Positions 1 to 64,000 of a stretch of DNA of 64,000 nt are shown here, piece by piece (the stretch's first letter is position 1; each line of letters begins with the position of its first letter). Under the pieces are notes generated by a model, which was not told the DNA's origin, did no database searches, and saw nothing but the letters and a program-made list of their open reading frames with translations. The position numbers and the translations under genes are program-made. Location of the stretch: positions 310,001-374,000 of the forward strand of contig JAEBUN010000024.1 of NCBI GenBank assembly GCA_023014365.1, written 5' to 3'. Source of the stretch: Lepiota brunneoincarnata (Eukaryota; Basidiomycota; Agaricomycetes; Agaricales; Agaricaceae).

Positions 1-967
1 AGCCTTGGGAGCCGTAACCTTCCTCCCCGGAAGCCGGACCGCATGAATGCAGTCCTGCCCCCGGAAAACCTGGGCGGCCAAGACCGCCTGGTGGACCCGG
101 CGGGGCGGCAGACTTGCGTCTGTCGCTGCCACCAGCACCCCCGGATCAGCCTGCGACCGGGCCAGAACCCAGTCGAGAGCCGCGACATGGGCCGTAAGGG
201 CGTCCTCTGCCCCACGGTCGTAGGAATGGAAGCGGACCCGCTCGGGGTACACATCCAAGAGACGACGCCCTGGCCAGGCCTCTGGCACCACCGCGTCGAA
301 GGGCCCAGCGAGGGCAGCAAGACGCTGGTTAGCGTTGACAACAGGCCCCGTCACCTTGATCAGCTTGTGGGGAGGGAGCCTGGCTATGGACCAGACATGG
401 GACCGGAGATCACCGCTGTAGCCCCAGCCAAGGAGGGCACGAACGGGATGACCCGGAGCAAGCGTGGCGTACCGCAACTCGGCACGGTCACAAAGCTTCC
501 GGAGATGGAGATGGATGGGGATCAGGCCCGCAATGGCCCCAATCCCCCCATTGGGTGACGTCCTAAAGGTGCCGGTGATCCAGAGCGCAGCCCGACGCTG
601 CATCCGGCGAAGGTGGTCCAAAGCGCCCTTACACCTGGCGCCCCGGTAATACCACAAGCGAAAGCCATACGTGGCTATAGGAACCACGCACGACCGATAC
701 AGAAGGCGCTTCTGGTCTGGCAGAAGCCCCCGGACGGAATTACCAAGCATTCCCATGGCCTTGACCGTGGAAATAGCCTTAGTAGAATAGAAGCGAACAT
801 GCTCCTTAAAAGTAAGGGCACGATCGAAATAGAAACCCAAGTATCTCCAATAGGTCTTGGGTCGTAGGGGAGTAGCGCCGGTAAACGGGGGAAACCCCAA
901 GTCCACCGGGGGATTCTCACCGGAGCGATCCCGTGAGAAATGGAAGAGCTCGGACTTATCGTGCTCC
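1..967 (-). mobile_element. NLR1 non-LTR retrotransposon fragment, RT thumb to RNase H (left half)
   Basis: On the minus strand this piece reads from the reverse transcriptase thumb/connection (SELFHF, GNSVRGLLPDQKRLLY, YGFRLWYYRGA) into the start of RNase H, matching the other NLR1 copies. It is the downstream half of one minus-strand copy. The upstream half resumes at 3,362 after the insertion at 968-3,361. The duplicated target GACTTATCGTGCTCC lies at 953-967 and 3,362-3,376. Plus-strand open frames here are shadows of the GC-rich coding strand. The left end is cut by the window edge. Confidence 0.9.
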
Positions 968-971
968 GCGT

Positions 972-2203
972 CGCTCCTTTCCCTCTTACCACCATCATCC
1001 CCCTCTTATATTATTTTCTACTCCTAATCTACAGGCAGCCGTCCCGTTCTTAGTGGGTTGTCTACACTATTCCACCTCTCTTCACCCTTCTGGAGCGTCC
1101 CGGGGCTGTCTGGGGTTGTTGGGGAGTTGGGTGCGCCCTTGGCAAAGGTGCTTAATGGCTGGGTATGCTGGCCGCCTGATGAGCTGGCGATTCTGGGCAG
1201 TCTCTGCTGGGGTCAGTGGATCCCTGGCTGGCCGAAATGGGTTAGGAGTCCCCCTGGGCACGTCCTGGGTGGGTTCGCAGTGGGACAACCGCGCTCCTCG
1301 CCAAGCTCTCGCGAAACCTGTAGCGAGTGCGCTTCCCCCAAATACCCCCTTGCGAGTAGGGAGTCTCCCGCTTGAAAACGAGGGCACGCCCGCAAGGGAC
1401 CGAGAGGATAGGGGACGGTAAGAGGGGGCATAGCCGTGAAAACAAGCCGACCGAGAGGACAGGCCACTCCCCTCCTGCATTCCAAGTGAGTAAAGCTCAG
1501 CCGGGTGCAGGACGTTAGTAGGGATCACCCAAACTCCGGGGCAGCTCTCACGCTGCGACTTCCATCCCGGTAGTGGCCCCTGCAAGACAGTAAGCCCGGA
1601 CAGTTATACGGGGATCCGTGCTTATCGTGGATCTGGGCAACCGGATCTCGATCACGAACCGGCTGCTGGGTAACGGGAAGGTGGTCCGGGGGTCGCGCCC
1701 TGGGTAGCCACTGGGCCGTAGCGGTTCGTTCAGAGAATGGCAAACCAGCTCGAGAGATCAAGATCTGCTGTCGATCGATCCCGGGTAAGATCCGGGTTTA
1801 TCGGTTTGAGTTGTTACCATGTCAGTGGTTCTAGCGTGAGCCTGTGAGTTGAGTGGCGGAGTTTAGCCCGCCTTGTACACCCTTTAGGAAGGCCTTCTGC
1901 GCCGACCCGCTACCCCGGGGATTACCTAGTTGGGAGGGCAACGGGTTTGGGGTGTTCCGCGATTTTGCGCCGCCTCATGTAAGTCCGGCCCGTTGGCTTT
2001 AGTGCCGCACCAATTAGGGAGGCTGTTAGTGTGCCGACCCATGCCCCCGGGCGCACCACCTATGGGGGAGGCCCCCGCCTGTGTCTATGGCGAGTAAAGC
2101 TCAGTCTGGCATGGGAGTAACGGGCGCCGTAGCACTCATCTTACGCCAAGCAGGCCATGTTGGGATCACGCGGAGTTTGCCCGCAAGGGGCTCCTTGGAC
2201 GGG
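972..2203 (+). repeat. Module H, copy 1 (1,232 bp)
   Basis: It begins CGCTCCTTTCCCTCTTACC and ends GGGGCTCCTTGGACGGG. The same block recurs at 23,505-24,736 (+), 6,649-7,879 (-) and 50,534-51,765 (-), with length constant within 1 bp. The 5' part is pyrimidine-rich and includes CTTATATTATTTT. A 13-mer GAGTAAAGCTCAG occurs twice inside (1,488-1,500 and 2,092-2,104). There is no recognisable protein domain in either strand. Open frames of 90, 105 and 167 codons recur between copies, but the copies are too alike for that to prove coding. I do not recognise it as rRNA, snRNA or a known TE. Confidence 0.8.
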
Positions 2204-3330
2204 CTATGCGGTCCGGCTTCCGGGGGGGAAGGTTACGGCTCCCGAGGCCGAGCTTTTCGCCATCCAGCTGGTGGTATCCAAGGCAGTTTCTGTCGAGGGC
2301 GCCACTAGTCTCGTCTTGTTCACCGACTCGATGGCCTCGGCCAGGCGGGCGGTGGACCCGTCAGTGCACTCCGCCCAGGGTCACTCCTTGGCGGTCTGTT
2401 GCCTTCTCGCCGAGTGGTTTGCCGGGGGTCCGGCCCGCTCGGTCCATTTCTGGGAGGTCCCCTCGCGTGCGAAGTGGCCTTTCCACACTCAGGTGCACGA
2501 CTTCGCTCGGTCGTTACCTCCCGTTGGGGTAGGGGCGCATCCCCGGGCCTCGCTTGACTACCTCCGCAAGGAGGAAGTACGGTCGTGTCAGGACCGCTGG
2601 ATCGATTTGTTCCAGGATCCTGACCATCGCGGGCATGGTTTCCTCCAGCTCGCCAGGGACGATGACCGTCCCCTGCGGCCCACGTATCTCCACGGTGGTG
2701 CCTGGATCCCGCACGCCCATTCGGTGTCAGTGATGGCCCGGATGACGCGTGCTATTCTTAACCATGCGCCGATAGGGGGCTATTGGAGGCGCTTTTTCCC
2801 ACAGGAGGATTACTCCTGTCGCTGCGGGTTTCAGGAGGAGACCCGTGAGCACGTGTTTCAGAGTTGCCCTAGGTACTCCATGGCGGGGGTCCCGGCCACG
2901 GTCGAGGCTCTCATTGCTTTCCTCGAGGTGTCCCCGACCACGTTCGCGTTCGCTGAGAGGGCCGGGCCCCCCCCGGGGGGTATCGGCTAGTGGCTCTGCC
3001 TGGTGCCCGGCTGGGTCCGGGCCGGGGCGTTGGTTATTCCCCCGCCGTCTTCAGACGGCGTGTAGGGATTTACGTGGGAATTGACCCCTAACCCCCAATA
3101 AGGGGGGGGACCTCGCTCCGGTTTGGTTCCCGCGCCGCGCGCTGGGCGGCAGCCGTCTTCCCGCCTCCGTTCGATTGGGGTGGCTTCGTCCTGGGCATGG
3201 GGGAAACACATGCCCGCATCCGCGGTCACGCGTTGTATGTACAGATACCCTGTAGTATACGGCTCAGTTGTTTGTACCGTAGTTGGTAGCTGCACACGGC
3301 CTCCCTACGCGGCCTGCGTTATAAATTGGA

Positions 3331-3361
<31 letters not shown>
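2204..3361 (+). pseudogene. NLR1 RNase H to 3' UTR, 5'-truncated
   Basis: The frame to 2,990 reads in RNase H as VRLPGGKVTAPEAELFAI and LFTDSMAS. It continues through the tether region to the C-terminal finger (DYSCRCGFQEETREHVFQSC) and stops after PPPGGIG. The 3' UTR follows, with the hairpin CCCCC-AATAA-GGGGG at about 3,092-3,106, then ATAAATTGGAGATTT and poly(A) 3,336-3,361. There is no start codon or RT of its own: the coding part is joined straight onto module H at 2,203/2,204, so it cannot encode a working element. Confidence 0.85.
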
Positions 3362-3363
<2 letters not shown>

Positions 3364-4690
3364 CTTATCGTGCTCCATGACAAGCGCGAACCGAGTGAAG
3401 GTGTCGTGGACAACCTCGTAAGACCTGCGGAGCAGGACGCAGCTAGCGTCCAGGTCCCAGGCTTGCGCTACGATGGTACCATCGTCGACGTAAGACAAGA
3501 GCAAAAGGCCCGGCTGAGGGAGCCTCCGCTCGATGATGTACATGGCTGGCGCCAGGTAGAGGCCAGACAGGACAGGTGAGAGGGCAGACCCCTGGCCCAC
3601 CCCCACCTCCGCCTGGAACGGTTCAGACAGGAAGGAATTCCAGGCATAGCTGGTAAACCGCCCCGTGAGATAAGAAGCAAAGAACCAGCCCACACAAGGG
3701 GAGAACCCCTGCCGAGCCAGAACCGCGAGAAGCATCCCATGGTTCAGGGATGGGAAGAACTGTGCGATGTCGAAGGCGAGGACACTTGTCTTCAACCCGC
3801 GAGCCCACCCGGCACGGACAAGGTGCACAAGGTAGGCACCAGCGTCTTCGGTGGACCGCTGGATCACACCGCCAAACTGGTTCGGATGGAACACGCCAAA
3901 CTTGACAGCCTCAAACTGCAAGCGGCGCGAGATCATTTTCTCGATAAGCTTACCGAGAGTATTGAGAAGGACGATCGGTCTGAACGCCTTTGGAGTAGCG
4001 TAGGAGGGCTTGCCAGGCTTCGGTATGATAACCGACACGCTCTCCTTGAAATGACGAGGCCAATGCCTGCACTCCATGCAGGCATCAGCGATCCGACAGA
4101 CCAAACGGGTAACCGCCGGGCCCGCCAGAACGGACTTGAGGTGCATCCACGTAATGTGGTCCAGACTGGGCGAGGACAAAGGAGAGCACACGTGCAGGGC
4201 CTCGTGCATCTCCAAGTTGGAAAAGACCGGCCACTCCCGCGGTGGGAGCGGATCAATCTGATCAAGAACCCCGACATCGACCGGGCAGTCGTTGGCGGCA
4301 TTGTAAGAGCCGTGGAGCCCTTCCCAGAGCTCCTCGAGAGTGTTGCAGGGGCGATCGCGGTAGCGGATCGCCTCGCAGGGAGGTAACCTGCGCGCCCTGA
4401 CCCAATCCATCAGGTCCCAGGGGCGCTTGTTGGAAGAAGCAATCTCCTCGATATGCTCATCGAAGAACTTGCGCTTGGCGGCCTTCCAGGTCCGCTTAAA
4501 CGTACGAGCGTCCTCCCAGTCCCAAGACCGAGAATACACCACGTAAGTGCGCGAGCACTCGTCGTCCCACCACGGTTTAGACCATGAAACGACGCAGATC
4601 TCCTTGGAGTGGGCGAGCCACGCCTCGGAGAAGACCGCAGAGATAGCCAGGGCCACCTCGTCGATCCTGTCAGATGAGCCCAGGTCTGGA
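3362..4690 (-). pseudogene. NLR1 endonuclease C-terminus and reverse transcriptase (right half)
   Basis: This is the upstream continuation of the copy at 1-967. Reading down the minus strand it shows the EN-RT linker (WWDDECSRTYVVYSRS, NKRPWDLMDWVRAR), then RT blocks SVSVIIPKPGKPSYATPKAF, FHPNQFGGVIQRSTEDA, AFDIAQFFPSLNHG, GVGQGSALSPVLSGLYLAP and the catalytic LLSYVDDGTIVAQ. The frame is open across the piece. The upstream end stops at a junction with copia sequence (GGTCTGGAA / CATCAC, about 4,690). The start of the gene is therefore missing, and no intact protein can be made. Confidence 0.88.
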
Positions 4691-5652
4691 ACATCACACT
4701 TGTGTCCAAGAACAATCAAGCCATGGAAAGAACAGTAGCTGAGCTGTCAAAACACTTCAAACTCCGTGATCTTGGTCTCACCTCCTTTCTTCTCAACATC
4801 TAGATTACTCAGGACATCCCCAACCGCACCATCTCCCTTTCCCAATCGCACTATATTGATTCTATGCTCAAACAGTTTGGTATGGATGACTGTAATCCTG
4901 TGAAGACTCCTATGAGTCCAGGAATTGACTTAGCCAACATCACAATCTCCCCTGCAGAACAAGACCAGATGCGCTCTATTCCCTATCTTAGTGCTGTGGG
5001 TGCACTCCAATACTTGGCCACCATGACTCGTCCCGACATTGCATTTGCTGTTGCTTATCTGGGGCGGTTTAATCACAATCCTGGCCTCCAGTACTGGGCA
5101 GCTGTCAAACACCTCTTCCGTTACCTCAAAGGCACTGCTGACTACAAGCTAGTCTACAGAGGGAACAATGATGACGAGTTGTTTATAACCTACTCAGATG
5201 CCTCTCATGGTGATTGCAAGGAGACAGGACGAGCAACAGGTAGATATGTAACTCTGGTGTGTGGTGGCGCTGTAGGATGGTCCTCAAAGCGTCAGGGATT
5301 GGTAACACTGTCTACTACTGAAGCCGAGTATGTTGCAGCAGTTGAAGCAGGCAAGGAGATCATGTGGATGCGCAACATTCTCTCAGAGATTGGACACATC
5401 ATTTCCTTCCCTTCAACACTCTATGTTGACAACAAGTCAGGAATACAGGTTGCAAAGAATCCAGAACATCATGGACGAATGAAGCACCTAGACCTTCGAC
5501 TCTACTGGCTCCGTGATGCAGTGGAGGCAAGAATGATTGATCCAGTGCATGTACCAACCACTGAGCAGTTGGCCGACATCCTCACCAAGCCTGTTCCTGT
5601 ATCGATTGTGGAGTCCACAGTACCTCTTTTAGGTCTGCGACGGTATGTCTGA
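4691..5652 (+). pseudogene. Ty1/copia pol remnant: RT C-terminus and RNase H
   Basis: The frame from about 4,693 reads ITLVSKNNQAMERTVAELSK, then an in-frame TAG at 4,801-4,803, then HYIDSMLKQFGMDDCNPVKTP. Typical copia RNase H motifs follow: YLSAVGALQYLATMTRPDIA, YSDASHGDCKETGRATGRY, VGWSSKRQGLVTLSTTEAEY, YVDNKSGIQVAKNPEHHGRM and a C-terminal EQLADILTKPV, ending TGA at 5,650-5,652. Gag, protease, integrase and most of RT are absent. Apart from the TAG the surviving frame is clean, so decay is recent or limited. The left edge abuts minus-strand NLR1 without a visible target duplication. Confidence 0.88.
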
Positions 5653-5911
5653 TGCAGTAGGACTTGTCAGATCAAGGGGGTGTGTTAGGAGTGCCCTGTG
5701 ACATGCCAGGATGTGCTATGTGCACTCCTGTGGTGAGCAGTGTGCACTTGTCTCATTGTGCTCTGAACAGTCCCACTTGTTTGTTGTTGTGTTTGTGGAC
5801 TTGTAGATAGGCCTGGATGCTTTTGGTAGCTAGTCATGTGATCTAGACATGGACTTGCACCTGTGGACGCGTTTGGGACTTCCAGTCTCTCACAGCTGTC
5901 CACAGCTTGTT

Positions 5912-5913
<2 letters not shown>
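5653..5913 (+). mobile_element. Copia polypurine tract and truncated 3' LTR
   Basis: A polypurine-like ATCAAGGGGG ends just before TGTTAGGAGTGCCCTGTG (LTR start about 5,683), the usual order downstream of copia RNase H. The LTR runs to 5,913, where it is cut by the oligo-T of the next insertion. Its 3' end is not present in the window, so LTR length cannot be given. Confidence 0.6.
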
Positions 5914-5947
<34 letters not shown>

Positions 5948-6648
5948 TACAATTTATAACGCGGGCTGCGATGGGAGGCCGCGTGCAACTACCTACTACA
6001 GGGGGCAAGTAGCTACAAAGTTCACCCTACATACTGGCATGCCTGCCAACACGAGCTTGCATCACCCCAAGCTCAGGAGGGAACCACCCACAAGAAGCAG
6101 AGAAACAAGTGGAAAACTACCCAATGGTTAGCACATGCCTGCACCCAAAGGGCACCAGACGCATGGGGTCCCACCCAGTAGCCCACTCTGCTACCACACC
6201 TTCCCAGAGGACAGTGGCTGGAGCAGGGAGTATGTAGTACATACTCCCCTCCGGATAAATACTGGAACCTAAAAAAGGGCCCAGCGCAGACCACAGGAAA
6301 TTCCTGTGGGAATAGAGTCTGTAGGCCCTGGGAGCCCAGTGCAGAAGGACAGGTCTGAAGACCTGCTGAATAAACAAGGGTCCATGGTCCCCATGCGCGT
6401 AGCATGACGATGTTAATTCACCGCAAATGCCCATGTAGGTGGACAATAACCATAGAAGCAAGGTAAACTTCCCAAAGGGAAGGGAAAAGGTCAACTGCAA
6501 TGTCAGCGATGAGGGACAACCTGGGCGTCAAGGGAAGCCCTGACTACTGTAATAGTAGCCCATACAGAATCAAGAAGGTTAGGTGCCAAGCACCCAAGCA
6601 AAATGTGTCACACAGTCCAATTACTCTAGAGAGCATTTGGAGCCATGT
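5914..6648 (-). mobile_element. NLR3 3' tail (non-LTR family known only from its tail)
   Basis: Oligo-T at 5,914-5,942 marks the 3' end of a minus-strand insertion. Read on the minus strand the terminus is CGCGTTATAAATTGTAGATTT plus poly(A). It resembles NLR1 (AATAAATTGGAGATTT) but is distinct. About 700 bp of tail precede it, with no recognisable coding. A second, shorter copy is at 23,263-23,504. Immediately upstream on the same strand is module H (6,649-7,879), so the unit is H plus NLR3 tail. I found no matching target duplication. Confidence 0.65.
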
Positions 6649-7879
6649 CCCGTCCAAGGAGCCCCTTGCGGGCAAACTCCATGTGATCCCAACATGGCCC
6701 GCTTGGTGTAAGATGAGTGCTACGGTGCCCGTTACTCCCATGCCAGACTGAGCTTTACTTGCCATAGACACAGGCGGGGGCCTCCCCTATAGGTGGTGCG
6801 CCCGGGGGCATGGGTTGGCACACTAACAGCCTCCCTAATTGGTGCGGCACTAAAGCCAACGGGCCGGACTTACATGAGGCGGCGCAAAATTGCGGAACAC
6901 CCCAAACCCGTTGCCCTCCCAACTAGGTAATCCCCGGGGTAACGGGTCGGCGCAGAAGGCCTTCCTAAAGGGTGTACAAGGCGGGCTAAACTCCGCCACT
7001 CAACTCACAGGCTCACGCTAGAACCACTGACATGGTAACAACTCAAACCGATAAACCCGGATCTTACCCGGGATCGATCGACAGCAGATCTTGATCTCTC
7101 GAGCTGGTTTGCCATTCTCTGAACGAACCGCTACGGCCCAGTGGCTACCCAGGGCGCGACCCCCGGACCACCTTCCCGTTACCCAGCAGCCGGTTCGTGA
7201 TCGAGATCCGGTTGCCCAGATCCACAATAAGCATGGATCTCCGTATAACTGTCCGGGCTTACTGTCTTGCAGGGGCCGCTACCGGGATGGAAGTCGCAGC
7301 GTGAGAGCTGCCCCGGAGTTTGGGTGATCCCTACTAACGTCCTGCACCCGGCTGAGCTTTACTTGCTTGGAATGCAGGAGGGGGGTGGCCTGTCCTCTCA
7401 GTCGGCTTGTTTTCACAGCTATGCCCCCTCTTACTGTCTCCTATCCTCTCGGTCCCTTGCGGGCGTGCCCTCGTTTTCAAGCAGGAGACTCCCTACTCAC
7501 GAGGGGGTATTTGGGGGAAGCGTACTCGCTACAGGTTTCGCGAGAGCTTGGCGAGGAGCGCGGTTGTCCCACTGCGAACCCACCCAGGACGTGCCCAGGG
7601 GGACTCCTAACCCATTTCGGCCAGCCAGGGATCCACTGACCCCAGCAGAGACCACCCAGAATCACCAGCTCATCAGGTGGCCAGCATACCCAGCCATTAA
7701 GCACCTTTGCTAAGGGCGCACCCAACTCCCCAACAACCCCAGACAGCCCCAGGATACTCCAGAAGGGTGAAGAAAGGTGGAATAGTGTAGACAACCCACT
7801 AAGAATGGGACAGCTGCCTGTAGATTAGGAGTAGAAATAATATAAGAGAGGGATGATGGTGGTAAGAGAGAAAGGAGTG
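6649..7879 (-). repeat. Module H, copy 2 (1,231 bp)
   Basis: Same ends as the other copies, on the minus strand. The 3' boundary ...GGACGGG at 6,649 joins NLR3-tail sequence ACATGGCTCC, a different partner from copies 1, 3 and 4. The 5' end at 7,879 touches plus-strand NLR1 ORF1 sequence. It carries more C-to-T and G-to-A differences than copies 1 and 3, so it is older. Confidence 0.78.
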
Positions 7880-9329
7880 CCATCCCCATCGGGTCTTGTT
7901 GACTTGGCACGTGCTCTCCCGGGGCTGCTGGCTCACAAGGTGGTCTCGTTTCATTGGCAGGCGGCAGCCACCCAGCAGCCACCCAAGGCTCCTAAGCCTA
8001 GGATGACTATGTCCAGACCTTCACGCAAGCAGGTCATGCTCACCCTCACAGGAGGCAGTCTCCCAGTTAATCTGGGCCCTGTCATTTGCGCAGAGATTCA
8101 TCGGGTGGCTGCCGCTACTCTGGCCTCTGTGGGCTTGCTCGTTCGCATCGAATAAGTCCAGCAGATGGACGCCCACGTAGCTTGCTACACCACTGCCATG
8201 TCCAGTGAACTGGACATTGGCACTATCAGGAACATGGTCCGCGCAAACTGGCCCTAGGCCATCATGGATGCGAACCTTCCTTAGTTGAAGAGCTACCTCA
8301 AGCTCCTCGACGTGCCTATGTTCTGGGGTGGGCAGCCCTGACTCACGCCCAACAGGGTGGTCAAGGCCATGCAGCGTTCTGTACCCCCATTCACTGGTGC
8401 TACCCCCCTTCGGCCCAAGACCTATTGGAGGTACTTGGGCTTCTATTTCAATCGTGCCCTTACGTTTAAGGAGCATGTCCACTTCTACTCTACTAAGCGC
8501 CTTCTTTACCAGTCATGTGTGGTTCCCATTGCCACGTACGGCTTCTGCTTGTGGTACTACCGGGGTACCAGGTGTAAGGGCACTTTGGACCACCTTCACC
8601 AGATGCAGTGCCAGGCTGCACTCTGGATTACTGGCACCTTTAGGACGTCGCCCGATGGGGGGGTCAGGGCCATTGCAGGCCTGATCCCCATTCATCTTCA
8701 TCTCCGGAAGCTTCATGACCGTACCAAATTGCAGTACGCCATGCTTGCTCCAGGCCATCCCATTCGTGCCCTCCTTGGCTGGGGCTACAGCAGTAACCTC
8801 CAGTCTCATGTCTGATCCATAGCCAAGCTCCCTTGCAGCCCATGTCGCGGCTCTCAACCAGGTTCTTGCCTGGGCGCAGGCCGATCTGGGAGTCCTGGTG
8901 GCAGCAACAGACATGAGTCTGCTGCCCTACTGGGTCCTCCAGGTGGTTTCGGCTGCCCAAGTTTTCCAGGGGCTGGACTGCATCCACACAGTCCGGCTTC
9001 CAGGGGGGAAGGTTACAGTGCCCGAGGCTGAGCTTTTCGCCATTCGGCTGGCAGTGTCCAAGGCAGTTACTGTCGAGGACGCTGCTGGCCTTGTCTTGTT
9101 CACTGACTCGATGGCTTCGGCCAGGCGGGCGGTAGACCCATCGGTGCACTCCGCCCAGGGTCATTCCTTGGTGGTCTGCCGCCTTCTCACCGAGTGGTTT
9201 GCCGGGGGTCTAGCCTGCTCGGTCCATTTCGGGGAGGTCCCTTCATGTGCGAGGTGGCCTTTCCATACTCAGGTGCACAACTTCGCTTGGTCGTTGCCTC
9301 CCGTTGGGGTAGGGGTTTGTCCCCGGGCC
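7880..9329 (+). pseudogene. NLR1 copy with multiple internal deletions
   Basis: The piece starts within ORF1 (PSGLVDLARALPG, then SRKQVMLTLTGGSLPVNLG) with an in-frame TAA near 8,153. At about 8,390 the sequence jumps from ORF1 (GCAGCGTTCTGTA) directly to the RT thumb (TTCACTGGTGCTACC). At about 8,500 it jumps from STK to RLLYQSC, dropping about 23 codons (shared AAG at the breakpoint). At about 8,833 it jumps from the connection to RNase H (shared CCCT). It then reads RNase H until cut by the oligo-T at 9,330. Endonuclease and most of RT are gone. Confidence 0.8.
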
Positions 9330-11278
9330 TTTTTTTTTTTTTAAATCTCCAATTTATTATACAGGCCGTGTAGGGAGGCCACGTGCAGCAACATACTACA
9401 GTACAAACAACCGAGCCGTACACTACAGGGTATCTGTACATACAATGCGTGACCATGGACGCAGGCATGCATTTCCCCATGCCCAGGACGAAGCCGCCCC
9501 GAATGAATGGAGGCGGGAAGATGGCTACTGCCTAGCGTGCGGCGTGGGAACCAGACCGGAGCAAGGTCCCCCCCCAAGTGGGGGTTAGGGGTCAATTCCC
9601 ATGTAAATCCCTACATGCCGCCTGAAGACGGCGGGGGAATAACCAATGCCCTGACCCGGCCCTAACCAGGCGCTAGGCAGAGCTACTAGCTGATACCCCC
9701 TGGGGGGGGCCCAGCCCTCTTAGCGAACGCGAATGCAGTCGGGGACACCTCGAGGAAAGCAATGAGAGCCTTGACCGTGGCCGGGACCCCCGCCATGGAG
9801 TGCCTAGGGCAGCTCCAGAACATGTGCTCATGGGTCTCCTCCCGAAACCTGCAGCGACAGGAATAATCCTCCTGTGGGAAAAAGCACCTCCGATAGCCCC
9901 CTATCGGCATGTGGTTAAGTATAGCACATGTCATCTGGGCCATCAGAGACACTGAATGAGTGTGCAGGATCCAGGCCCCACTGTGGAGATACGTAGGCCA
10001 CAGAGGACGGTTGTCATCCCTGGCGAGCTGGAGGAAACCATGTCCGCGATGGTCAGGATCCTGGAACAAATCGATCCAGCGGTCCTGACACGACCGTACT
10101 TCCTCCTTGCAGAGGTAGTCAAGCGAGGCCCAGGGACGAGCCCCTACCCCAACAGGAGGTAATGACTTCGTGAAGTCGTGCATCTGAGTATGGAAAGGCC
10201 ACTTCGCATGCGAAGGGACCTCCCAGAAGTGGACCGAGCAGACTGGACCCCCGGCAAACCACTCGGCGAGAAGGCGACAGACCGCCAAGGAGTAACCCTG
10301 GGCGGAATGCACTGACGGGTCCACTGCTTGCCTGGCTGAAGCCATCGAGTCGGTGAACAGAATGAGGCCAGCAGCGCCCTCGACAGAAACTGCCTTGGAC
10401 ACCGCCAGCCGGATGGCGAAAAGCTTGGCCTCAGGAGCCGTGACCTTCCCCCCCGGAAGCCGGACCGCATGGATGCAGCCCAGCCCCTGGAAAACCTGGG
10501 CAGCCGAAACTGTCTGGTGGACCCGGTGGGGCGGCAGACTCGTGTCCATTGCTGCCACCAGAACCCCCGGATCAGCCTGCACCCAGGCGAGAACCCGGTC
10601 AAGAGCCGCAACATGGGCCGTAAGGGCGTCCCCCACCCCCTGGTCATAAGAATGGAAGTGGACCCACCCCGGGTACACATCCAAGAAACGGCACCCCAGC
10701 CAAGCCTCTGGTGCAACAGCGTCGAAAGGCCCAGTGAGGGCAGCAAGACGCTGGTTAGCATCGACCACAGGCCCCTTCACCTTGATCAACTCGCAGGGAG
10801 GGAGCCTGGCTATAGACCGGACGTGAGACCGGAGATCACTGCTGTAGCCCCAGCCAAGGAGGGCACAAACGGGATGGCCTGGAGCAAGTGTGGTGTACCG
10901 CAACTCGGCACGGTCACAAAGCTTCCGGAGATGAAGATGGATGGGAATCAGGCCCGCGATGGCCCCAACCCCCCCATCGGGCAATGTTCTAAAGGCACCG
11001 GTGACCCAGAGTGCAGCCTGACACTGCATCTGGTGAAGGTGGTCCAAGGCGCTCTTACACCTGGCGCCCCGGTAGTACCACAAGCGAAAGCTGTACGTGG
11101 CCATAGGAACCATGCACGACCAGTAAAGAAGGCACTTCTGGTCTGGCAGAAGCCTTCGGATGGAGTTACCAAGCATCCCCATGGCCTTGACTGTGGAAAT
11201 AGCCTTAGGAGAGTAGAACCGAACATGCTCCTTAAACGTAAGGGCACGATCGAAGTAGAAGCCCAGATACCTCCAGCT
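9330..11278 (-). pseudogene. NLR1 3' half, RT thumb to poly(A), long open frame
   Basis: Oligo-T at 9,330-9,342 gives the 3' end. The minus-strand frame 11,182 to 9,686 (498 codons) is uninterrupted from the RT connection (GNSIRRLLPDQKCLLY) through RNase H (AAMDTSLPPHRVHQTVSA, PEAKLFAIRLAVS, LFTDSMASARQAVD) to the C-terminal finger and PPPGGIS stop. In the RNase H core, PEAKLF replaces PEAELF, so the conserved Glu is lost. The upstream end is a truncation at about 11,278 (ATACCTCCA), so no initiation region survives. No target duplication was found. Confidence 0.83.
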
Positions 11279-12498
11279 CCTTTATCAGCAACCATTACCA
11301 TATTTGGTCAGGTTGCACCTCCTCTCAAGTTGGGAGGCCCATTCATGGCCTTCCTCTTGTCCGTTTTTCTTCTAATCCGGCATGGTAGTAGCGGCCCTGT
11401 GTGCCCTCCCATGTACCAAACTTCGAGTTGATCCGTTGAGGGGGTCACCGACAATTCGCCCTTTTTGTAGGAAACACTGTGGGGAAGGATTGGAGGCTCT
11501 GCAGGGTTCCAAATCGCTGGTCTGAGGTCTAGGTTGAAGGCAAGCACTATCAGGGTGTTCACAGACCATTTCCAGTGGTTGTGCCAGGCTATGGCACCTC
11601 CACTGACACTTTGAGCATGCCCAGGCATGTCTCACCTCCTCCAGCCTCCCCCATCACCCCGGGGGGGCTACATCTTGCCCCACAGCGCCGGACTGGGTAA
11701 CAAAGCGTGCACAGGAGCTCCAGGCACATCCTCAGCAAGTTTCAGCTCATTCCGAGCTGATTTTGCTGAGTTATCACACTTTTCATGTGTTTCTCCTCTG
11801 ACCTCTCTGTAATCCTCAGATTGCGGAGCTTGTTCAGAGCTCGTTCCTTGGCCGTTCTGGCTGATATTTCACAGGACTGTAGGGGACCCTAGGCCCCTTC
11901 AGATCCCTCGCTTATACGCGGCTGCGCCCACGGGGGCAGCCTCGACATTCACTTCTTTGGGGGCATCCCCCCCAAGAAGCCTGTCTTCTGTGCATCTGCA
12001 GTTGTTCTGCCAGCCCCCTGGCTCGGCTGCTTCTCCCTTGCTTAGCGAAGGCTTGGGAGCGTGCTCAGACCATTCTCAGCGAGTTTCAGCCCGTTCCGGG
12101 CTGATCTCATTGATCTATCACACCTTTTATGGGGTGTTTCCTCTCTGACAGTCCTGCTTCTCCGGATTGCAGGGCTTGTTTAGAACTCGTTCAGCAGGCG
12201 CTTCGCCCCATATTTTACGGGACAGTAGGGGTCCTAGTACCCCTCCTGTCCCCTTAATCGCATGTGGCTGCGCTCATTCATTCACCCGCAATACCACTTT
12301 TTCGGACATAGCCCTAATTGCTCTCCGGAGTAATTGGGCTGTGTACCATGTCTTTCTTGGGCACTTGGTGCCTAATTTTACAGGTGTGTAGTGCACATTG
12401 GTGTGCTTCCATCCTATTATGTGCGTGGGAATGCGCCCAGCAATTCCCTTGCAATTCGCCAAGAGGTTATTCCCTCTTGATTATCAACTTCCACCACC
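11279..12498 (+). other. Unrecognised element region with a ~343-bp tandem duplication
   Basis: Not related by eye to any other family in the window. Two diverged units, about 11,700-12,045 and 12,046-12,390, share blocks such as CTCAGC[A/G]AGTTTCAGC, GAT[CTCA]TTG, GGATTGC..GCTTGTT and the ends CGGCTGCGC / TGGCTGCGC. Each unit contains a 7-bp stem with a 5-nt loop (11,742-11,760 and 12,086-12,104). The region directly precedes an ATG-initiated frame at 12,499, so it could be an LTR or 5' UTR of an element cut off by the NLR1 insertion at 12,835. Confidence 0.5.
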
Positions 12499-12834
12499 AT
12501 GGAGTTCTCTCTCAATGATGACTATGATCTATTCTTGGATGATACCATTGCTGATTTCATCCTGTCTGAGGCATCAGAACACTTTCTAGATCCCTCAGTC
12601 ACACACTCTCTCCAGTTGCTGGACTCCAGTGACCGGGACACCGTTTGTCTTAGGCGGGCACTATTACGGGCAGATGCACAACATTTTGCGTATCTGCTCT
12701 GTGATACTTTTATGAGTAGCAGACATACAGTGCTTGCTGCTGCTGATCCACCTCCGCTGCACTCCCAGGGCATTATACCCCCTGAGCAGGTGCATGCTGC
12801 TATTTCCCTCGTTGACCGGGTTACGCACTGGGTC
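12499..12834 (+). CDS. N-terminal 112 codons of an unrecognised protein, truncated by insertion
   Basis: The frame opens with CCACCACC-ATG-GAG, a good fungal initiation context, and reads MEFSLNDDYDLFLDDTIADF followed by an acidic, helical-looking stretch. It runs without stops until the oligo-T of the next NLR1 copy. I do not recognise the family. An acidic N-terminus of this sort occurs in some DDE transposases, but that is only a guess. The rest of the gene is not found on the other side of the insertion. Confidence 0.4.
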
Positions 12835-13203
12835 TTTTTTTTTTTTTTTTTTTTTTTTTAAATCTCCAATTTATTACACGGGCCGCGTAGGGAGGCCGTG
12901 CGCAGCAACGTACTACAGTACAAACGACCGAGCCGTACACTACGGGGTATCTGTACATACAACGCGTGACTGCGGATGCGGGCATGCGTTTCCCCATGCC
13001 CAGGACGAAGCCGCCCCGAACGAACGGAGGCGGGAAGACGGCTGCCGCCCAGCGCGCGGCGCGGGAACCAAACCGGAGCGAGGTCCCCCCCCTTATCGGG
13101 GGCTAGGGGTCAATTCCCACGTAAATCCCTACACGCCGTCCGAAGACAGCGGGGGAATAACCAACGCCCCGGCCCAGACCCAACCGGGCGCCAGGCAGAG
13201 CTA

Positions 13204-16200
13204 CTAGCCGATACCCCCCGGGGGGGGCCCGGCCCTCTCAGCGAACGCGAACGCGGTCGGGGACGCCTCGAGGAAAGCTATGAGAGCCTCGACCGTAGCC
13301 GGGACCCCCGCCATGGAGTGCCTGGGGCAGCTCCGAAACACGTGCTCACGAGTCTCCTCCCGAAACCCGCAGCGACAGGAATAATCCTCCTGTGGGAAAA
13401 AGCGCCTCCAATAGCCCCCTATCGGCACGTGGTTAAGAATAGCACGCGTCATCCGGGCCATTACTGACACCGAGTGAGCGTGCGGGATCCAGGCACCACC
13501 GTGGAGATACGTGGGCCGCAGGGGACGGTCATCGTCCCTGGTGAGCTGGAGGAAACCATGCCCGCGATGGTCAGGATCCTGGAACAAATCGATCCAGCGG
13601 TGCTGACACGACCGTACTTCCTCCTTGCGGAGGTAGTCAAGCGAGGCCCGGGGACGAGCCCCTACCCCGACGGGAGGCAACGACCGAGCGAAGTCGTGCA
13701 CCTGAGTATGGAAAGGCCACCTCGCACGCGAAGGGACCTCTCAGAAGTGGACCGAGCGGGCCGGGTCCCCGGCAAACCACTCGGCAAGAAGGCGACAGAC
13801 CGCCAAGGAATGACCCTGGGTGGAGTGCACCGACAGGTCCACCGCCCGCCTGGCCAAGGCCATCGAGTCGGTGAACAAGACGAGGCCAGTGGCGCCCCCG
13901 ACAGAAACTGCCTTGGACACCGCCAGCCGGATGGCGAAAAGCTCGGCCTCGGGAGCCGTGACCTTCCCCCCCAGAAGCCGGACCGCATGGATGCAGTCCA
14001 GCCCCTGGAAAACCTGGGCGGCCGAAACCGCCTGGTGGACCCGGTGGGGCGGCAGACTCACGTCCGTCGCTGCCACCAGAACCCCCGGATCAGCCTGCGC
14101 CCGGGCCAAAACCCGGTCGAGAGCCGCGACATGGGCCGTAAGGGCGTCTTCCGCCCCGCGGTCGTAAGAGTGGAAGCGGACCCGCTCGGGGAACACATCC
14201 AAGAGACGACGCCCCGGCCAGGCCTCCGGCGCCACCGCGTCGAAGGGCCCAGCGAGGGCAGCAAGACGCTGGTTAGCGTCGACAACAGGCCCCTTCACCT
14301 TGATCAGCTCGCGGGGAGGGAGCCTGGCTATGGACCGGACGTGAGACCGGAGATCGCCGCTGTAGCCCCAGCCAAGGAGGGCACAAACGGGATGGCCCGG
14401 AGCAAGCGTGGCGTACCGCAACTCGGCACGGTCACGAAGCTTCCGGCAATGGAGATGAATGGGGATCAGGCCCGCAATGGCCCCAACCCCCCCATCGGGT
14501 GACGTCCTAAAGGCGCCGGTAATCCAGAGCGCAGCCCGACGCTGCATCCGGCGAAGGTGGTCCAGAGCGCCCTTACACCTGGCGCCCCGGTAGTACCACA
14601 AGCGAAAGCCGTACGTGGCTATAGGAACCACGCATGACCGATACAGAAGGCGCTTCTGGTCTGGCAGAAGCCCCCGGACGGAATTACCAAGCATCCCCAT
14701 GGCCTTGACCGTGGAGATAGCCTTAGTAGAATAGAAGCGAACATGCTCCTTAAACGTAAGGGCACGATCGAAATAGAAACCCAAGTACCTCTAATAGGTC
14801 TTGGGCCGAAGAGGGGTAGCGCCAGTGAACGGGGGAAACCCCAAGTCCACCGGGGGATTCTCACCGGAACGATCCCGTGAGAAATGGAAGAGCTCAGACT
14901 TATCGTGCTCCACGACCAGTGCGAACCGAGTGAAGGTGTCATGGACAACCTCGTAAGATCTGCGGAGTAGGACGCAATTAGCGTCCAAGTCCCAGGCCTG
15001 CGCCACGATGGTGCCATCGTCGACGTAAGACAGGAGCGAAAGGCCCGGTTGAGGGAGCCGCCGCTCGATGATATACATGGCCGGGGCCAAGTAGAGGCCG
15101 GACAGGACGGGTGAGAGGGCAGACCCCTGGCCCACCCCCACCTCCGCCCGGAACGGTTCAGACAGGAAGGAATTCCAGGCGTAGCTGGTAAACCTCCCCG
15201 TGAGATAAGAAGCGAAGAACCGGCCCACACAAGGGGAGAACCCCTGACGAGCCAGAACCGCGAGAAGCATCCCATGATTCAGGGATGGGAAGAACTGTGC
15301 GATGTTGAAGGTGAGAACACTCGTCTTCAACCCGCGGGCCCATCCAGCACGGACAAGGTGCATGAGGTAGGCACCAGCGTCTTCGGTGGACCGCTGGATC
15401 ACACCGCCGAACTGGTTCGGATGGAACACGCCAAACTTGACAGCCTCAAACTGCAAGCGGCGCGCGATCATTTTCTCGATAAGCTTACCGAGAGTATTGA
15501 GACGGACGATCGGTCTGAACGCCTTCGGAGTGGCATAGGAGGGCTTGCCAGGCTTCGGTATGATAACCGACACGCTCTCCTTAAAGTGACGAGGCCAATG
15601 CCTGCACTCCATGCAGGCATCGGCGATCCGACAGACCAAACGGGTGACCGTCGGGCCCGCCAGAACGGACTTGAGGTGCGTCCACGTAACGTGGTCCGGA
15701 CCGGGTGAAGACAAAGAGGAGCACGCACGCAGAGCCTCGTGCATCTCCAAGTTGGAGAAGACCGGCCACTCCCGTGGTGGGAGTGGATCGATCTGATCGA
15801 GAACCCCGACATCGACTGGACGGTCGTTGGCGGCGTTGTAGGAACCGTGGAGCCCTTCCCAGAGTTCCTCGAGAGTGTTGCAGGGGCGATCGCGGTAGCG
15901 GATCGCCTCGCAGGGAGGCAACTTGCGCGCCCTGACCCAATCCATCAGGTCCCAGGGGCGCTTGTTGGTAGAAGCAATCTCCTCGATGCGCTCATCGAAG
16001 AACTTGCGCTTGGCGGCCTTCCAGGTCCGCTTAAACGTGCAAGCGTCCTCCCAGTCCCGGGACCGAGAATACACCGCGTAAGCGCGCGAGCACTCGTCGT
16101 CCCACCACGGTTTAGACCGCGAGACGACGCAGATCTCCTTGGAGTGGGCGAGCCACGCCTCGGAGAAGACCGCAGAGATAGCCAGGGCCACCTCATCGAT

Positions 16201-17088
16201 CCTGCTGGATGAGCCCAGGTCTGGAAAGTCCAGGCCCATAAGCCCCGTCGATACCTCAGCTAGGAACTCGGCCTCCTCGTCCGAGTCCCGCTTCAGCGCG
16301 CGCCTGGGCACAGCCTCCTCGAAGGCTTCCAGAGGGATAGTGATCCGGAGGGGGCAATGGTCAGATTGACCCCGCAGATCGGGACACCGCGTGGGAAGCG
16401 GCAGGTGGCCCGCAGCCGCCCTCGCAAACACGAGGTCGATCACGGTAGAAGCAAGTCCCTCCTCAAAGGGGAAGTGCGTGGGGCCCAGGTTCTCAGGGAG
16501 CGAGAGGTCCAGGCCCAACGAGTCCGCCGTTTCCAGCAGGGAGGCGGCAGCAGCGGGATTGTGGGGAGCCCACGGGTCCCACTGCGGCGAACGGCAGTTG
16601 AAGTCCCCCGACATGAGGGCGCACTGCGGGAGAGAGTCAACGGCGTCCGCGAGGTAGCGGATGCCCGACTGCCTGTCGTCCGAATAGACGTTGAGAAAGT
16701 ACACGGCCTCCCCATGCAGAAACATGGAGACGGCCATGACGTCACGGTGATCGACGACGTCACGTCGAAGCGAGGGGCGGAGCCGCATCATCCGGTTATG
16801 TACATACGCCATAACCCGAGGAGGCTGATCCGGGGAAGAGGGAGGGCGGAACAAGCACAGCCACTCCGGATGCTTGGGCGCCCCGACAACCTCATCCCCG
16901 TCAGGGTCAGAGGAGGACGGAACGCGGCGGATGGAGCGCCAAGGCGGCTCCTGTAGTAAGAACATATCCACATTATCCTTGAATTGTTCCAGTAAAGAGT
17001 CCACAAGAATGTAACTACGAAATACATTCTGTGACCATACATGGCACGCTCTCCTCAATCTCCTAGGTTCCTGACGGTCCCTATTCAT
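13204..17088 (-). pseudogene. NLR1 ORF2: endonuclease, reverse transcriptase, RNase H, zinc finger
   Basis: It starts at ATG 17,088 (MNRDRQEPRRLRRACHVWSQ), overlapping the ORF1 stop as ATGA. The APE endonuclease shows VWSQN, LLQEPPW, SGDFNCRSPQWDPW, STVIDLVFAR and QSDHCPLRI. RT shows IIPKPGKPSYATPKAFRPIV, FNIAQFFPSLNHG (Asp-to-Asn in the usual AFDIAQFF), GVGQGSALSPVLSGLY and SYVDDGTIV. RNase H has AATDVSLP, PEAELFAI and LFTDSMAL. The end carries a Cys/His finger. Two Trp codons have become stops: TAG at about 14,787 (after RPKTY) and TGA at about 13,738 (after ARSVHF). The lost catalytic-block Asp and both stops make this copy non-autonomous. Confidence 0.9.
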
Positions 17089-18509
17089 TGGGGTAAGCGA
17101 GGTTGACGCGGTGGGGAACGAACCCTTACCGGAGAATCGTACCGGCGCTCAATCCACTCCCGATCGAAGCGGTGAGCCCAGAATGGGCAGGCCGAAGCCG
17201 AAGCGGCGTGAGCGCCCCCGCAATTCACGCACATGGGCGCATGAGGGCAGGGACGGTCAGCGGGGGTGGGGGCAATGGGCGGCCTGTGGTTGGGCTGGCC
17301 CTTGCAACATGATGCAAATGCCCGATGGTTAGTCGGGGAATGCGGACCGCCGCAGTGAGAGCAGCGGATAGCCTCGCGTCGGCAGGCTAAAGAAGGGTGC
17401 CCCCACTTCCAGCAGCGCTGGCAGAGGGGGACGCCGGGGTTGGCCTTGGCAGGGATGATCCTGCACGGGGTGCCGTCGATAGTGATGACGCGTCGAGAGA
17501 CCGTCTTCGCGTTAGAACCCTGTTGAGAGTCCCAGATCTCAAAGAACACGGTCGCCGTGTCCGCGGCGCGCGAGTTCTTGACGATGCGCGGCCTGGTGGC
17601 CAGCACAAAATATTCAGACCACACAGAGCGCTGCATGGCCTCGACGACCCGATCGGGCGTGAGCCAGGGCTGCCCGCCCCGGAACATAGGCGCATCGAGG
17701 AGCTTGAGATAGCTCTTCGAGCGGGGGAGGTTCGCGTCGACGACGGCGTTAGGCCAGTTGCCGCGGACCGCGTTCCTGATAGTGCCAATGTCCAGTTCGC
17801 TGGGCACGGCGGTGGTGTAGCAAGCTACATGTGAATCCATCTGCTGGACCCACTCAATACGAACGAGCGAGCCCGCAGATGCCAGAGCGGCTGCCGCCAC
17901 CCGATGAATCTCCGCGCAAACGACGGGACCCAGATTAACCGGGAGACCGCCCCCTGCGAGGGTGAGCATGACCTGCTTGCGCGAAGGTCCGGACGTAGTC
18001 ATCCTAGGCTTGGGGGCCTTGGGTGGCTGCTGGGCGGCTGCCGCCTGCCGATGAAACGAGACCACCTTGTGAGAAGGCAGCCCCGGGAGAGTGCGCGCCA
18101 GGTCGACGAGACCCGACGGGGAAGAGACGGCCGCGGCCGCATAAGAGCGGGGTGGGGAACGAGGCTTGGTAGCCAAGTTGACGCGTGGAGGGGGGGGACC
18201 AGGAGGCAGCCTCGCAGCCAACCGAGCCCTGTCCGCCGCCAACAGCGGAGGGACATTGGCGGCTCGCGCCGCTCTGATGTGAGATGGCCGCTGCCCCGCG
18301 CCGGGGTTGCGAGCCACTGGGACAGGATTGCCCAACCCTGTGCGGGCCAGGTTCCTGAAGAATTGCTGAGTAGGCGCAGGACACGCGTACCCAGCAGGAA
18401 AACGCCCCAAATCCTCCGCCGGAGCAGGAGGCAGGGGGAGGTTACCCTCCCAAGGGGTGCGACGAGAGCCGCCCGCCTGGGGAGCGCCATCCACCTCCAT
18501 AGGAGCCCC
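17085..18509 (-). pseudogene. NLR1 ORF1, Gag-like nucleic-acid-binding protein, 5' truncated
   Basis: The frame runs from the junction at 18,509 (PMEVDGAPQAGGSRRTP) to TGA at 17,087-17,085. It is Pro/Ala-rich at first (LPPGPPPPRVNLATKPRSPP). A folded segment follows (VMLTLAGGGLPVNLGPVVCA, LDIGTIRNAVRGNWPNAVVD). It ends with three knuckles: CQRCWKWGHPSLAC, CSHCGGPHSPTNH and CVNCGGAHAASASACPFW. The family role is RNA binding in the RNP. About 190 N-terminal residues seen at 35,653-36,209 are missing here. The open frame extends further upstream only because it is fused to an unrelated NLR1 RT fragment. Confidence 0.85.
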
Positions 18510-18792
18510 GCCGAACTGGTTTGGATGGAATACACCAAACTTGACAGTCTCAAACTGCAAGCGGCACAAGATCATCTTCTTGATAAGCTTACTGAGAGTA
18601 TTAAGAAGGACGATCAGTCTGAATGCCTTCAGAGTAGCATAGAAGGGCTTGCCGGGCTTTGGTATGATAACCGACATGCTCTCCTTAAAGTGACACAGCC
18701 AATACCCGCACTCCATGCAGGCATCAGCAATCCGACAGACCAAACGGGTAACTGTCAGGCCCACCAGAACGGACTTGAGGTGTGTCCACGTG
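18510..18792 (-). mobile_element. Older NLR1 RT fragment, part 1
   Basis: Minus-strand RT sequence (SVIIPKPGKPFYATLKAF, FGVFHPNQFGG) carrying many C-to-T and G-to-A changes relative to the young copies. It is interrupted at 18,792/18,793 by NLR2 and resumes at 22,550. The target duplication GAGGTGT[G/A]TCCACGTG is at 18,777-18,792 and 22,550-22,565 (16 bp, one mismatch). Confidence 0.85.
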
Positions 18793-21700
18793 GGGCTTGA
18801 CTTGGTGCTCCCGGTGGTTCTGGGCCCAACTCACTTCCCACATGATTCGAATCTGTCACCATCGGTGATCGATCTCGTCTTCCTTCCGATGGCTCGAGAT
18901 CCCGATCTCAGGCCCCTGATCGATCTCAAGATGCATGGTCCTTCGGACCACGTGCCTCTTACTCTGGTTCTTCTGGTCACTCAATTTATGACCGGGGTGA
19001 TCCGTCATGTTCTGAAGCCCGATAGCGACGAGGAGTCAAAGTTCGTGGCTCAGATATGTGAGGGGCTAGCCGCCTTGCGGCTGCCTTTGGTCACCCCTGT
19101 GGAGGTAGAGTCTGTGGCCTCGGCTGTGGCTCGGATTATCTCCCAGGCCTGGGATACCTTCTCCGAGGAGGTGTTCATTGTGGGGCGGTCTAATCCCTGG
19201 TGGAATGACGATTGCACCGCTGCCATTAGGACGTATTGGGCCTCCCCTTCGAGGGAAGCATGGTGCGAGTTCCGGCGTGCCGTTAGGGCTGTCAAACGCA
19301 AGTTCTTCAATGAGAAGATCGAGGAGATTGCCTCTGCGAACAAGCGCCCCTGGGACTTGATGGCCTGGGTCAAGCAGCGCAAGTTACCTGCCTGTGACGC
19401 GATACAGCACGACAGCGTGCCGTGTCATGATATGGACTCCCTATGGGATGCCCTACACGGTACCTACAACGCGGCCTCCGGCCGTGCTGTAGATCCCTTG
19501 GTGTTGGACGCTCTCCCCATGCAGGCAGAGAGGGCGTGGTACCCTTTCTCCACTTTGGAGCTCGAGGACGCTTTACGTTCTTGTGCGAAGAAGTCTGCTC
19601 CCGGGCCCAACCATGTTACGTGGTTGTACCTGAAGGATATCGTGGTGGACCAGGCGTCCTGCCGCGTGTTCGTCAATCTCGCCAATGCCTGCCTGATGGC
19701 AGGGCATTGGCCTGATTACTTCAAGGAGTCTAACTCGGTGGTCATACCTAAACCGGGGAAGCCCTCTTACTCTACCCCCAAGGCCTTTCAGCTGATTGTG
19801 TTGCTTAACACGTTGGGGAAACTTGTGGAGAAGATGGTCTCCAACCACCTCCAGTTTGACTGTGTCAAGTGGGGGGTGTTTCATCCCAACCAGATTGGCG
19901 GTATCCGCCAGAAGTCCACTGAGGATGCCGGGTTGATCCTCACTCATCTCGTTCATGCAGGGTGGGCTCAGGGACTGCGGACTAGCGTTGTAGCCTTTGA
20001 CATTGCTCAGTTCTTCCCTTCACTGAATCATGACATGATTCTGGCGGTACTGTCACGGTCGGGATTCACGCCTGAGTTGGTGCGATTCTTTGGCTCCTAC
20101 CTGGTTGGGAGGTCCACCACGTACCTGTGGAATTCCTTTCAGTCTGACCCTAGGCAGGCGGATGTGGGCGTAGGGCAGGGCTCAGCTCTGTCCCCCGTCT
20201 TGTCCGCCCTGTATCTCGCCCCCCTGGTGTACTTGTATTACCAGCGGACCCCCGGCCTTGGCGTCGACATGCTTTCGTATGTCGATGATGGGACCCTTAT
20301 AGTCCAGACCAAGAATTGGGAGGACAACATTACTGCCCTGCAGTCGGCCTATTGCTGTGTGCATGGGCTCTTTGACTCTTTTGGCCTCATGCTTGAGCAT
20401 ACCAAGTCTGAGGTCTTTCACTTTTCTCGCAACCCGAGGGATGCCAACCCGCCCATTGACCTGGGCTTCCATCTGTACACGGGGGAAACCCCATTGATGC
20501 CCAAGCTGTTTTGGCAGTACTTGGGCTTCTATTTCGACTGTGCTCTCACCTTTTGTGAGCACGTCCGTTACTATTCTACCGAGGCTTTCTCCACGGTTGG
20601 TGCGATGGGGATGCTTGGTAACTCAACCTGGGGGTTGCTTCCTGACCAAAAGCGCCTCCTCTACCAGTCCTGCGTGGTTCCTATTGCCATGTATGGATTC
20701 CGTTTGTGGTATCATGAGGGCTTCCGTAACAAGGGAATCCTCAAGATGTTCAACTCCATGCAGCAGCATGCCGCCAACTGGATCATCGGTGCATTCCGCA
20801 TGTCCCCAACCGGAGGGGCAGAGGCCCTGGCGGGCCTTCTGCCCTTCCGGCTGCATCTTAAGAAGCTGGCTTCCCAAACGATATTCCGGGTTGCCACTCT
20901 TGTGGCTAATCATCCGCTTCGGCCCTTGTTGGGCCATGAATTTAGGGGGAGTTCTCCAGAGCACCCGTGAGCTATCTCGACTCTCACCCCTGCGCTTCGG
21001 CCTAAGGTGAAGAGTGCCCTTATGGAAGTACAGGCAGTGCTTCCACAGCTTACTGAGCCCTTCTCCCCATTTGCGGACGAGAATAGGCCAGGTCTCCGTC
21101 TTTTGGACCGCTTCTCGGAGCGGATCAAATTCAGACTTTACACCGTTGATCCGGAGGGGGATTCGAAGCAACAGCACCTCAACAGACTGCACGCCTCCAT
21201 TTGGAGGGCGCAGTCCAATCCGTCGTCTGTCTGCATAGCAGCTGGTGCTCACCGGCTGCCGTGCGGGAGACTGCAGGCCGTCTCGGCGGCGTGCGTGTTT
21301 GCGGGCGGGCGTCTGGTCAAGCAGGCCAGGCAGGCCACGGGGAGGGTTCTGCTCACTGATGCGGAGCTCCACTCCATCCGGTTGGGAGTAAGCATGGTCC
21401 TGGACTGTGCGGAAACTGACCACATCTTCATCTACACCAGCTCTGCGGGCTCCGCCTGCAGAGCTGTGGATCCCTCTGTGCATGCTGGCCAGGTTCACTC
21501 CCTGGAGGTATGCCAGTCCCTGGACCGCTGGCTGTCTTCCAAGGCCCAGCGGACTGTTATCTTCTGGCAGGTGCCTTCGGGCTCTGTTGCAGAGCTTCAT
21601 TCTGACGCCATCGCGATGGCGAAGGAGCTCCGTGTATCGCTGGGCATTCGCCCGGCGACTACTATCGACTCTCTCCGGGCTGAGGTCACGAGAGGGTGCA

Positions 21701-22101
21701 TTGACGAGTGGGTGAATATGTTTCGCTCACCCCTTTATAGAGGAAGGAACTTCCTTCCCCTGCTGGACTCCCTCGGGAAGCCAATCCAACCCTCGTACCT
21801 CTCCGGAGGTGCATGGCTCCGAGAAATTGGTCCTCGGATGTCCGTCGCTGATACAGCAAGGGCCGCCCGTACTATACTCAGTCACGCCCCTATCGGGGAG
21901 TACCGCGCTAGGTTCCACCCCCAGGAGGATCACTCCTGTCCCTGTGGGATGCGGCTTGAAACCCGCACTCACATACTCACTTTCTGTCCGAAGTACACGC
22001 GACGTGGCGGTTTACCCCGCAACCTTGACGCCCTTCTGGGCTTTCTGGAACGCAATCCTTCCATGATTGCGTTCCTATCCTGGCCCCAAGGGGTGGGATA
22101 A
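18793..22101 (+). pseudogene. NLR2 ORF2: endonuclease C-terminus, RT, RNase H-like, zinc finger
   Basis: The endonuclease C-terminus reads PSVIDLVFLPMARDP and GPSDHVPLTLVL. RT reads NSVVIPKPGKPSYSTPKAFQ, FHPNQIGGIRQKSTEDA, AFDIAQFFPSLNHDMILAVL, GVGQGSALSPVLSALYLAP and MLSYVDDGTLIVQ. A TGA at 20,968-20,970 interrupts the frame (the second copy has CGG). The rest runs to the stop at 22,101 with finger CPCGMRLETRTHILTFC. The RNase H-like part lacks two catalytic Asp positions (AAGAHRL and IYTSSAGSA where NLR1 has AATDASL and LFTDSMA). There is no start codon. The apparent upstream extension of the frame to 18,715 is NLR1 flank. Confidence 0.88.
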
Positions 22102-22530
22102 CTGGGGAGGGCCTTTGGGTTATTCCCCCCTCGCGGCTTCGGTCTCGAGGGACCGGTGGTTATTCGCCCCCTGCCCTCGGGCAGGGTGTAGCGATTTATG
22201 GAGAATTGACTCCTAACGCCCTTAGGGGCGGAGACCCGAAGTTCTTAGAGCCGGAGCCTGCAGGGTGTAGGGATTTACGGAGAATTGACTCCTAACCCCC
22301 TTCAGGGGGGGGACCTGTTGGCCCTATCCACCCCTCGTCTGCTGCACCCTGGTTTCCGTCGGGGTAGCGGACTCTTTGCCCACGCGCACTTCTTTATGGA
22401 GTGTAGCCTTTCGAGTCAGCAGGACTCTCTTCCCTACCTTCATTGGTAGTTATACCATGTATTAGTTGCCTTGTACATAGCTAGTGCATGCGGACTGCAT
22501 TCGAGCACCGCGTTATAAATTGTTGATTTC
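22102..22530 (+). other. NLR2 3' UTR with duplicated hairpin motif
   Basis: Two copies of TGTAG[C/G]GATTTA[T/C]GGAGAATTGACTCC (split here for length) are each followed by a stem-loop: CGCCC-TTAG-GGGCG at 22,217-22,230 and CCCCC-TTCA-GGGGG at 22,296-22,309. A C-G pair in one has become a G-C pair in the other, so pairing is conserved while sequence changes. The likely role, from LINE biology, is 3'-end recognition by the reverse transcriptase. This is inference. Confidence 0.65.
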
Positions 22531-22549
22531 AAAAAAAAAAAAAAAAAAA

Positions 22550-22936
22550 GAGGTGTATCCACGTGACATGGTCTGGACCGGGTGAAGACAAAGAGGAGCA
22601 CATGCGTAAGGCCTCATGCATCTCCAGGTCAGAGAAGACTGGCCACTCCCATGGTGGGAGTGGATCGATCTGATCAAAAACCCCAACATCGAGCAGGCGG
22701 TCATTAGCGGCATTGTAAGAGCCATGGAGCCCTTCCCAGAGCTCCTCAAGGGTGTTGCAGGGGTGATCGCGATAGTGAATCGCCTCGTAGGGAGGCAACT
22801 TGCGCACCCTGACCCAGTCCATCAGGTCCCAGGGGCGCTTGTTGGTAGAAGCAATCTCTTCGATGCGCTCATCAAAGAACTTGCACTTGGCGGCCTTCCA
22901 GGTCCGCTTAAACGTGCGAGTGTCCTCCCGGTCCCA
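22550..22936 (-). mobile_element. Older NLR1 fragment, part 2 (EN-RT linker)
   Basis: Continuation of 18,510-18,792 after the NLR2 insertion. It reads NKRPWDLMDWVRVRKLPPYE and NTLEELWEGLHGSYNAAND on the minus strand. At about 22,936 it is fused to an RNase H segment of another or rearranged NLR1 (next feature), with junction CCCGGTCCC / ATGCACC. Confidence 0.82.
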
Positions 22937-23262
22937 TGCACCAATGGGTCCACCGTCCATCTGGCCGAGGCCATCGAATTGGTGAACAGGACAAGGCCGG
23001 CAGCACCCTCAACAGTAACTGCCTTGGACACTGTTAGCTGAATGGTGAAAAGCTCAGCCTCAGGAGCCGTAATTTTCCCCCCCAGAAGCCGGACTGTATG
23101 GATGCAGTCCAGTCCCTGGAAAATCTGGGCAGCCGAAACCGCCTGGTGGACCCAGCGGGGCGGCAGACTTGCGTCCATCGCTGCCACCAGAACCCCTGGA
23201 TTGGCCTGCGCCTGGGCAAGAACCCAGTCAAGAGCCGCGACATGGGCCGCAAGGGCATCCTC
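22937..23262 (-). mobile_element. NLR1 RNase H fragment
   Basis: The minus-strand frame reads AAMDASLPPRWVHQAVSAAQ, PEAELFTIQLTVSKAV and LFTNSMASARWTVD, so the second conserved Asp is Asn here. It is cut at 23,262 by the oligo-T of the NLR3 tail. On the same strand it lies upstream of EN-RT sequence, the reverse of the normal order, so this is a rearranged junction. Confidence 0.8.
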
Positions 23263-23504
23263 TTTTTTTTTTTTTTTTTTTAAATCTACACTTTATAACG
23301 CGGGCCATGATGGGAGGCCACGTGCAACTACCTACTACAGGGGGCAAGTAGCTACAAAGTTCACCCTACATACTGGCATGCTTGCCAACACGAGCTTGTG
23401 TCACCCCAAGCTCAGGAGGGAACCACCCACAAGAAGCGGAGAAACAAGTGGGAAACTACCCAATGGTTAGCACATGCCTACACCCGAAGGGCACCAGACG
23501 CCAT
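23263..23504 (-). mobile_element. NLR3 3' tail, copy 2
   Basis: Oligo-T (23,263-23,280) followed by AAATCTACACTTTATAACG, colinear with 5,943-6,160 for about 220 bp. It ends at GGGCACCAGACGC, where module H copy 3 begins in the opposite orientation. The longer copy at 5,914 continues ATGGGGTCCC at this point. Confidence 0.7.
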
Positions 23505-24736
23505 CGCTCCTTTCCCTCTTACCACCATCACCCCCCTCTTATATTATTTTCTACTCCTAATCTACAGGCAGCCGTCCCGTTCTTAGTGGGTTGTCTACAC
23601 TATTCCACCTCTCTTCACCTTTCTGGAGCGTCCCGGGGCTGCCTGGGGTTGTTGGGGAGTTGGGTGCGCCCTTGGCAAAGGTGCTTAATGGCTGGGTATG
23701 CTGGCCGCCTGATGAGCTGGCGATTCTGGGCGGTCTCTGCTGGGGTCAGTGGATCCCTGGCTGGCCGAAATGGGTTAGGAGTCCCCCTGGGCACGTCCTG
23801 GGCGGGTTCGCAGTGGGACAACCGCGCTCCTCGCCAAGCTCTCGCGAAACCTGTAGCGAGTGCGCTTCCCCCAAATACCCCCTCGCAAGTAGGGAGTCTC
23901 CCGCTTGAAAACGAGGGCACGCCCGCAGGGGACCGAGAGGATAGGGGACGGTAAGAGGGGGCATAACCGTGAAAACAAGCCGACCGAGAGGACAGGCCAC
24001 CCCCCTCCTGCATTCCAAGCGAGTAAAGCTCAGCCGGGTGCAGGACGTTAGTAGGGATCACCCAAACTCCGGGGCAGCTCTCACGCTGCGACTTCCATCC
24101 CGGTAGCGGCCCCTGCAAGACAGTAAGCCCGGACAGTTATACGGGGATCCGTGCTTATCGTGGATCTGGGCAACCGGATCTCGATCACGAACCGGCTGCT
24201 GGGTAACGGGAAGGTGGTCCGGGGGTCGCGCCCTGGGTAGCCACTGGGCCGTAGCGGTTCGTTCAGAGAATGGCAAACCAGCTCGAGAGATCAAGATCTG
24301 CTGTCGATCGATCCCGGGTAAGATCCGGGTTTATCGGTTTGAGTTGTTACCATGTCAGTGGTTCTAGCGTGAGCCTGTGAGTTGAGTGGCGGAGTTTAGC
24401 CCGCCTTGTACACCCTTTAGGAAGGCCTTCTGCGCCGACCCGCTACCCCGGGGATTACCTAGTTGGGAGGGCAACGGGTTTGGGGTGTTCCGCGATTTTG
24501 CGCTGCCTCATGTAAGTCCGGCCCGTTGGCTTTAGTGCCGCACCAATTAGGGAGGCTGTTAGTGTGCCGACCCATACCCCCGGGCACACCACCTATAGGG
24601 GAGGCCCCCGCCTGTGTCTATGGCGAGTAAAGCTCAGTCTGGCATGGGAGTAATGGGCGCCGTAGCACTCATCTTACGCCAAGCGGGCCATGTTGGGGTC
24701 ACGCGGAGTTTGCCCGCAAGGGGCTCCTTGGACGGG
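23505..24736 (+). repeat. Module H, copy 3 (1,232 bp)
   Basis: Exactly the same length as copies 1 and 4, with only scattered substitutions relative to copy 1. The 3' boundary GGACGGG joins NLR1 ORF1 sequence TCTTATGCGGCCG at 24,737, a third kind of partner. The 5' edge abuts the NLR3 tail. This copy heads the most complete plus-strand NLR1 of the window, so it might be taken for a 5' UTR. However, the join falls inside ORF1, not at its start. Confidence 0.8.
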
Positions 24737-25113
24737 TCTTATGCGGCCGTGGCTGTCTCCTCCCCGTCGGGTCTTGTCGACCTGGCGCGTGCTCTCCCGG
24801 GGCTACCTTCTCACAAGGTGGTCTCGTTCCATCGGCAGGCGGGCCGCCCAGCAGCCACCCAAGGCCCCCAAGCCGAGGATGACTACGTCTGGACCTTCGC
24901 GCAAGCAGGTCATGCTCACCCTCGCAGGGGGCGGTCTCCCGGTTAACCTGGGCCCCATCGTCTGCGCAGAGATTCATCGGGTGGCGGCCGCCGCTCTGGC
25001 GTCTGCGGGCTCGCTCGTTCGCATCGAGCGGGTCCAGCAGATGGACTCACATGTAGCGTGCTACACCACCGCCGTGCCCAGCGAACTGGACATTGGCACC
25101 ATCAGGAACGCTG

Positions 25114-25115
<2 letters not shown>
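24737..25115 (+). pseudogene. NLR1 ORF1 segment, before the nested insertion
   Basis: Reads YAAVAVSSPSGLVDLARALPG, with a small frame disturbance near 24,840 (GGGCCGCCCAGCAG), then QVMLTLAGGGLPVNLGPIVC and VAAAALASAGSLVRIERVQQ, up to the insertion point at 25,115. The target duplication CATCAGGAACGCTGTC is at 25,100-25,115 and 28,241-28,256. ORF1 resumes at 28,257. Confidence 0.85.
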
Positions 25116-25154
<39 letters not shown>

Positions 25155-28100
25155 TCCAATTTATTACACGGGCCGCGTAGGGAGGCCGTGCGCAGCAACG
25201 TACTACAGTACAAACGACCGAGCCGTACACTACGGGGTATCTGTACATACAACGCGTGACCGCGGATGCGGGCATGCGTTTCCCCATGCCCAGGACAAAG
25301 CCGCCCCGAATGAACGGAGGCGGGAAGACGGCTGCCGCCCAGCGCGCGGTGCAGGACCAAAGCCGAGACGAGGTCCCCCCCCTTATCGGGGGTTAGGGGT
25401 CAATTCCCGCGTAAATCCCTACACGCCGTCCGAAGACAGCGGGGGAATAACCAACGCCCCGGCCCAGACCCAACCGGGCGCCAGGCAGAGCTACTAGCCG
25501 ATACCCCCCGGGGGGGGCCCGGCCCTCTCGGCGAACGCGAATGCGGTCGGGGACGCCTCGAGGAAAGCAATGAGAGCCTCGACCGTAGCCGGGACCCCCG
25601 CCATGGAGTGCCTGGGGCAGCTCCGGAACACGTGCTCACGGGTCTCCTCCCGAAACCCGCAGCGACAGGAATAGTCTTCCTGTGGGAAAAAGCGCCTCCG
25701 ATAGCCCCCTATCGGCGCGTGGTTAAGAATAGCGCACGTCATCCGGGCCATTACTGACACCGAGTGAGCGTGCGGGATCCAGGCACCACCGTGGAGATAC
25801 GTGGGCCGCAGGGGACGGTCGTCGTCCCTGGCGAGCTGGAGGAAACCATGCCCGTGATGGTCAGGATCCTGGAACAAATCGATCCAGCGGTCCTGACACG
25901 ACCATACTTCCTCCTTACGGAGGTAGTCAAGCGAGGCCTGGGGGCGAGCCCCTACCCCAATGGGAGGCAACGACCGAGCGAAGTCGTGCACCTGAGTGTG
26001 GAAAGGCCACTTCGCACGCAAAGGGACCTCCCAGAAGTGGACCGAGCGGGCCGGACCCCCGGCGAACCACTCGGCGAGAAGGCGGCAGACTGCCAAGGAA
26101 TGACCCTGGGCGGAGTGCACCGATGGGTCCACCACCCGCCTGGCCGAGGCCATCGAGTCGGTGAACAAGACAAGACCAGCGGCGCCTTCGACAGAAACTG
26201 CCTTGGACACCGCCAGTCGAATGGCGAAAAGCTCGGCCTCGGGAGCCGTAACCTTCCCCCCCGGAAGCCGGACCGCGTGGATGCAGTCCAGCCCCTGGAA
26301 TACTTGGGCGGCCGAAACCGCCTGGTGGACCCGGCGGGGCGGCAGACTAGCGTCCGTCGCCGCCACCAGAACCCCCGGATCAGCCTGCGCCCGGGCCAAT
26401 ACCCGGTCGAGAGCCGCGACATGGGCTGCAAGGGCGCCCTCCGCCCCGCGGTCGTAAGAGTGGAAGCGGACCCGCTCGGGGTACACATCCAAGAGACGGC
26501 GCCCCGGCCAGGCCTCCGGCGCCACTGCGTCAAAGGGCCCAGCGAGGGCAGCAAGACGCTGGTTGGCGTCGACAACAGGCCCCTTCACCTTGATAAGCTC
26601 ACGGGGAGGGAGCCTGGCTATGGACCGGACGTGAGACCGGAGATCACCGCTGTAGCCCCAGCCAAGGAGGGCACGAACGGGGTGGCCCGGAGCAAGCGTG
26701 GCGTACCGCAACTCGGCACGGTCACGAAGCTTCCGGAGATGGAGATGAATGGGGATCAGGCCCGCAATGGCCCCAACCCCCCCATCGGGTGACGTCTTAA
26801 AGGCGCCGGTGATCCAGAGTGCAGCCCGGCGCTGCATCCGGCGGAGGTGGTCCAAAGCGCCCTTACACTTGGCGCCCCGGTAATACCACAAGCGAAAGCC
26901 GTACGTGGCTATAGGAACCACGCATGACCGATACAGAAGGCGCTTCTGGTCTGGCAGAAGCCCCCGGACGGAATTACCAAGCATCCCCATGGCCTTGACC
27001 ATGGAAATAGCCTTAGTAGAATAGAAGCGAACATGCTCCTTAAACGTAAGGGCACGATCGAAATAGAAACCCAAGTACCTCCAATAGGTCTTGGGCCGAA
27101 GAGGGGTAGCGCCAGTGAACGGGGGAAACCCCAAGTCCACTGGGGGATTCTCACCGGACCGATCCCGTGAGAAATGGAAGAGCTCGGACTTATCGTGCTC
27201 CACGACCAGTGCGAACCGAGTGAAGGTGTCATGGACAACCTCGTACGATCTGCGGAGCAGGGCGCAGTTAGCGTCCAAGTCCCAGGCCTGCGCCACGATG
27301 GTGCCATCGTCGACGTAAGACAGGAGCGAAAGGCCCGGCTGAGGGAGCCGTCGCTCGATAATGTACATGGCCGGGGCCAAGTAGAGGCCAGACAGGACGG
27401 GTGAGAGGGCAGACCCCTGGCCCACCCCCACCTCCGCCCGGAACGGTTCAGACAGGAAGGAGTTCCAGGCGTAGCTGGTAAACCTCCCCGTGAGATAAGA
27501 AGCGAAGAACCGGCCCACACAAGGGGAGAACCCCTGCCGAGCCAGAACCGCGAGAAGCATCCCATGGTTCAGGGATGGGAAAAACTGTGCGATGTCGAAG
27601 GCGAGAACACTTGTCTTCAACCCGCGGGCCTACCCGGCACGGACAAGGTGCACGAGATAGGCACCAGCATCTTCGGTGGACCGCTGGATCACACCGCCGA
27701 ACTGGTTCGGATGGAACACGCCAAACTTGACAGCCTCAAACTGCAAGCGGCGCGAGATCATTTTCTTGATAAGCTTACCGAGAGTGTTGAGAAGGACGAT
27801 CGGTCTGAACGCCTTCGGAGTAGCATAGGAGGGCTTGCCAGGCTTCGGTATGATAACCGACACGCTCTCCTTAAAGTGACGAGGCCAATGCCCGCACTCC
27901 ATGCAGGCATCGGCGATCCAACAGACCAAACGGGTGACCGTCGGGCCCGCCAGAACGGACTTGAGGTGCGTCCACGTGACGTGGTCCGGACCGGGTGAAG
28001 ACAGAGAGGAGCACGCGCGCAGAGCCTCGTGCATCTCCAAGTTGGAGAAGACCGGCCACTCCCGTGGCGGGAGCGGATCGATCTGATCGAGAACCCCGAC

Positions 28101-28240
28101 ATCGACCGGACGGTCGTTGGCAGCGTTGTAGGAACCGTGGAGCCCTTCCCAGAGTTCCTCGAGAGTATTGCAGGGGCGATCGCGATAGCGGATCGCCTCG
28201 CAGGGAGGCAACTTGCGCGCCCTGACCCAGTCCATCAGGT
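25116..28240 (-). mobile_element. NLR1 insertion inside another NLR1; left arm of a 3.09-kb inverted repeat
   Basis: 34 T (25,116-25,149) mark the 3' end. The element runs 3,091 bp upstream to DLMDWVRAR at 28,240 and carries a clean 16-bp target duplication. The minus-strand frames 28,240-27,630 and 27,620-25,494 are separated by a stop (VHLVRAG-TAG where other copies have TGG). The 708-codon downstream frame covers RT from AFDIAQFF onward, RNase H and finger. By eye only about two substitutions and no indel distinguish it from 30,072-33,162 of the surrounding element, which carries the same stop. Confidence 0.92.
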
Positions 28241-28256
28241 CATCAGGAACGCTGTC

Positions 28257-28937
28257 CGCGGCAATTGGCCCAATGCCGTCGTCGACGCGAACCTTCCCCG
28301 CTCGAAGAGCTACCTCAAGCTCCTCGATGCGCCTATGTTCCGGGGCGGTCAGCCCTGGCTCACGCCCGACAGGGTGGTCGAGGCCATGCAGCGCTCTGTA
28401 TGGTCTGAGTATTTTGTGTTGGCCACCAGGCCGCGCATCGTCAAGAACTCGAGGGCCGCTGATACGGCCACCGTGTTCTTCGAGATCTGGGACTCCCAGC
28501 AGGGGTCCAACGCGAAGACGGTCTCGTGACACGTCATCACTATCGACGGCACTCCGTGCAGGATTATCCCTGCGAAGGCCAACCCCGGCGTCCCCCTCTG
28601 CCAGCGCTGCTGGAAGTGGGGGCACCCCTCTCTAGCCTGCCGACGCGAGGCTATCCGCTGCTCTCACTGCGGCGGTCCGCATTCCCCGACTAACCATCGG
28701 GCGTTTGCGTCGTGTTGCAAGGGGCAGCCCAATCATAGGCCGCCCATTGCCCCTACCCCCGCTGACCGCCCCTGCCCTCACGCGCCTGTGTGCGTGAATT
28801 GTGGCGGCGCTCATGCTGCGTCGGCTTCGGCCTGCCTGTTCTGGGCTCACCGCTTCGATCGGGAGTGGATTGAGCGCCGGTACGATTCTCCGGTAAGGGT
28901 CCGTTCCCCACCGCGTCAGCCCCGCTTACCCCAATGA
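28257..28937 (+). pseudogene. NLR1 ORF1 C-terminal half
   Basis: Reads NWPNAVVDANLPRSKSYLKL, then WDSQQGSNAKTVS followed by TGA at 28,527-28,529 (CGA in 17,085-18,509). It goes on to knuckles CQRCWKWGHPSLAC, CSHCGGPHSPTNH and CVNCGGAHAASASACLFW. The ORF1 stop is TGA at 28,935-28,937, overlapping the ORF2 start. ORF1 is thus broken by the nested insertion, by the nonsense codon and by truncation at 24,737. Confidence 0.85.
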
Positions 28938-31900
28938 ATAGGGACCGTCAGGAACCTAGGAGATTGAGGAGAGCGTGTCGTGTATGGTCGCAGAATGTAT
29001 TTTGTAGTTACATTCTTGTGGACAGTCTACTAGAACAATTCAAGGATGAGGTTGATATGTTCTTACTACAGGAGCCGCCCTGGCGCTCCATCCGTCGCGT
29101 TCCGTCCTCCTCTGACCCCGACGGGGATGAGGTTGTCAGGGCGCCCAAGCATCCAGAGTGGCTGTGTTTGTTCCGCCCTCCTTCTTCCCCGGATCAGCCT
29201 CCTCGGGTTATGGCGTATGTACATAACCGGATGATGTGGCTCCGCCCCTCGCTTCGACGTGATGTCGTCGACCACCGTGACGTCATGGCCGTCTCCATGT
29301 TCCTGCATGGGGAGGCCGTGTACTTTCTCAACGTCTACTCGGACGACAGACAGTCGGGCATCCGCTATCTTGCGGACGCCGTTGACTCTCTCCCGCAGTG
29401 CGCCCTCATGTCAGGGGACTTTAACTGCCGCTCGCCGCAGTGGGACCCGTGGGCTCCCCACAACCCCGCTGCTGCCGCCTCCCTGCTGGAAACGGCGGGC
29501 TCGTTGGGCCTGGACCTCTCGCTCCCTGAAAACCCGGGCCCCACACACTTCCCCTTTGAGGAGGGGCTTGCTTCTACCGTGATCGACCTCGTGTTTGCGA
29601 GGGCGGCTGCGGGCCATCTGCCGCTTCCCACGCGGTGTCCCGATCTGCGGGGTCAATCTGACCATTGCCCCCTCCGGATCACTATCCCTCTGGAAGCCTT
29701 CGAGGAGGCTGTGCCCAGGCGCGCGCTGAAGCAGGACTCGGACGAGGAGGCCGAGTTCCTGGCTGAGGTATCGACGGGGCTTATGGGTCTGGACTTTCCA
29801 GACCTGGGCTCATCCGACAGGATCGACGAGGTGGCTCTGGCTATCTCTGCGGTCTTCTCCGAGGCGTGGCTTGCCCACTCCAAGGAGATCTGCGTCGTCT
29901 CGCGGTCTAAACCGTGGTGGGACAACAAGTGCTCGCGCACTTACGCGGTGTATTCTCGGTCCCGGGACCGGGAGGACGCTCGCACGTTTAAGCGGACCTG
30001 GAAGGCCGCCAAGCGCAAGTTCTTCGATGAGTGCATCGAGGAAATTGCTTCTACCAACAAGCGCCCCTGGGACCTGATGGACTGGGTCAGGGCGCGCAAG
30101 TTGCCTCCCTGCGAGGCGATCCGCTATCGCGATCGCCCCTGCAATACTCTCGAGGAACTCTGGGAAGGGCTCCACGGTTCCTACAACGCTGCCAACGACC
30201 GTCCGGTCGATGTCGGGGTTCTCGATCAGATCGATCCGCTCCCGCCACGGGAGTGGCCGGTCTTCTCCAACTTGGAGATGCACGAGGCTCTGCGCGCGTG
30301 CTCCTCTCTGTCTTCACCCGGTCCGGACCACGTCACGTGGACGCACCTCAAGTCCGTTCTGGCGGGCCCGACGGTCACCCGTTTGGTCTGTTGGATCGCC
30401 GATGCCTGCATGGAGTGCGGGCATTGGCCTTGTCACTTTAAGGAGAGCGTGTCGGTTATCATACCGAAGCCTGGCAAGCCCTCCTATGCTACTCCGAAGG
30501 CGTTCAGACCGATCGTCCTTCTCAACACTCTCGGTAAGCTTATCAAGAAAATGATCTCGCGCCGCTTGCAGTTTGAGGCTGTCAAGTTTGGCGTGTTCCA
30601 TCCGAACCAGTTCGGCGGTGTGATCCAGCGGTCCACCGAAGATGCTGGTGCCTATCTCGTGCACCTTGTCCGTGCCGGGTAGGCCCGCGGGTTGAAGACA
30701 AGTGTTCTCGCCTTCGACATCGCACAGTTTTTCCCATCCCTGAACCATGGGATGCTTCTCGCGGTTCTGGCTCGGCAGGGGTTCTCCCCTTGTGTGGGCC
30801 GGTTCTTCGCTTCTTATCTCACGGGGAGGTTTACCAGCTACGCCTGGAACTCCTTCCTGTCTGAACCGTTCCGGGCGGAGGTGGGGGTGGGCCAGGGGTC
30901 TGCCCTCTCACCCGTCCTGTCTGGCCTCTACTTGGCCCCGGCCATGTACATTATCGAGCGACGGCTCCCTCAGCCGGGCCTTTCGCTCCTGTCTTACGTC
31001 GACGATGGCACCATCGTGGCGCAGGCCTGGGACTTGGACGCTAACTGCGCCCTGCTCCGCAGATCGTACGAGGTTGTCCATGACACCTTCACTCGGTTCG
31101 CACTGGTCGTGGAGCACGATAAGTCCGAGCTCTTCCATTTCTCACGGGATCGGTCCGGTGAGAATCCCCCAGTGGACTTGGGGTTTCCCCCGTTCACTGG
31201 CGCTACCCCTCTTCGGCCCAAGACCTATTGGAGGTACTTGGGTTTCTATTTCGATCGTGCCCTTACGTTTAAGGAGCATGTTCGCTTCTATTCTACTAAG
31301 GCTATTTCCATGGTCAAGGCCATGGGGATGCTTGGTAATTCCGTCCGGGGGCTTCTGCCAGACCAGAAGCGCCTTCTGTATCGGTCATGCGTGGTTCCTA
31401 TAGCCACGTACGGCTTTCGCTTGTGGTATTACCGGGGCGCCAAGTGTAAGGGCGCTTTGGACCACCTCCGCCGGATGCAGCGCCGGGCTGCACTCTGGAT
31501 CACCGGCGCCTTTAAGACGTCACCCGATGGGGGGGTTGGGGCCATTGCGGGCCTGATCCCCATTCATCTCCATCTCCGGAAGCTTCGTGACCGTGCCGAG
31601 TTGCGGTACGCCACGCTTGCTCCGGGCCACCCCGTTCGTGCCCTCCTTGGCTGGGGCTACAGCGGTGATCTCCGGTCTCACGTCCGGTCCATAGCCAGGC
31701 TCCCTCCCCGTGAGCTTATCAAGGTGAAGGGGCCTGTTGTCGACGCCAACCAGCGTCTTGCTGCCCTCGCTGGGCCCTTTGACGCAGTGGCGCCGGAGGC
31801 CTGGCCGGGGCGCCGTCTCTTGGATGTGTACCCCGAGCGGGTCCGCTTCCACTCTTACGACCGCGGGGCGGAGGGCGCCCTTGCAGCCCATGTCGCGGCT

Positions 31901-32818
31901 CTCGACCGGGTATTGGCCCGGGCGCAGGCTGATCCGGGGGTTCTGGTGGCGGCGACGGACGCTAGTCTGCCGCCCCGCCGGGTCCACCAGGCGGTTTCGG
32001 CCGCCCAAGTATTCCAGGGGCTGGACTGCATCCACGCGGTCCGGCTTCCGGGGGGGAAGGTTACGGCTCCCGAGGCCGAGCTTTTCGCCATTCGACTGGC
32101 GGTGTCCAAGGCAGTTTCTGTCGAAGGCGCTGCTGGTCTTGTCTTGTTCACCGACTCGATGGCCTCGGCCAGGCGGGTGGTGGACCCATCGGTGCACTCC
32201 GCCCAGGGTCATTCCTTGGCAGTCTGCCGCCTTCTCGCCGAGTGGTTCGCCGGGGGTCCGGCCCGCTCGGTCCACTTCTGGGAGGTCCCTTTGCGTGCGA
32301 AGTGGCCTTTCCACACTCAGGTGCACGACTTCGCTCGGTCGTTGCCTCCCATTGGGGTAGGGGCTCGCCCCCAGGCCTCGCTTGACTACCTCCGTAAGGA
32401 GGAAGTATGGTCGTGTCAGGACCGCTGGATCGATTTGTTCCAGGATCCTGACCATCACGGGCATGGTTTCCTCCAGCTCGCCAGGGACGACGACCGTCCC
32501 CTGCGGCCCACGTATCTCCACGGTGGTGCCTGGATCCCGCACGCTCACTCGGTGTCAGTAATGGCCCGGATGACGTGCGCTATTCTTAACCACGCGCCGA
32601 TAGGGGGCTATCGGAGGCGCTTTTTCCCACAGGAAGACTATTCCTGTCGCTGCGGGTTTCGGGAGGAGACCCGTGAGCACGTGTTCCGGAGCTGCCCCAG
32701 GCACTCCATGGCGGGGGTCCCGGCTACGGTCGAGGCTCTCATTGCTTTCCTCGAGGCGTCCCCGACCGCATTCGCGTTCGCCGAGAGGGCCGGGCCCCCC
32801 CCGGGGGGTATCGGCTAG
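28934..32818 (+). pseudogene. NLR1 ORF2 with a single in-frame stop
   Basis: ATG 28,934 (MNRDRQEPRRLRRACRVWSQ). Endonuclease: LLQEPPW, SGDFNCRSPQWDPW, STVIDLVFARAAAG, SDHCPLRI. RT: IIPKPGKPSYATPKAFRPIV, FHPNQFGGVIQRSTEDA, then a TAG at about 30,680 (HLVRAG-stop, Trp in relatives), then AFDIAQFFPSLNHGMLLAVL, GVGQGSALSPVLSGLYLAP and LLSYVDDGTIVAQ. RNase H: AATDASLPPRRV, PEAELFAIRLAVSK, LFTDSMASARRVVD. Finger: CRCGFREETREHVFRSC. The stop at 32,816-32,818 follows PPPGGIG. All catalytic residues survive; the one stop separates endonuclease and fingers from the RT palm. Confidence 0.92.
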
Positions 32819-33181
32819 TAGCTCTGCCTGGCGCCCGGTTGGGTCTGGGCCGGGGCGTTGGTTATTCCCCCGCTGTCTTCGGACGGCGTGTAGGGATTTA
32901 CGCGGGAATTGACCCCTAACCCCCGATAAGGGGGGGGACCTCGTCTCGGCTTTGGTCCTGCACCGCGCGCTGGGCGGCAGCCGTCTTCCCGCCTCCGTTC
33001 ATTCGGGGCGGCTTTGTCCTGGGCATGGGGAAACGCATGCCCGCATCCGCGGTCACGCGTTGTATGTACAGATACCCCGTAGTGTACGGCTCGGTCGTTT
33101 GTACTGTAGTACGTTGCTGCGCACGGCCTCCCTACGCGGCCCGTGTAATAAATTGGAGATTTAAAAAAAAAAAAAAAAAAA
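30072..33181 (+). repeat. Right arm of the 3.09-kb inverted repeat
   Basis: Reverse complement of 25,116-28,240. Excluding the A/T tails (19 and 34 nt) both arms are 3,091 bp. The spacer is 28,241-30,071. A transcript crossing both arms would fold into a very long duplex. Confidence 0.9.
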
Positions 33182-35652
33182 GATAGGGCCAACAGGTCCC
33201 CCCCCCGAAGGGGGCTAGGAGTCAATTCTCCGTAAATCCCTACACCCCGCAGGCCTAGGCTCTAAGGACTTTGGGTCTCCGCCCCTAGGGGCGTTAGGAG
33301 TCAATTCTCCATAAATCGCTACACCCTGCCTGAGGGCGGGGGGCGAATAACCATCAGTCCCTCGAAGCCAAAGCTGCGAGGGGGGAACAACCCGAAGGCC
33401 CTCCCCAGTTATCCCACCCCTTGGGGCCGGGATAGAAACGCAAACGCGGAAGGGTTGCATTCCAGAAAGCCCAGAAGGGCATTGAGGTCACGGGGTAAGC
33501 TGCTATGCCGCGTATACTTCAGACAGGAAGTGAGTATGTGAGTGCAGGTTTCAAGCCGCAACCCACAGGGACAGGAGTGGTCCTCCTGGGGGTGGAATCT
33601 AGCGCGGTACTCCCCGATAGGGACGTGACCGAGTATGGTGCAGGCGGCCCTCGCTGTACCAGCGACGGACATCCGGGAACCGATTTCTTGGAGCCACACA
33701 CCTCTGGAGAGGTATGAGGGTTGGATTGGCTTCCCGAGGGAGTCCAGCAGGGGGAGGAAATTCCTTCCCCTATAAAGGGGCAAGTGAAACATATTCACCC
33801 ACTCGTCAATACACCCTCTCGTGACCTCAGCCCAGAGAGAGTCGATAGTAGTCGCTGGGCGGATGCCTAGCGACACATGGAGCTCCTTCACCATTGCGAC
33901 AGCGTCAGAGTGAAGCTCTGCAACAGAGCCCGCAGGCACCTGCCAGAAGGTAACAGTCTGCTGGGCCTTGGAAGACAACCAGTGGTCCAGGGACCAACAC
34001 ACCTCCAGGGAATGAACCTGGCCGGCGTGCACAGAGGGATCTACAGCTCTGCAGGCGGAGCCCGCAGAGCTGGTGTAGATGAAGATGTGGTCGGTTTCCA
34101 CATGGTCTAGGACCATGCTTACTCCCAACCGAATGGAGTGGAGCTCCGCATCAGCAAGCAGAACCCTCCCCGCGGCCTGTCTGGCCTGCTTGACCAGACG
34201 CCCGCCTGCAAACACACAAGCTGCCGAGATAGCCTGCAGTCTCCTGTATGGCAGCTGGTGTGCACCAGCCACTATGCAAGCAGACGACGGGTCGGACTGC
34301 GCCCTCCAGATGGAGGCGTGCAATCCATCAAGATGCCGTTGCTTCGAATCCCCCTCCGGATCAACGGTGTATAGTCTAAATTTGATCCACTCCGAGAAAC
34401 GGTCCAAAAGACGGAGACCTGGCCTATTCTCATCCGCAAACGGGGAGAAAGGCTCAGTAAGCTGTGGGAGTACTGCCTGTACCTCCATAAGAGCACTCCT
34501 CACCTTAGGCCGAAGCGCAGGGATGAGAGTCGAGATAGCCCGGGGGTGCTCCGGAGAGCTGCCCCTGAATTCACAGCCCAGCAGGGGCCGGAGCGGATGA
34601 TTATCCGCAAGAGTGGCGACCCGGAATATCATTTGGGAGGCCAGCTTCTTAAGGTGCAGCCGGAAAGGCAGAAGGCCTGCAAGGGCCTCTGCCCCCCCAG
34701 TTGGGGACGTGCGAAACGCACCGATGATCCAATTAGTGGCTTGCTGCTGTATGGAGTTGAACATCTTGAGGATTCCCTTATTGCGGAAGCCCTCGTGATA
34801 CCACATACAAAATCCATACGTGGCAATGGGAACCACGCAGGACCGGTACAGGAGGCGCTTCTGGTTGGGAAGCAACCCCCGGGTTGAATTACCAAGCATC
34901 CCCATCGCACCAACCATGGAGAATGCCTTGGTAGAATAGTAGCAGACGTGCTCACGAAAAGTGAGAGCACAGTCGAAATAGAAACCCAAGTACCGCCAAA
35001 ACGGCTTGGGCCTCAAAGGAGTGTCCCCCGTGTACGGATGGAAGCCCAAGTCAATGGGCGGGTTGGCATCCCTCGGGTTGCGAGAGAAGTGAAAGACCTC
35101 AGACTTGGTATGCTAAAGCATGAGGCCAAAGGAGTCAAAGAGCCCATGCATGCAGCGGTACGCCGCCTGCAGGGCAGAAACGTTGTCCTCCCAAGTCTTG
35201 GCCTGGACTATAAGGGTCCCATTGTCAACATACGAGAGCATGTCAACATTGAGGCCGGGGGTCTGCTGGTAGTACAAGTACACCAGGGGGGCAAGATACA
35301 AGGCAGACAAGACTGGGGACAGAGCAGAGCCCTGCCCCATGCCCACATCCGCCTGCCTAGGGTCTGACCGGAAAGAATTCCACAAGTAGGTGGTAGACCT
35401 CCCAACCAGATAAGAGCCGAAGAATCGCACCAACTCTGGCGCAAAACCCGACCGTGACAGCACCGCCAGAATCATGTCATGATTCAGCGAAGGGAAGAAC
35501 TGAGCGATGTCGAAGGCCACAACGCTAGTCCGCAGTCCCTGAGCCCACCCCACACGAACGAGATGAGTGAGGATCAACCCGGCATCCTCAGTGGACTTCT
35601 GGCAGATACCGCCAACCTGGTTGGGATGAAACACCCCCCATTTGACACAGTC
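33182..35652 (-). pseudogene. NLR2 copy 2: RT core to 3' UTR
   Basis: The minus-strand sequence starts in RT (WGVFHPNQVGGICQKSTEDA at about 35,650) and reads AFDIAQFFPSLNHDMILAVL, GQGSALSPVLSALYLAP and MLSYVDNGTLIVQ (YVDD changed to YVDN). It has TAG at 35,115-35,113 (LML-stop where the other copy has Glu). The frame is then open from about 35,110 to 33,409 with finger CPCGLRLETCTHILTSC. The RNase H-like part again shows VAGAHQL and IYTSSAGSA. The 3' UTR holds both hairpin motifs but lacks its last ~230 bp and poly(A), because NLR1 ends at 33,181. Confidence 0.88.
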
Positions 35653-36209
35653 CCATTGTTCGCACTCAGGATGCCCCCTCTGGCTCCTCTCGACCCAGCT
35701 ACAGTTCTGCATCGCAGGCTATGGTCCCTGCCCTAGCTGCCAAGGCCCCCAAAAGGCCTTGCGAGTCTGCTGTCTACCTGGATGATGCTCTGGTGACCCC
35801 TCGTCCCAAGCATACCTGCATGTCCGAGCCATCCACCTCCTTCAGACAGGACCTCGACCTCAAATTGGTCTCCGGTTCAGCCAGGATGGCGGTCGACACC
35901 CCTGGCCCCAAGCCATCCCCTGGCCCTGCTTTCGTTGCGGAGGAGGAGGATCCCAACTTCATCCCCACCTTTCTCACCCTCTCTTGCAGTACTGTAAATG
36001 TAGAGGGTGAGGCTGGGATCGTGGTGGATGTGCTCGACACAGTCACCCTATGGCTGGAGAGAGCCAGGAGGGCCCCTTTTTCTGACGGCGGCAGGTTGGA
36101 GGTCACCCGCTCCCTGGCCAGGCTCTTCCACAAGGTGGAGGAGTATGACTGGGATGATGTCCCCTTCAAGGAGGGCGAGCACACCCACAGGCTCCATAAG
36201 TGGGCCTCT
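35653..36209 (+). pseudogene. NLR1 ORF1 N-terminal region (old copy, part 1)
   Basis: This is the most N-terminal NLR1 ORF1 seen here. It reads MVPALAAKAPKRPCESAVYL, then EEEDPNFIPTFLTLS, GEAGIVVDVLDTVTLWLERA, LEVTRSLARLFHKVEEYDWD and HTHRLHKWAS, where the chromovirus inserts. The same segment, on the minus strand at 52,800-53,060, aligns well. It is Pro/Ser-rich, then helical. The copy has lost many CpGs, which marks it as old. The left edge is fused to truncated NLR2. Confidence 0.78.
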
Positions 36210-36859
36210 TGTCATATCCATGCCAACTATAAGTCTAATCACTTAAACTTCGGCTTCTCGACTCCACGCGTGTTCCACACAACAACCCTCTGCCCTCCGA
36301 CTCGGCCCCGACTCACTCCGACCGCAACCCACTGCCCTGATCACGTGACCACCTCCACACGTGCCGTGGTCACCTGAACCTCGCTGTCTCTATTTCCCCG
36401 TCTCCATTTCCCGTCCGTAGTCAAGATACGTTACCAGTCTCCATACCCGTACCGGTCTCCATTTCGTTTGTAATCCGTTTGTAACCATATGGGTCTCCGC
36501 TTCACTCCGCACGTAGTCAGTACGAGTCATAGTTCGTAAGGCCAGTAGTATATATACCGTAGGTACTTGGCTTGTACTCCTCAGTCTGATAATCGAATCG
36601 AGCAGCGGACCAGCTCCCTGTTCCATATCCTCTCCTCTCTTCTGCCTCGCTCCGCTTCGGCTCCGACTTCCTGAAATACGGACTAGGACAGTAGGAGGGC
36701 ACAGCACATAAGCTGAGGCCGCAAGTCCAACCCCCGCCCGACGTACTCCGCCTCGGTCCCGAAGTCTACGTACTGACTTCGCCCTGTCCCCCGGTTACCT
36801 TATACCAAGGATACCACCCCGACCCTCCGCTTCGGTCCCGACCCGCACCGGCTCTAACA
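36210..36859 (+). repeat. Chromovirus 5' LTR (650 bp)
   Basis: Begins TGTCATATCCATGCC and ends CGGCTCTAACA (TG...CA). It contains TATATATA at about 36,549-36,556, a plausible core promoter, with start of transcription expected some 30 bp further. The CT- and CCG-rich 3' half leads to gag at 36,913. Confidence 0.93.
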
Positions 36860-36912
36860 GTATTATCAGACTCAAACTCCTCCTGTCCACCACACTCTGA
36901 ATTTTTCTAACC

Positions 36913-38319
36913 ATGGTCTCTCGAACAGTTACCCGTACTCGCACTCTGGTAACTCCAGCCGCTCGCCGTAGCAAACGCATCACTCGACAACCTCCTTCCG
37001 AGGAACTGCAACCCGACTCCCCGAGGGCTTCTCGCTCTCACCAACAATCGATCGCACCCTCGACCCCAGACCGTTTCTCTGAAGATATACAACCTTCAGT
37101 ATTCCGGACTCCCGACGGCCCCGACGACGGCCCCGACCCCAATCCTGATCCCAGCGACCCTGGTGATCCCGACGACTACCCTGACAATGGGGACGGGCCC
37201 CCGGGCGACGACGAACCATCAGACAACGGCGACAACAACAACAACATCCCACCTGGCAACACCCGAGACGACCATGATAGACTCATACTCCGAGTTTTCC
37301 AACGCATAGCTGACCAAATGGACGGCCGTGGGAACTCTCAAGCCCCACAGCCTCCTCGAACTCCCCGTACCAAAGCTCGCGAACCTGACATCTTTACAGG
37401 TTCCAACCCCGCCAAACTCAAACCCTTCCTCTTCCAATGTCGGCTCTACTTCCGTACTAACCCGGCCCAGTTCGCTATCCCCACCACCAAGGTCAACTTC
37501 GCGTTGACGTACCTCACAGGTGTGGCACAGCAACACTTCGAAATCGGCCTCGATGAGGCCGACAACCACGGAATAATGCACCACTGGATCGAGGACTGGG
37601 ACCAGTTCACCCTGGAACTGCAGACCAATTTCGGTCCCGCGGATCCGACCGGAGAAGCTGCTGAGCAGCTCGACTCCCTTCGAATGCGCTACGACGAGAA
37701 GATCGCCGTCTACAACGTCGATTTCCTCCGTCTAGCTGGCCAACTCCGCTGGGGTGACGAAGTATTCTGTCACCGCTACTACAAAGGCCTCCCCGACCGC
37801 ATCCAGGACATTCTGTCCAATCGGCCCGACGGCAAGCCCGACACCTTCATCGAAATGCGAGCAGCAGCGATGAAGATCGATGCTCGCTACTGGGAACGCC
37901 AACGCGAGAAGGCCCGCGCCAAAGCCGCTTCGGACCCGACCGCCTCTAGGAAACCTGGAGGCAACCCATCCCCTTCCACCGCGACAAACCATCAACCTGC
38001 CGCCAAGCCTGCCAACAGTAACAACAAAGGCAGCACCCCCAGTAATAACATCTTCAAGGGCAATCCGCCCAACCCGTCCGCCGGTCAGAAATCGGCCCCG
38101 CCAAAGTCCGACCTTACTAGTAAACTTGGTAAGGACGGTAAATTAACCCCCGAGGAATGTCAACGACGTTTCGACAATAACCTCTGCCTTGTCTGCGCAG
38201 ATCCCAATCACAGGGCTGCTAACTGCGACAAGAAAAAATTCCCTGATGCCAAGGCTAAAGGCCGACAGGCTCAGCTCCCCGAGACAGACGCGCCGGCTCT
38301 CCCGAGCTCGGAAAAATAG
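36913..38319 (+). CDS. gag: Chromovirus Gag
   Basis: 468 codons from ATG 36,913 in context CTAACCATGG. The N-terminal third is acidic and Pro/Asp/Asn-rich (DGPDDGPDPNPDPSDPGD). The retrotransposon Gag domain lies at about residues 155-340 (REPDIFTGSNPAKLKPFLFQ, VNFALTYLTGVAQQHFE, LQTNFGPADPTGEAAEQLDS). The C-terminus has a single CCHC knuckle CLVCADPNHRAANC (CX2CX4HX4C). It forms the particle and binds RNA. The stop TAG (38,317-38,319) is preceded by five A. Pol is in the -1 frame and open from 38,259, so Pol is probably made by -1 slippage at or near GAA-AAA-TAG. Confidence 0.93.
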   Translation: MVSRTVTRTRTLVTPAARRSKRITRQPPSEELQPDSPRASRSHQQSIAPSTPDRFSEDIQPSVFRTPDGPDDGPDPNPDPSDPGDPDDYPDNGDGPPGDDEPSDNGDNNNNIPPGNTRDDHDRLILRVFQRIADQMDGRGNSQAPQPPRTPRTKAREPDIFTGSNPAKLKPFLFQCRLYFRTNPAQFAIPTTKVNFALTYLTGVAQQHFEIGLDEADNHGIMHHWIEDWDQFTLELQTNFGPADPTGEAAEQLDSLRMRYDEKIAVYNVDFLRLAGQLRWGDEVFCHRYYKGLPDRIQDILSNRPDGKPDTFIEMRAAAMKIDARYWERQREKARAKAASDPTASRKPGGNPSPSTATNHQPAAKPANSNNKGSTPSNNIFKGNPPNPSAGQKSAPPKSDLTSKLGKDGKLTPEECQRRFDNNLCLVCADPNHRAANCDKKKFPDAKAKGRQAQLPETDAPALPSSEK

Positions 38320-41300
38320 TCGGCGGTCCTCAGGCCTCTGCACAGACTGAGGATCGCATTGAACTCTGCTGTGCTCCAGAGAGTTTCCGTCTCAATGCGT
38401 CCGCTCTTTCCGACCCGAACTCCTTTCATATCACATTAACTTCTCCTTTAATTACTTCTGTATCTTCTGTCTCCGCTTCCGTACTCTCCGCTTCGGACCC
38501 GATTTCTACAACGGACAATGTAGTTAGTTCTGATTTCTCTTCTCTTTCTCCTTTCAAAGCCCTTGTTGATAGTGGTTCTACTCACTGTTTTGTGGACTCA
38601 TCTTTTGTTCGTTCTCATAGTATTCCAACCTCGTCCATTCCGGCTATTGAACTTCGGTTATTTGATGGGACCTCAAATGCCTACATTACGGAGCTTGCGC
38701 AACTGCCTGTATCTTTCCCCTCCGGTGAATCTATCATTTTGGACACTTATGTCACCCGGCTCGACTCTTCCTGTTCTGTGGTCTTAGGACACAACTGGCT
38801 CACCCGCTACAATCCGTTGATTGACTGGGCTTTGGGCAGTATTACTTTCCGGCCATCCCTACTCGAGAATCCTGCTTCCGTCTCTACCTGCGTCGCACCC
38901 GCATCGGCTCCGCCTATGGCCGCCCCTGACTCCCCTGACCTAGGTTCACCACCCCTGTCCGGGACCTCGTCCCAATCTGTCCCCCTTGCGAAACCGCACA
39001 TCTCCTTGATAAACGCTCCTGCCTTTATCCGCGCTGCCAAGCTCCCTGGCTCCCAACAATTCCGAATCAATCTTTCCGCCGCCTCCGCATCGGCCGCGTC
39101 CTCTTCTGTCTCCGAGGAACCGCCTGACCTCTCGTCTATCCCCGAGGAATACCACGAGTTCGCTGACGTTTTCAGTAAATCGCGTGCTGACACACTTGCT
39201 CCACACCGCCCTTACGACCTCCAGATTAACCTAGAGGATGGCGGTCAGCCTCCGGTCGGTACCATTTACTCCCTTTCACAATCGGAGCTTGGAGCTCTAC
39301 GTGATTTTATTGACGAACATTTATCTATTGGTTTCATCCGCCCCTCCACTTCCCCTCATGGAGCCCCGGTCCTCTTCGTCAAGAAAAAGGACGGCTCCCT
39401 CCGCTTATGCGTTGATTTTAGAGGTCTCAACCGTATCACCAAGAAGGACCGCTATCCCCTTCCGCTCATCTCCGACCTCTTAGACTCCCCTCGCAAAGCT
39501 CGCGTATATACCAAGATCGACCTCCGCCACGCCTACCATCTTGTCCGCGTTGCTGACGGCGACGAATGGAAGACCGCCTTTCGGACCCGCTACGGCTCCT
39601 TCGAATGGATGGTTATGCCTTTCGGCCTCACCAATGCCCCCGCCACCTTCCAGCGGTTCATGAACGATATATTCAAGGACATGCTCGACGTCTGCGTTAC
39701 TATCTACCTTGACGACATTCTGATATACTCCGACAACCATAGTATCCATCGTGACCAAGTCAAGGAGGTCCTCAAGCGGCTCCGCCAACACGGTCTATAC
39801 GCCCGCCCTGACAAATGCCAGTTCCACTCTGACACAGTGGAATATCTCGGCTACATTCTCTCCCCCGACGGCCTCCGAATGGACCAATCTAAGGTCAAGA
39901 CCATCCAGGAGTGGCCTGAGCCTAAGAAAGTCAAGGACATCCAGTCCTTCCTTAGGCTTCGCCAATTTCTACCGTCGCTTCATTCACGGATACTCCGACA
40001 TCGTCGTTCCGCTCACTCGCCTCACCCGCAAAGACGTGAAGTGGAATTTTACTGATGATTGTCGCGAGGCCTTTAACTCCCTGAAGGAAGCATTTATCTC
40101 CGCCCCCGTCCTCACTCCTTGGGTCCCCGACGCTCAGATCATTGTCGAGACCGACGCCTCCGACTACGCCCTTGCGGCAATCCTCTCTATCGTCACCGAC
40201 GATGGGGAGGTCCATCCCGTTGCATTCCATTCCCGCACCTTTAACACGGCCGAACTCAACTATGACACTCACGACAAGGAACTCCTGGCGATATTCGAAG
40301 CCTTTCGCATCTGGCGGCACTATCTCGAAGGTGCCCCCCTTGCTATTGATGTGGTCACTGACCACAAGAACCTCGAATACTTCTGCACCACCAAGATCCT
40401 GACTCGCCGCCAAGCTCGTTGGTCCGAGTTCCTATCCCAATTCCACCTCGTCATCCGTTTCCGACCCGGCCGCCTCGGCACCAAGCCTGACGCCCTAACT
40501 AGACGATGGGACGTCTACCCTAAAGGGGGGAATAGCGACTATGCATCAGTCAACCCGCACAACTTCCGGCCTGTGTTCACTCACGAACAGCTCGCGGCCT
40601 CCGTCCGTGCCACCACTCTTTACGCCCCTTCCCTTCGCGCAGCTGTAGTCATGGACCTCGATCAGCTACACCGCGATATTCTCGCCGCCCTACCAGCGGA
40701 TCCGACCGCTTCCGCCCATCTTGCCAGCCCAGAAGGCCGTTGGTCAGTTAATGATAAAGGTTTCCTCCTCTTAGACGACAGAATCTACGTCCCTGACACC
40801 GACAATCTCCGACTTCGGGTCCTCCAGTACAAGCATGATCACGTCCTAGCCGGCCACTTCGGTCAGAATAAAACGCTGGAACTCATCCGGCGCGAATACA
40901 CCTGGCCTAGCGTCCGCACCTTCGTCAAGGATTTCTGTAAGTCTTGCGTCACCTGTATGAGGTCTAAACCCCAGCGCCATCGCCCCTACGGTCTCCTTAA
41001 GCAACTCCCCATCCCCGAACGCCCTTGGAATTCAATCTCCATGGACTTCATCGAAAAACTTCCCGCCTCCTCCGGCTATGACGCCATCCTGGTAATCGTT
41101 GACAGACTCACCAAGCAATCCCTCTTCATCCCGACTTATGATACCGTCACCTCCTCCGACCTCGCCCGCCTATTCGTCCTCCACGTCTTCTCCAAGCACG
41201 GCGTACCCGAACATGTTACCTCCGACCGCGGCTCCGAATTCGTCTCCCACTTCTTCCGCTCATTGGGACAAGCCCTTGACATGAAGCTACATTTCACCTC

Positions 41301-42120
41301 GGGCTACCATCCAGAAGGCGACGGACAAACGGAACGCACCAACCAGACCCTCGAACAATACCTTCGGGTCTACTGTAACTACCAACAGGACAATTGGTCC
41401 AAATTACTACCACTAGCCGAGTTCGCTTACAACAACGCTCCTAGTGCCACCACCGGTATCTCCCCGTTCTTCGCTAATAAAGGATACCATCCGAACATCA
41501 CAGTTCATCCTGAACGCGATCTCGCCTCCGCTCGGGCCCGCCATTTTGCTGTTGACCTCGACGACCTACACACCACCTTGAAGTCTGAAATAGCGCTAGC
41601 CCAGCAACGTTATCAGACCTCCGCCGACGCCCGCCGACTCCCCGCCCCGGACTTCAAGGTTGGGCAAAAGGTATTCGTGAAAGCCCAATTCTTCCGCACC
41701 ACCCGTCCCTCCAAAAAACTCTCCGAAAAGTACCTTGGGCCTTATGAGATCATTGCACAAGCAGGTACTCACTCCCTTACACTCCGACTTCCCGACTCCA
41801 TGCGTGGAGTACACCCAGTCTTCCATGTTTCCATGCTCGAACCAGCCACACCTAACACCATACCCGCCCGATCGGATCCGCCGCCCGCGCCAGTTTCCAT
41901 TGACGGTGAACCAGAATACGAGATTGCCCGCATCGTCGACTCTAAGATCGATCGGCGCCGCGCGTGCAAGCTCCTCTATAAAGTCATCTGGTTAGGTTAC
42001 GAAGACACTGAAGAAGAGTCCTCGTGGTTGCCAGCCACCGAGCTTGAACATGCTATAGATCTCGTAGAGGCTTTTCATTCCTCTTACCCTGCAAAGCCTG
42101 GTCCTCTTCACTCACTTTGA
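38259..42120 (+). pseudogene. pol: Chromovirus Pol: protease, RT, RNase H, integrase, chromodomain; one frameshift
   Basis: Protease ALVDSGSTHCFVDS at about 38,559. RT: FVKKKDGSLRLCVDFRGLNR, MPFGLTNAPATFQRFMNDIF and YLDDILIYSD (39,705 on). After DIQSFL an extra base (the A at about 39,954) shifts the frame: the first frame ends at 40,055, and the GFANFYRRFIHGYS continuation is in the next frame. RNase H: ETDASDYALAAILS. Integrase: HHCC finger (HVLAGHFGQNKTLELIRREY, CKSCVTC) and DDE (SMDFIEKLP, TSDRGSEF, EGDGQTERTNQTLE). C-terminal chromodomain (YEIARIVDSKIDRR, LYKVIWLGYED, ESSWLPATEL). The chromodomain family is known to steer insertion to marked chromatin. Without the extra base the frame would be intact; sequencing error is possible. 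Confidence 0.92.
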
Positions 42121-42190
42121 GTTACTGACCACACATCGCACCAAGAAACAACCATGTATTAAACAAACCAAAAAAAACAACCCCGTACAA

Positions 42191-43267
42191 CTACCTATCG
42201 GTGTCGTCTCCAGAGAGCCCGGGCGACCCATTCACTTCTTCCATCAAATCCTGCACCTCCTCCTCCGAAGCGGGCCCGACACCCCCCTCCGAACCCTCCG
42301 TCTCCGAAAAATTTCCACTCGACCAATTTCCGTCCACCTGAGCCTCCCAACGCCGTAGTTGCTCGTAGCGGCCAGCAAGCGACCCCATCTTGTCGACCTT
42401 TTCCCCCAACCGAGCGATGGACCGCTCAATTCGCACCTCCAGGATGTAGATTTTCTTGACGGTCTCCTGGTGCCTTTCTTCGATGAGCCGTTTCAACTCT
42501 ACAAGGTCCATCAATTGGCATCCATCATAATACAGGATTCCTTACTCACCTTCGAATTGCTGGCCCGACAAACCTCCGGCTCCGCTCGGCTCCGTCTCTT
42601 CTTGACCCCCGCATCGTTTCTTCATTTTGCTACACCGTCGGCAACTCCTAGTGTTGCTGGGGCCTTTGTCAGCAATTATCATCGTAGAAACTCTTGTATT
42701 TACTTACCCGCCGGCAATCTCGCACCGGACCTCATCCCGCTGACATCTCCAGCACGGGTTATCGCCTCCGAATACATGTTTGTTGCCCCGCCGCGGGGCC
42801 GCCCTCGCCTTTCCTTTTCCCTTTCCCTTTACCTCCGAACCTTCGGAGTCCTCCTCCTCTTCGTCCCTCGCCGCGTCATCGCCCGTGTAATTCGGGTCGG
42901 ACTCTTCATGGTCGACTTCCATAGGCTGCTCCGGCAGGCGGCTAGATGAAGCCGTCGTAGTCATCGCGACGAGTCGGGCCCGGATCGCCCGACGTTCGTC
43001 CTCAGCAGCTTCCTCTTGCTGTCGCCTGATCTCTTCCGCCCGTCGCTCCCTTGCCCGCTCCTCCGCTTGCCGTTGACGCAGTTCAATCATCCGTCGCCGT
43101 TCTTCCTCTTGGCGCTCTACCGCCAATCGTCGTTCCTCCTCTCGCCGTTCCTCCTCTTCCAACCTCTCGATCTCCAGCCGCATCCGCTCCTCCTGCTCCG
43201 CCTTTTCCCTCAGTAACTGCGCCTTGCGCTCCGCCGCGGTTGGTTGTCGAGACAATTGGCTGCTCAT
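42191..43267 (-). CDS. Antisense spliced gene inside the chromovirus; coiled coil plus Zn(II)2Cys6-like cluster
   Basis: Predicted exons 43,267-42,708, 42,656-42,550 and 42,498-42,191; total 975 nt, 324 residues. Both introns are 51 bp: GTAAGT...TTGCTGAC...CCCAG and GTGAGT...TTGAT...TTGTAG. Residues about 10-95 are an Arg/Glu-rich coiled coil starting MSSQLSRQPTAAERKAQLLR. Then an acidic stretch and KGKGKGKAR. Splicing joins CWRCQRDEVRC to CRRCSKMKKRC, giving C-x2-C-x6-C-x9-C-x2-C-x6-C (Cys 172 to 202), the spacing of fungal zinc-cluster DNA-binding domains. Exon 3 holds a second coiled coil and an acidic tail. Unspliced RNA would stop straight after the third Cys. Function unknown; a regulator of the element or of host genes is inference. 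Confidence 0.75.
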
Positions 43268-43316
43268 GGTGGTAGGAGGTCAAGTTGTGTATTTCCGGAC
43301 CGAACCAGTTCGCCGG

Positions 43317-43324
43317 TTTTTATA
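43317..43324 (-). promoter_or_regulatory. TATA box for the antisense gene
   Basis: Minus-strand TATAAAAA, about 50 bp upstream of the ATG at 43,267, between the gene and the 3' LTR. A start site some 30 bp downstream would give a 5' UTR of about 20-25 nt. It is outside the LTR, so this promoter would be independent of the sense promoter. Confidence 0.6.
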
Positions 43325-43399
43325 CTCGGGCGGATGTCTTCCGATGGACCCGGTCTGGACCGCCTAGGGCCTCGAGGCTCGGCCCTAAAGGGGGGGCAC

Positions 43400-44050
43400 T
43401 GTCATATCCATGCCAACTATAAGTCTAATCACTTAAACTTCGGCTTCTCGACTCCACGCATGTTCCACACAACAACCCTCTGCCCTCCGACTCGGCCCCG
43501 ACTCACTCCGACCGCAACCCACTGCCCTGATCACGCGACCACCTCCACACATGCCGTGGTCACCTGAACCTCGCTGTCTCTATTTCCCCGTCTCCATTTC
43601 CCGTCCGTAGTCAAGATACGTTACCAGTCTCCATACCCGTACCGGTCTCCATTTCGTTTGTAATCCGTTTGTAACCATATGGGTCTCCGCTTCACTCCGC
43701 ACGTAGTCAGTACGAGTCATAGTTCGTAAGGCCAGTAGTATATATACCGTAGGTACTTGGCTTGTACTCCTCAGTCTGATAATCGAATCGAGCAGCGGAC
43801 CAGCTCCCTGTTCCATATCCTCTCCTCTCTTCTGCCTCGCTCCGCTTCGGCTCCGACTTCCTGAAATACGGACTAGGACAGTAGGAGGGCACAGCACATA
43901 AGCTGAGGCCGCAAGTCCAACCCCCCGCCCGACGTACTCCGCCTCGGTCCCGAAGTCTACGTACTGACTTCGCCCTGTCCCCCGGTTACCTTATACCAAG
44001 GATACCACCCCGACCCTCCGCTTCGGTCCCGACCCGCACCGGCTCTAACA
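43400..44050 (+). repeat. Chromovirus 3' LTR (651 bp)
   Basis: Same ends as the 5' LTR. Visible differences are CGCG to CGCA (about 43,459), CACGTGACC to CACGCGACC, CACGTGCC to CACATGCC, and an extra C near 43,926. All substitutions are transitions at CpG. Confidence 0.93.
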
Positions 44051-44055
44051 CCTCT

Positions 44056-46073
44056 GAGGTGTATGGTCAGTCCAGGCCGAGCACCCCTACCCCTGTGCAA
44101 GGGAAGGGCAAACAGCTGGACTCTGCTACTGTGGCTGCCCCTGTTGGGGTGGCAGGCAGCATGCACACCCCCTCTCCCTAGGGCCTCTGTGGCTTCTATG
44201 GAGGTGGATGGCGCTCCGTGGGCTGGTGGCTCTCGCCGCCCCCCTGTGGAGGGTAACCTCCCCCTGCCTCCCCCCCTGCCAGAGGATTTGGGGCATTTTC
44301 CTGCTGGGTATATGTGGCCAGTGCCCACTCAGCAATTCTTCAGGAACCTGGCCCATATGGGGTTGGGCAATCCTGTTCCAGTGGCTCGCAACCCCGGTGT
44401 GGGGCAGTGGCCATCTCGCATCAGGGTGGCGCAGGCCGCCCTCATTTCCCTGCTGTCAGTGGCAGACAGGGCTCGGTTGGCTGCGAGGCCGCCTCCCAGT
44501 CCCCCCCCTCCGCGCATCAACTTGGCTATCAAGCCTCATTCCCCGCCCTGCTCTTATGTGGCTGTGGCTGTCTCGTCTCCATCGGGTCTTGTCAACCTGG
44601 CACATGCTCTTCCAGGGCTGCCTTCCTATAAGGTGGTCTTGTTTCATCGGCAGGTGGCAGCCACCCAGCAGCCACCCAAGGCTCCCAAGCCGAGGATGAC
44701 TACCTCCAGACCTTCACACAAGCAGGTCATGCTCACCCTTGCAGGGGGCAGTCTCCTGGTTAATCTGGGCCCCATTGTCTGTGTGGAGATTCATCGGGTG
44801 GCCGCTGCCGCTCTGGCTTCTGTGGGCTCGCCCGTTCGCATCGAGCAGGTCCAGCAGATGGATGCACATGTAGCTTGCTACACCACCACCGTGCCCCGTG
44901 AACTGGACATTGGCACTATCAGGAACGTGGTCCGCGCAAACTGGCCTTAGACTGTCATGGATGTGAACCTTCCTCAGTTGAAGAGCTACCTCAAGCTCCT
45001 CGACGTGCCTATGTTCCAGAGTGGCCAGCCCTGGCTCACACCTGACAGGGTGGTCAAGGCCATGCAGTGCTCTGTGTGGTCTGAGTATTTTGTGTTGGCC
45101 ACCAGGCCGTGCATCATCAAGAATTCAAGGGCTGCTGACACAGCCACCGTATTCTTTGAGATCTGGGACTCTCAACAGGGTTCCAACATGAAGACTGTCT
45201 CCCAACGCATCATCACTATCGATGGCACTCCATGCAGGATTATTCCCGTGAGGGCCAACCCCAGCGTTCCCCTCTGCTAGCGCTGTTGGAAGTGGGGCCA
45301 CCCTTCTCTGGCCTGCCGATGCGGGGCCATCCGCTGCTCTCATTGCGGCAGTCCACATTCCCCGACTAACCATCGGGCATTTGCATCATGTTGCAAGGGG
45401 CAGCCCAACCATAGGCCACCCATTGCCCCCACCCCCACTGACCGTCCTTGCCCTCACATGCCTGTGTGCGTGAACTGCAGAGGCGCTCACACTGTGTCGG
45501 CCTCGGCCTGCCTGTTCTGGGCTCACCACTTCAATCGGGAGTGGATTGAGTGCCAGTACGATTCTCTGGTAAGGGTCCATTCCCCACCGTGTCAACCCTG
45601 CTTACCCCAATGAATAGGGACCATCAGGAACCTAGGAGATTGAGGAGAGCATGTTGTATATGGTCACAGAATGTATTTTGTAGTTACATTCTTGTGGACT
45701 CTCTGCTAGAACAATTCAAGGATGATGTTGATATGTTCTTACTACAGGAGCTGCCTTGGCACTCCATCCGCCGTGTTCCATCTTCCTCTGACCCTGACGG
45801 GGATGAGGTTGTCAGGGCACCCAAGCATCTGGAGTGGCTGTATTTGTTCCGCCCTCCTTCTTCCCTGGATCAGCCTCCTTGGGTTATGGCATACGTACAT
45901 ACCTGGATAATGCGGCTCCAGCCCTCGCTTCGACATGACGTCGTTGATCACTGTGATGTCATGGCCCTCTCCATGTTCCTGCATGGGGAGGCCATATACT
46001 TTCTCAACGTCTACTCAGACGACAGGCAGTTGGGCATCCGCTATTTGGCGGATGCTGTGGACTCTCTCCCGCA
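44056..46073 (+). pseudogene. NLR1 ORF1 and endonuclease (old copy, part 2)
   Basis: Continues ORF1 from the chromovirus target site (MEVDGAPWAGGSRRPPVEGN, VMLTLAGGSLLVNLGPIVC). It has stops at ANWP-TAG (about 44,949) and in the first knuckle (VPLC-TAG-RC, about 45,280). Then CSHCGSPHSPTNH, and ORF2 from about 45,612 (MNRDHQEPRRLRRACCIWSQ, LLQELPWHS, AVDSLP). CG is replaced by TG or CA at most sites, so this copy is much older than 12,835-18,509. It is interrupted at 46,073 by another NLR1 fragment and resumes at 48,232. The duplication GACTCTCTCC[C/T]GCA is at 46,060-46,073 and 48,232-48,245. Confidence 0.85.
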
Positions 46074-46295
46074 TTACGCTCATTCGGTGTCTCTGATGGC
46101 CCAGATGACGCGCGCTATACTTAACCACGCGCCGATAGGGGGCTATCGGAGGCACTTTTTCCCACAGGAGGATTATTCCTGTCGCTGCAGGTTTCAGGAG
46201 GAGACCCGTGAGCATGTGTTCCGGAGCTGCCCTAGGCACTCCATGGTGGGGGTCCCGGCTATGGTTGAGGCTCTCATTGCTTTCCTTAAGGTGTC

Positions 46296-46327
46296 TTTTT
46301 TTTTTTTTTTTTTTTTTGAAATCAACA
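46296..46327 (-). mobile_element. Minimal NLR2 insertion: oligo-T plus 10 bp of element
   Basis: 22 T followed by GAAATCAACA, which equals the last 10 bases of NLR2 (TGTTGATTTC) before poly(A). It is flanked by TTCCTTAAGGTGTC (46,282-46,295) and TTCCTCGAGGTGTC (46,328-46,341), a 14-bp duplication with a CG-to-TA difference on one side. Reverse transcription stopped almost at once. Confidence 0.8.
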
Positions 46328-46406
46328 TTCCTCGAGGTGTCCCCGACCGCATTCACGTTTGCTGAGAGGGCCGGGCCCCCTGGAGTGTAGCCTTTCGAGT
46401 CAGCGG

Positions 46407-47706
46407 TGATACGCCGATTTCACGCCTATACATGAATTCTGTACTCCGGAACGATTCTCTACATAGAATCATTGGCTATATCATTAAAGAACTCTATAGA
46501 GGATTGGTACTATATCCCGTAGTAGCCAGTTCGACCGAACTGAGGATATTCGAGCCTCGGAAGTGTTCAAACCAGCTCATTATCACTAAGCTTAGTGAAC
46601 CAAGCTATCAGAACGCTCTCTGGAGGGATTCAGGACTCTACATAGCCTATCGAGTATACCCCGGTCGCATCCAGGGACCTTACGAGCAGTTTTCTGATGA
46701 ACCCAAATGCGTTTGAACATAAAAGAATGTACCTAGCGGCTGTCGCAGGCGTATTACGTCTATAGCGAGTTCAATAATGATGACCGGACCATGGAACGGA
46801 ACGTCCAACGTTCGGGAGGCAATACCTGATGCCCAAAACCCTAGAAACATCGAAGACTCCTAATTAACAAGTGCTTTGTGGGTCCCGGCACTTCGGCATT
46901 CTGCTTAACTGAGATTAATTACAACGGATCAAGGGATTGTCCATCCGCTATACATTCCGATCATAATTGATCCGGAAACTTAACGCGCTCGCGTGGACGC
47001 AGAATAATGCAGCCAAGCACGGAGCACGTCTGGCTGGATTGCCATTCGTTAATCAGAGAAAAACCCATAACCCAGGGTGAGGTAGAAATGCTGCCGAACC
47101 TTCCAAAATGTTCTACAGTGCCTGTAACAATTAAGCTTATTGTTTTCTATTTCATATTTACTATCTCTTGTATGTATCTAAACAATATAAATACGGTTGC
47201 ACTTGTTCGTGGAGAAGGAGAGGTCTCACCCCCGCTTCCACACGCAAGTCTGCAAGCCGTAATCAAGAACGGTTTCAGAGGGCTATTTAGTGTGCGTCGT
47301 TAAGTGTGATTTCTTCTGTCGTCGACCAACCCAGGGACAGAGACAGAGACCAGAGTTCAGAGTTTAGAGTTCCAGAGTGCTAGAGACAGAGACAGAGACA
47401 GAGACCAGAGTTCAGAGACCAGAGACCAGAGACCAGAGACCCAGCGCTTTGAATTGACAGGGATTGTCCTTTCATTGTTGCACCGTACGGCTAAGATAAC
47501 TTCAACGGCTGTTCGTTAACCTCTAAAAACACTACTCTCTTGAATTTTGCTGTCAGAACGCACCCCCAGAACACCCTAAAAGACGAAACTGTTCATTATC
47601 TATCTCATTCCACTTGTATTAGCTTAAGCTTATCGAATAGCGGCTAAGCTTAGTGAAAACGAGCCCCCTATCTATATTAAAACCTACGAAAGTTTCTACC
47701 TTTTCA
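46407..47706. mobile_element. Candidate solo LTR (1,300 bp) with GCGG target duplication
   Basis: Starts TGATACGCCGATTTCACG and ends CTACCTTTTCA, so TG...CA. It is flanked by GCGG at 46,403-46,406 and 47,707-47,710. Removing it restores NLR2 sequence GAGTCAGCGGGACTCTC. It is AT-richer than its surroundings, with TATAAATA near 47,188 and a simple-repeat tract at 47,330-47,445. There are no terminal inverted repeats. A short frame at 46,432-46,716 has no recognisable domain. Orientation and family unknown; no second copy in the window. Confidence 0.5.
47330..47445. repeat. Purine-rich simple repeats (GACAGA and CCAGAGA units)
   Basis: Runs of GACAGAGACAGAGACAGAG and CCAGAGACCAGAGACCAGAG alternate with GTTCAGAGTTTAGAGTTCCAG. 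Local slippage-type expansion inside the candidate LTR. Confidence 0.75.
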
Positions 47707-48231
47707 GCGGGACTCTCTTCCCTACCTTTATTGGTAGTTATACCATGTACTAGTTGCTTTGTTGTAGTTAGTGCACGCGGACTGCGTTCAAGCACCGCAT
47801 TATAAATTGTTGATTTCAAAAAAAAAAAAAAAAAAGAGGGCCGGGCCCCCCCTGGGGGGTATCAGCTAGTAGCTCTGCCTAGTGCCTGGTTGGGGCCGGG
47901 CCAGGGCGTTGGTTATTCCCCTGCCATCTTTGGGCGGCATGTAGGGATTTACATGGGAATTGACCCCTAACCCCCACTTGGGGGGGGACCTTGCTCCGGT
48001 CTGGTTCCCGCGCTGCGCGCTGGGCGGTAGCTGTCTTCCCGCCTCCATTTATTCGGGGCAGCTTTGTCCTGGGCATGGGGAAACGCATGCCCATGTCTGT
48101 GGTCACGCGTTGTATGTACAGATACCCTGTAGTGTATGGCTCAGTTGTTTGTACTGTAGTACGTTGCTGCACGCGGCCTCCCTATGCAGCCCGCGTAATA
48201 AATTGGAGATTTAAAAAAAAAAAAAAAAAAA

Positions 48232-49441
48232 GACTCTCTCCTGCAGTGTGCCCCCATGTCTGGGGACTTTAACTGCCGTTCGCTGCAGTGGGACCTGTGG
48301 GCTCCCCACAATCTTGCTGCTGCTGCCTCCCTGCTGGAAATGGCGGATTCGTTGGGCCTGGACCTCTTGCTCCCTGAGAACCCGGGCCCCATGCATTTCC
48401 CCTTTGAGGAGGGGCTGGCTTCTACTGTGATCGACCTTGTATTCACAAGGACAACTGCGGGCCATCTGCCGCTTCCCACGCGGTGTCCCAATCTGTGGGG
48501 TCAGTCTGACCATTGCCCTCTTTGGATCGTTATCCCTCTGGAGGCCTTTGAGGAGGCTGTGCCCAGGTGTTTGCTGAAGCGGGACTCAGACGAAGAGGCC
48601 GAGTTCCTAGCTGAGGTCTCGACAGAGCTCATGGGTCTGGATTTTCTGGACCTGGGCTCATCCACCAGGATCGATGAGGTGGCTTTGGCTATCTCTGCGG
48701 TCTTCTCCAAGGCGTGGCTTGCCCACTCCAAGGAGGTCTGCGTTGTCTCGCGGTCCAGGCCGTGGTGGGACGACAAGTGCTTGCGCACTTACATGGCATA
48801 TTCTCGGTCTTGGGACTGGGAGGACGCTCACACATTTAAGTGGACCTGGAAGGCCGCCAAGCGCAGGTTCTTCGATGAGTGCATCGAGGAAATTGCTTCT
48901 ACCAACAAGCGCCCCTGGGACCTGATGGATTGGGTCAGGGTGCGCAAGTTGCCTCCCTGTGAGGCGATCCGCTATCGGGATCGCCCCTGCAATACTCTCG
49001 AGGAGCTCTGGGAAGGGCTTCACAGTTCTTACAACACCGCCAACGACCGCCTGGTTGATGTCGGGGTTCTTGATCAGATTGATCCGCTCCCACCGCGGGA
49101 GTGGCCAGTCTTCTCTGACTTGGAGATGCACGAGGCCTTGCATGCGTACTCCTCCCTATTGTCGCCCAGTCCGGACCATGTTACGTGGACACACCTCAAG
49201 TCCATTCTGGCGGGCCCAACGGTTACCTGTTTGGTCTGTCGGATCGCTGATGCCTGCATGGAGTGCAGGCATTGGCCTCATCACTTTAAGGAGAGCATGT
49301 TGGTTATCATACCGAAGCCAGGCAAGCCCTCCTATGCTACTCCAAAGGCGTTCAAACCAATCGTCCTTCTCAATACTCTCAGTAAGCTTATCAAGAAAAT
49401 GATCTCGCGCCGCTTGCAGTTCGAGGCTGTCAAGTTTGGCG
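48232..49441 (+). pseudogene. NLR1 ORF2, endonuclease to RT N-terminus (old copy, part 3)
   Basis: Open from about 48,256: SGDFNCRSLQWDLWAPHN, STVIDLVFTRTTAG, QSDHCPLWIV, NKRPWDLMDWVRVRKLPP, LVIIPKPGKPSYATPKAFKP and LQFEAVKFGV. It is cut at 49,441 by the oligo-T of an H-NLR1 chimera and resumes at 51,769. Despite CpG loss, no stop occurs in this segment. Confidence 0.85.
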
Positions 49442-51768
49442 TTTTTTTTTTTTTTTTTTTTTTTTTAAATCTCCAATTTATTACACGGGCCGCGTAGGGA
49501 GGCCGTGCGCAGCAACGTACTACAGTACAAACGACCGAGCCGTACACTATGGGGTATCTGTACATACAACGCGTGACCGCGGATGCGGGCATGCGTTTCC
49601 CCATGCCCAGGACGAAGCCGCCCCGAACGAATGGAGGCGGGAAGACGGCTGCCGCCCAGCGCGCGGCGCGGGAACCAAACCGGAGCGAGGTCCCCCCCCT
49701 TATCGGGGGCTAGGGGTCAATTCCCACGTAAATCCCTACACGCCGCCCGAAGACAGCGGGGGAATAACCAACGCCTCGGCCCGGACCCAACCGGGCGCCA
49801 GGCAGAGCTACTAGCCGATACCCCCCGGGGGGGGCCCAGCCCTCTCAGTGAACGCGAATGCGGTCGGGGACGCCTCGAGGAAAGCTATGAGAGCCTCGAC
49901 CGTAGCCGGGACCCCCGCCATGGAGTGCCTGGGGCAGCTCTGAAACACGTGCTCACGAGTCTCCTCCCGAAACCCGCAGCGACAGGAATAATCCTCCTGT
50001 GGGAAAAAGCGCCTCCGATAGCCCCCTATCGGCGCGTGGTTAAGAATAGCACGCATCATCCGGGCCATTACTGACACCAAGTGAGTGTGCAGGATCCAGG
50101 CACCACCGTGGAGATATGTGGGCCGCAGGGGATGGTCATCGTCCCTGGCGAGCTGGAGGAAACCATGCCCGCGATGGTCAGGATCCTGGAACAAGTCGAT
50201 CCAGCGGTCCTGACACGACCGTACTTCCTCCTTGCGGAGGTAGTCAAGCGAGGCCCGGGGACGAGCCCCTACCCCGACGGGAGGCAACGACCGAGCGAAG
50301 TCGTGCACCTGAGTATGGAAAGGCCACCTCGCACGCGAAGGGACCTCCCAGAAGTGGACCGAGCGGGCCGGGTCCCCGGCAAACCACTCGGCGAGAAGGC
50401 GACAGACCGCCAAGGAATGACCCTGGGCGGAGTGCACCGACGGGTCCACCGCCCGCCTGGCCAAGGCCATCGAGTCGGTGAACAAGACGAGGCCAGTGGC
50501 GCCCCCGACAGAAACTGCCTTGGACACCGCCAGCCCGTCCAAGGAGCCCCTTGCGGGCAAACTCCGCGTGACCCCAACATGGCCCGCTTGGCGTAAGATG
50601 AGTGCTACGGCGCCCGTTACTCCCATGCCAGACTGAGCTTTACTCGCCATAGACACAGGCGGGGGCCTCCCCTATAGGTGGTGCGCCTGGGGGCATGGGT
50701 TGGCACACTAACAGCCTCCCTAATTGGTGCAGCACTAAAGCCAACGGGCCGGACTTACATGAGGCGGCGCAAAATCGCGGAACACCCCAAACCCGTTGCC
50801 CTCCCAACTAGGTAATCCCCAGGGTAGCGGGTCGGCGCAGAAGGCCTTCCTAAAGGGTGTACAAGGCGGGCTAAACTCCGCCACTCAACTCACAGGCTCA
50901 CGCTAGAACCACTGACGTGGTAACAACTCAAACCGATAAACCCAGATCTTACCCAGGATCGATCGACAGCAGATCTTGATCTCTCGAGCCGGTTCGCCAT
51001 TCTCTGAATGAACCGCTACGGCCCAGTGGCTACCCAGGGTGCGACCCCTGGACCACCTTCCCGTTACCCAGCAGCCGGTTCGTGATCGAGATCCGGTTGC
51101 CCAGATCCACGATAAGCACGGATCCCCGTATAACTGTCCGGGCTTACTGTCTTGCAGGGGCCGCTACCGGGATGGAAGTCGCAGCGTGAGAGCTGCCCCG
51201 GAGTTTGGGTGATCCCTACTAACGTCCTGCACCCGGCTGAGCTTTACTCGCTTGGAATGCAGGAGGGGGGTGGCCTGTCCTCTTGGTCGGCTTGTTTTCA
51301 CGGCTATGCCCCCTCTTACCGTCCCCTATCCTCTCGGTCCCCTGCGGGCATGCCCTCGTTTTCAAGCGGGAGACTCCCTACTCGCGAGGGGGTATTTGGG
51401 GGAAGCGCACTCGCTACAGGTTTCGCGAGAGCTTGGCGAGGAGCGCGGTTGTCCCACTGCGAACCCACCCAGGACGTGCCCAGGGGGACTCCTAACCCAT
51501 TTCGGCCAGCCAGGGATCCACTGACCCCAGCAGAGACCGCCCAGAATCGCCAGCTCATCAGGCGGCCAGCATACCCAGCCATTAAGCACCTTTGCCAAGG
51601 GCGCACCCAACTCCCCAACAACCCCAGACAGCCCCGGGACGCTCCAGAAAGGTGAAGAGAGGTGGAATAGTGTAGACAACCCACTAAGAACGGGACGGCT
51701 GCCTGTAGATTAGGAGTAGAAAATAATATAAGAGGGGGGTGATGGTGGTAAGAGGGAAAGGAGTGCTG
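49442..51768 (-). mobile_element. Chimeric retro-insertion: module H plus NLR1 RNase H/3' end
   Basis: The oligo-T starts at 49,442, and the insertion is flanked by TGTCAAGTTTGGCG at 49,428-49,441 and 51,769-51,782. On the minus strand it reads H (51,765-50,534), then NLR1 from LAVSKAVSVGGATGLVLFTD (50,533) to the PPPGGIG stop (49,811), 3' UTR and poly(A). The design matches 968-3,361, but the NLR1 join is about 60 bp further 3'. The frame is open throughout the NLR1 part. Confidence 0.87.
50534..51765 (-). repeat. Module H, copy 4 (1,232 bp)
   Basis: Full length with the standard ends. The 5' edge is separated from the target duplication by about 3 extra bases, as in copy 1 (about 4 bases). 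Such untemplated bases are common at completed 5' ends of non-LTR insertions. Confidence 0.8.
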
Positions 51769-52336
51769 TGTCAAGTTTGGCGTGTTCCATCCGAACCAGT
51801 TCAGCGGTGTGATCCAGCGGTCCACCGAAGATGCTGGTGCCTACCTTGTGCACCTTGTCCATGCCAGGTGGGCCCGCAGGTTGAAGACAAGTATTCTCGC
51901 CTTCGACATTGCACAGTTCTTCCCATCCCTGAACCATGGGATGCTCCTCATGGTTCTGGCTCGGCAGGGGTTCTCCCCGTGTGTGGGCCGGTTCTTTGCT
52001 TCTTATCTCACGGGGAGGTTTACCAGCTACGCCTGGAACTCCTTCCTATCTGAGCTGTTCTGGGCAGAGGTGGGGGTGGGCCAGGGGTCCGCCCTCTCAC
52101 CTGTCCTGTCCGGCCTCTACTTGGCTCCCGCCATGTATATTATGGAGTGATGGCTCCCTCAGCCAGGCCTCACACTCCTGTCTTACGTCGACGATGGCAC
52201 CATTGTGGCACAGGCCTGGGACTTGGATGCTAATTGTGTCCTTCTCCGCAGATTTTACGAGGTTGTCCATGACACCTTTACCCGGTTCGCACTGGTCATG
52301 GAGCACGACAAGTCCGAGCTCTTCCATTTCTTGATG
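51769..52336 (+). pseudogene. NLR1 RT palm (old copy, part 4)
   Basis: FHPNQFSGVIQRSTEDAGAY, AFDIAQFFPSLNHGMLLMVL, GVGQGSALSPVLSGLYLAP, TGA at about 52,148 (YIME-stop), LLSYVDDGTIVAQAWDLD and SELFHF. It ends at a junction with minus-strand ORF1 (TTGATGCATGG) at 52,336. Confidence 0.85.
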
Positions 52337-53062
52337 CATGGAGGGGGGGGACCGGGGGGCAGCCTCGCAGCCAACCAAGCCCTGTCCACCGCTGACAGCA
52401 GAGGAATGAGGGCGGCACACACTGCCCTGACACGAGATGGCCGCTGCCCCGCACTGGGGTTGTGAGCCACTGGAACAGGATTGCCCAACCCCGTATGGGC
52501 CAGGTTCCTGAAGAATTGCTGAGTGGGTGCTGGACATGCATACCCACCAGGAAAACACCCCAAATCCTCCGGCGGGGGGGAGGCAGGGGGAGGTTACCCT
52601 CCACGGGGGGGCGGCTAGAGCCACCGGCCTGCAAAGTGCCATCCACCTCCATGGGAGCCACAGAGGCCCTAGGAGAGGGGGCGTGCATGCTGCCCGCCAC
52701 CCCAACAGGGGCAGCCACAGCAGCAGAGTCCAGCCGTTTGCCCTTCCCTTGCGCAAGGGGTAGGGGTGCTTGGCCTGGACTGACCATACATCTCAGAGGC
52801 CCACTCGTGGAGCTTCTGGATGCGATCGCCCTCCAGAAAGGGGATATCGTCCCAGTCTAGCTCATCCACCTCACGAAAGAGCCTGACCAGGGAGCAGGCA
52901 ACCTCTGCGCTGCCAACCTCAGAGATATGGCCCCTCTTGGCTCTCCCCAGCCAAAGGGCGACAGTGTTGAGAGCATCTGCCACGATCCCAGCCTCGGCCT
53001 CTGCATCTGCAGGACTGCGGGAAAGGGCAAGGAAGGTGGGGACAAACTTGGGATCTTCCTCC
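52337..53062 (-). pseudogene. NLR1 ORF1 N-terminal half
   Basis: On the minus strand, from 53,060: an EEDPKFVPT-like start, GIVADALNTVALWLGRAKRG, LVRLFREVDELDWDDIPFLE, IQKLHEWASEMYGQSRPSTP, then Pro-rich sequence with PMEVDGTLQAGGSSRPPVEG. It covers the point where the chromovirus entered the other copy and shows the uninterrupted sequence there (GGGCCTCTGAGATG). It is useful as the empty site for that insertion. Confidence 0.78.
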
Positions 53063-53526
53063 TTTTTTTTTTTTTTTTTTTTTTTTAAATCTCCAATTTA
53101 TTACATGGGCCGCATAGGGAGGCCATGTGCAGCAATGTACTACAGTACAAACAACTGAGCCATACACTACAGGGTATCTGTACATACAACGCATGACCAC
53201 GGACACAGGCATGCGTTTCCCCATACCCAGGACAAAGCTGCCCCAAATGAACGGATGCGGGAAGACGGCTGCCACCCAGTGCGTGGCGCAGGAACCAGAC
53301 CGGAGCGAGGTCCCCCCCCTAATGGGGGTTAGGGGTCAATTCCCACATAAATCCCTACATGCCACCCGAAGGCAGCGGGGGAATAACCAATGCCCCGGCC
53401 CAGACCCAACCGGGCACCAGGCAGAGCCACTAGCCGATACCCCCCAGGGGGGGCCCGGCCCTCTCAGCGAATGCGAACGCAGTCGGGGACGCCTCGAGGA
53501 AAGCAATGAGAGCCTCGACCGTATGC
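53063..53526 (-). mobile_element. NLR1 3' end fragment
   Basis: Oligo-T 53,063-53,086, then 3' UTR with the hairpin (loop ATTA, about 53,320) and the last codons of ORF2. It ends at GAGCCTCGACCGTA. No target duplication seen. Adjacent 53,527-53,552 is a short plus-strand RT piece (GGGCCCGTGGGTTGAAGACG). Confidence 0.75.
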
Positions 53527-54667
53527 TAGGTGGGCCCGTGGGTTGAAGACGAGCCCATGTTGCGGCTCTCAACCGGGTTCTTGCCCGGGCACAGGCCAAT
53601 CTGGGGGTCCTGGTGGCAGCAATGGATGCGAGTCTGCCGCCCTGCCAGGTCCTCCAGGCAGTTTTGGCTGCCCAGGTTTTCCAGGGGCTGGACTGCATCC
53701 ATGTGGTCTGACTTCCAGGGGGGAAGGTTACAGCGCCCGAGGCCGAGCTTTTTGCCATTCGGCTGGTGGTGTCCAAGGCAGTTACTGTCGAGGGCACTGC
53801 TGGCCTTGTCCTGTTCACAGACTCAATGGCTTTGGCCAGGCGGGCGGTGGACCTGTTGGTGCACTCCGCCCAGGGTTATTCCTTGGTGGTCTGCCACCTT
53901 CTTGCCGAGTGGTTTGCCAGGGGTCCGGCCTGCTCGGTCCATTTCTGGGAGGTCCCTTCACGTGCGAAGTGGCCTTTCCATACTCAGGTGCACGACTTTG
54001 CTTGGTCGTTGCCTCCCGTTGGGGTAGGGGCTTGTCCCCAGGCCTCGCTTGACTACCTCCGCAAGGAGGAAGTCCATTCGTGTCAGGACCACTGGATTGA
54101 TTTGTTCCAGGATCCTGACCATCGCAGGCATGGTTTCCTCCAGCTTGCCAGGGACGACGACCATCCCCTGTGGCCCACATACCTCCACAGTGGGGCCTGG
54201 ATCCTGCATGCTCATTCGGTGTCTCTGATGGCCCAAATGACACATGCTATTCTTAACCATGCACCGATAGGGAGCTATCAGAGGCGCTTTTTCCCACAGG
54301 AAGACTATTCCTGTCACTGCGGGTTTTCGGGAGGAGACCCATGAGCATGTGTTCTGGAGCTGCCCTAGGCACTCCATGGTGGGGGTCCCGGCTACTGATT
54401 GAGGCTCTCATTGCTTTCCTCGAGGCTGTCCCTGACCGCAGTTCAGTGTTTGTTGAGAGGACCAGGCCCCCCCCAGGGGGGTATCGGCTAGTGGCTTTGC
54501 CTGGTGCCCAGTTGGGGCTGGGCCGGGGCACTGGTTATTCCCCCACCATCTTCGGATGGCATGTAGGGATTTATGTGGGAATTGACCCCTAGCCCCCAGT
54601 AGGGGGGGGACCTCGTTCCGGTTTGGTTTCCATGCCTGCACGCTGGGCAGGCAGCCACCTTTCCACC
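53527..54667 (+). pseudogene. NLR1 RNase H to 3' UTR, frameshifted
   Basis: From 53,553 it reads the approach to RNase H (AAMDASLPPCQVLQAVLAAQ) and SKAVTVEGTAGLVLFTDSMA. It continues to the finger, where an extra T (GGGTTTTCGGGAGG, about 54,325) and a further indel near 54,395 break the frame. The 3' UTR hairpin is CCCCC-AGTA-GGGGG near 54,596. It ends where the gypsy LTR starts at 54,668. Confidence 0.8.
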
Positions 54668-56600
54668 TGTTACCAAATTCCTCTTAGCATGTCCGCTTGT
54701 CTTCTCTTATTTATCACATATTATCGCCCGTTCAGCGCCCTGGTTATATTTACTTATCACATGCCACTGCCCATCTATAGTTAGTCCACCTTTGGCCTGT
54801 GATTTCCACCCAGTTCGCATGTAATTCCCTTCTTTATCACATGCCAGTCAGTCTCGGTAGTATATATAGACCTAAGTATTACTTGTAATCTTTAGCTTTG
54901 TCTTGTTATACACAGTATTTGTTCCTGATCTTTGGCATCACCTTAGACTTGCTTGCATTACTCAACGGTTAACTTGTCATTAATCACATTGAGCCTTGCA
55001 GACACCTAACCAGCATAACAAAAGACAAAGCTACTCATTGCCTCTCTTCTCTCTTCTCATCCTCTTTGGTTTGCACAGTACCTGTTAACTGTGAGGTCTA
55101 GGCAGAACCGTAATCTGTTGAGAATCATCGCTTGTCTATTTGAGCATCTGACACGGTCCTCACCCCGAAGAACTCCAGCTGTTGTTTTTCTGAACCTTCG
55201 CACCCCAGCATCTCTATAGGTTCTCAGATTCCTCATTCGTCTTGTCGAATGTCTTAGTGGATCTTAAATTCTCAGAGGTTTCTCTTTACCGGAAAAGACA
55301 TTGTTGCCCATCACGGGTAGTTATTTCAAGTCCAGGACAGATCGTCCTAACCCTCGCATTTCGCAAACTGGTTCTGGATCTCCAGGACCCTCTCAACCAT
55401 CTGTTACCCCATGTGCCATTCCATCTACTCCTTGTCCTACTCCTTCTTTTCGCGTGCCTTTGTCTTCTCCAGAGTCTGACCAACCCTGTATACGTAATCC
55501 CGCCCGAACCAGTGGATACCACCCTTCAAGTAGCCACTCAGATTACTGAACCATCACCCATCGAACTGCCATGATTCCCCTTTGGTCTACTAGAAGCAAC
55601 CACAAGTACAGGAGGTCCCTTACGCTTTCCCATCTGCCAAATCAAACCTGGACAATATCAACTCCCTCGTAACCTACAACCCTTCCCACCACCATCCCCT
55701 CCCTCTGAACCCATGTCTGAGACTATGGGAGACCCGCCTGCTAATCAACCACCACCAGGACCACCAGGACCACCTGGACCACCACACGGACCACCCTGTC
55801 CCCCGTCACCACAACCGCAGCATAACGGCTACAAGGAACTATCATTCGAGAAACTGACACCATTCAACGGCAACCGAAAGAACTTCCAGGAGTTCATTAA
55901 CTCTGTAGCACTCTACCTTTATGGTAACACCGATATCTATAACACCGACAACAAGAAAATCGTATTCTTTTTATCTTTGCTTAAATCCAGCAAAGCCAGC
56001 AACTGGAAGAACCAGTACTTTCAGTTGAAGCAAATTTGGGGAGAGTTCACTCCTGGAACATACAACAAACTCGTCGAAGAGTTCACCGAAGCATTCTCGC
56101 CTGTCGATGTCCCATCTCAAGCGTTCTATGACCTTAACACCCTCTGCCAAAGATCCCGTAACGTTGAAGATGTCATCACAGAGTTTAAAACTCTTGTCCA
56201 TCGTTCAGGACTTCGCAAGGACCGCGCTCTTATAGAGAAGTTCCAAAACGTCATCAATTGGAACCTCGCTTACAAAATCCTCACCGATCCAAACCCGCCT
56301 AACACCATAAACGAATGGTACCGCCACTGCTATCCAGATCAACCATAATTGGCGCACCACTTCTACAATCCTCGGACTGCATCCAGGATTCCGCCCACAC
56401 CCCGCTCCCACTAATAACTACCGCCGTACGCAGCAACCATATCAAAAACTGCAGCAACAGTCATCCTATGCTGGACCAAACCGCCATTATCAATTCCACC
56501 CATCGCGTGACCCAAACGCTATGGAGATCGACAACACAGTACCTTAATGACACTTGAGACCTATGGGAATGCAGGACGCCTGCACAGGGTGCCATAAATA
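54668..56600 (+). mobile_element. Second gypsy element, 5' LTR-like region and gag, truncated
   Basis: TGTTACCAAATTCC at 54,668 inside the NLR1 3' UTR looks like an LTR start. TATATATAGA follows at about 54,861, and CATAACA at 55,020 may be its end. A leader then leads to a Gag-type frame. Nothing resembling pol follows; the sequence becomes unique near 56,600. LTR end and right boundary are uncertain, and no target duplication can be given. Confidence 0.55.
55713..56347 (+). pseudogene. gag: Gypsy Gag, truncated
   Basis: 211 codons from ATG 55,713. Pro-rich start (PPGPPGPPGPPHGPP), then the Gag domain: LSFEKLTPFNGNRKNFQEFI, DTDNKKIVFFLSLL-type sequence (TDNKKIVFFLSLLKSSKASN), GTYNKLVEEFTEAFSPVD and TINEWYRHCYPDQP. 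After the TAA, shifted frames still show Gln-rich linker (YQKLQQQSSYAGPN), DPNAMEIDN and a Cys/His remnant near 56,590. The knuckle region is therefore frameshifted. Not the same family as the chromovirus at 36 kb. Confidence 0.75.
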
Positions 56601-57225
56601 TCCCTGTTTATTCAAAACGCGCTGACAAATGGACGGGCCTCACGTGTTAAGTCACTTATATGAAAAACAACAATACATTTATTGTTTCTGTTTAGATATT
56701 TTGTAGAGTCTATATATACATGGCACATTATTTTAGACTATTTTAATTGTGTCTGTGGGTGTCATTTATCTGTTTGTGGAATTAGAAACCGTGACTGGAT
56801 AGGAGGTGATCATAGAGAGATATATTTAGTTTGACAAAAGTAGCTGAATGCATTCTCCTGCATACAGTAAATTGGTTGGTCTCTCACAGTTGGCATATGA
56901 GTTTCCTGTAGATTCAGTCTAAGTGATCAAATATATGGGATAGTATGCAGGCGCCATTGAGTGCCCTATATTTTTGGAAAGTGCAACTCTCTTTTGTTGA
57001 GCGGCCCACAAGCGGGTGCGGGAGCGGGCCACTCAGATAAATGTGGTCTGTCACTGACCCCATCGCAACTGTCTGATAGAAGTGATTGTCTGGAAGTGTG
57101 CCGGATTGATATGTCGGGCCCACAAGAATATAGCATCAATTCAGGTAGTCATTAGTTTTGGCATGATATTCCAAATTTTATGCAGTACTCTACTCCAGTC
57201 TCAAAGGTGCTTGTTCCGTGACGTC
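56601..57225. other. Non-repetitive AT-rich stretch, no gene supported
   Basis: Start of the host-like part of the window. Short open frames only (at most about 70 codons) on both strands. I see no domain, RNA gene or repeat. Confidence 0.5.
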
Positions 57226-58110
57226 TCATTCATCCTTCAACGTTCTTCTAAAGCACTTGATGGTATCCTTGCGGAACCAGAGGAAAGTGTGTACAAAAAC
57301 GGATGGGAAGCCGGTGAATGAAACACCGTACACCATGATGAGAGTTACAGACATGAAGAGGGGAAAGTACTGAGAGTGCTTGGCTGGGTCAATCAACTCA
57401 TAAAAACATTTGTGCGACATGGTGATGCTCCTCACTTACCAATTTGGAAGCTGCGGCATCAACTAGACAAGCTTAATAACTTGCGTCCTCACCATCACCA
57501 CTCCAAATAACAGTCAGGAAAACGCAAACTAGTGAGTATTCATATGTGCGCTGGTGAAGTAGAAAACACCTTCACCTTCTCTTTCGTCTAGAAATCCTTC
57601 AGTTGCATGTCATGCCATCGCGTACAACTCAATGCTGGGTCAGAGGGAGAGTAGATGGGGGTATTGGGGATAATAGCCATCACGAAAATGCCCATGACCC
57701 AGAGGAAGGGGGTAATCTGAGCAGCGGTAGGAACGAAGGACTTGGAGAACACTTGGAGGGGCAAGAATTTGGTAGTAGCAACAATGAAAATGAATGGAAG
57801 GGAGGTAGCGACGAGGGGGGCACAGGAGATCGCGACCACAAAGGAGAAGATGGGGGCGACAGGGACGGTGACATTGATGACGATGAGTATGAGGCGGATA
57901 ATGACAGTGGCAGGGACAATGGTGATGTTGATGACAATGGATATGAGGCGGATGATGAAAGTGACATCTCCAGGCGGTCTTGAGAATTTTGCGTCACGAT
58001 GTAATGAGAGTACAGGTTGTCAGAGTGTTTATGGCAAATTCATTTGTGAGAAGGGTCATAGGAGTTTTGGAAGAAGCTGAAGAACTTTGGGTCATAGAGG
58101 AGATTGAGAA
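57226..58110 (-). pseudogene. Degraded multi-exon membrane-protein gene, OPT-transporter-like part
   Basis: Minus strand, from high to low: YHLPYAVVVLNLLYDPKFF near 58,110. Then a strongly hydrophobic frame (58,000-57,588) with TFIIRLISIVINITIVPATV, APIFSFVVAISCAPLVATSL and FLWVMGIFVMAIIP. Then 57,435-57,226 with YFPLFMSVTLIMVYGVSFTG and VFVHTFLWFRKDTIKCFRR. The last block resembles the SPLF...YGLSF...LVHTFLYFRK region of fungal oligopeptide transporters. Frames change between blocks; some changes could be introns (GTGAGGAGC near 57,440). Downstream blocks of the family are not recognisable, so I call it a pseudogene. The plus-strand acidic frame over it is a shadow. Confidence 0.4.
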
Positions 58111-59281
58111 CAACCACAGCGTAAGGCAAATGGTAGGCGTATCATCAATAGCTGAGTGCTTGTCCCAAAGTTTTGCATAGGCATCTCCTTTAACGCCATA
58201 AACCCTTACTCAGTAAATCAGTGCCGAACCAGGGGCCACATATTCCAGACTACACTCTGCCTAACTATCTCATCTGCTATAGATTATTGAATTCAAAGCT
58301 AAACACAGGAAATGAAGCGTTGCAGTGGATATAACATATTGAGAACTCCATAAAACATGATAGAAACAGTGGTGATACAAGAGAGAGATTGATTTGCAAA
58401 TTGGACTTGTAACATACCAAATACAGTGCTGAGGGTACCTACAATGATACGAGTTCAGGACATGGGGTATAGGGCTAGGAATTGAGTAATACCACTAGAC
58501 CGATATGCTGGGAGCCCAGACATTTTATTCCCCCACAACATCAGGGAGGGATAGGTTATCCCTCAAACTCTTGAGGTGGAGCATTATAATTGCCTTTGTG
58601 GCCCAATTATCCTTATAGTCATACAGAATTGCATGTTTGCTGTTGGCCTAGGATATTTGTGTTAGCCTGCTTTATCAATTGATTGTAAGCCTATACCTGA
58701 GAGTAGATGTAGGATATGTCAGCTTTCTTCTGCTTCGAAAATGGTGCGGCCAGTGACAATCTCCCAGCCACAAGATCACGAATGGTACTCTTCAGATATG
58801 CCAGGATGAGCTATACACAAGAGGGGGCATAAGTATCACATACGGAAATGGGTGTATACTCGTTCTCACTGATCCCCATGCTTTCACATATCTCAAGACT
58901 CGATTTCGGGACCTTATGAGGCTGTAGCACGATGGGTTGAGCAGAATGTATGGCCAAAGTGGAAGATATGGAGGATGGGGAGGATATGCGGTCTGGAGGT
59001 TTGTGATGATGAGGACTTGAGTCTTGGAGGGGAAGTTTGTGGTGAAGGACACAAGGTGGTGGGATTAACAAACGTTCAGGGAGGAAGGCAGACCAGAGGG
59101 TAATGGGCAAATAATGGTATTGAATATGATGGACAGGATGGATAGGGGGCATGACGGGGTATTGGGAGGATGGGGTCTGGTATATAACTAATACACTGTA
59201 TTGTTTAATCCGATATTCCTATGATGGCCGGTCGTGCAGTCTGGGTAAGGGCGGATATGTGAATCATTGTTTTCTACCATT
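58111..59281. other. Intergenic, no gene supported
   Basis: No domain-bearing frame. Pro/Ser/His-rich minus-strand frames (58,792-59,152) look non-coding. A TATATAAC at about 59,180 lies 100 bp upstream of the SAP-like gene and may belong to its promoter. Confidence 0.45.
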
Positions 59282-59805
59282 ATGCCTAAAGTCGCTGTCA
59301 TAGCAAAACTCACCGAGGCAAGACTTCAAAAGTATAGCAAGGACCAGCTGGCAGAGCTCTGCAAAGAGTACGGGGTACCAGTCCAGTCTTCTGGGAAGAA
59401 ACCTAGTAACAGAACCCTGAGGAGCGATTACCTCAATGCACTCTGTCAAGTATAAGATCCTACTTACTGTCCAGTCACCGAACTTACATGGCTGCATAGT
59501 TCCAGAGGCACAAAGCAAATGAAAGCCAGGGCATGCCAATCGAGAGCTCAGACCAACAGACACGAGATGGGGCTGAATGCTCTGCAGACTCTGATGAAAG
59601 AGCCTGTGGCACTGCTACCCCCATGTGGGGACGACCTGTGGTTGTACGGGGCAATTTGGACATTGAAATGCAGGAGTCCCCTCCCGTCGTTGCCCAGGGT
59701 TGTCTGGACGCCAAAATGCAGGTGTTACGTCATGACGCCGGAACAAAAGAACTGTTGGAGATCTATGAAACGTATGTCGAGGGCATTGGCAGGACAGCTG
59801 ACTAA
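59282..59805 (+). CDS. Small SAP-like domain protein, two exons
   Basis: ATG 59,282. Exon 1 59,282-59,449; intron 59,450-59,499 (50 bp, GTATAA...CATAG); exon 2 59,500-59,805. Product 157 residues. Residues 1-56: MPKVAVIAKLTEARLQKYSK then DQLAELCKEYGV...GKKPSNRTLRSDYLNAL, the helix-turn-helix pattern of SAP-type nucleic-acid-binding domains. The rest is polar and acidic (DGAECSADSDERA) with a helical end (KELLEIYETYVEGIG). Phase is kept across the intron. Family assignment is by pattern only; the role is unknown, perhaps chromatin or DNA binding. Confidence 0.6.
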
Positions 59806-60481
59806 CGTTATTCTTTACACACAGACAATGTCATGCAAGCATGGACAAGATCCTTGTCTGACTGTTCGTGAATCCAAAGGACTGGGGTCATGCTGGGGAG
59901 GTCTATTGTGATCTCAAGCCTTGTGGGGGCGTCAACCTAGTTCATATCAAATGTTTGTTCAGGGTGGAGGGGGAGATCCAGGTGAGTCCAACAGTGGTCA
60001 TGTCACAAAGTCAATAAGTTGGCAAAACATACCAGGTGATAGCACCTCGCTTGTTTCGCCTATTTCGCACATTTTCCAACAGCATTTTGGAGGGTGGAGA
60101 CTTGGAATTGTTACTTCATGATGGTTGTCTGCGTGTCGTGATAGCATCCAATTAGTGGAATGATTACATGTACTTCTCCTATTTCAAGTAAAGCAACGTC
60201 CATTTCACATAAAACACTTGAGTGATCTTCATAGCAACTGAGCAGGTCTATTTGTTAGAGGCAGTAATTTGAGAGCGACGGTGCTTACATTGACAGGAAA
60301 ATGAACACCCGCTCACTCATTGTGGGAGAATGTTGATATACCGGCACAGAAGGTCCATGATTGGTAATCGACAGCAACAAAAACCAAGGAGAAGGGGCAC
60401 AATGAGCAATAAAATGATAATTGTGCTGCGATAAAAATGCCTGGGTACAATGAGATGGGTGAAAATTGAGCAAGGTGGAAC
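59806..60481. other. Intergenic, no gene supported
   Basis: No convincing frame or repeat. It precedes the promoter of the F-box gene. Confidence 0.5.
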
Positions 60482-60490
60482 TATATAAGG
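60482..60490 (+). promoter_or_regulatory. TATA box of the F-box gene
   Basis: TATATAAGG, followed by an A-rich stretch and a likely start site near 60,515. Downstream, 60,559-60,613 and 60,665 onward flank a canonical 51-bp intron (GTAAGC...TAATGAC...CTACAG, 60,614-60,664). The ATG at 60,559 would open a short upstream frame that ends at 60,720 whether or not this intron is removed. Confidence 0.5.
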
Positions 60491-60676
60491 GGTTAGAAAA
60501 AAAGTCTACGTTCCCCATCACATCAACTCAACATGTACTGTTTACTTCTCAGTTCGCCATGCCTAGGCAATCCGTCCTCCTTGGCTGCCACCGCTACAGG
60601 GATAGCAAAGGAGGTAAGCGGCTTCCAATAATGACTCCGTCGCGGTTGCACACCGATCCTACAGGGCCTGGGAGTT

Positions 60677-62310
60677 ATGAAACGTATCTTGATGGTGCCG
60701 GAGACTACCATCAAATGTAAAAGAGAAGAGGAACATGAGGAGTCGCGCTGGCCGCACGCTCAAAAGAAACAGAAGCTTGTGAGCAGCAGGTCCAAAATGG
60801 AAAGCTGAGACTTATGGAGTTTTCAGGAAATCAGTCCAGCCAACAGTGGTAATCTGGGCATTGATTCAGACAGAGGCGTCTTTGCTGTAGTGCGTAACCT
60901 GTTTCACATTAGCACAGAAGGTTCCGTTCTGACCACGAAATTGCAGCACACCTCACGGCTGGATATAGGATCATGTCCTCCGGAGATTCAGTTGGAGATT
61001 TTCAACTATATTGACGATCCCGACCTCATTGCGTTGGCGTTGGCATTCGTGCATGATAAGAGCCTGACTGCTAACGTCATTTACGCGTATCGCCCTCATA
61101 TCATCAACCACCAATACGAGGTACATCGAACTGACCAGTGCCTCCAGGACCAGTAAACCACTTATTAGACCTCCGATTGCCTTGATGGTCGCAGATGTGC
61201 TGCCTGTCATCAAGGTTCATCCACAGATTTGCTCTGTGACCATCGGGTCCAGGATATGGGGCTGTCAAGTATTACGCTATGTCTTGTCTCCACTACTGGC
61301 CAATTCCTCAGTAGAGATATTGCACCTGGTCTACGATAGTGACGATGACAAGGCTTTTCTTGATTGGGACCAGATTCGCTTACCGAGCCTTATAAGCCTC
61401 TATCTAACCAGCAACCACCACATCGCCATCCCATCTTCCCTGTTTATCCATCATCTCCGTCTCTCGTCAATCACCATAAGGAACCATTATCCATTCCCAA
61501 GAGGCAGGGATGTAGGAGCTATCGGCGAAGTCAATACAATACCGCCCCTGCTCAAAGAGCTCTGTGTGATGCCAAACACGTACTGGGTATCAGAAGAAAG
61601 TTTGGACCTTCAGCTACTTGAGCTCTCTCTACCCATGTTCTCCAATGATTACTGGTCATGCGATTTCTGTGAAGGTGTTTCATCTGCAACATCGGTGCTA
61701 AAGGGTATCCAACATAAACATACAAAGGATGTAAAGCTCAGGATGAATTTGCCTTACTGGGTGGTCGACCATTGTCATCATAGCCTGGAGGAGTTCGGAT
61801 GTTCCTGTACACTGCCAAAAGGCCCAAAAGTTGATGGCGTGTCAAAATTCATTCTCGCTATGGAGGATTTCGAACCTGTGGCATATGTAAGCTATATTTT
61901 GCCCTGCTGATCCACCTTTACTAACTGACTCTCTCACAGGACTATGTTAAATGACTCTTGCAGAATTTCCGGAGTTTGGAAGATTTGGAGTTTGACTGTC
62001 GGCATTACCGATCATCAGTCGACGCTGAGGCTGAGTTTACTACCAAACTGGCCAAGATACTCCCCAAATTGTGGGCACTGCGAACACCATTAGGTGAGTG
62101 GAGAAGGGTGAGGAGGTGGAAGCAGTGGAAGTTAGTAGCATTAAAAGGCTAAATGGACTCATGAACATTTGCTACGGACAAGTATATAGAGAACTTCTGT
62201 TTATAGGCAAGGGTGGCTGGATCACCATGGGAGCGCATGAGAGGTCCGGTGGGCAGGTGGTTAGCAGTGGCAAGTATCATAAGTTTATTAGTAGATGCCA
62301 CCCTTCTTAA
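60677..62310 (+). CDS. F-box domain protein, five exons
   Basis: Proposed exons 60,677-60,778, 60,827-61,086, 61,148-61,886, 61,964-62,093 and 62,207-62,310 (1,335 nt, 444 residues). Intron 1 is 48 bp (GTGAGC...GCTGAG...TTTTCAG) and joins MKRILMVPETTIKCKREEEH... with its QKKQK basic patch to the F-box (CPPEIQLEIFNYIDDPDLIA, about residues 78-110). Intron 2 (61 bp, GTATCG...CTGACCAG...CCAG) is needed to reach the leucine-rich body: VHPQICSVTIGSRIWGCQVL, LLKELCVMPNTYWVSEESLD, SLEEFGCSCTLPKG. Intron 3 has two acceptors. Likely an SCF-type adaptor; substrate unknown. Introns 2 and 4 are the least certain. Confidence 0.55.
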
Positions 62311-62867
62311 AGGCCTGGAATTAATACTATTTGTCTCAGTTAATGGTAGATAAACCAGGAGCTGAACTTCATACCGAATGTGAGTGTGATACTACCCACC
62401 AAGGGTATGACTCATTTGCAGACCAGTTCCTTGGTCACCCACAGTAATTCATTGAGAAATGATTGCGAATCTAGAATTTGTCATAGCGTATGAGCGAATG
62501 TTGATTATAGCGAAGAGTATGTAGTGCGGCCCTCACAAAGATATCAGGTATGTAAGGAAAAAAACATTCTGTCATAGTGTGCAGAAATGAGACTGCTACA
62601 CATCGTTTCGTCCTGGTCTTTCAAGGGGCCAGGGTTTTCTCGGAGTTGTGGGGGTGTCGAGTGGCTGCTTGGTCTTGGGTGAGCGATGCGCGACCGTGCT
62701 CAGGGCTTGTTCTGGGCTATGTCCAGTTAAACCGATCCATAGCTGTGCGGTTGTGAGCCTGTGACTGGATAATCCAACGCACAGGAGGCTTGTGGTACTG
62801 AGGAGGGGAGGGTCAGTTCAGTGGGGGCAAACATTTCTCGCTGTCACAATGTTGTGATGCTTCTCGT
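62311..62867. other. Intergenic, no gene supported
   Basis: No frame longer than chance and no repeats, apart from the start of the tandem tract at its right end. Confidence 0.5.
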
Positions 62868-63037
62868 AGGTCACGATGACTCGCTCCTTGCTTGGTCATG
62901 TTGTCATGACCTGCTCTTCTTCACTTTCTCACAGCCATTGTGACCCGCTCTCGTAGGTCACGATAGCTCACCTCGCTTGGTCACATTGACATGACCCGCT
63001 CTTCTATTTGTCACAGCCATGGTGACCCACTCTCGTC
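62868..63037. repeat. Degenerate tandem repeat, about two 85-bp units
   Basis: Unit: GTAGGTCACGAT, then CTTGGTCA[TG/CA]TT, CATGACC[T/C]GCTCTTCT, TCACAGCCAT[T/G]GTGACCC and [G/A]CTCTCGT. The second begins near 62,957. Each unit contains short inverted pieces (GTCATGTTGTCATGAC; TCACAGCCATTGTGA). A third, partial unit may start at 62,845 (TCACAATGTTGTGATGC). Confidence 0.6.
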
Positions 63038-63381
63038 TTTCGCTCATGTCCACTCATCGCAACGGCCCTGATTTTGCCTCGACAACCTGTGTCCTCTGCG
63101 TGCTTTGGACTATCCAAGTACGCGAGGTTCAACTTGCTTGCATATGTGCATTTGGATTATCCAAGCACATTCTTTGCATCGCTCCGGTGTGGCGTTCTTT
63201 TGTTGGTGTGGGGGTGGAGGAAAGTTGAGGGGTCCAGGGAGTGTGATAAGCAGCCCGACCTTTTTTTTTGGTACCTAATAAGCTACTGAAATACTGTCCG
63301 GTCTCGATAGTGACTCTATAGCCTGCAAGCGTGCGGAATGTCCAAGGTGTATTATTACTTATTCTACTTGGCGCCAACATA

Positions 63382-63818
63382 CTAAATGTTCCTCAGGGAA
63401 TCCCAGAAATCTTTTACCCTTATAGCTGTCACCGGTACAATGTCTCCTGCATCTATCAAGTTTCCTGTGTCTATCAAGTCCTCGTTTTCTCTCTGAGGGT
63501 TGACACAGAACTTCCAAAGGTCCAGTACGTACTCCTGTAATAAGTTGCGTGGCAACATACTCAACACAAGTTGTACAACCAGGACCACTAACATGGTCCA
63601 CAGGAGATGCCTGAACACCGTACTCGGGGCCACTATCGAATTCCTTGACGTGTCGGGAGGATGGATGGTTGCCTTTTGTGCAGGGAGGTTAGCCATTCAT
63701 ACCTTTCTGGAGCAGCTATCTTTACCTCAGAATGCAGAGTCCAAATTTTCACAGAGTGCTCACGACCATCTTGCCCACCTGTCGCAACAAGACATGTATC
63801 TCCAACTTGTTGGACCTC
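63382..63818 (-). CDS. WD40-repeat protein with C-terminal transmembrane segment (3' exons)
   Basis: Exon 63,818-63,726 (93 nt) reads VATGGQDGREHSVKIWTLHS, a WD40 blade. A 53-bp intron (GTAAAG...GGCTAAC...AAAAG, 63,725-63,673) leads in phase to the last exon 63,672-63,382. That exon has a membrane helix (LLWTMLVVLVVQLVLSML) followed by a ~60-residue polar tail. WD40 repeats followed by one C-terminal helix is the layout of Sec12-type ER guanine-nucleotide exchange factors, but this is inference from architecture. Upstream exons lie in 63,819-64,000 and beyond the window and were not resolved. The overlapping plus-strand frame is a shadow. Confidence 0.45.
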
Positions 63819-64000
63819 CTGAGGTGGTTAGATAAAACCTTCAAAATTTGTGGGCAAAATGCACTGCGATAATTTGAACTATATAGCTGTCTATTTTCTA
63901 GTTGAGTGCCTCCATTTCTATCTGAACATTTCGACTCACCACCACCATGCGGCAGTTCCTTTACCTTGCTCTCTTCTCTCATCCTGAAAACCCGCGGCCT

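Follow-up and report, generated by a model that had tools for sequence, protein, structure and literature searches.

The window analyzed here (the whole 64,000-nt stretch of Lepiota brunneoincarnata DNA) contains a Ty3/Gypsy LTR retrotransposon on the plus strand, and this element carries a gene on the opposite strand between pol and the 3′ LTR (Table 1). It is bounded by two LTRs, with three substitutions and one indel between them, and by a target-site duplication; the Pfam matches across it (gag, protease, RT, RNase H, integrase, SH3_Tf2-1, and Chromo), with the chromodomain in C-terminal position, identify it as a chromovirus. The RT part of the window copy is split between two frames, and 63 of the 113 integrase matches scored in the host genome lie within a frame of at least 1278 aa. 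Relatives of pol in a large protein collection (120 matches listed) reached 86% for the best match, and the few that are named come from Trametes (73–75%), which points to a probable mushroom-type basidiomycete as host; related elements were also sought in viral_contigs, where none was found.

Table 1 Features of the chromovirus and its antisense gene (positions in the window)
Feature	Position	Strand	Remarks
Ty3/Gypsy chromodomain LTR retrotransposon	36210..44050	+	LTR pair; target-site duplication CCTCT on both flanks; Pfam domains
5′ LTR	36210..36859	+	650 nt
CGG-N2-CCG composite site 1, 5′ LTR	36296..36312	+
Composite site 2, 5′ LTR	36651..36667	+
Composite site 3, 5′ LTR	36747..36763	+
Composite site 4, 5′ LTR	36826..36842	+
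gag	36913..38319	+	PF03732
20 further CGG-N2-CCG sites in gag, pol, and the antisense gene	37116..42982		First starts at 37116, last at 42975
pol, in two frames	38259..42120	+	Open frame broken near 39940–39960 in the window copy
Chromodomain, C end of pol	41917..42081	+	PF00385, E 1.9e-7
Antisense gene	ATG 43267, stop 42191	-	3 exons, 2 introns, 324-aa spliced product
TATA box TATAAAAA	43317..43324	-	Starts at 43324; TATA in the aligned place in 57/64 copies
Exon 1	42708..43267	-	560 nt; ATG, charged helix, acidic stretch, K/G-rich stretch, first Cys triad
First Cys triad C-x2-C-x6-C	42722..42754	-	Residues 172–182, within exon 1
Intron 1	42657..42707	-	51 nt, GT...AG
Exon 2	42550..42656	-	107 nt; second, basic Cys triad
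Second Cys triad C-x2-C-x6-C	42611..42643	-	Residues 192–202, CRRCSKMKKRC, within exon 2
Intron 2	42499..42549	-	51 nt, GT...AG
Exon 3	42191..42498	-	308 nt; C-terminal charged helix, acidic tail, stop codon
Polypurine tract AAAGGGGGGG	43387..43396	+	Precedes the 3′ LTR, outside the antisense gene
3′ LTR	43400..44050	+	651 nt
Composite site 1, 3′ LTR	43486..43502	+
Composite site 2, 3′ LTR	43841..43857	+
Composite site 3, 3′ LTR	43938..43954	+
Composite site 4, 3′ LTR	44017..44033	+

An earlier note on this DNA, written from the window's letters, had described the antisense gene in outline, and most of that outline was recovered: a TATA box lies on the minus strand between pol and the 3′ LTR, two 51-nt introns have GT donors and AG acceptors, and the three exons join in phase into a 324-codon frame. 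Two details needed correction. The ATG lies 57 nt from the TATA box and not the claimed 50 bp, and the canonical branch points ascribed to both introns are borne out for intron 1 (CTGAC) and not for intron 2 of the window copy, which has TTGAT only. The six cysteines fall at residues 172, 175, and 182 in exon 1 and at 192, 195, and 202 in exon 2, and the pattern C-x2-C-x6-C-x9-C-x2-C-x6-C is formed only by splicing, as had been proposed; if intron 1 is retained, translation indeed stops, at a TAA five residues past the third Cys. The predicted protein starts at its N end with a long charged helix (residues 11–100), followed by an acidic stretch, one rich in K, G, and R, and then the Cys cluster; behind the cluster come a charged stretch (residues 223–285) that looks helical by eye with weak periodicity, and an acidic tail.

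Introns, frame, and place of the gene among copies

Searched with the DNA of the gene, the host genome gave 40 scored matches of 202 candidates; searched with 170 residues of the protein, it gave 330 matches, of which 150 were listed. We analyzed 80 loci (the 40 DNA matches, 30 protein-search loci, and 10 chosen divergent matches), which represent 64 distinct copies. Among these, the ATG is kept in 58, the GT-AG borders of intron 1 in 62, those of intron 2 in 63, and the complete spliced frame in 31; absence of the introns from homologues, which the earlier note had named as one outcome that would refute its reading, is not what the copies show. Proteins of the 31 intact copies range from 313 to 334 aa and are all in frame, with the coding length remaining a multiple of three despite varying intron lengths (47, 48, or 51 nt for intron 1 and 50, 51, or 52 nt for intron 2). 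All 31 also have the six cysteines with identical spacing and a CTRAY branch site in intron 1, while five have CTRAY in intron 2.

The introns themselves are nearly saturated between subfamilies, while the frame is kept. Identity to the window copy is 47–53% for intron 1 in copies with another exon-1 type (86–88% in the L021 type) and 53–60% for intron 2 in L018, L021, L034, L029, L076, and L039 (76% in L072); for exon 2, which lies between them, identity is 89–95% in 14 copies from other subfamilies and 79–87% in L076, L072, and L039. Neither spliced junction was found in the host genome, with four two-mismatch matches for the exon 1–exon 2 junction versus three for a reversed control, none of them gene-like, and no match for the exon 2–exon 3 junction. 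This is as expected if the introns lie antisense to the genomic RNA, and it is consistent with the proposal that they survive retrotransposition for that reason. One copy (L074) that might have passed for a clean intron loss was rejected as such, as its deletion takes intron 2 together with parts of both adjoining exons. Some old copies decay largely through CpG transitions, which fits a methylating host; since such transitions spare Cys codons, retention of cysteines in decayed copies was left out of the evidence, and some of the most decayed copies (L074, L075, and L078) have in fact lost cysteines.

We then estimated dN/dS by the NG86 method for 16 pairs of intact copies, and the purifying values that the earlier note had suggested looking for were found in the deepest pairs. 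For exon 1, dN/dS was 0.10–0.16 at dS 0.89–1.32 (window type versus L024, L026, L064, L068, L033, and L051); for exon 3, it was 0.26–0.31 at dS 0.80–0.94 between two exon-3 types and 0.29–0.31 for the window versus L018, L021, and L034. Across all 16 pairs the values were 0.10–0.30 for exon 1 and 0.12–0.39 for the whole frame, the higher ones belonging to closer pairs or to pairs that differ in exon 3 alone. Differences at codon positions 1/2/3 numbered 20/23/86 in exon 1 (L001 versus L024) and, in exon 2, from 0/0/9 to 0/0/10 versus L024, L064, and L033 and 2/2/4 versus L021. The copies are mosaic, in that exon 1, promoter, and LTR on one side and pol and exon 3 on the other come from different subfamilies, the switch point lying within exon 2 or close to it. 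The idea that exon 1 evolves in concert with the LTR was considered and rejected: in L033 exon 1 is divergent (71–83%) but the LTR is 94–100% identical.

The place of the gene is as constant as its structure. An integrase search of the host genome gave 113 scored matches of 1358 candidates, and directly downstream of 96 of the 113 there is a listed gene match, in every case in opposite orientation. Four additions (L035 and L039 from the DNA search, L092, and L094) raise this to at least 100, and the remaining matches are six deletion derivatives and seven that fall outside the comparison. Homologues at the same place, which had also been put forward as a check, are therefore found on the opposite strand after pol in at least 100 of the 113 scored integrase matches of the family in the host genome, and by this conserved opposite-strand position between pol and the 3′ LTR in most copies the gene falls into the aORF-3R class of antisense additional ORFs. 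In another chromovirus of this genome (1222-aa frame; L081 and L085), nothing after pol matches the gene, and ten stretches with other retroelements (L081–L086 and L097–L100, of which L081–L086 include the stretch after pol) gave a single tblastn match at E 0.51. On comparison of its copies, the antisense gene is real and lies far beyond chance; it is an element-borne, selected, and, as judged from intron and frame conservation, spliced gene of a chromovirus.

Four insertions with different flanks carry one common in-frame deletion in the antisense gene, which removes the cluster and the helices and leaves 71 codons, interrupted by a stop in L089. The four insertions differ from one another by 5–8 of 951 nt, retain the LTR sites described below, and have a pol frame of 1286 aa in three cases and 1181 aa in the fourth. 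This lineage lost the cluster yet multiplied, which indicates that the gene is not needed in cis. Either the gene acts in trans, which would fit a regulator since the deletion copies keep its candidate sites, or the element can do without it or is even repressed by it; that the many full copies have a low dN/dS speaks against its being simply dispensable.

A putative zinc cluster and an array of CGG-N2-CCG sites

Fungal Zn2Cys6 clusters follow the spacing C-x2-C-x6-C-x5-12-C-x2-C-x6-8-C, and all 31 intact copies conform to it. To that extent the PF00172-type cluster proposed in the earlier note holds up; its Pfam score does not reach the gathering cut-off of 21 bits, with exact 64-aa pieces at 13.4–20.7 bits, two full proteins at 14.3–14.7 bits, a 55-aa piece at 14 bits, and no match for the full protein of the window. 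A Pfam search of the antisense protein listed PF00172 only, below the cut-off (TRP28 should presumably be PF04195 in Pfam). The first triad aligns to positions 15–32, which belong to the profile's second half, and it is the second triad that has the basic residues; Gal4, in contrast, has its basic recognition residues in the N-terminal triad. The two halves of the cluster are thus possibly in swapped order relative to the Zn2Cys6 profile, and Lys199 of the antisense protein sits, as we take it, where the first triad of Gal4 has Lys18. A role of Lys18 in Gal4 is described in passages of PMC5559640. From its spacing and residues, the domain may work as a zinc cluster.

No homologue of the protein was found in the large protein collection, with residues 100–324 at E up to 0.001 or with exon 1 at E up to 1, and this is not for want of fungi, since the same collection contains the fungal pol relatives. 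Spliced fungal genes may be badly called in the metagenomes within this collection. Comparison with solved structures gave no significant match, and Pho7 (E 8.4–9.2), formamidopyrimidine-DNA glycosylases (0.45–1.9), and kallikrein (0.94) were dismissed as chance-level hits.

A CGG-rich pattern was first noticed by eye in the LTR and tested afterwards. With up to three mismatches, 13 of the 14 matches to the 17-nt motif in the window lie inside the element (0.82 expected in all), and all four LTR motifs are kept at the same threshold in 23 of 24 full LTRs, the remaining LTR keeping three. Across the whole genome, the 17-nt form with up to one mismatch gave 820 matches versus 1 for a reversed control, a total in which the element and all other DNA are counted together. 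As a unit, the 17-nt motif of the LTRs was not significantly more conserved than slid controls (0.20) and was set aside, and the tighter CGG-N2-CCG was tested instead. This form occurs 24 times in one LTR plus the interior, where other spacings from 0 to 12 give 2–6, and it shows no excess outside the element (12 in 56 kb versus 8–41 for other spacings); the palindrome TCGGNNCCGA occurs six times inside the element and not at all in the 56 kb outside. The 20 interior sites compare with 3.0 in dinucleotide shuffles (z 10) and rank first of 832 inverted-triplet combinations (next z 5.6). In gag and pol, 15 sites were counted versus 2.5 under synonymous-codon permutation (maximum 7 in 1000), and they occur in all three codon frames. 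In the LTR, CCG-N3-CGG ranks first (6, z 11.5) and CGG-N2-CCG third (4, z 7.0). The ten stretches with other retroelements have 0–1 site each, three in total versus about 3.8 in shuffles, which, as these stretches are poorer in G+C than the element, reads as no excess and not as depletion.

The sites also appear to be preserved over time. In the antisense gene of 17 copies from other subfamilies, half-sites differ at 25/510 positions (4.9%), spacers at 23/170 (13.5%), and the rest at 15.7%; 11 diverged LTRs gave 6/264 (2.3%), 10/88 (11.4%), and 8.2%, with 8.0% at CpG positions elsewhere. Half-sites therefore change 2.8–5 times more slowly than spacers, by counts that come from related copies and hence from events that are not independent. 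Two diverged interiors remain dense in CGG-N2-CCG (10 versus 1.1 in L095 and 4 versus 1.1 in L096) and keep 10 of 13 and 4 of 11 sites, respectively, versus 0.47 and 0.43 expected from isolated triplets; the result for L096 speaks against conservation of the sites. A reading of the sites as RNA hairpins was set aside by reasoning, since the palindrome leaves a two-base loop.

A possible self-regulator and its alternatives

According to parts of PMC5559640, the usual target of dimeric fungal Zn2Cys6 proteins is a pair of CGG triplets, whether inverted, direct, or everted. On this basis we infer that the CGG-N2-CCG array is linked to the antisense protein, and the array would then lend independent support to a protein that regulates the element. 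We hypothesize that the antisense transcript is spliced and that exons 1 and 2 thereby assemble the six-cysteine zinc cluster; the product would be a nuclear dimer bound to DNA via this cluster, with the putative helix behind the cluster serving dimerization and acidic stretches lying outside. Such a dimer would bind the CGG-N2-CCG palindromes in the LTRs and the interior, acting in trans on the DNA of the element, and the net effect may be that the family stays transcribed, through activation or through shielding from silencing by cytosine methylation. We put the probability that the protein is a trans-acting self-regulator of this activating or anti-silencing kind at roughly one half, and we lean only slightly toward activation or anti-silencing over repression. 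Counting against this reading are the sub-threshold PF00172 score and the order of the triads, the failure to find a homologue in the protein collection, the spread of the deletion lineage, the lead of CCG-N3-CGG in the LTR, the 17-nt motif that did not beat slid controls, and the low retention in L096; the sites might also be bound by a host factor. It is possible, and we advance it tentatively, that the element has a sequence-specific anti-silencing or transactivation system of its own, in which a zinc-cluster protein with swapped triads recognizes CGG-N2-CCG sites sown by selection across the whole element, coding parts included.

Part of the same evidence could be accommodated by a division of labor, in which the antisense protein is a nuclear accessory that binds nucleic acids without sequence preference (for import of the pre-integration complex, RNA export, or packaging) and a host Zn2Cys6 factor binds CGG-N2-CCG and drives the LTR. 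The basic K/G-rich stretch and the basic second triad would suit such a protein, PF00172 membership is not established at a score under the cut-off, and plant analogues such as GENE23 of Grande are nuclear with a role left undetermined in the relevant part of PMC7264820. We nevertheless regard this as somewhat unlikely, as a host LTR factor would not need sites spread through gag, pol, and the antisense gene, where the excess in gag and pol beats the synonymous-codon null, and the other retroelement stretches of this genome are without a site excess. The same CGG-N2-CCG sites would equally serve a self-limiting repressor that binds the element and shuts the LTR (copy-number control or superinfection immunity), and the cluster-less deletion derivatives, whose spread amounts to at least four insertions and whose LTRs still have the sites, resemble escape from one. 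A repressor is an improbable reading given that no more than 4 of the 113 scored integrase matches belong to this deletion lineage, while 31 of 64 copies have retained an intact full frame, which is under purifying selection.

The gene could instead be a captured host gene whose product acts on host targets (gene expression or defence) and not on the element. Action on host genes was one option of the earlier note, and zinc-cluster proteins are typical fungal regulators; in addition, no scored integrase match adjoins 50 of the 150 listed gene matches. The lack of a homologue in the protein collection and the location of the site array in the element itself make this option quite improbable. 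Finally, siRNA pathways may draw on the antisense transcripts of LTR elements, as noted in a section of PMC7264820, so the antisense RNA could be the functional product (double-stranded RNA control) and the frame incidental. The purifying dN/dS, the frame kept through indels in introns and exons, and the invariant cysteines of the intact copies speak strongly against this, and we give it very little credence.

Relation to known systems and significance

The self-regulator that we favor would share with Zn2Cys6 factors such as Gal4, Leu3, and Pho7 (PF00172) the six-Cys spacing, a putative helix behind the cluster, acidic regions, and CGG pairs as candidate target; it differs in its Pfam score below the cut-off, its basic second triad, a cluster split by an intron, and its antisense location in a retrotransposon. 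Among retroviruses, HBZ of HTLV-1, an animal retrovirus, is a bZIP-type transcription regulator made from a spliced transcript. It resembles the gene described here in being an antisense accessory, with no relation shown, and nuclear localization is reported for it in passages of PMC11963269. Closer in place are the antisense ORFs of LTR elements treated in PMC7264820 and PMC11963269, which, as far as the relevant parts of these papers go, are alike in position, orientation, presence in most copies, and a suspected nuclear or DNA-binding role; the domain of the Retand ORF, for example, is predicted to bind DNA (PMC11963269, in part). Unlike the intron-bearing gene of this fungal chromovirus, they come from other kinds of host and element, the word "intron" is absent from both main texts, and the relevant parts mention neither a six-Cys cluster nor a matching array of self-sites. 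The brtn gene of Boty/BcGypsy1 from Botrytis cinerea (Zhao et al. 2011, as summarized in passages of PMC7264820 and PMC8365987) likewise lies antisense between pol and the 3′ LTR of a fungal Gypsy element; brtn and gene23 were compared with our gene by description.

A functional parallel may be VANC21 of VANDAL21 in Arabidopsis, a protein of its own element with a short motif that is dense in its own family and rare in other elements (PMC5735166, in part). The pattern here is alike, with a motif dense in its own family and no excess in the ten other-retroelement stretches. VANDAL21, in contrast, is a DNA transposon with no relation shown to our element, its motif lies mainly in non-coding DNA, and binding and methylation loss have been demonstrated for it according to the same parts of that paper. 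Among the titles and abstract openings listed in a literature search, from a collection with few subscription journals, we came across no report of a zinc-cluster gene antisense to an LTR element or of a CGG array running through such an element. Antisense genes in such elements are already known, and what appears to be new is the putative zinc-cluster gene with its introns together with the site array.

The roles of antisense genes of LTR elements were not yet determined according to sections of a 2020 review (PMC7264820; also PMC8365987), and with a candidate DNA-binding domain, strong selection, and a candidate target in one element, this open question becomes one for a binding or reporter test. 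If our reading is true, the dependence of the cluster on splicing makes the protein readable from the antisense transcript only, and the introns would be the sign of a gene from which retrotransposition can never remove them, which would explain how the element keeps introns through reverse transcription. An LTR retrotransposon would then be doing for itself what VANC does for a DNA transposon.

Surroundings and pol of the window element

On its upstream side, the chromodomain Ty3/Gypsy element is adjoined by a reverse-transcriptase frame that looks like an older retroelement. The window also holds an inverted duplication, the perfect arms of which lie 1829 nt apart; it may represent a palindrome of recent origin or an artefact of assembly. 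The pol frame of the element, a young copy (its LTRs are 3 substitutions apart), is interrupted; among the 113 scored host-genome matches to the element integrase (out of 1358 candidates), 63 had the match within a single open frame of at least 1278 aa.

Coordinates of features in the window and at other loci of the host genome
Feature	Location	Strand	Description
Inner inverted arms	window 25131-28241 and 30071-33181		3111 nt each, 100% complementary
Outer arms	window 20000-22328 and 33182-35510		89% complementary
Reverse-transcriptase frame	window 35116-35718	minus	PF00078
Interruption of pol frame	window 39940-39960
Post-pol frame, another chromovirus	L081:969-2246; L085:1128-2351	sense	long frame
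Integrase matches	G000 C6:42552-52306		three, at exact 4726 bp intervals

Mosaic subfamilies and other elements

Several subfamilies (L018, L021, L024, L033, L064, and others) were found to be mosaic in structure, with blocks comprising exon 1, promoter, and LTR reshuffled against those comprising pol and exon 3, and the switch lying near exon 2. In another chromovirus of the host genome, pol is followed by a frame that contains Cys/His knuckle-like motifs, and a Pfam search of the L081 frame gave no match. The evenly spaced integrase matches at G000 C6 resemble a single element repeated head to tail.

Decayed copies and deletion derivatives

CpG transitions accounted for 66/126, 40/74, and 47/103 of the differences from an intact copy in L039, L035, and L037, respectively, which suggests host CpG methylation or a RIP-like process, and the share was lower in other decayed copies (25/63 and 21/60). 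Deletion derivatives of the antisense gene were recovered at L088-L091, as well as at L087 and L093. One in-frame deletion is common to four separate insertions, and thus copies without the candidate zinc cluster have spread.
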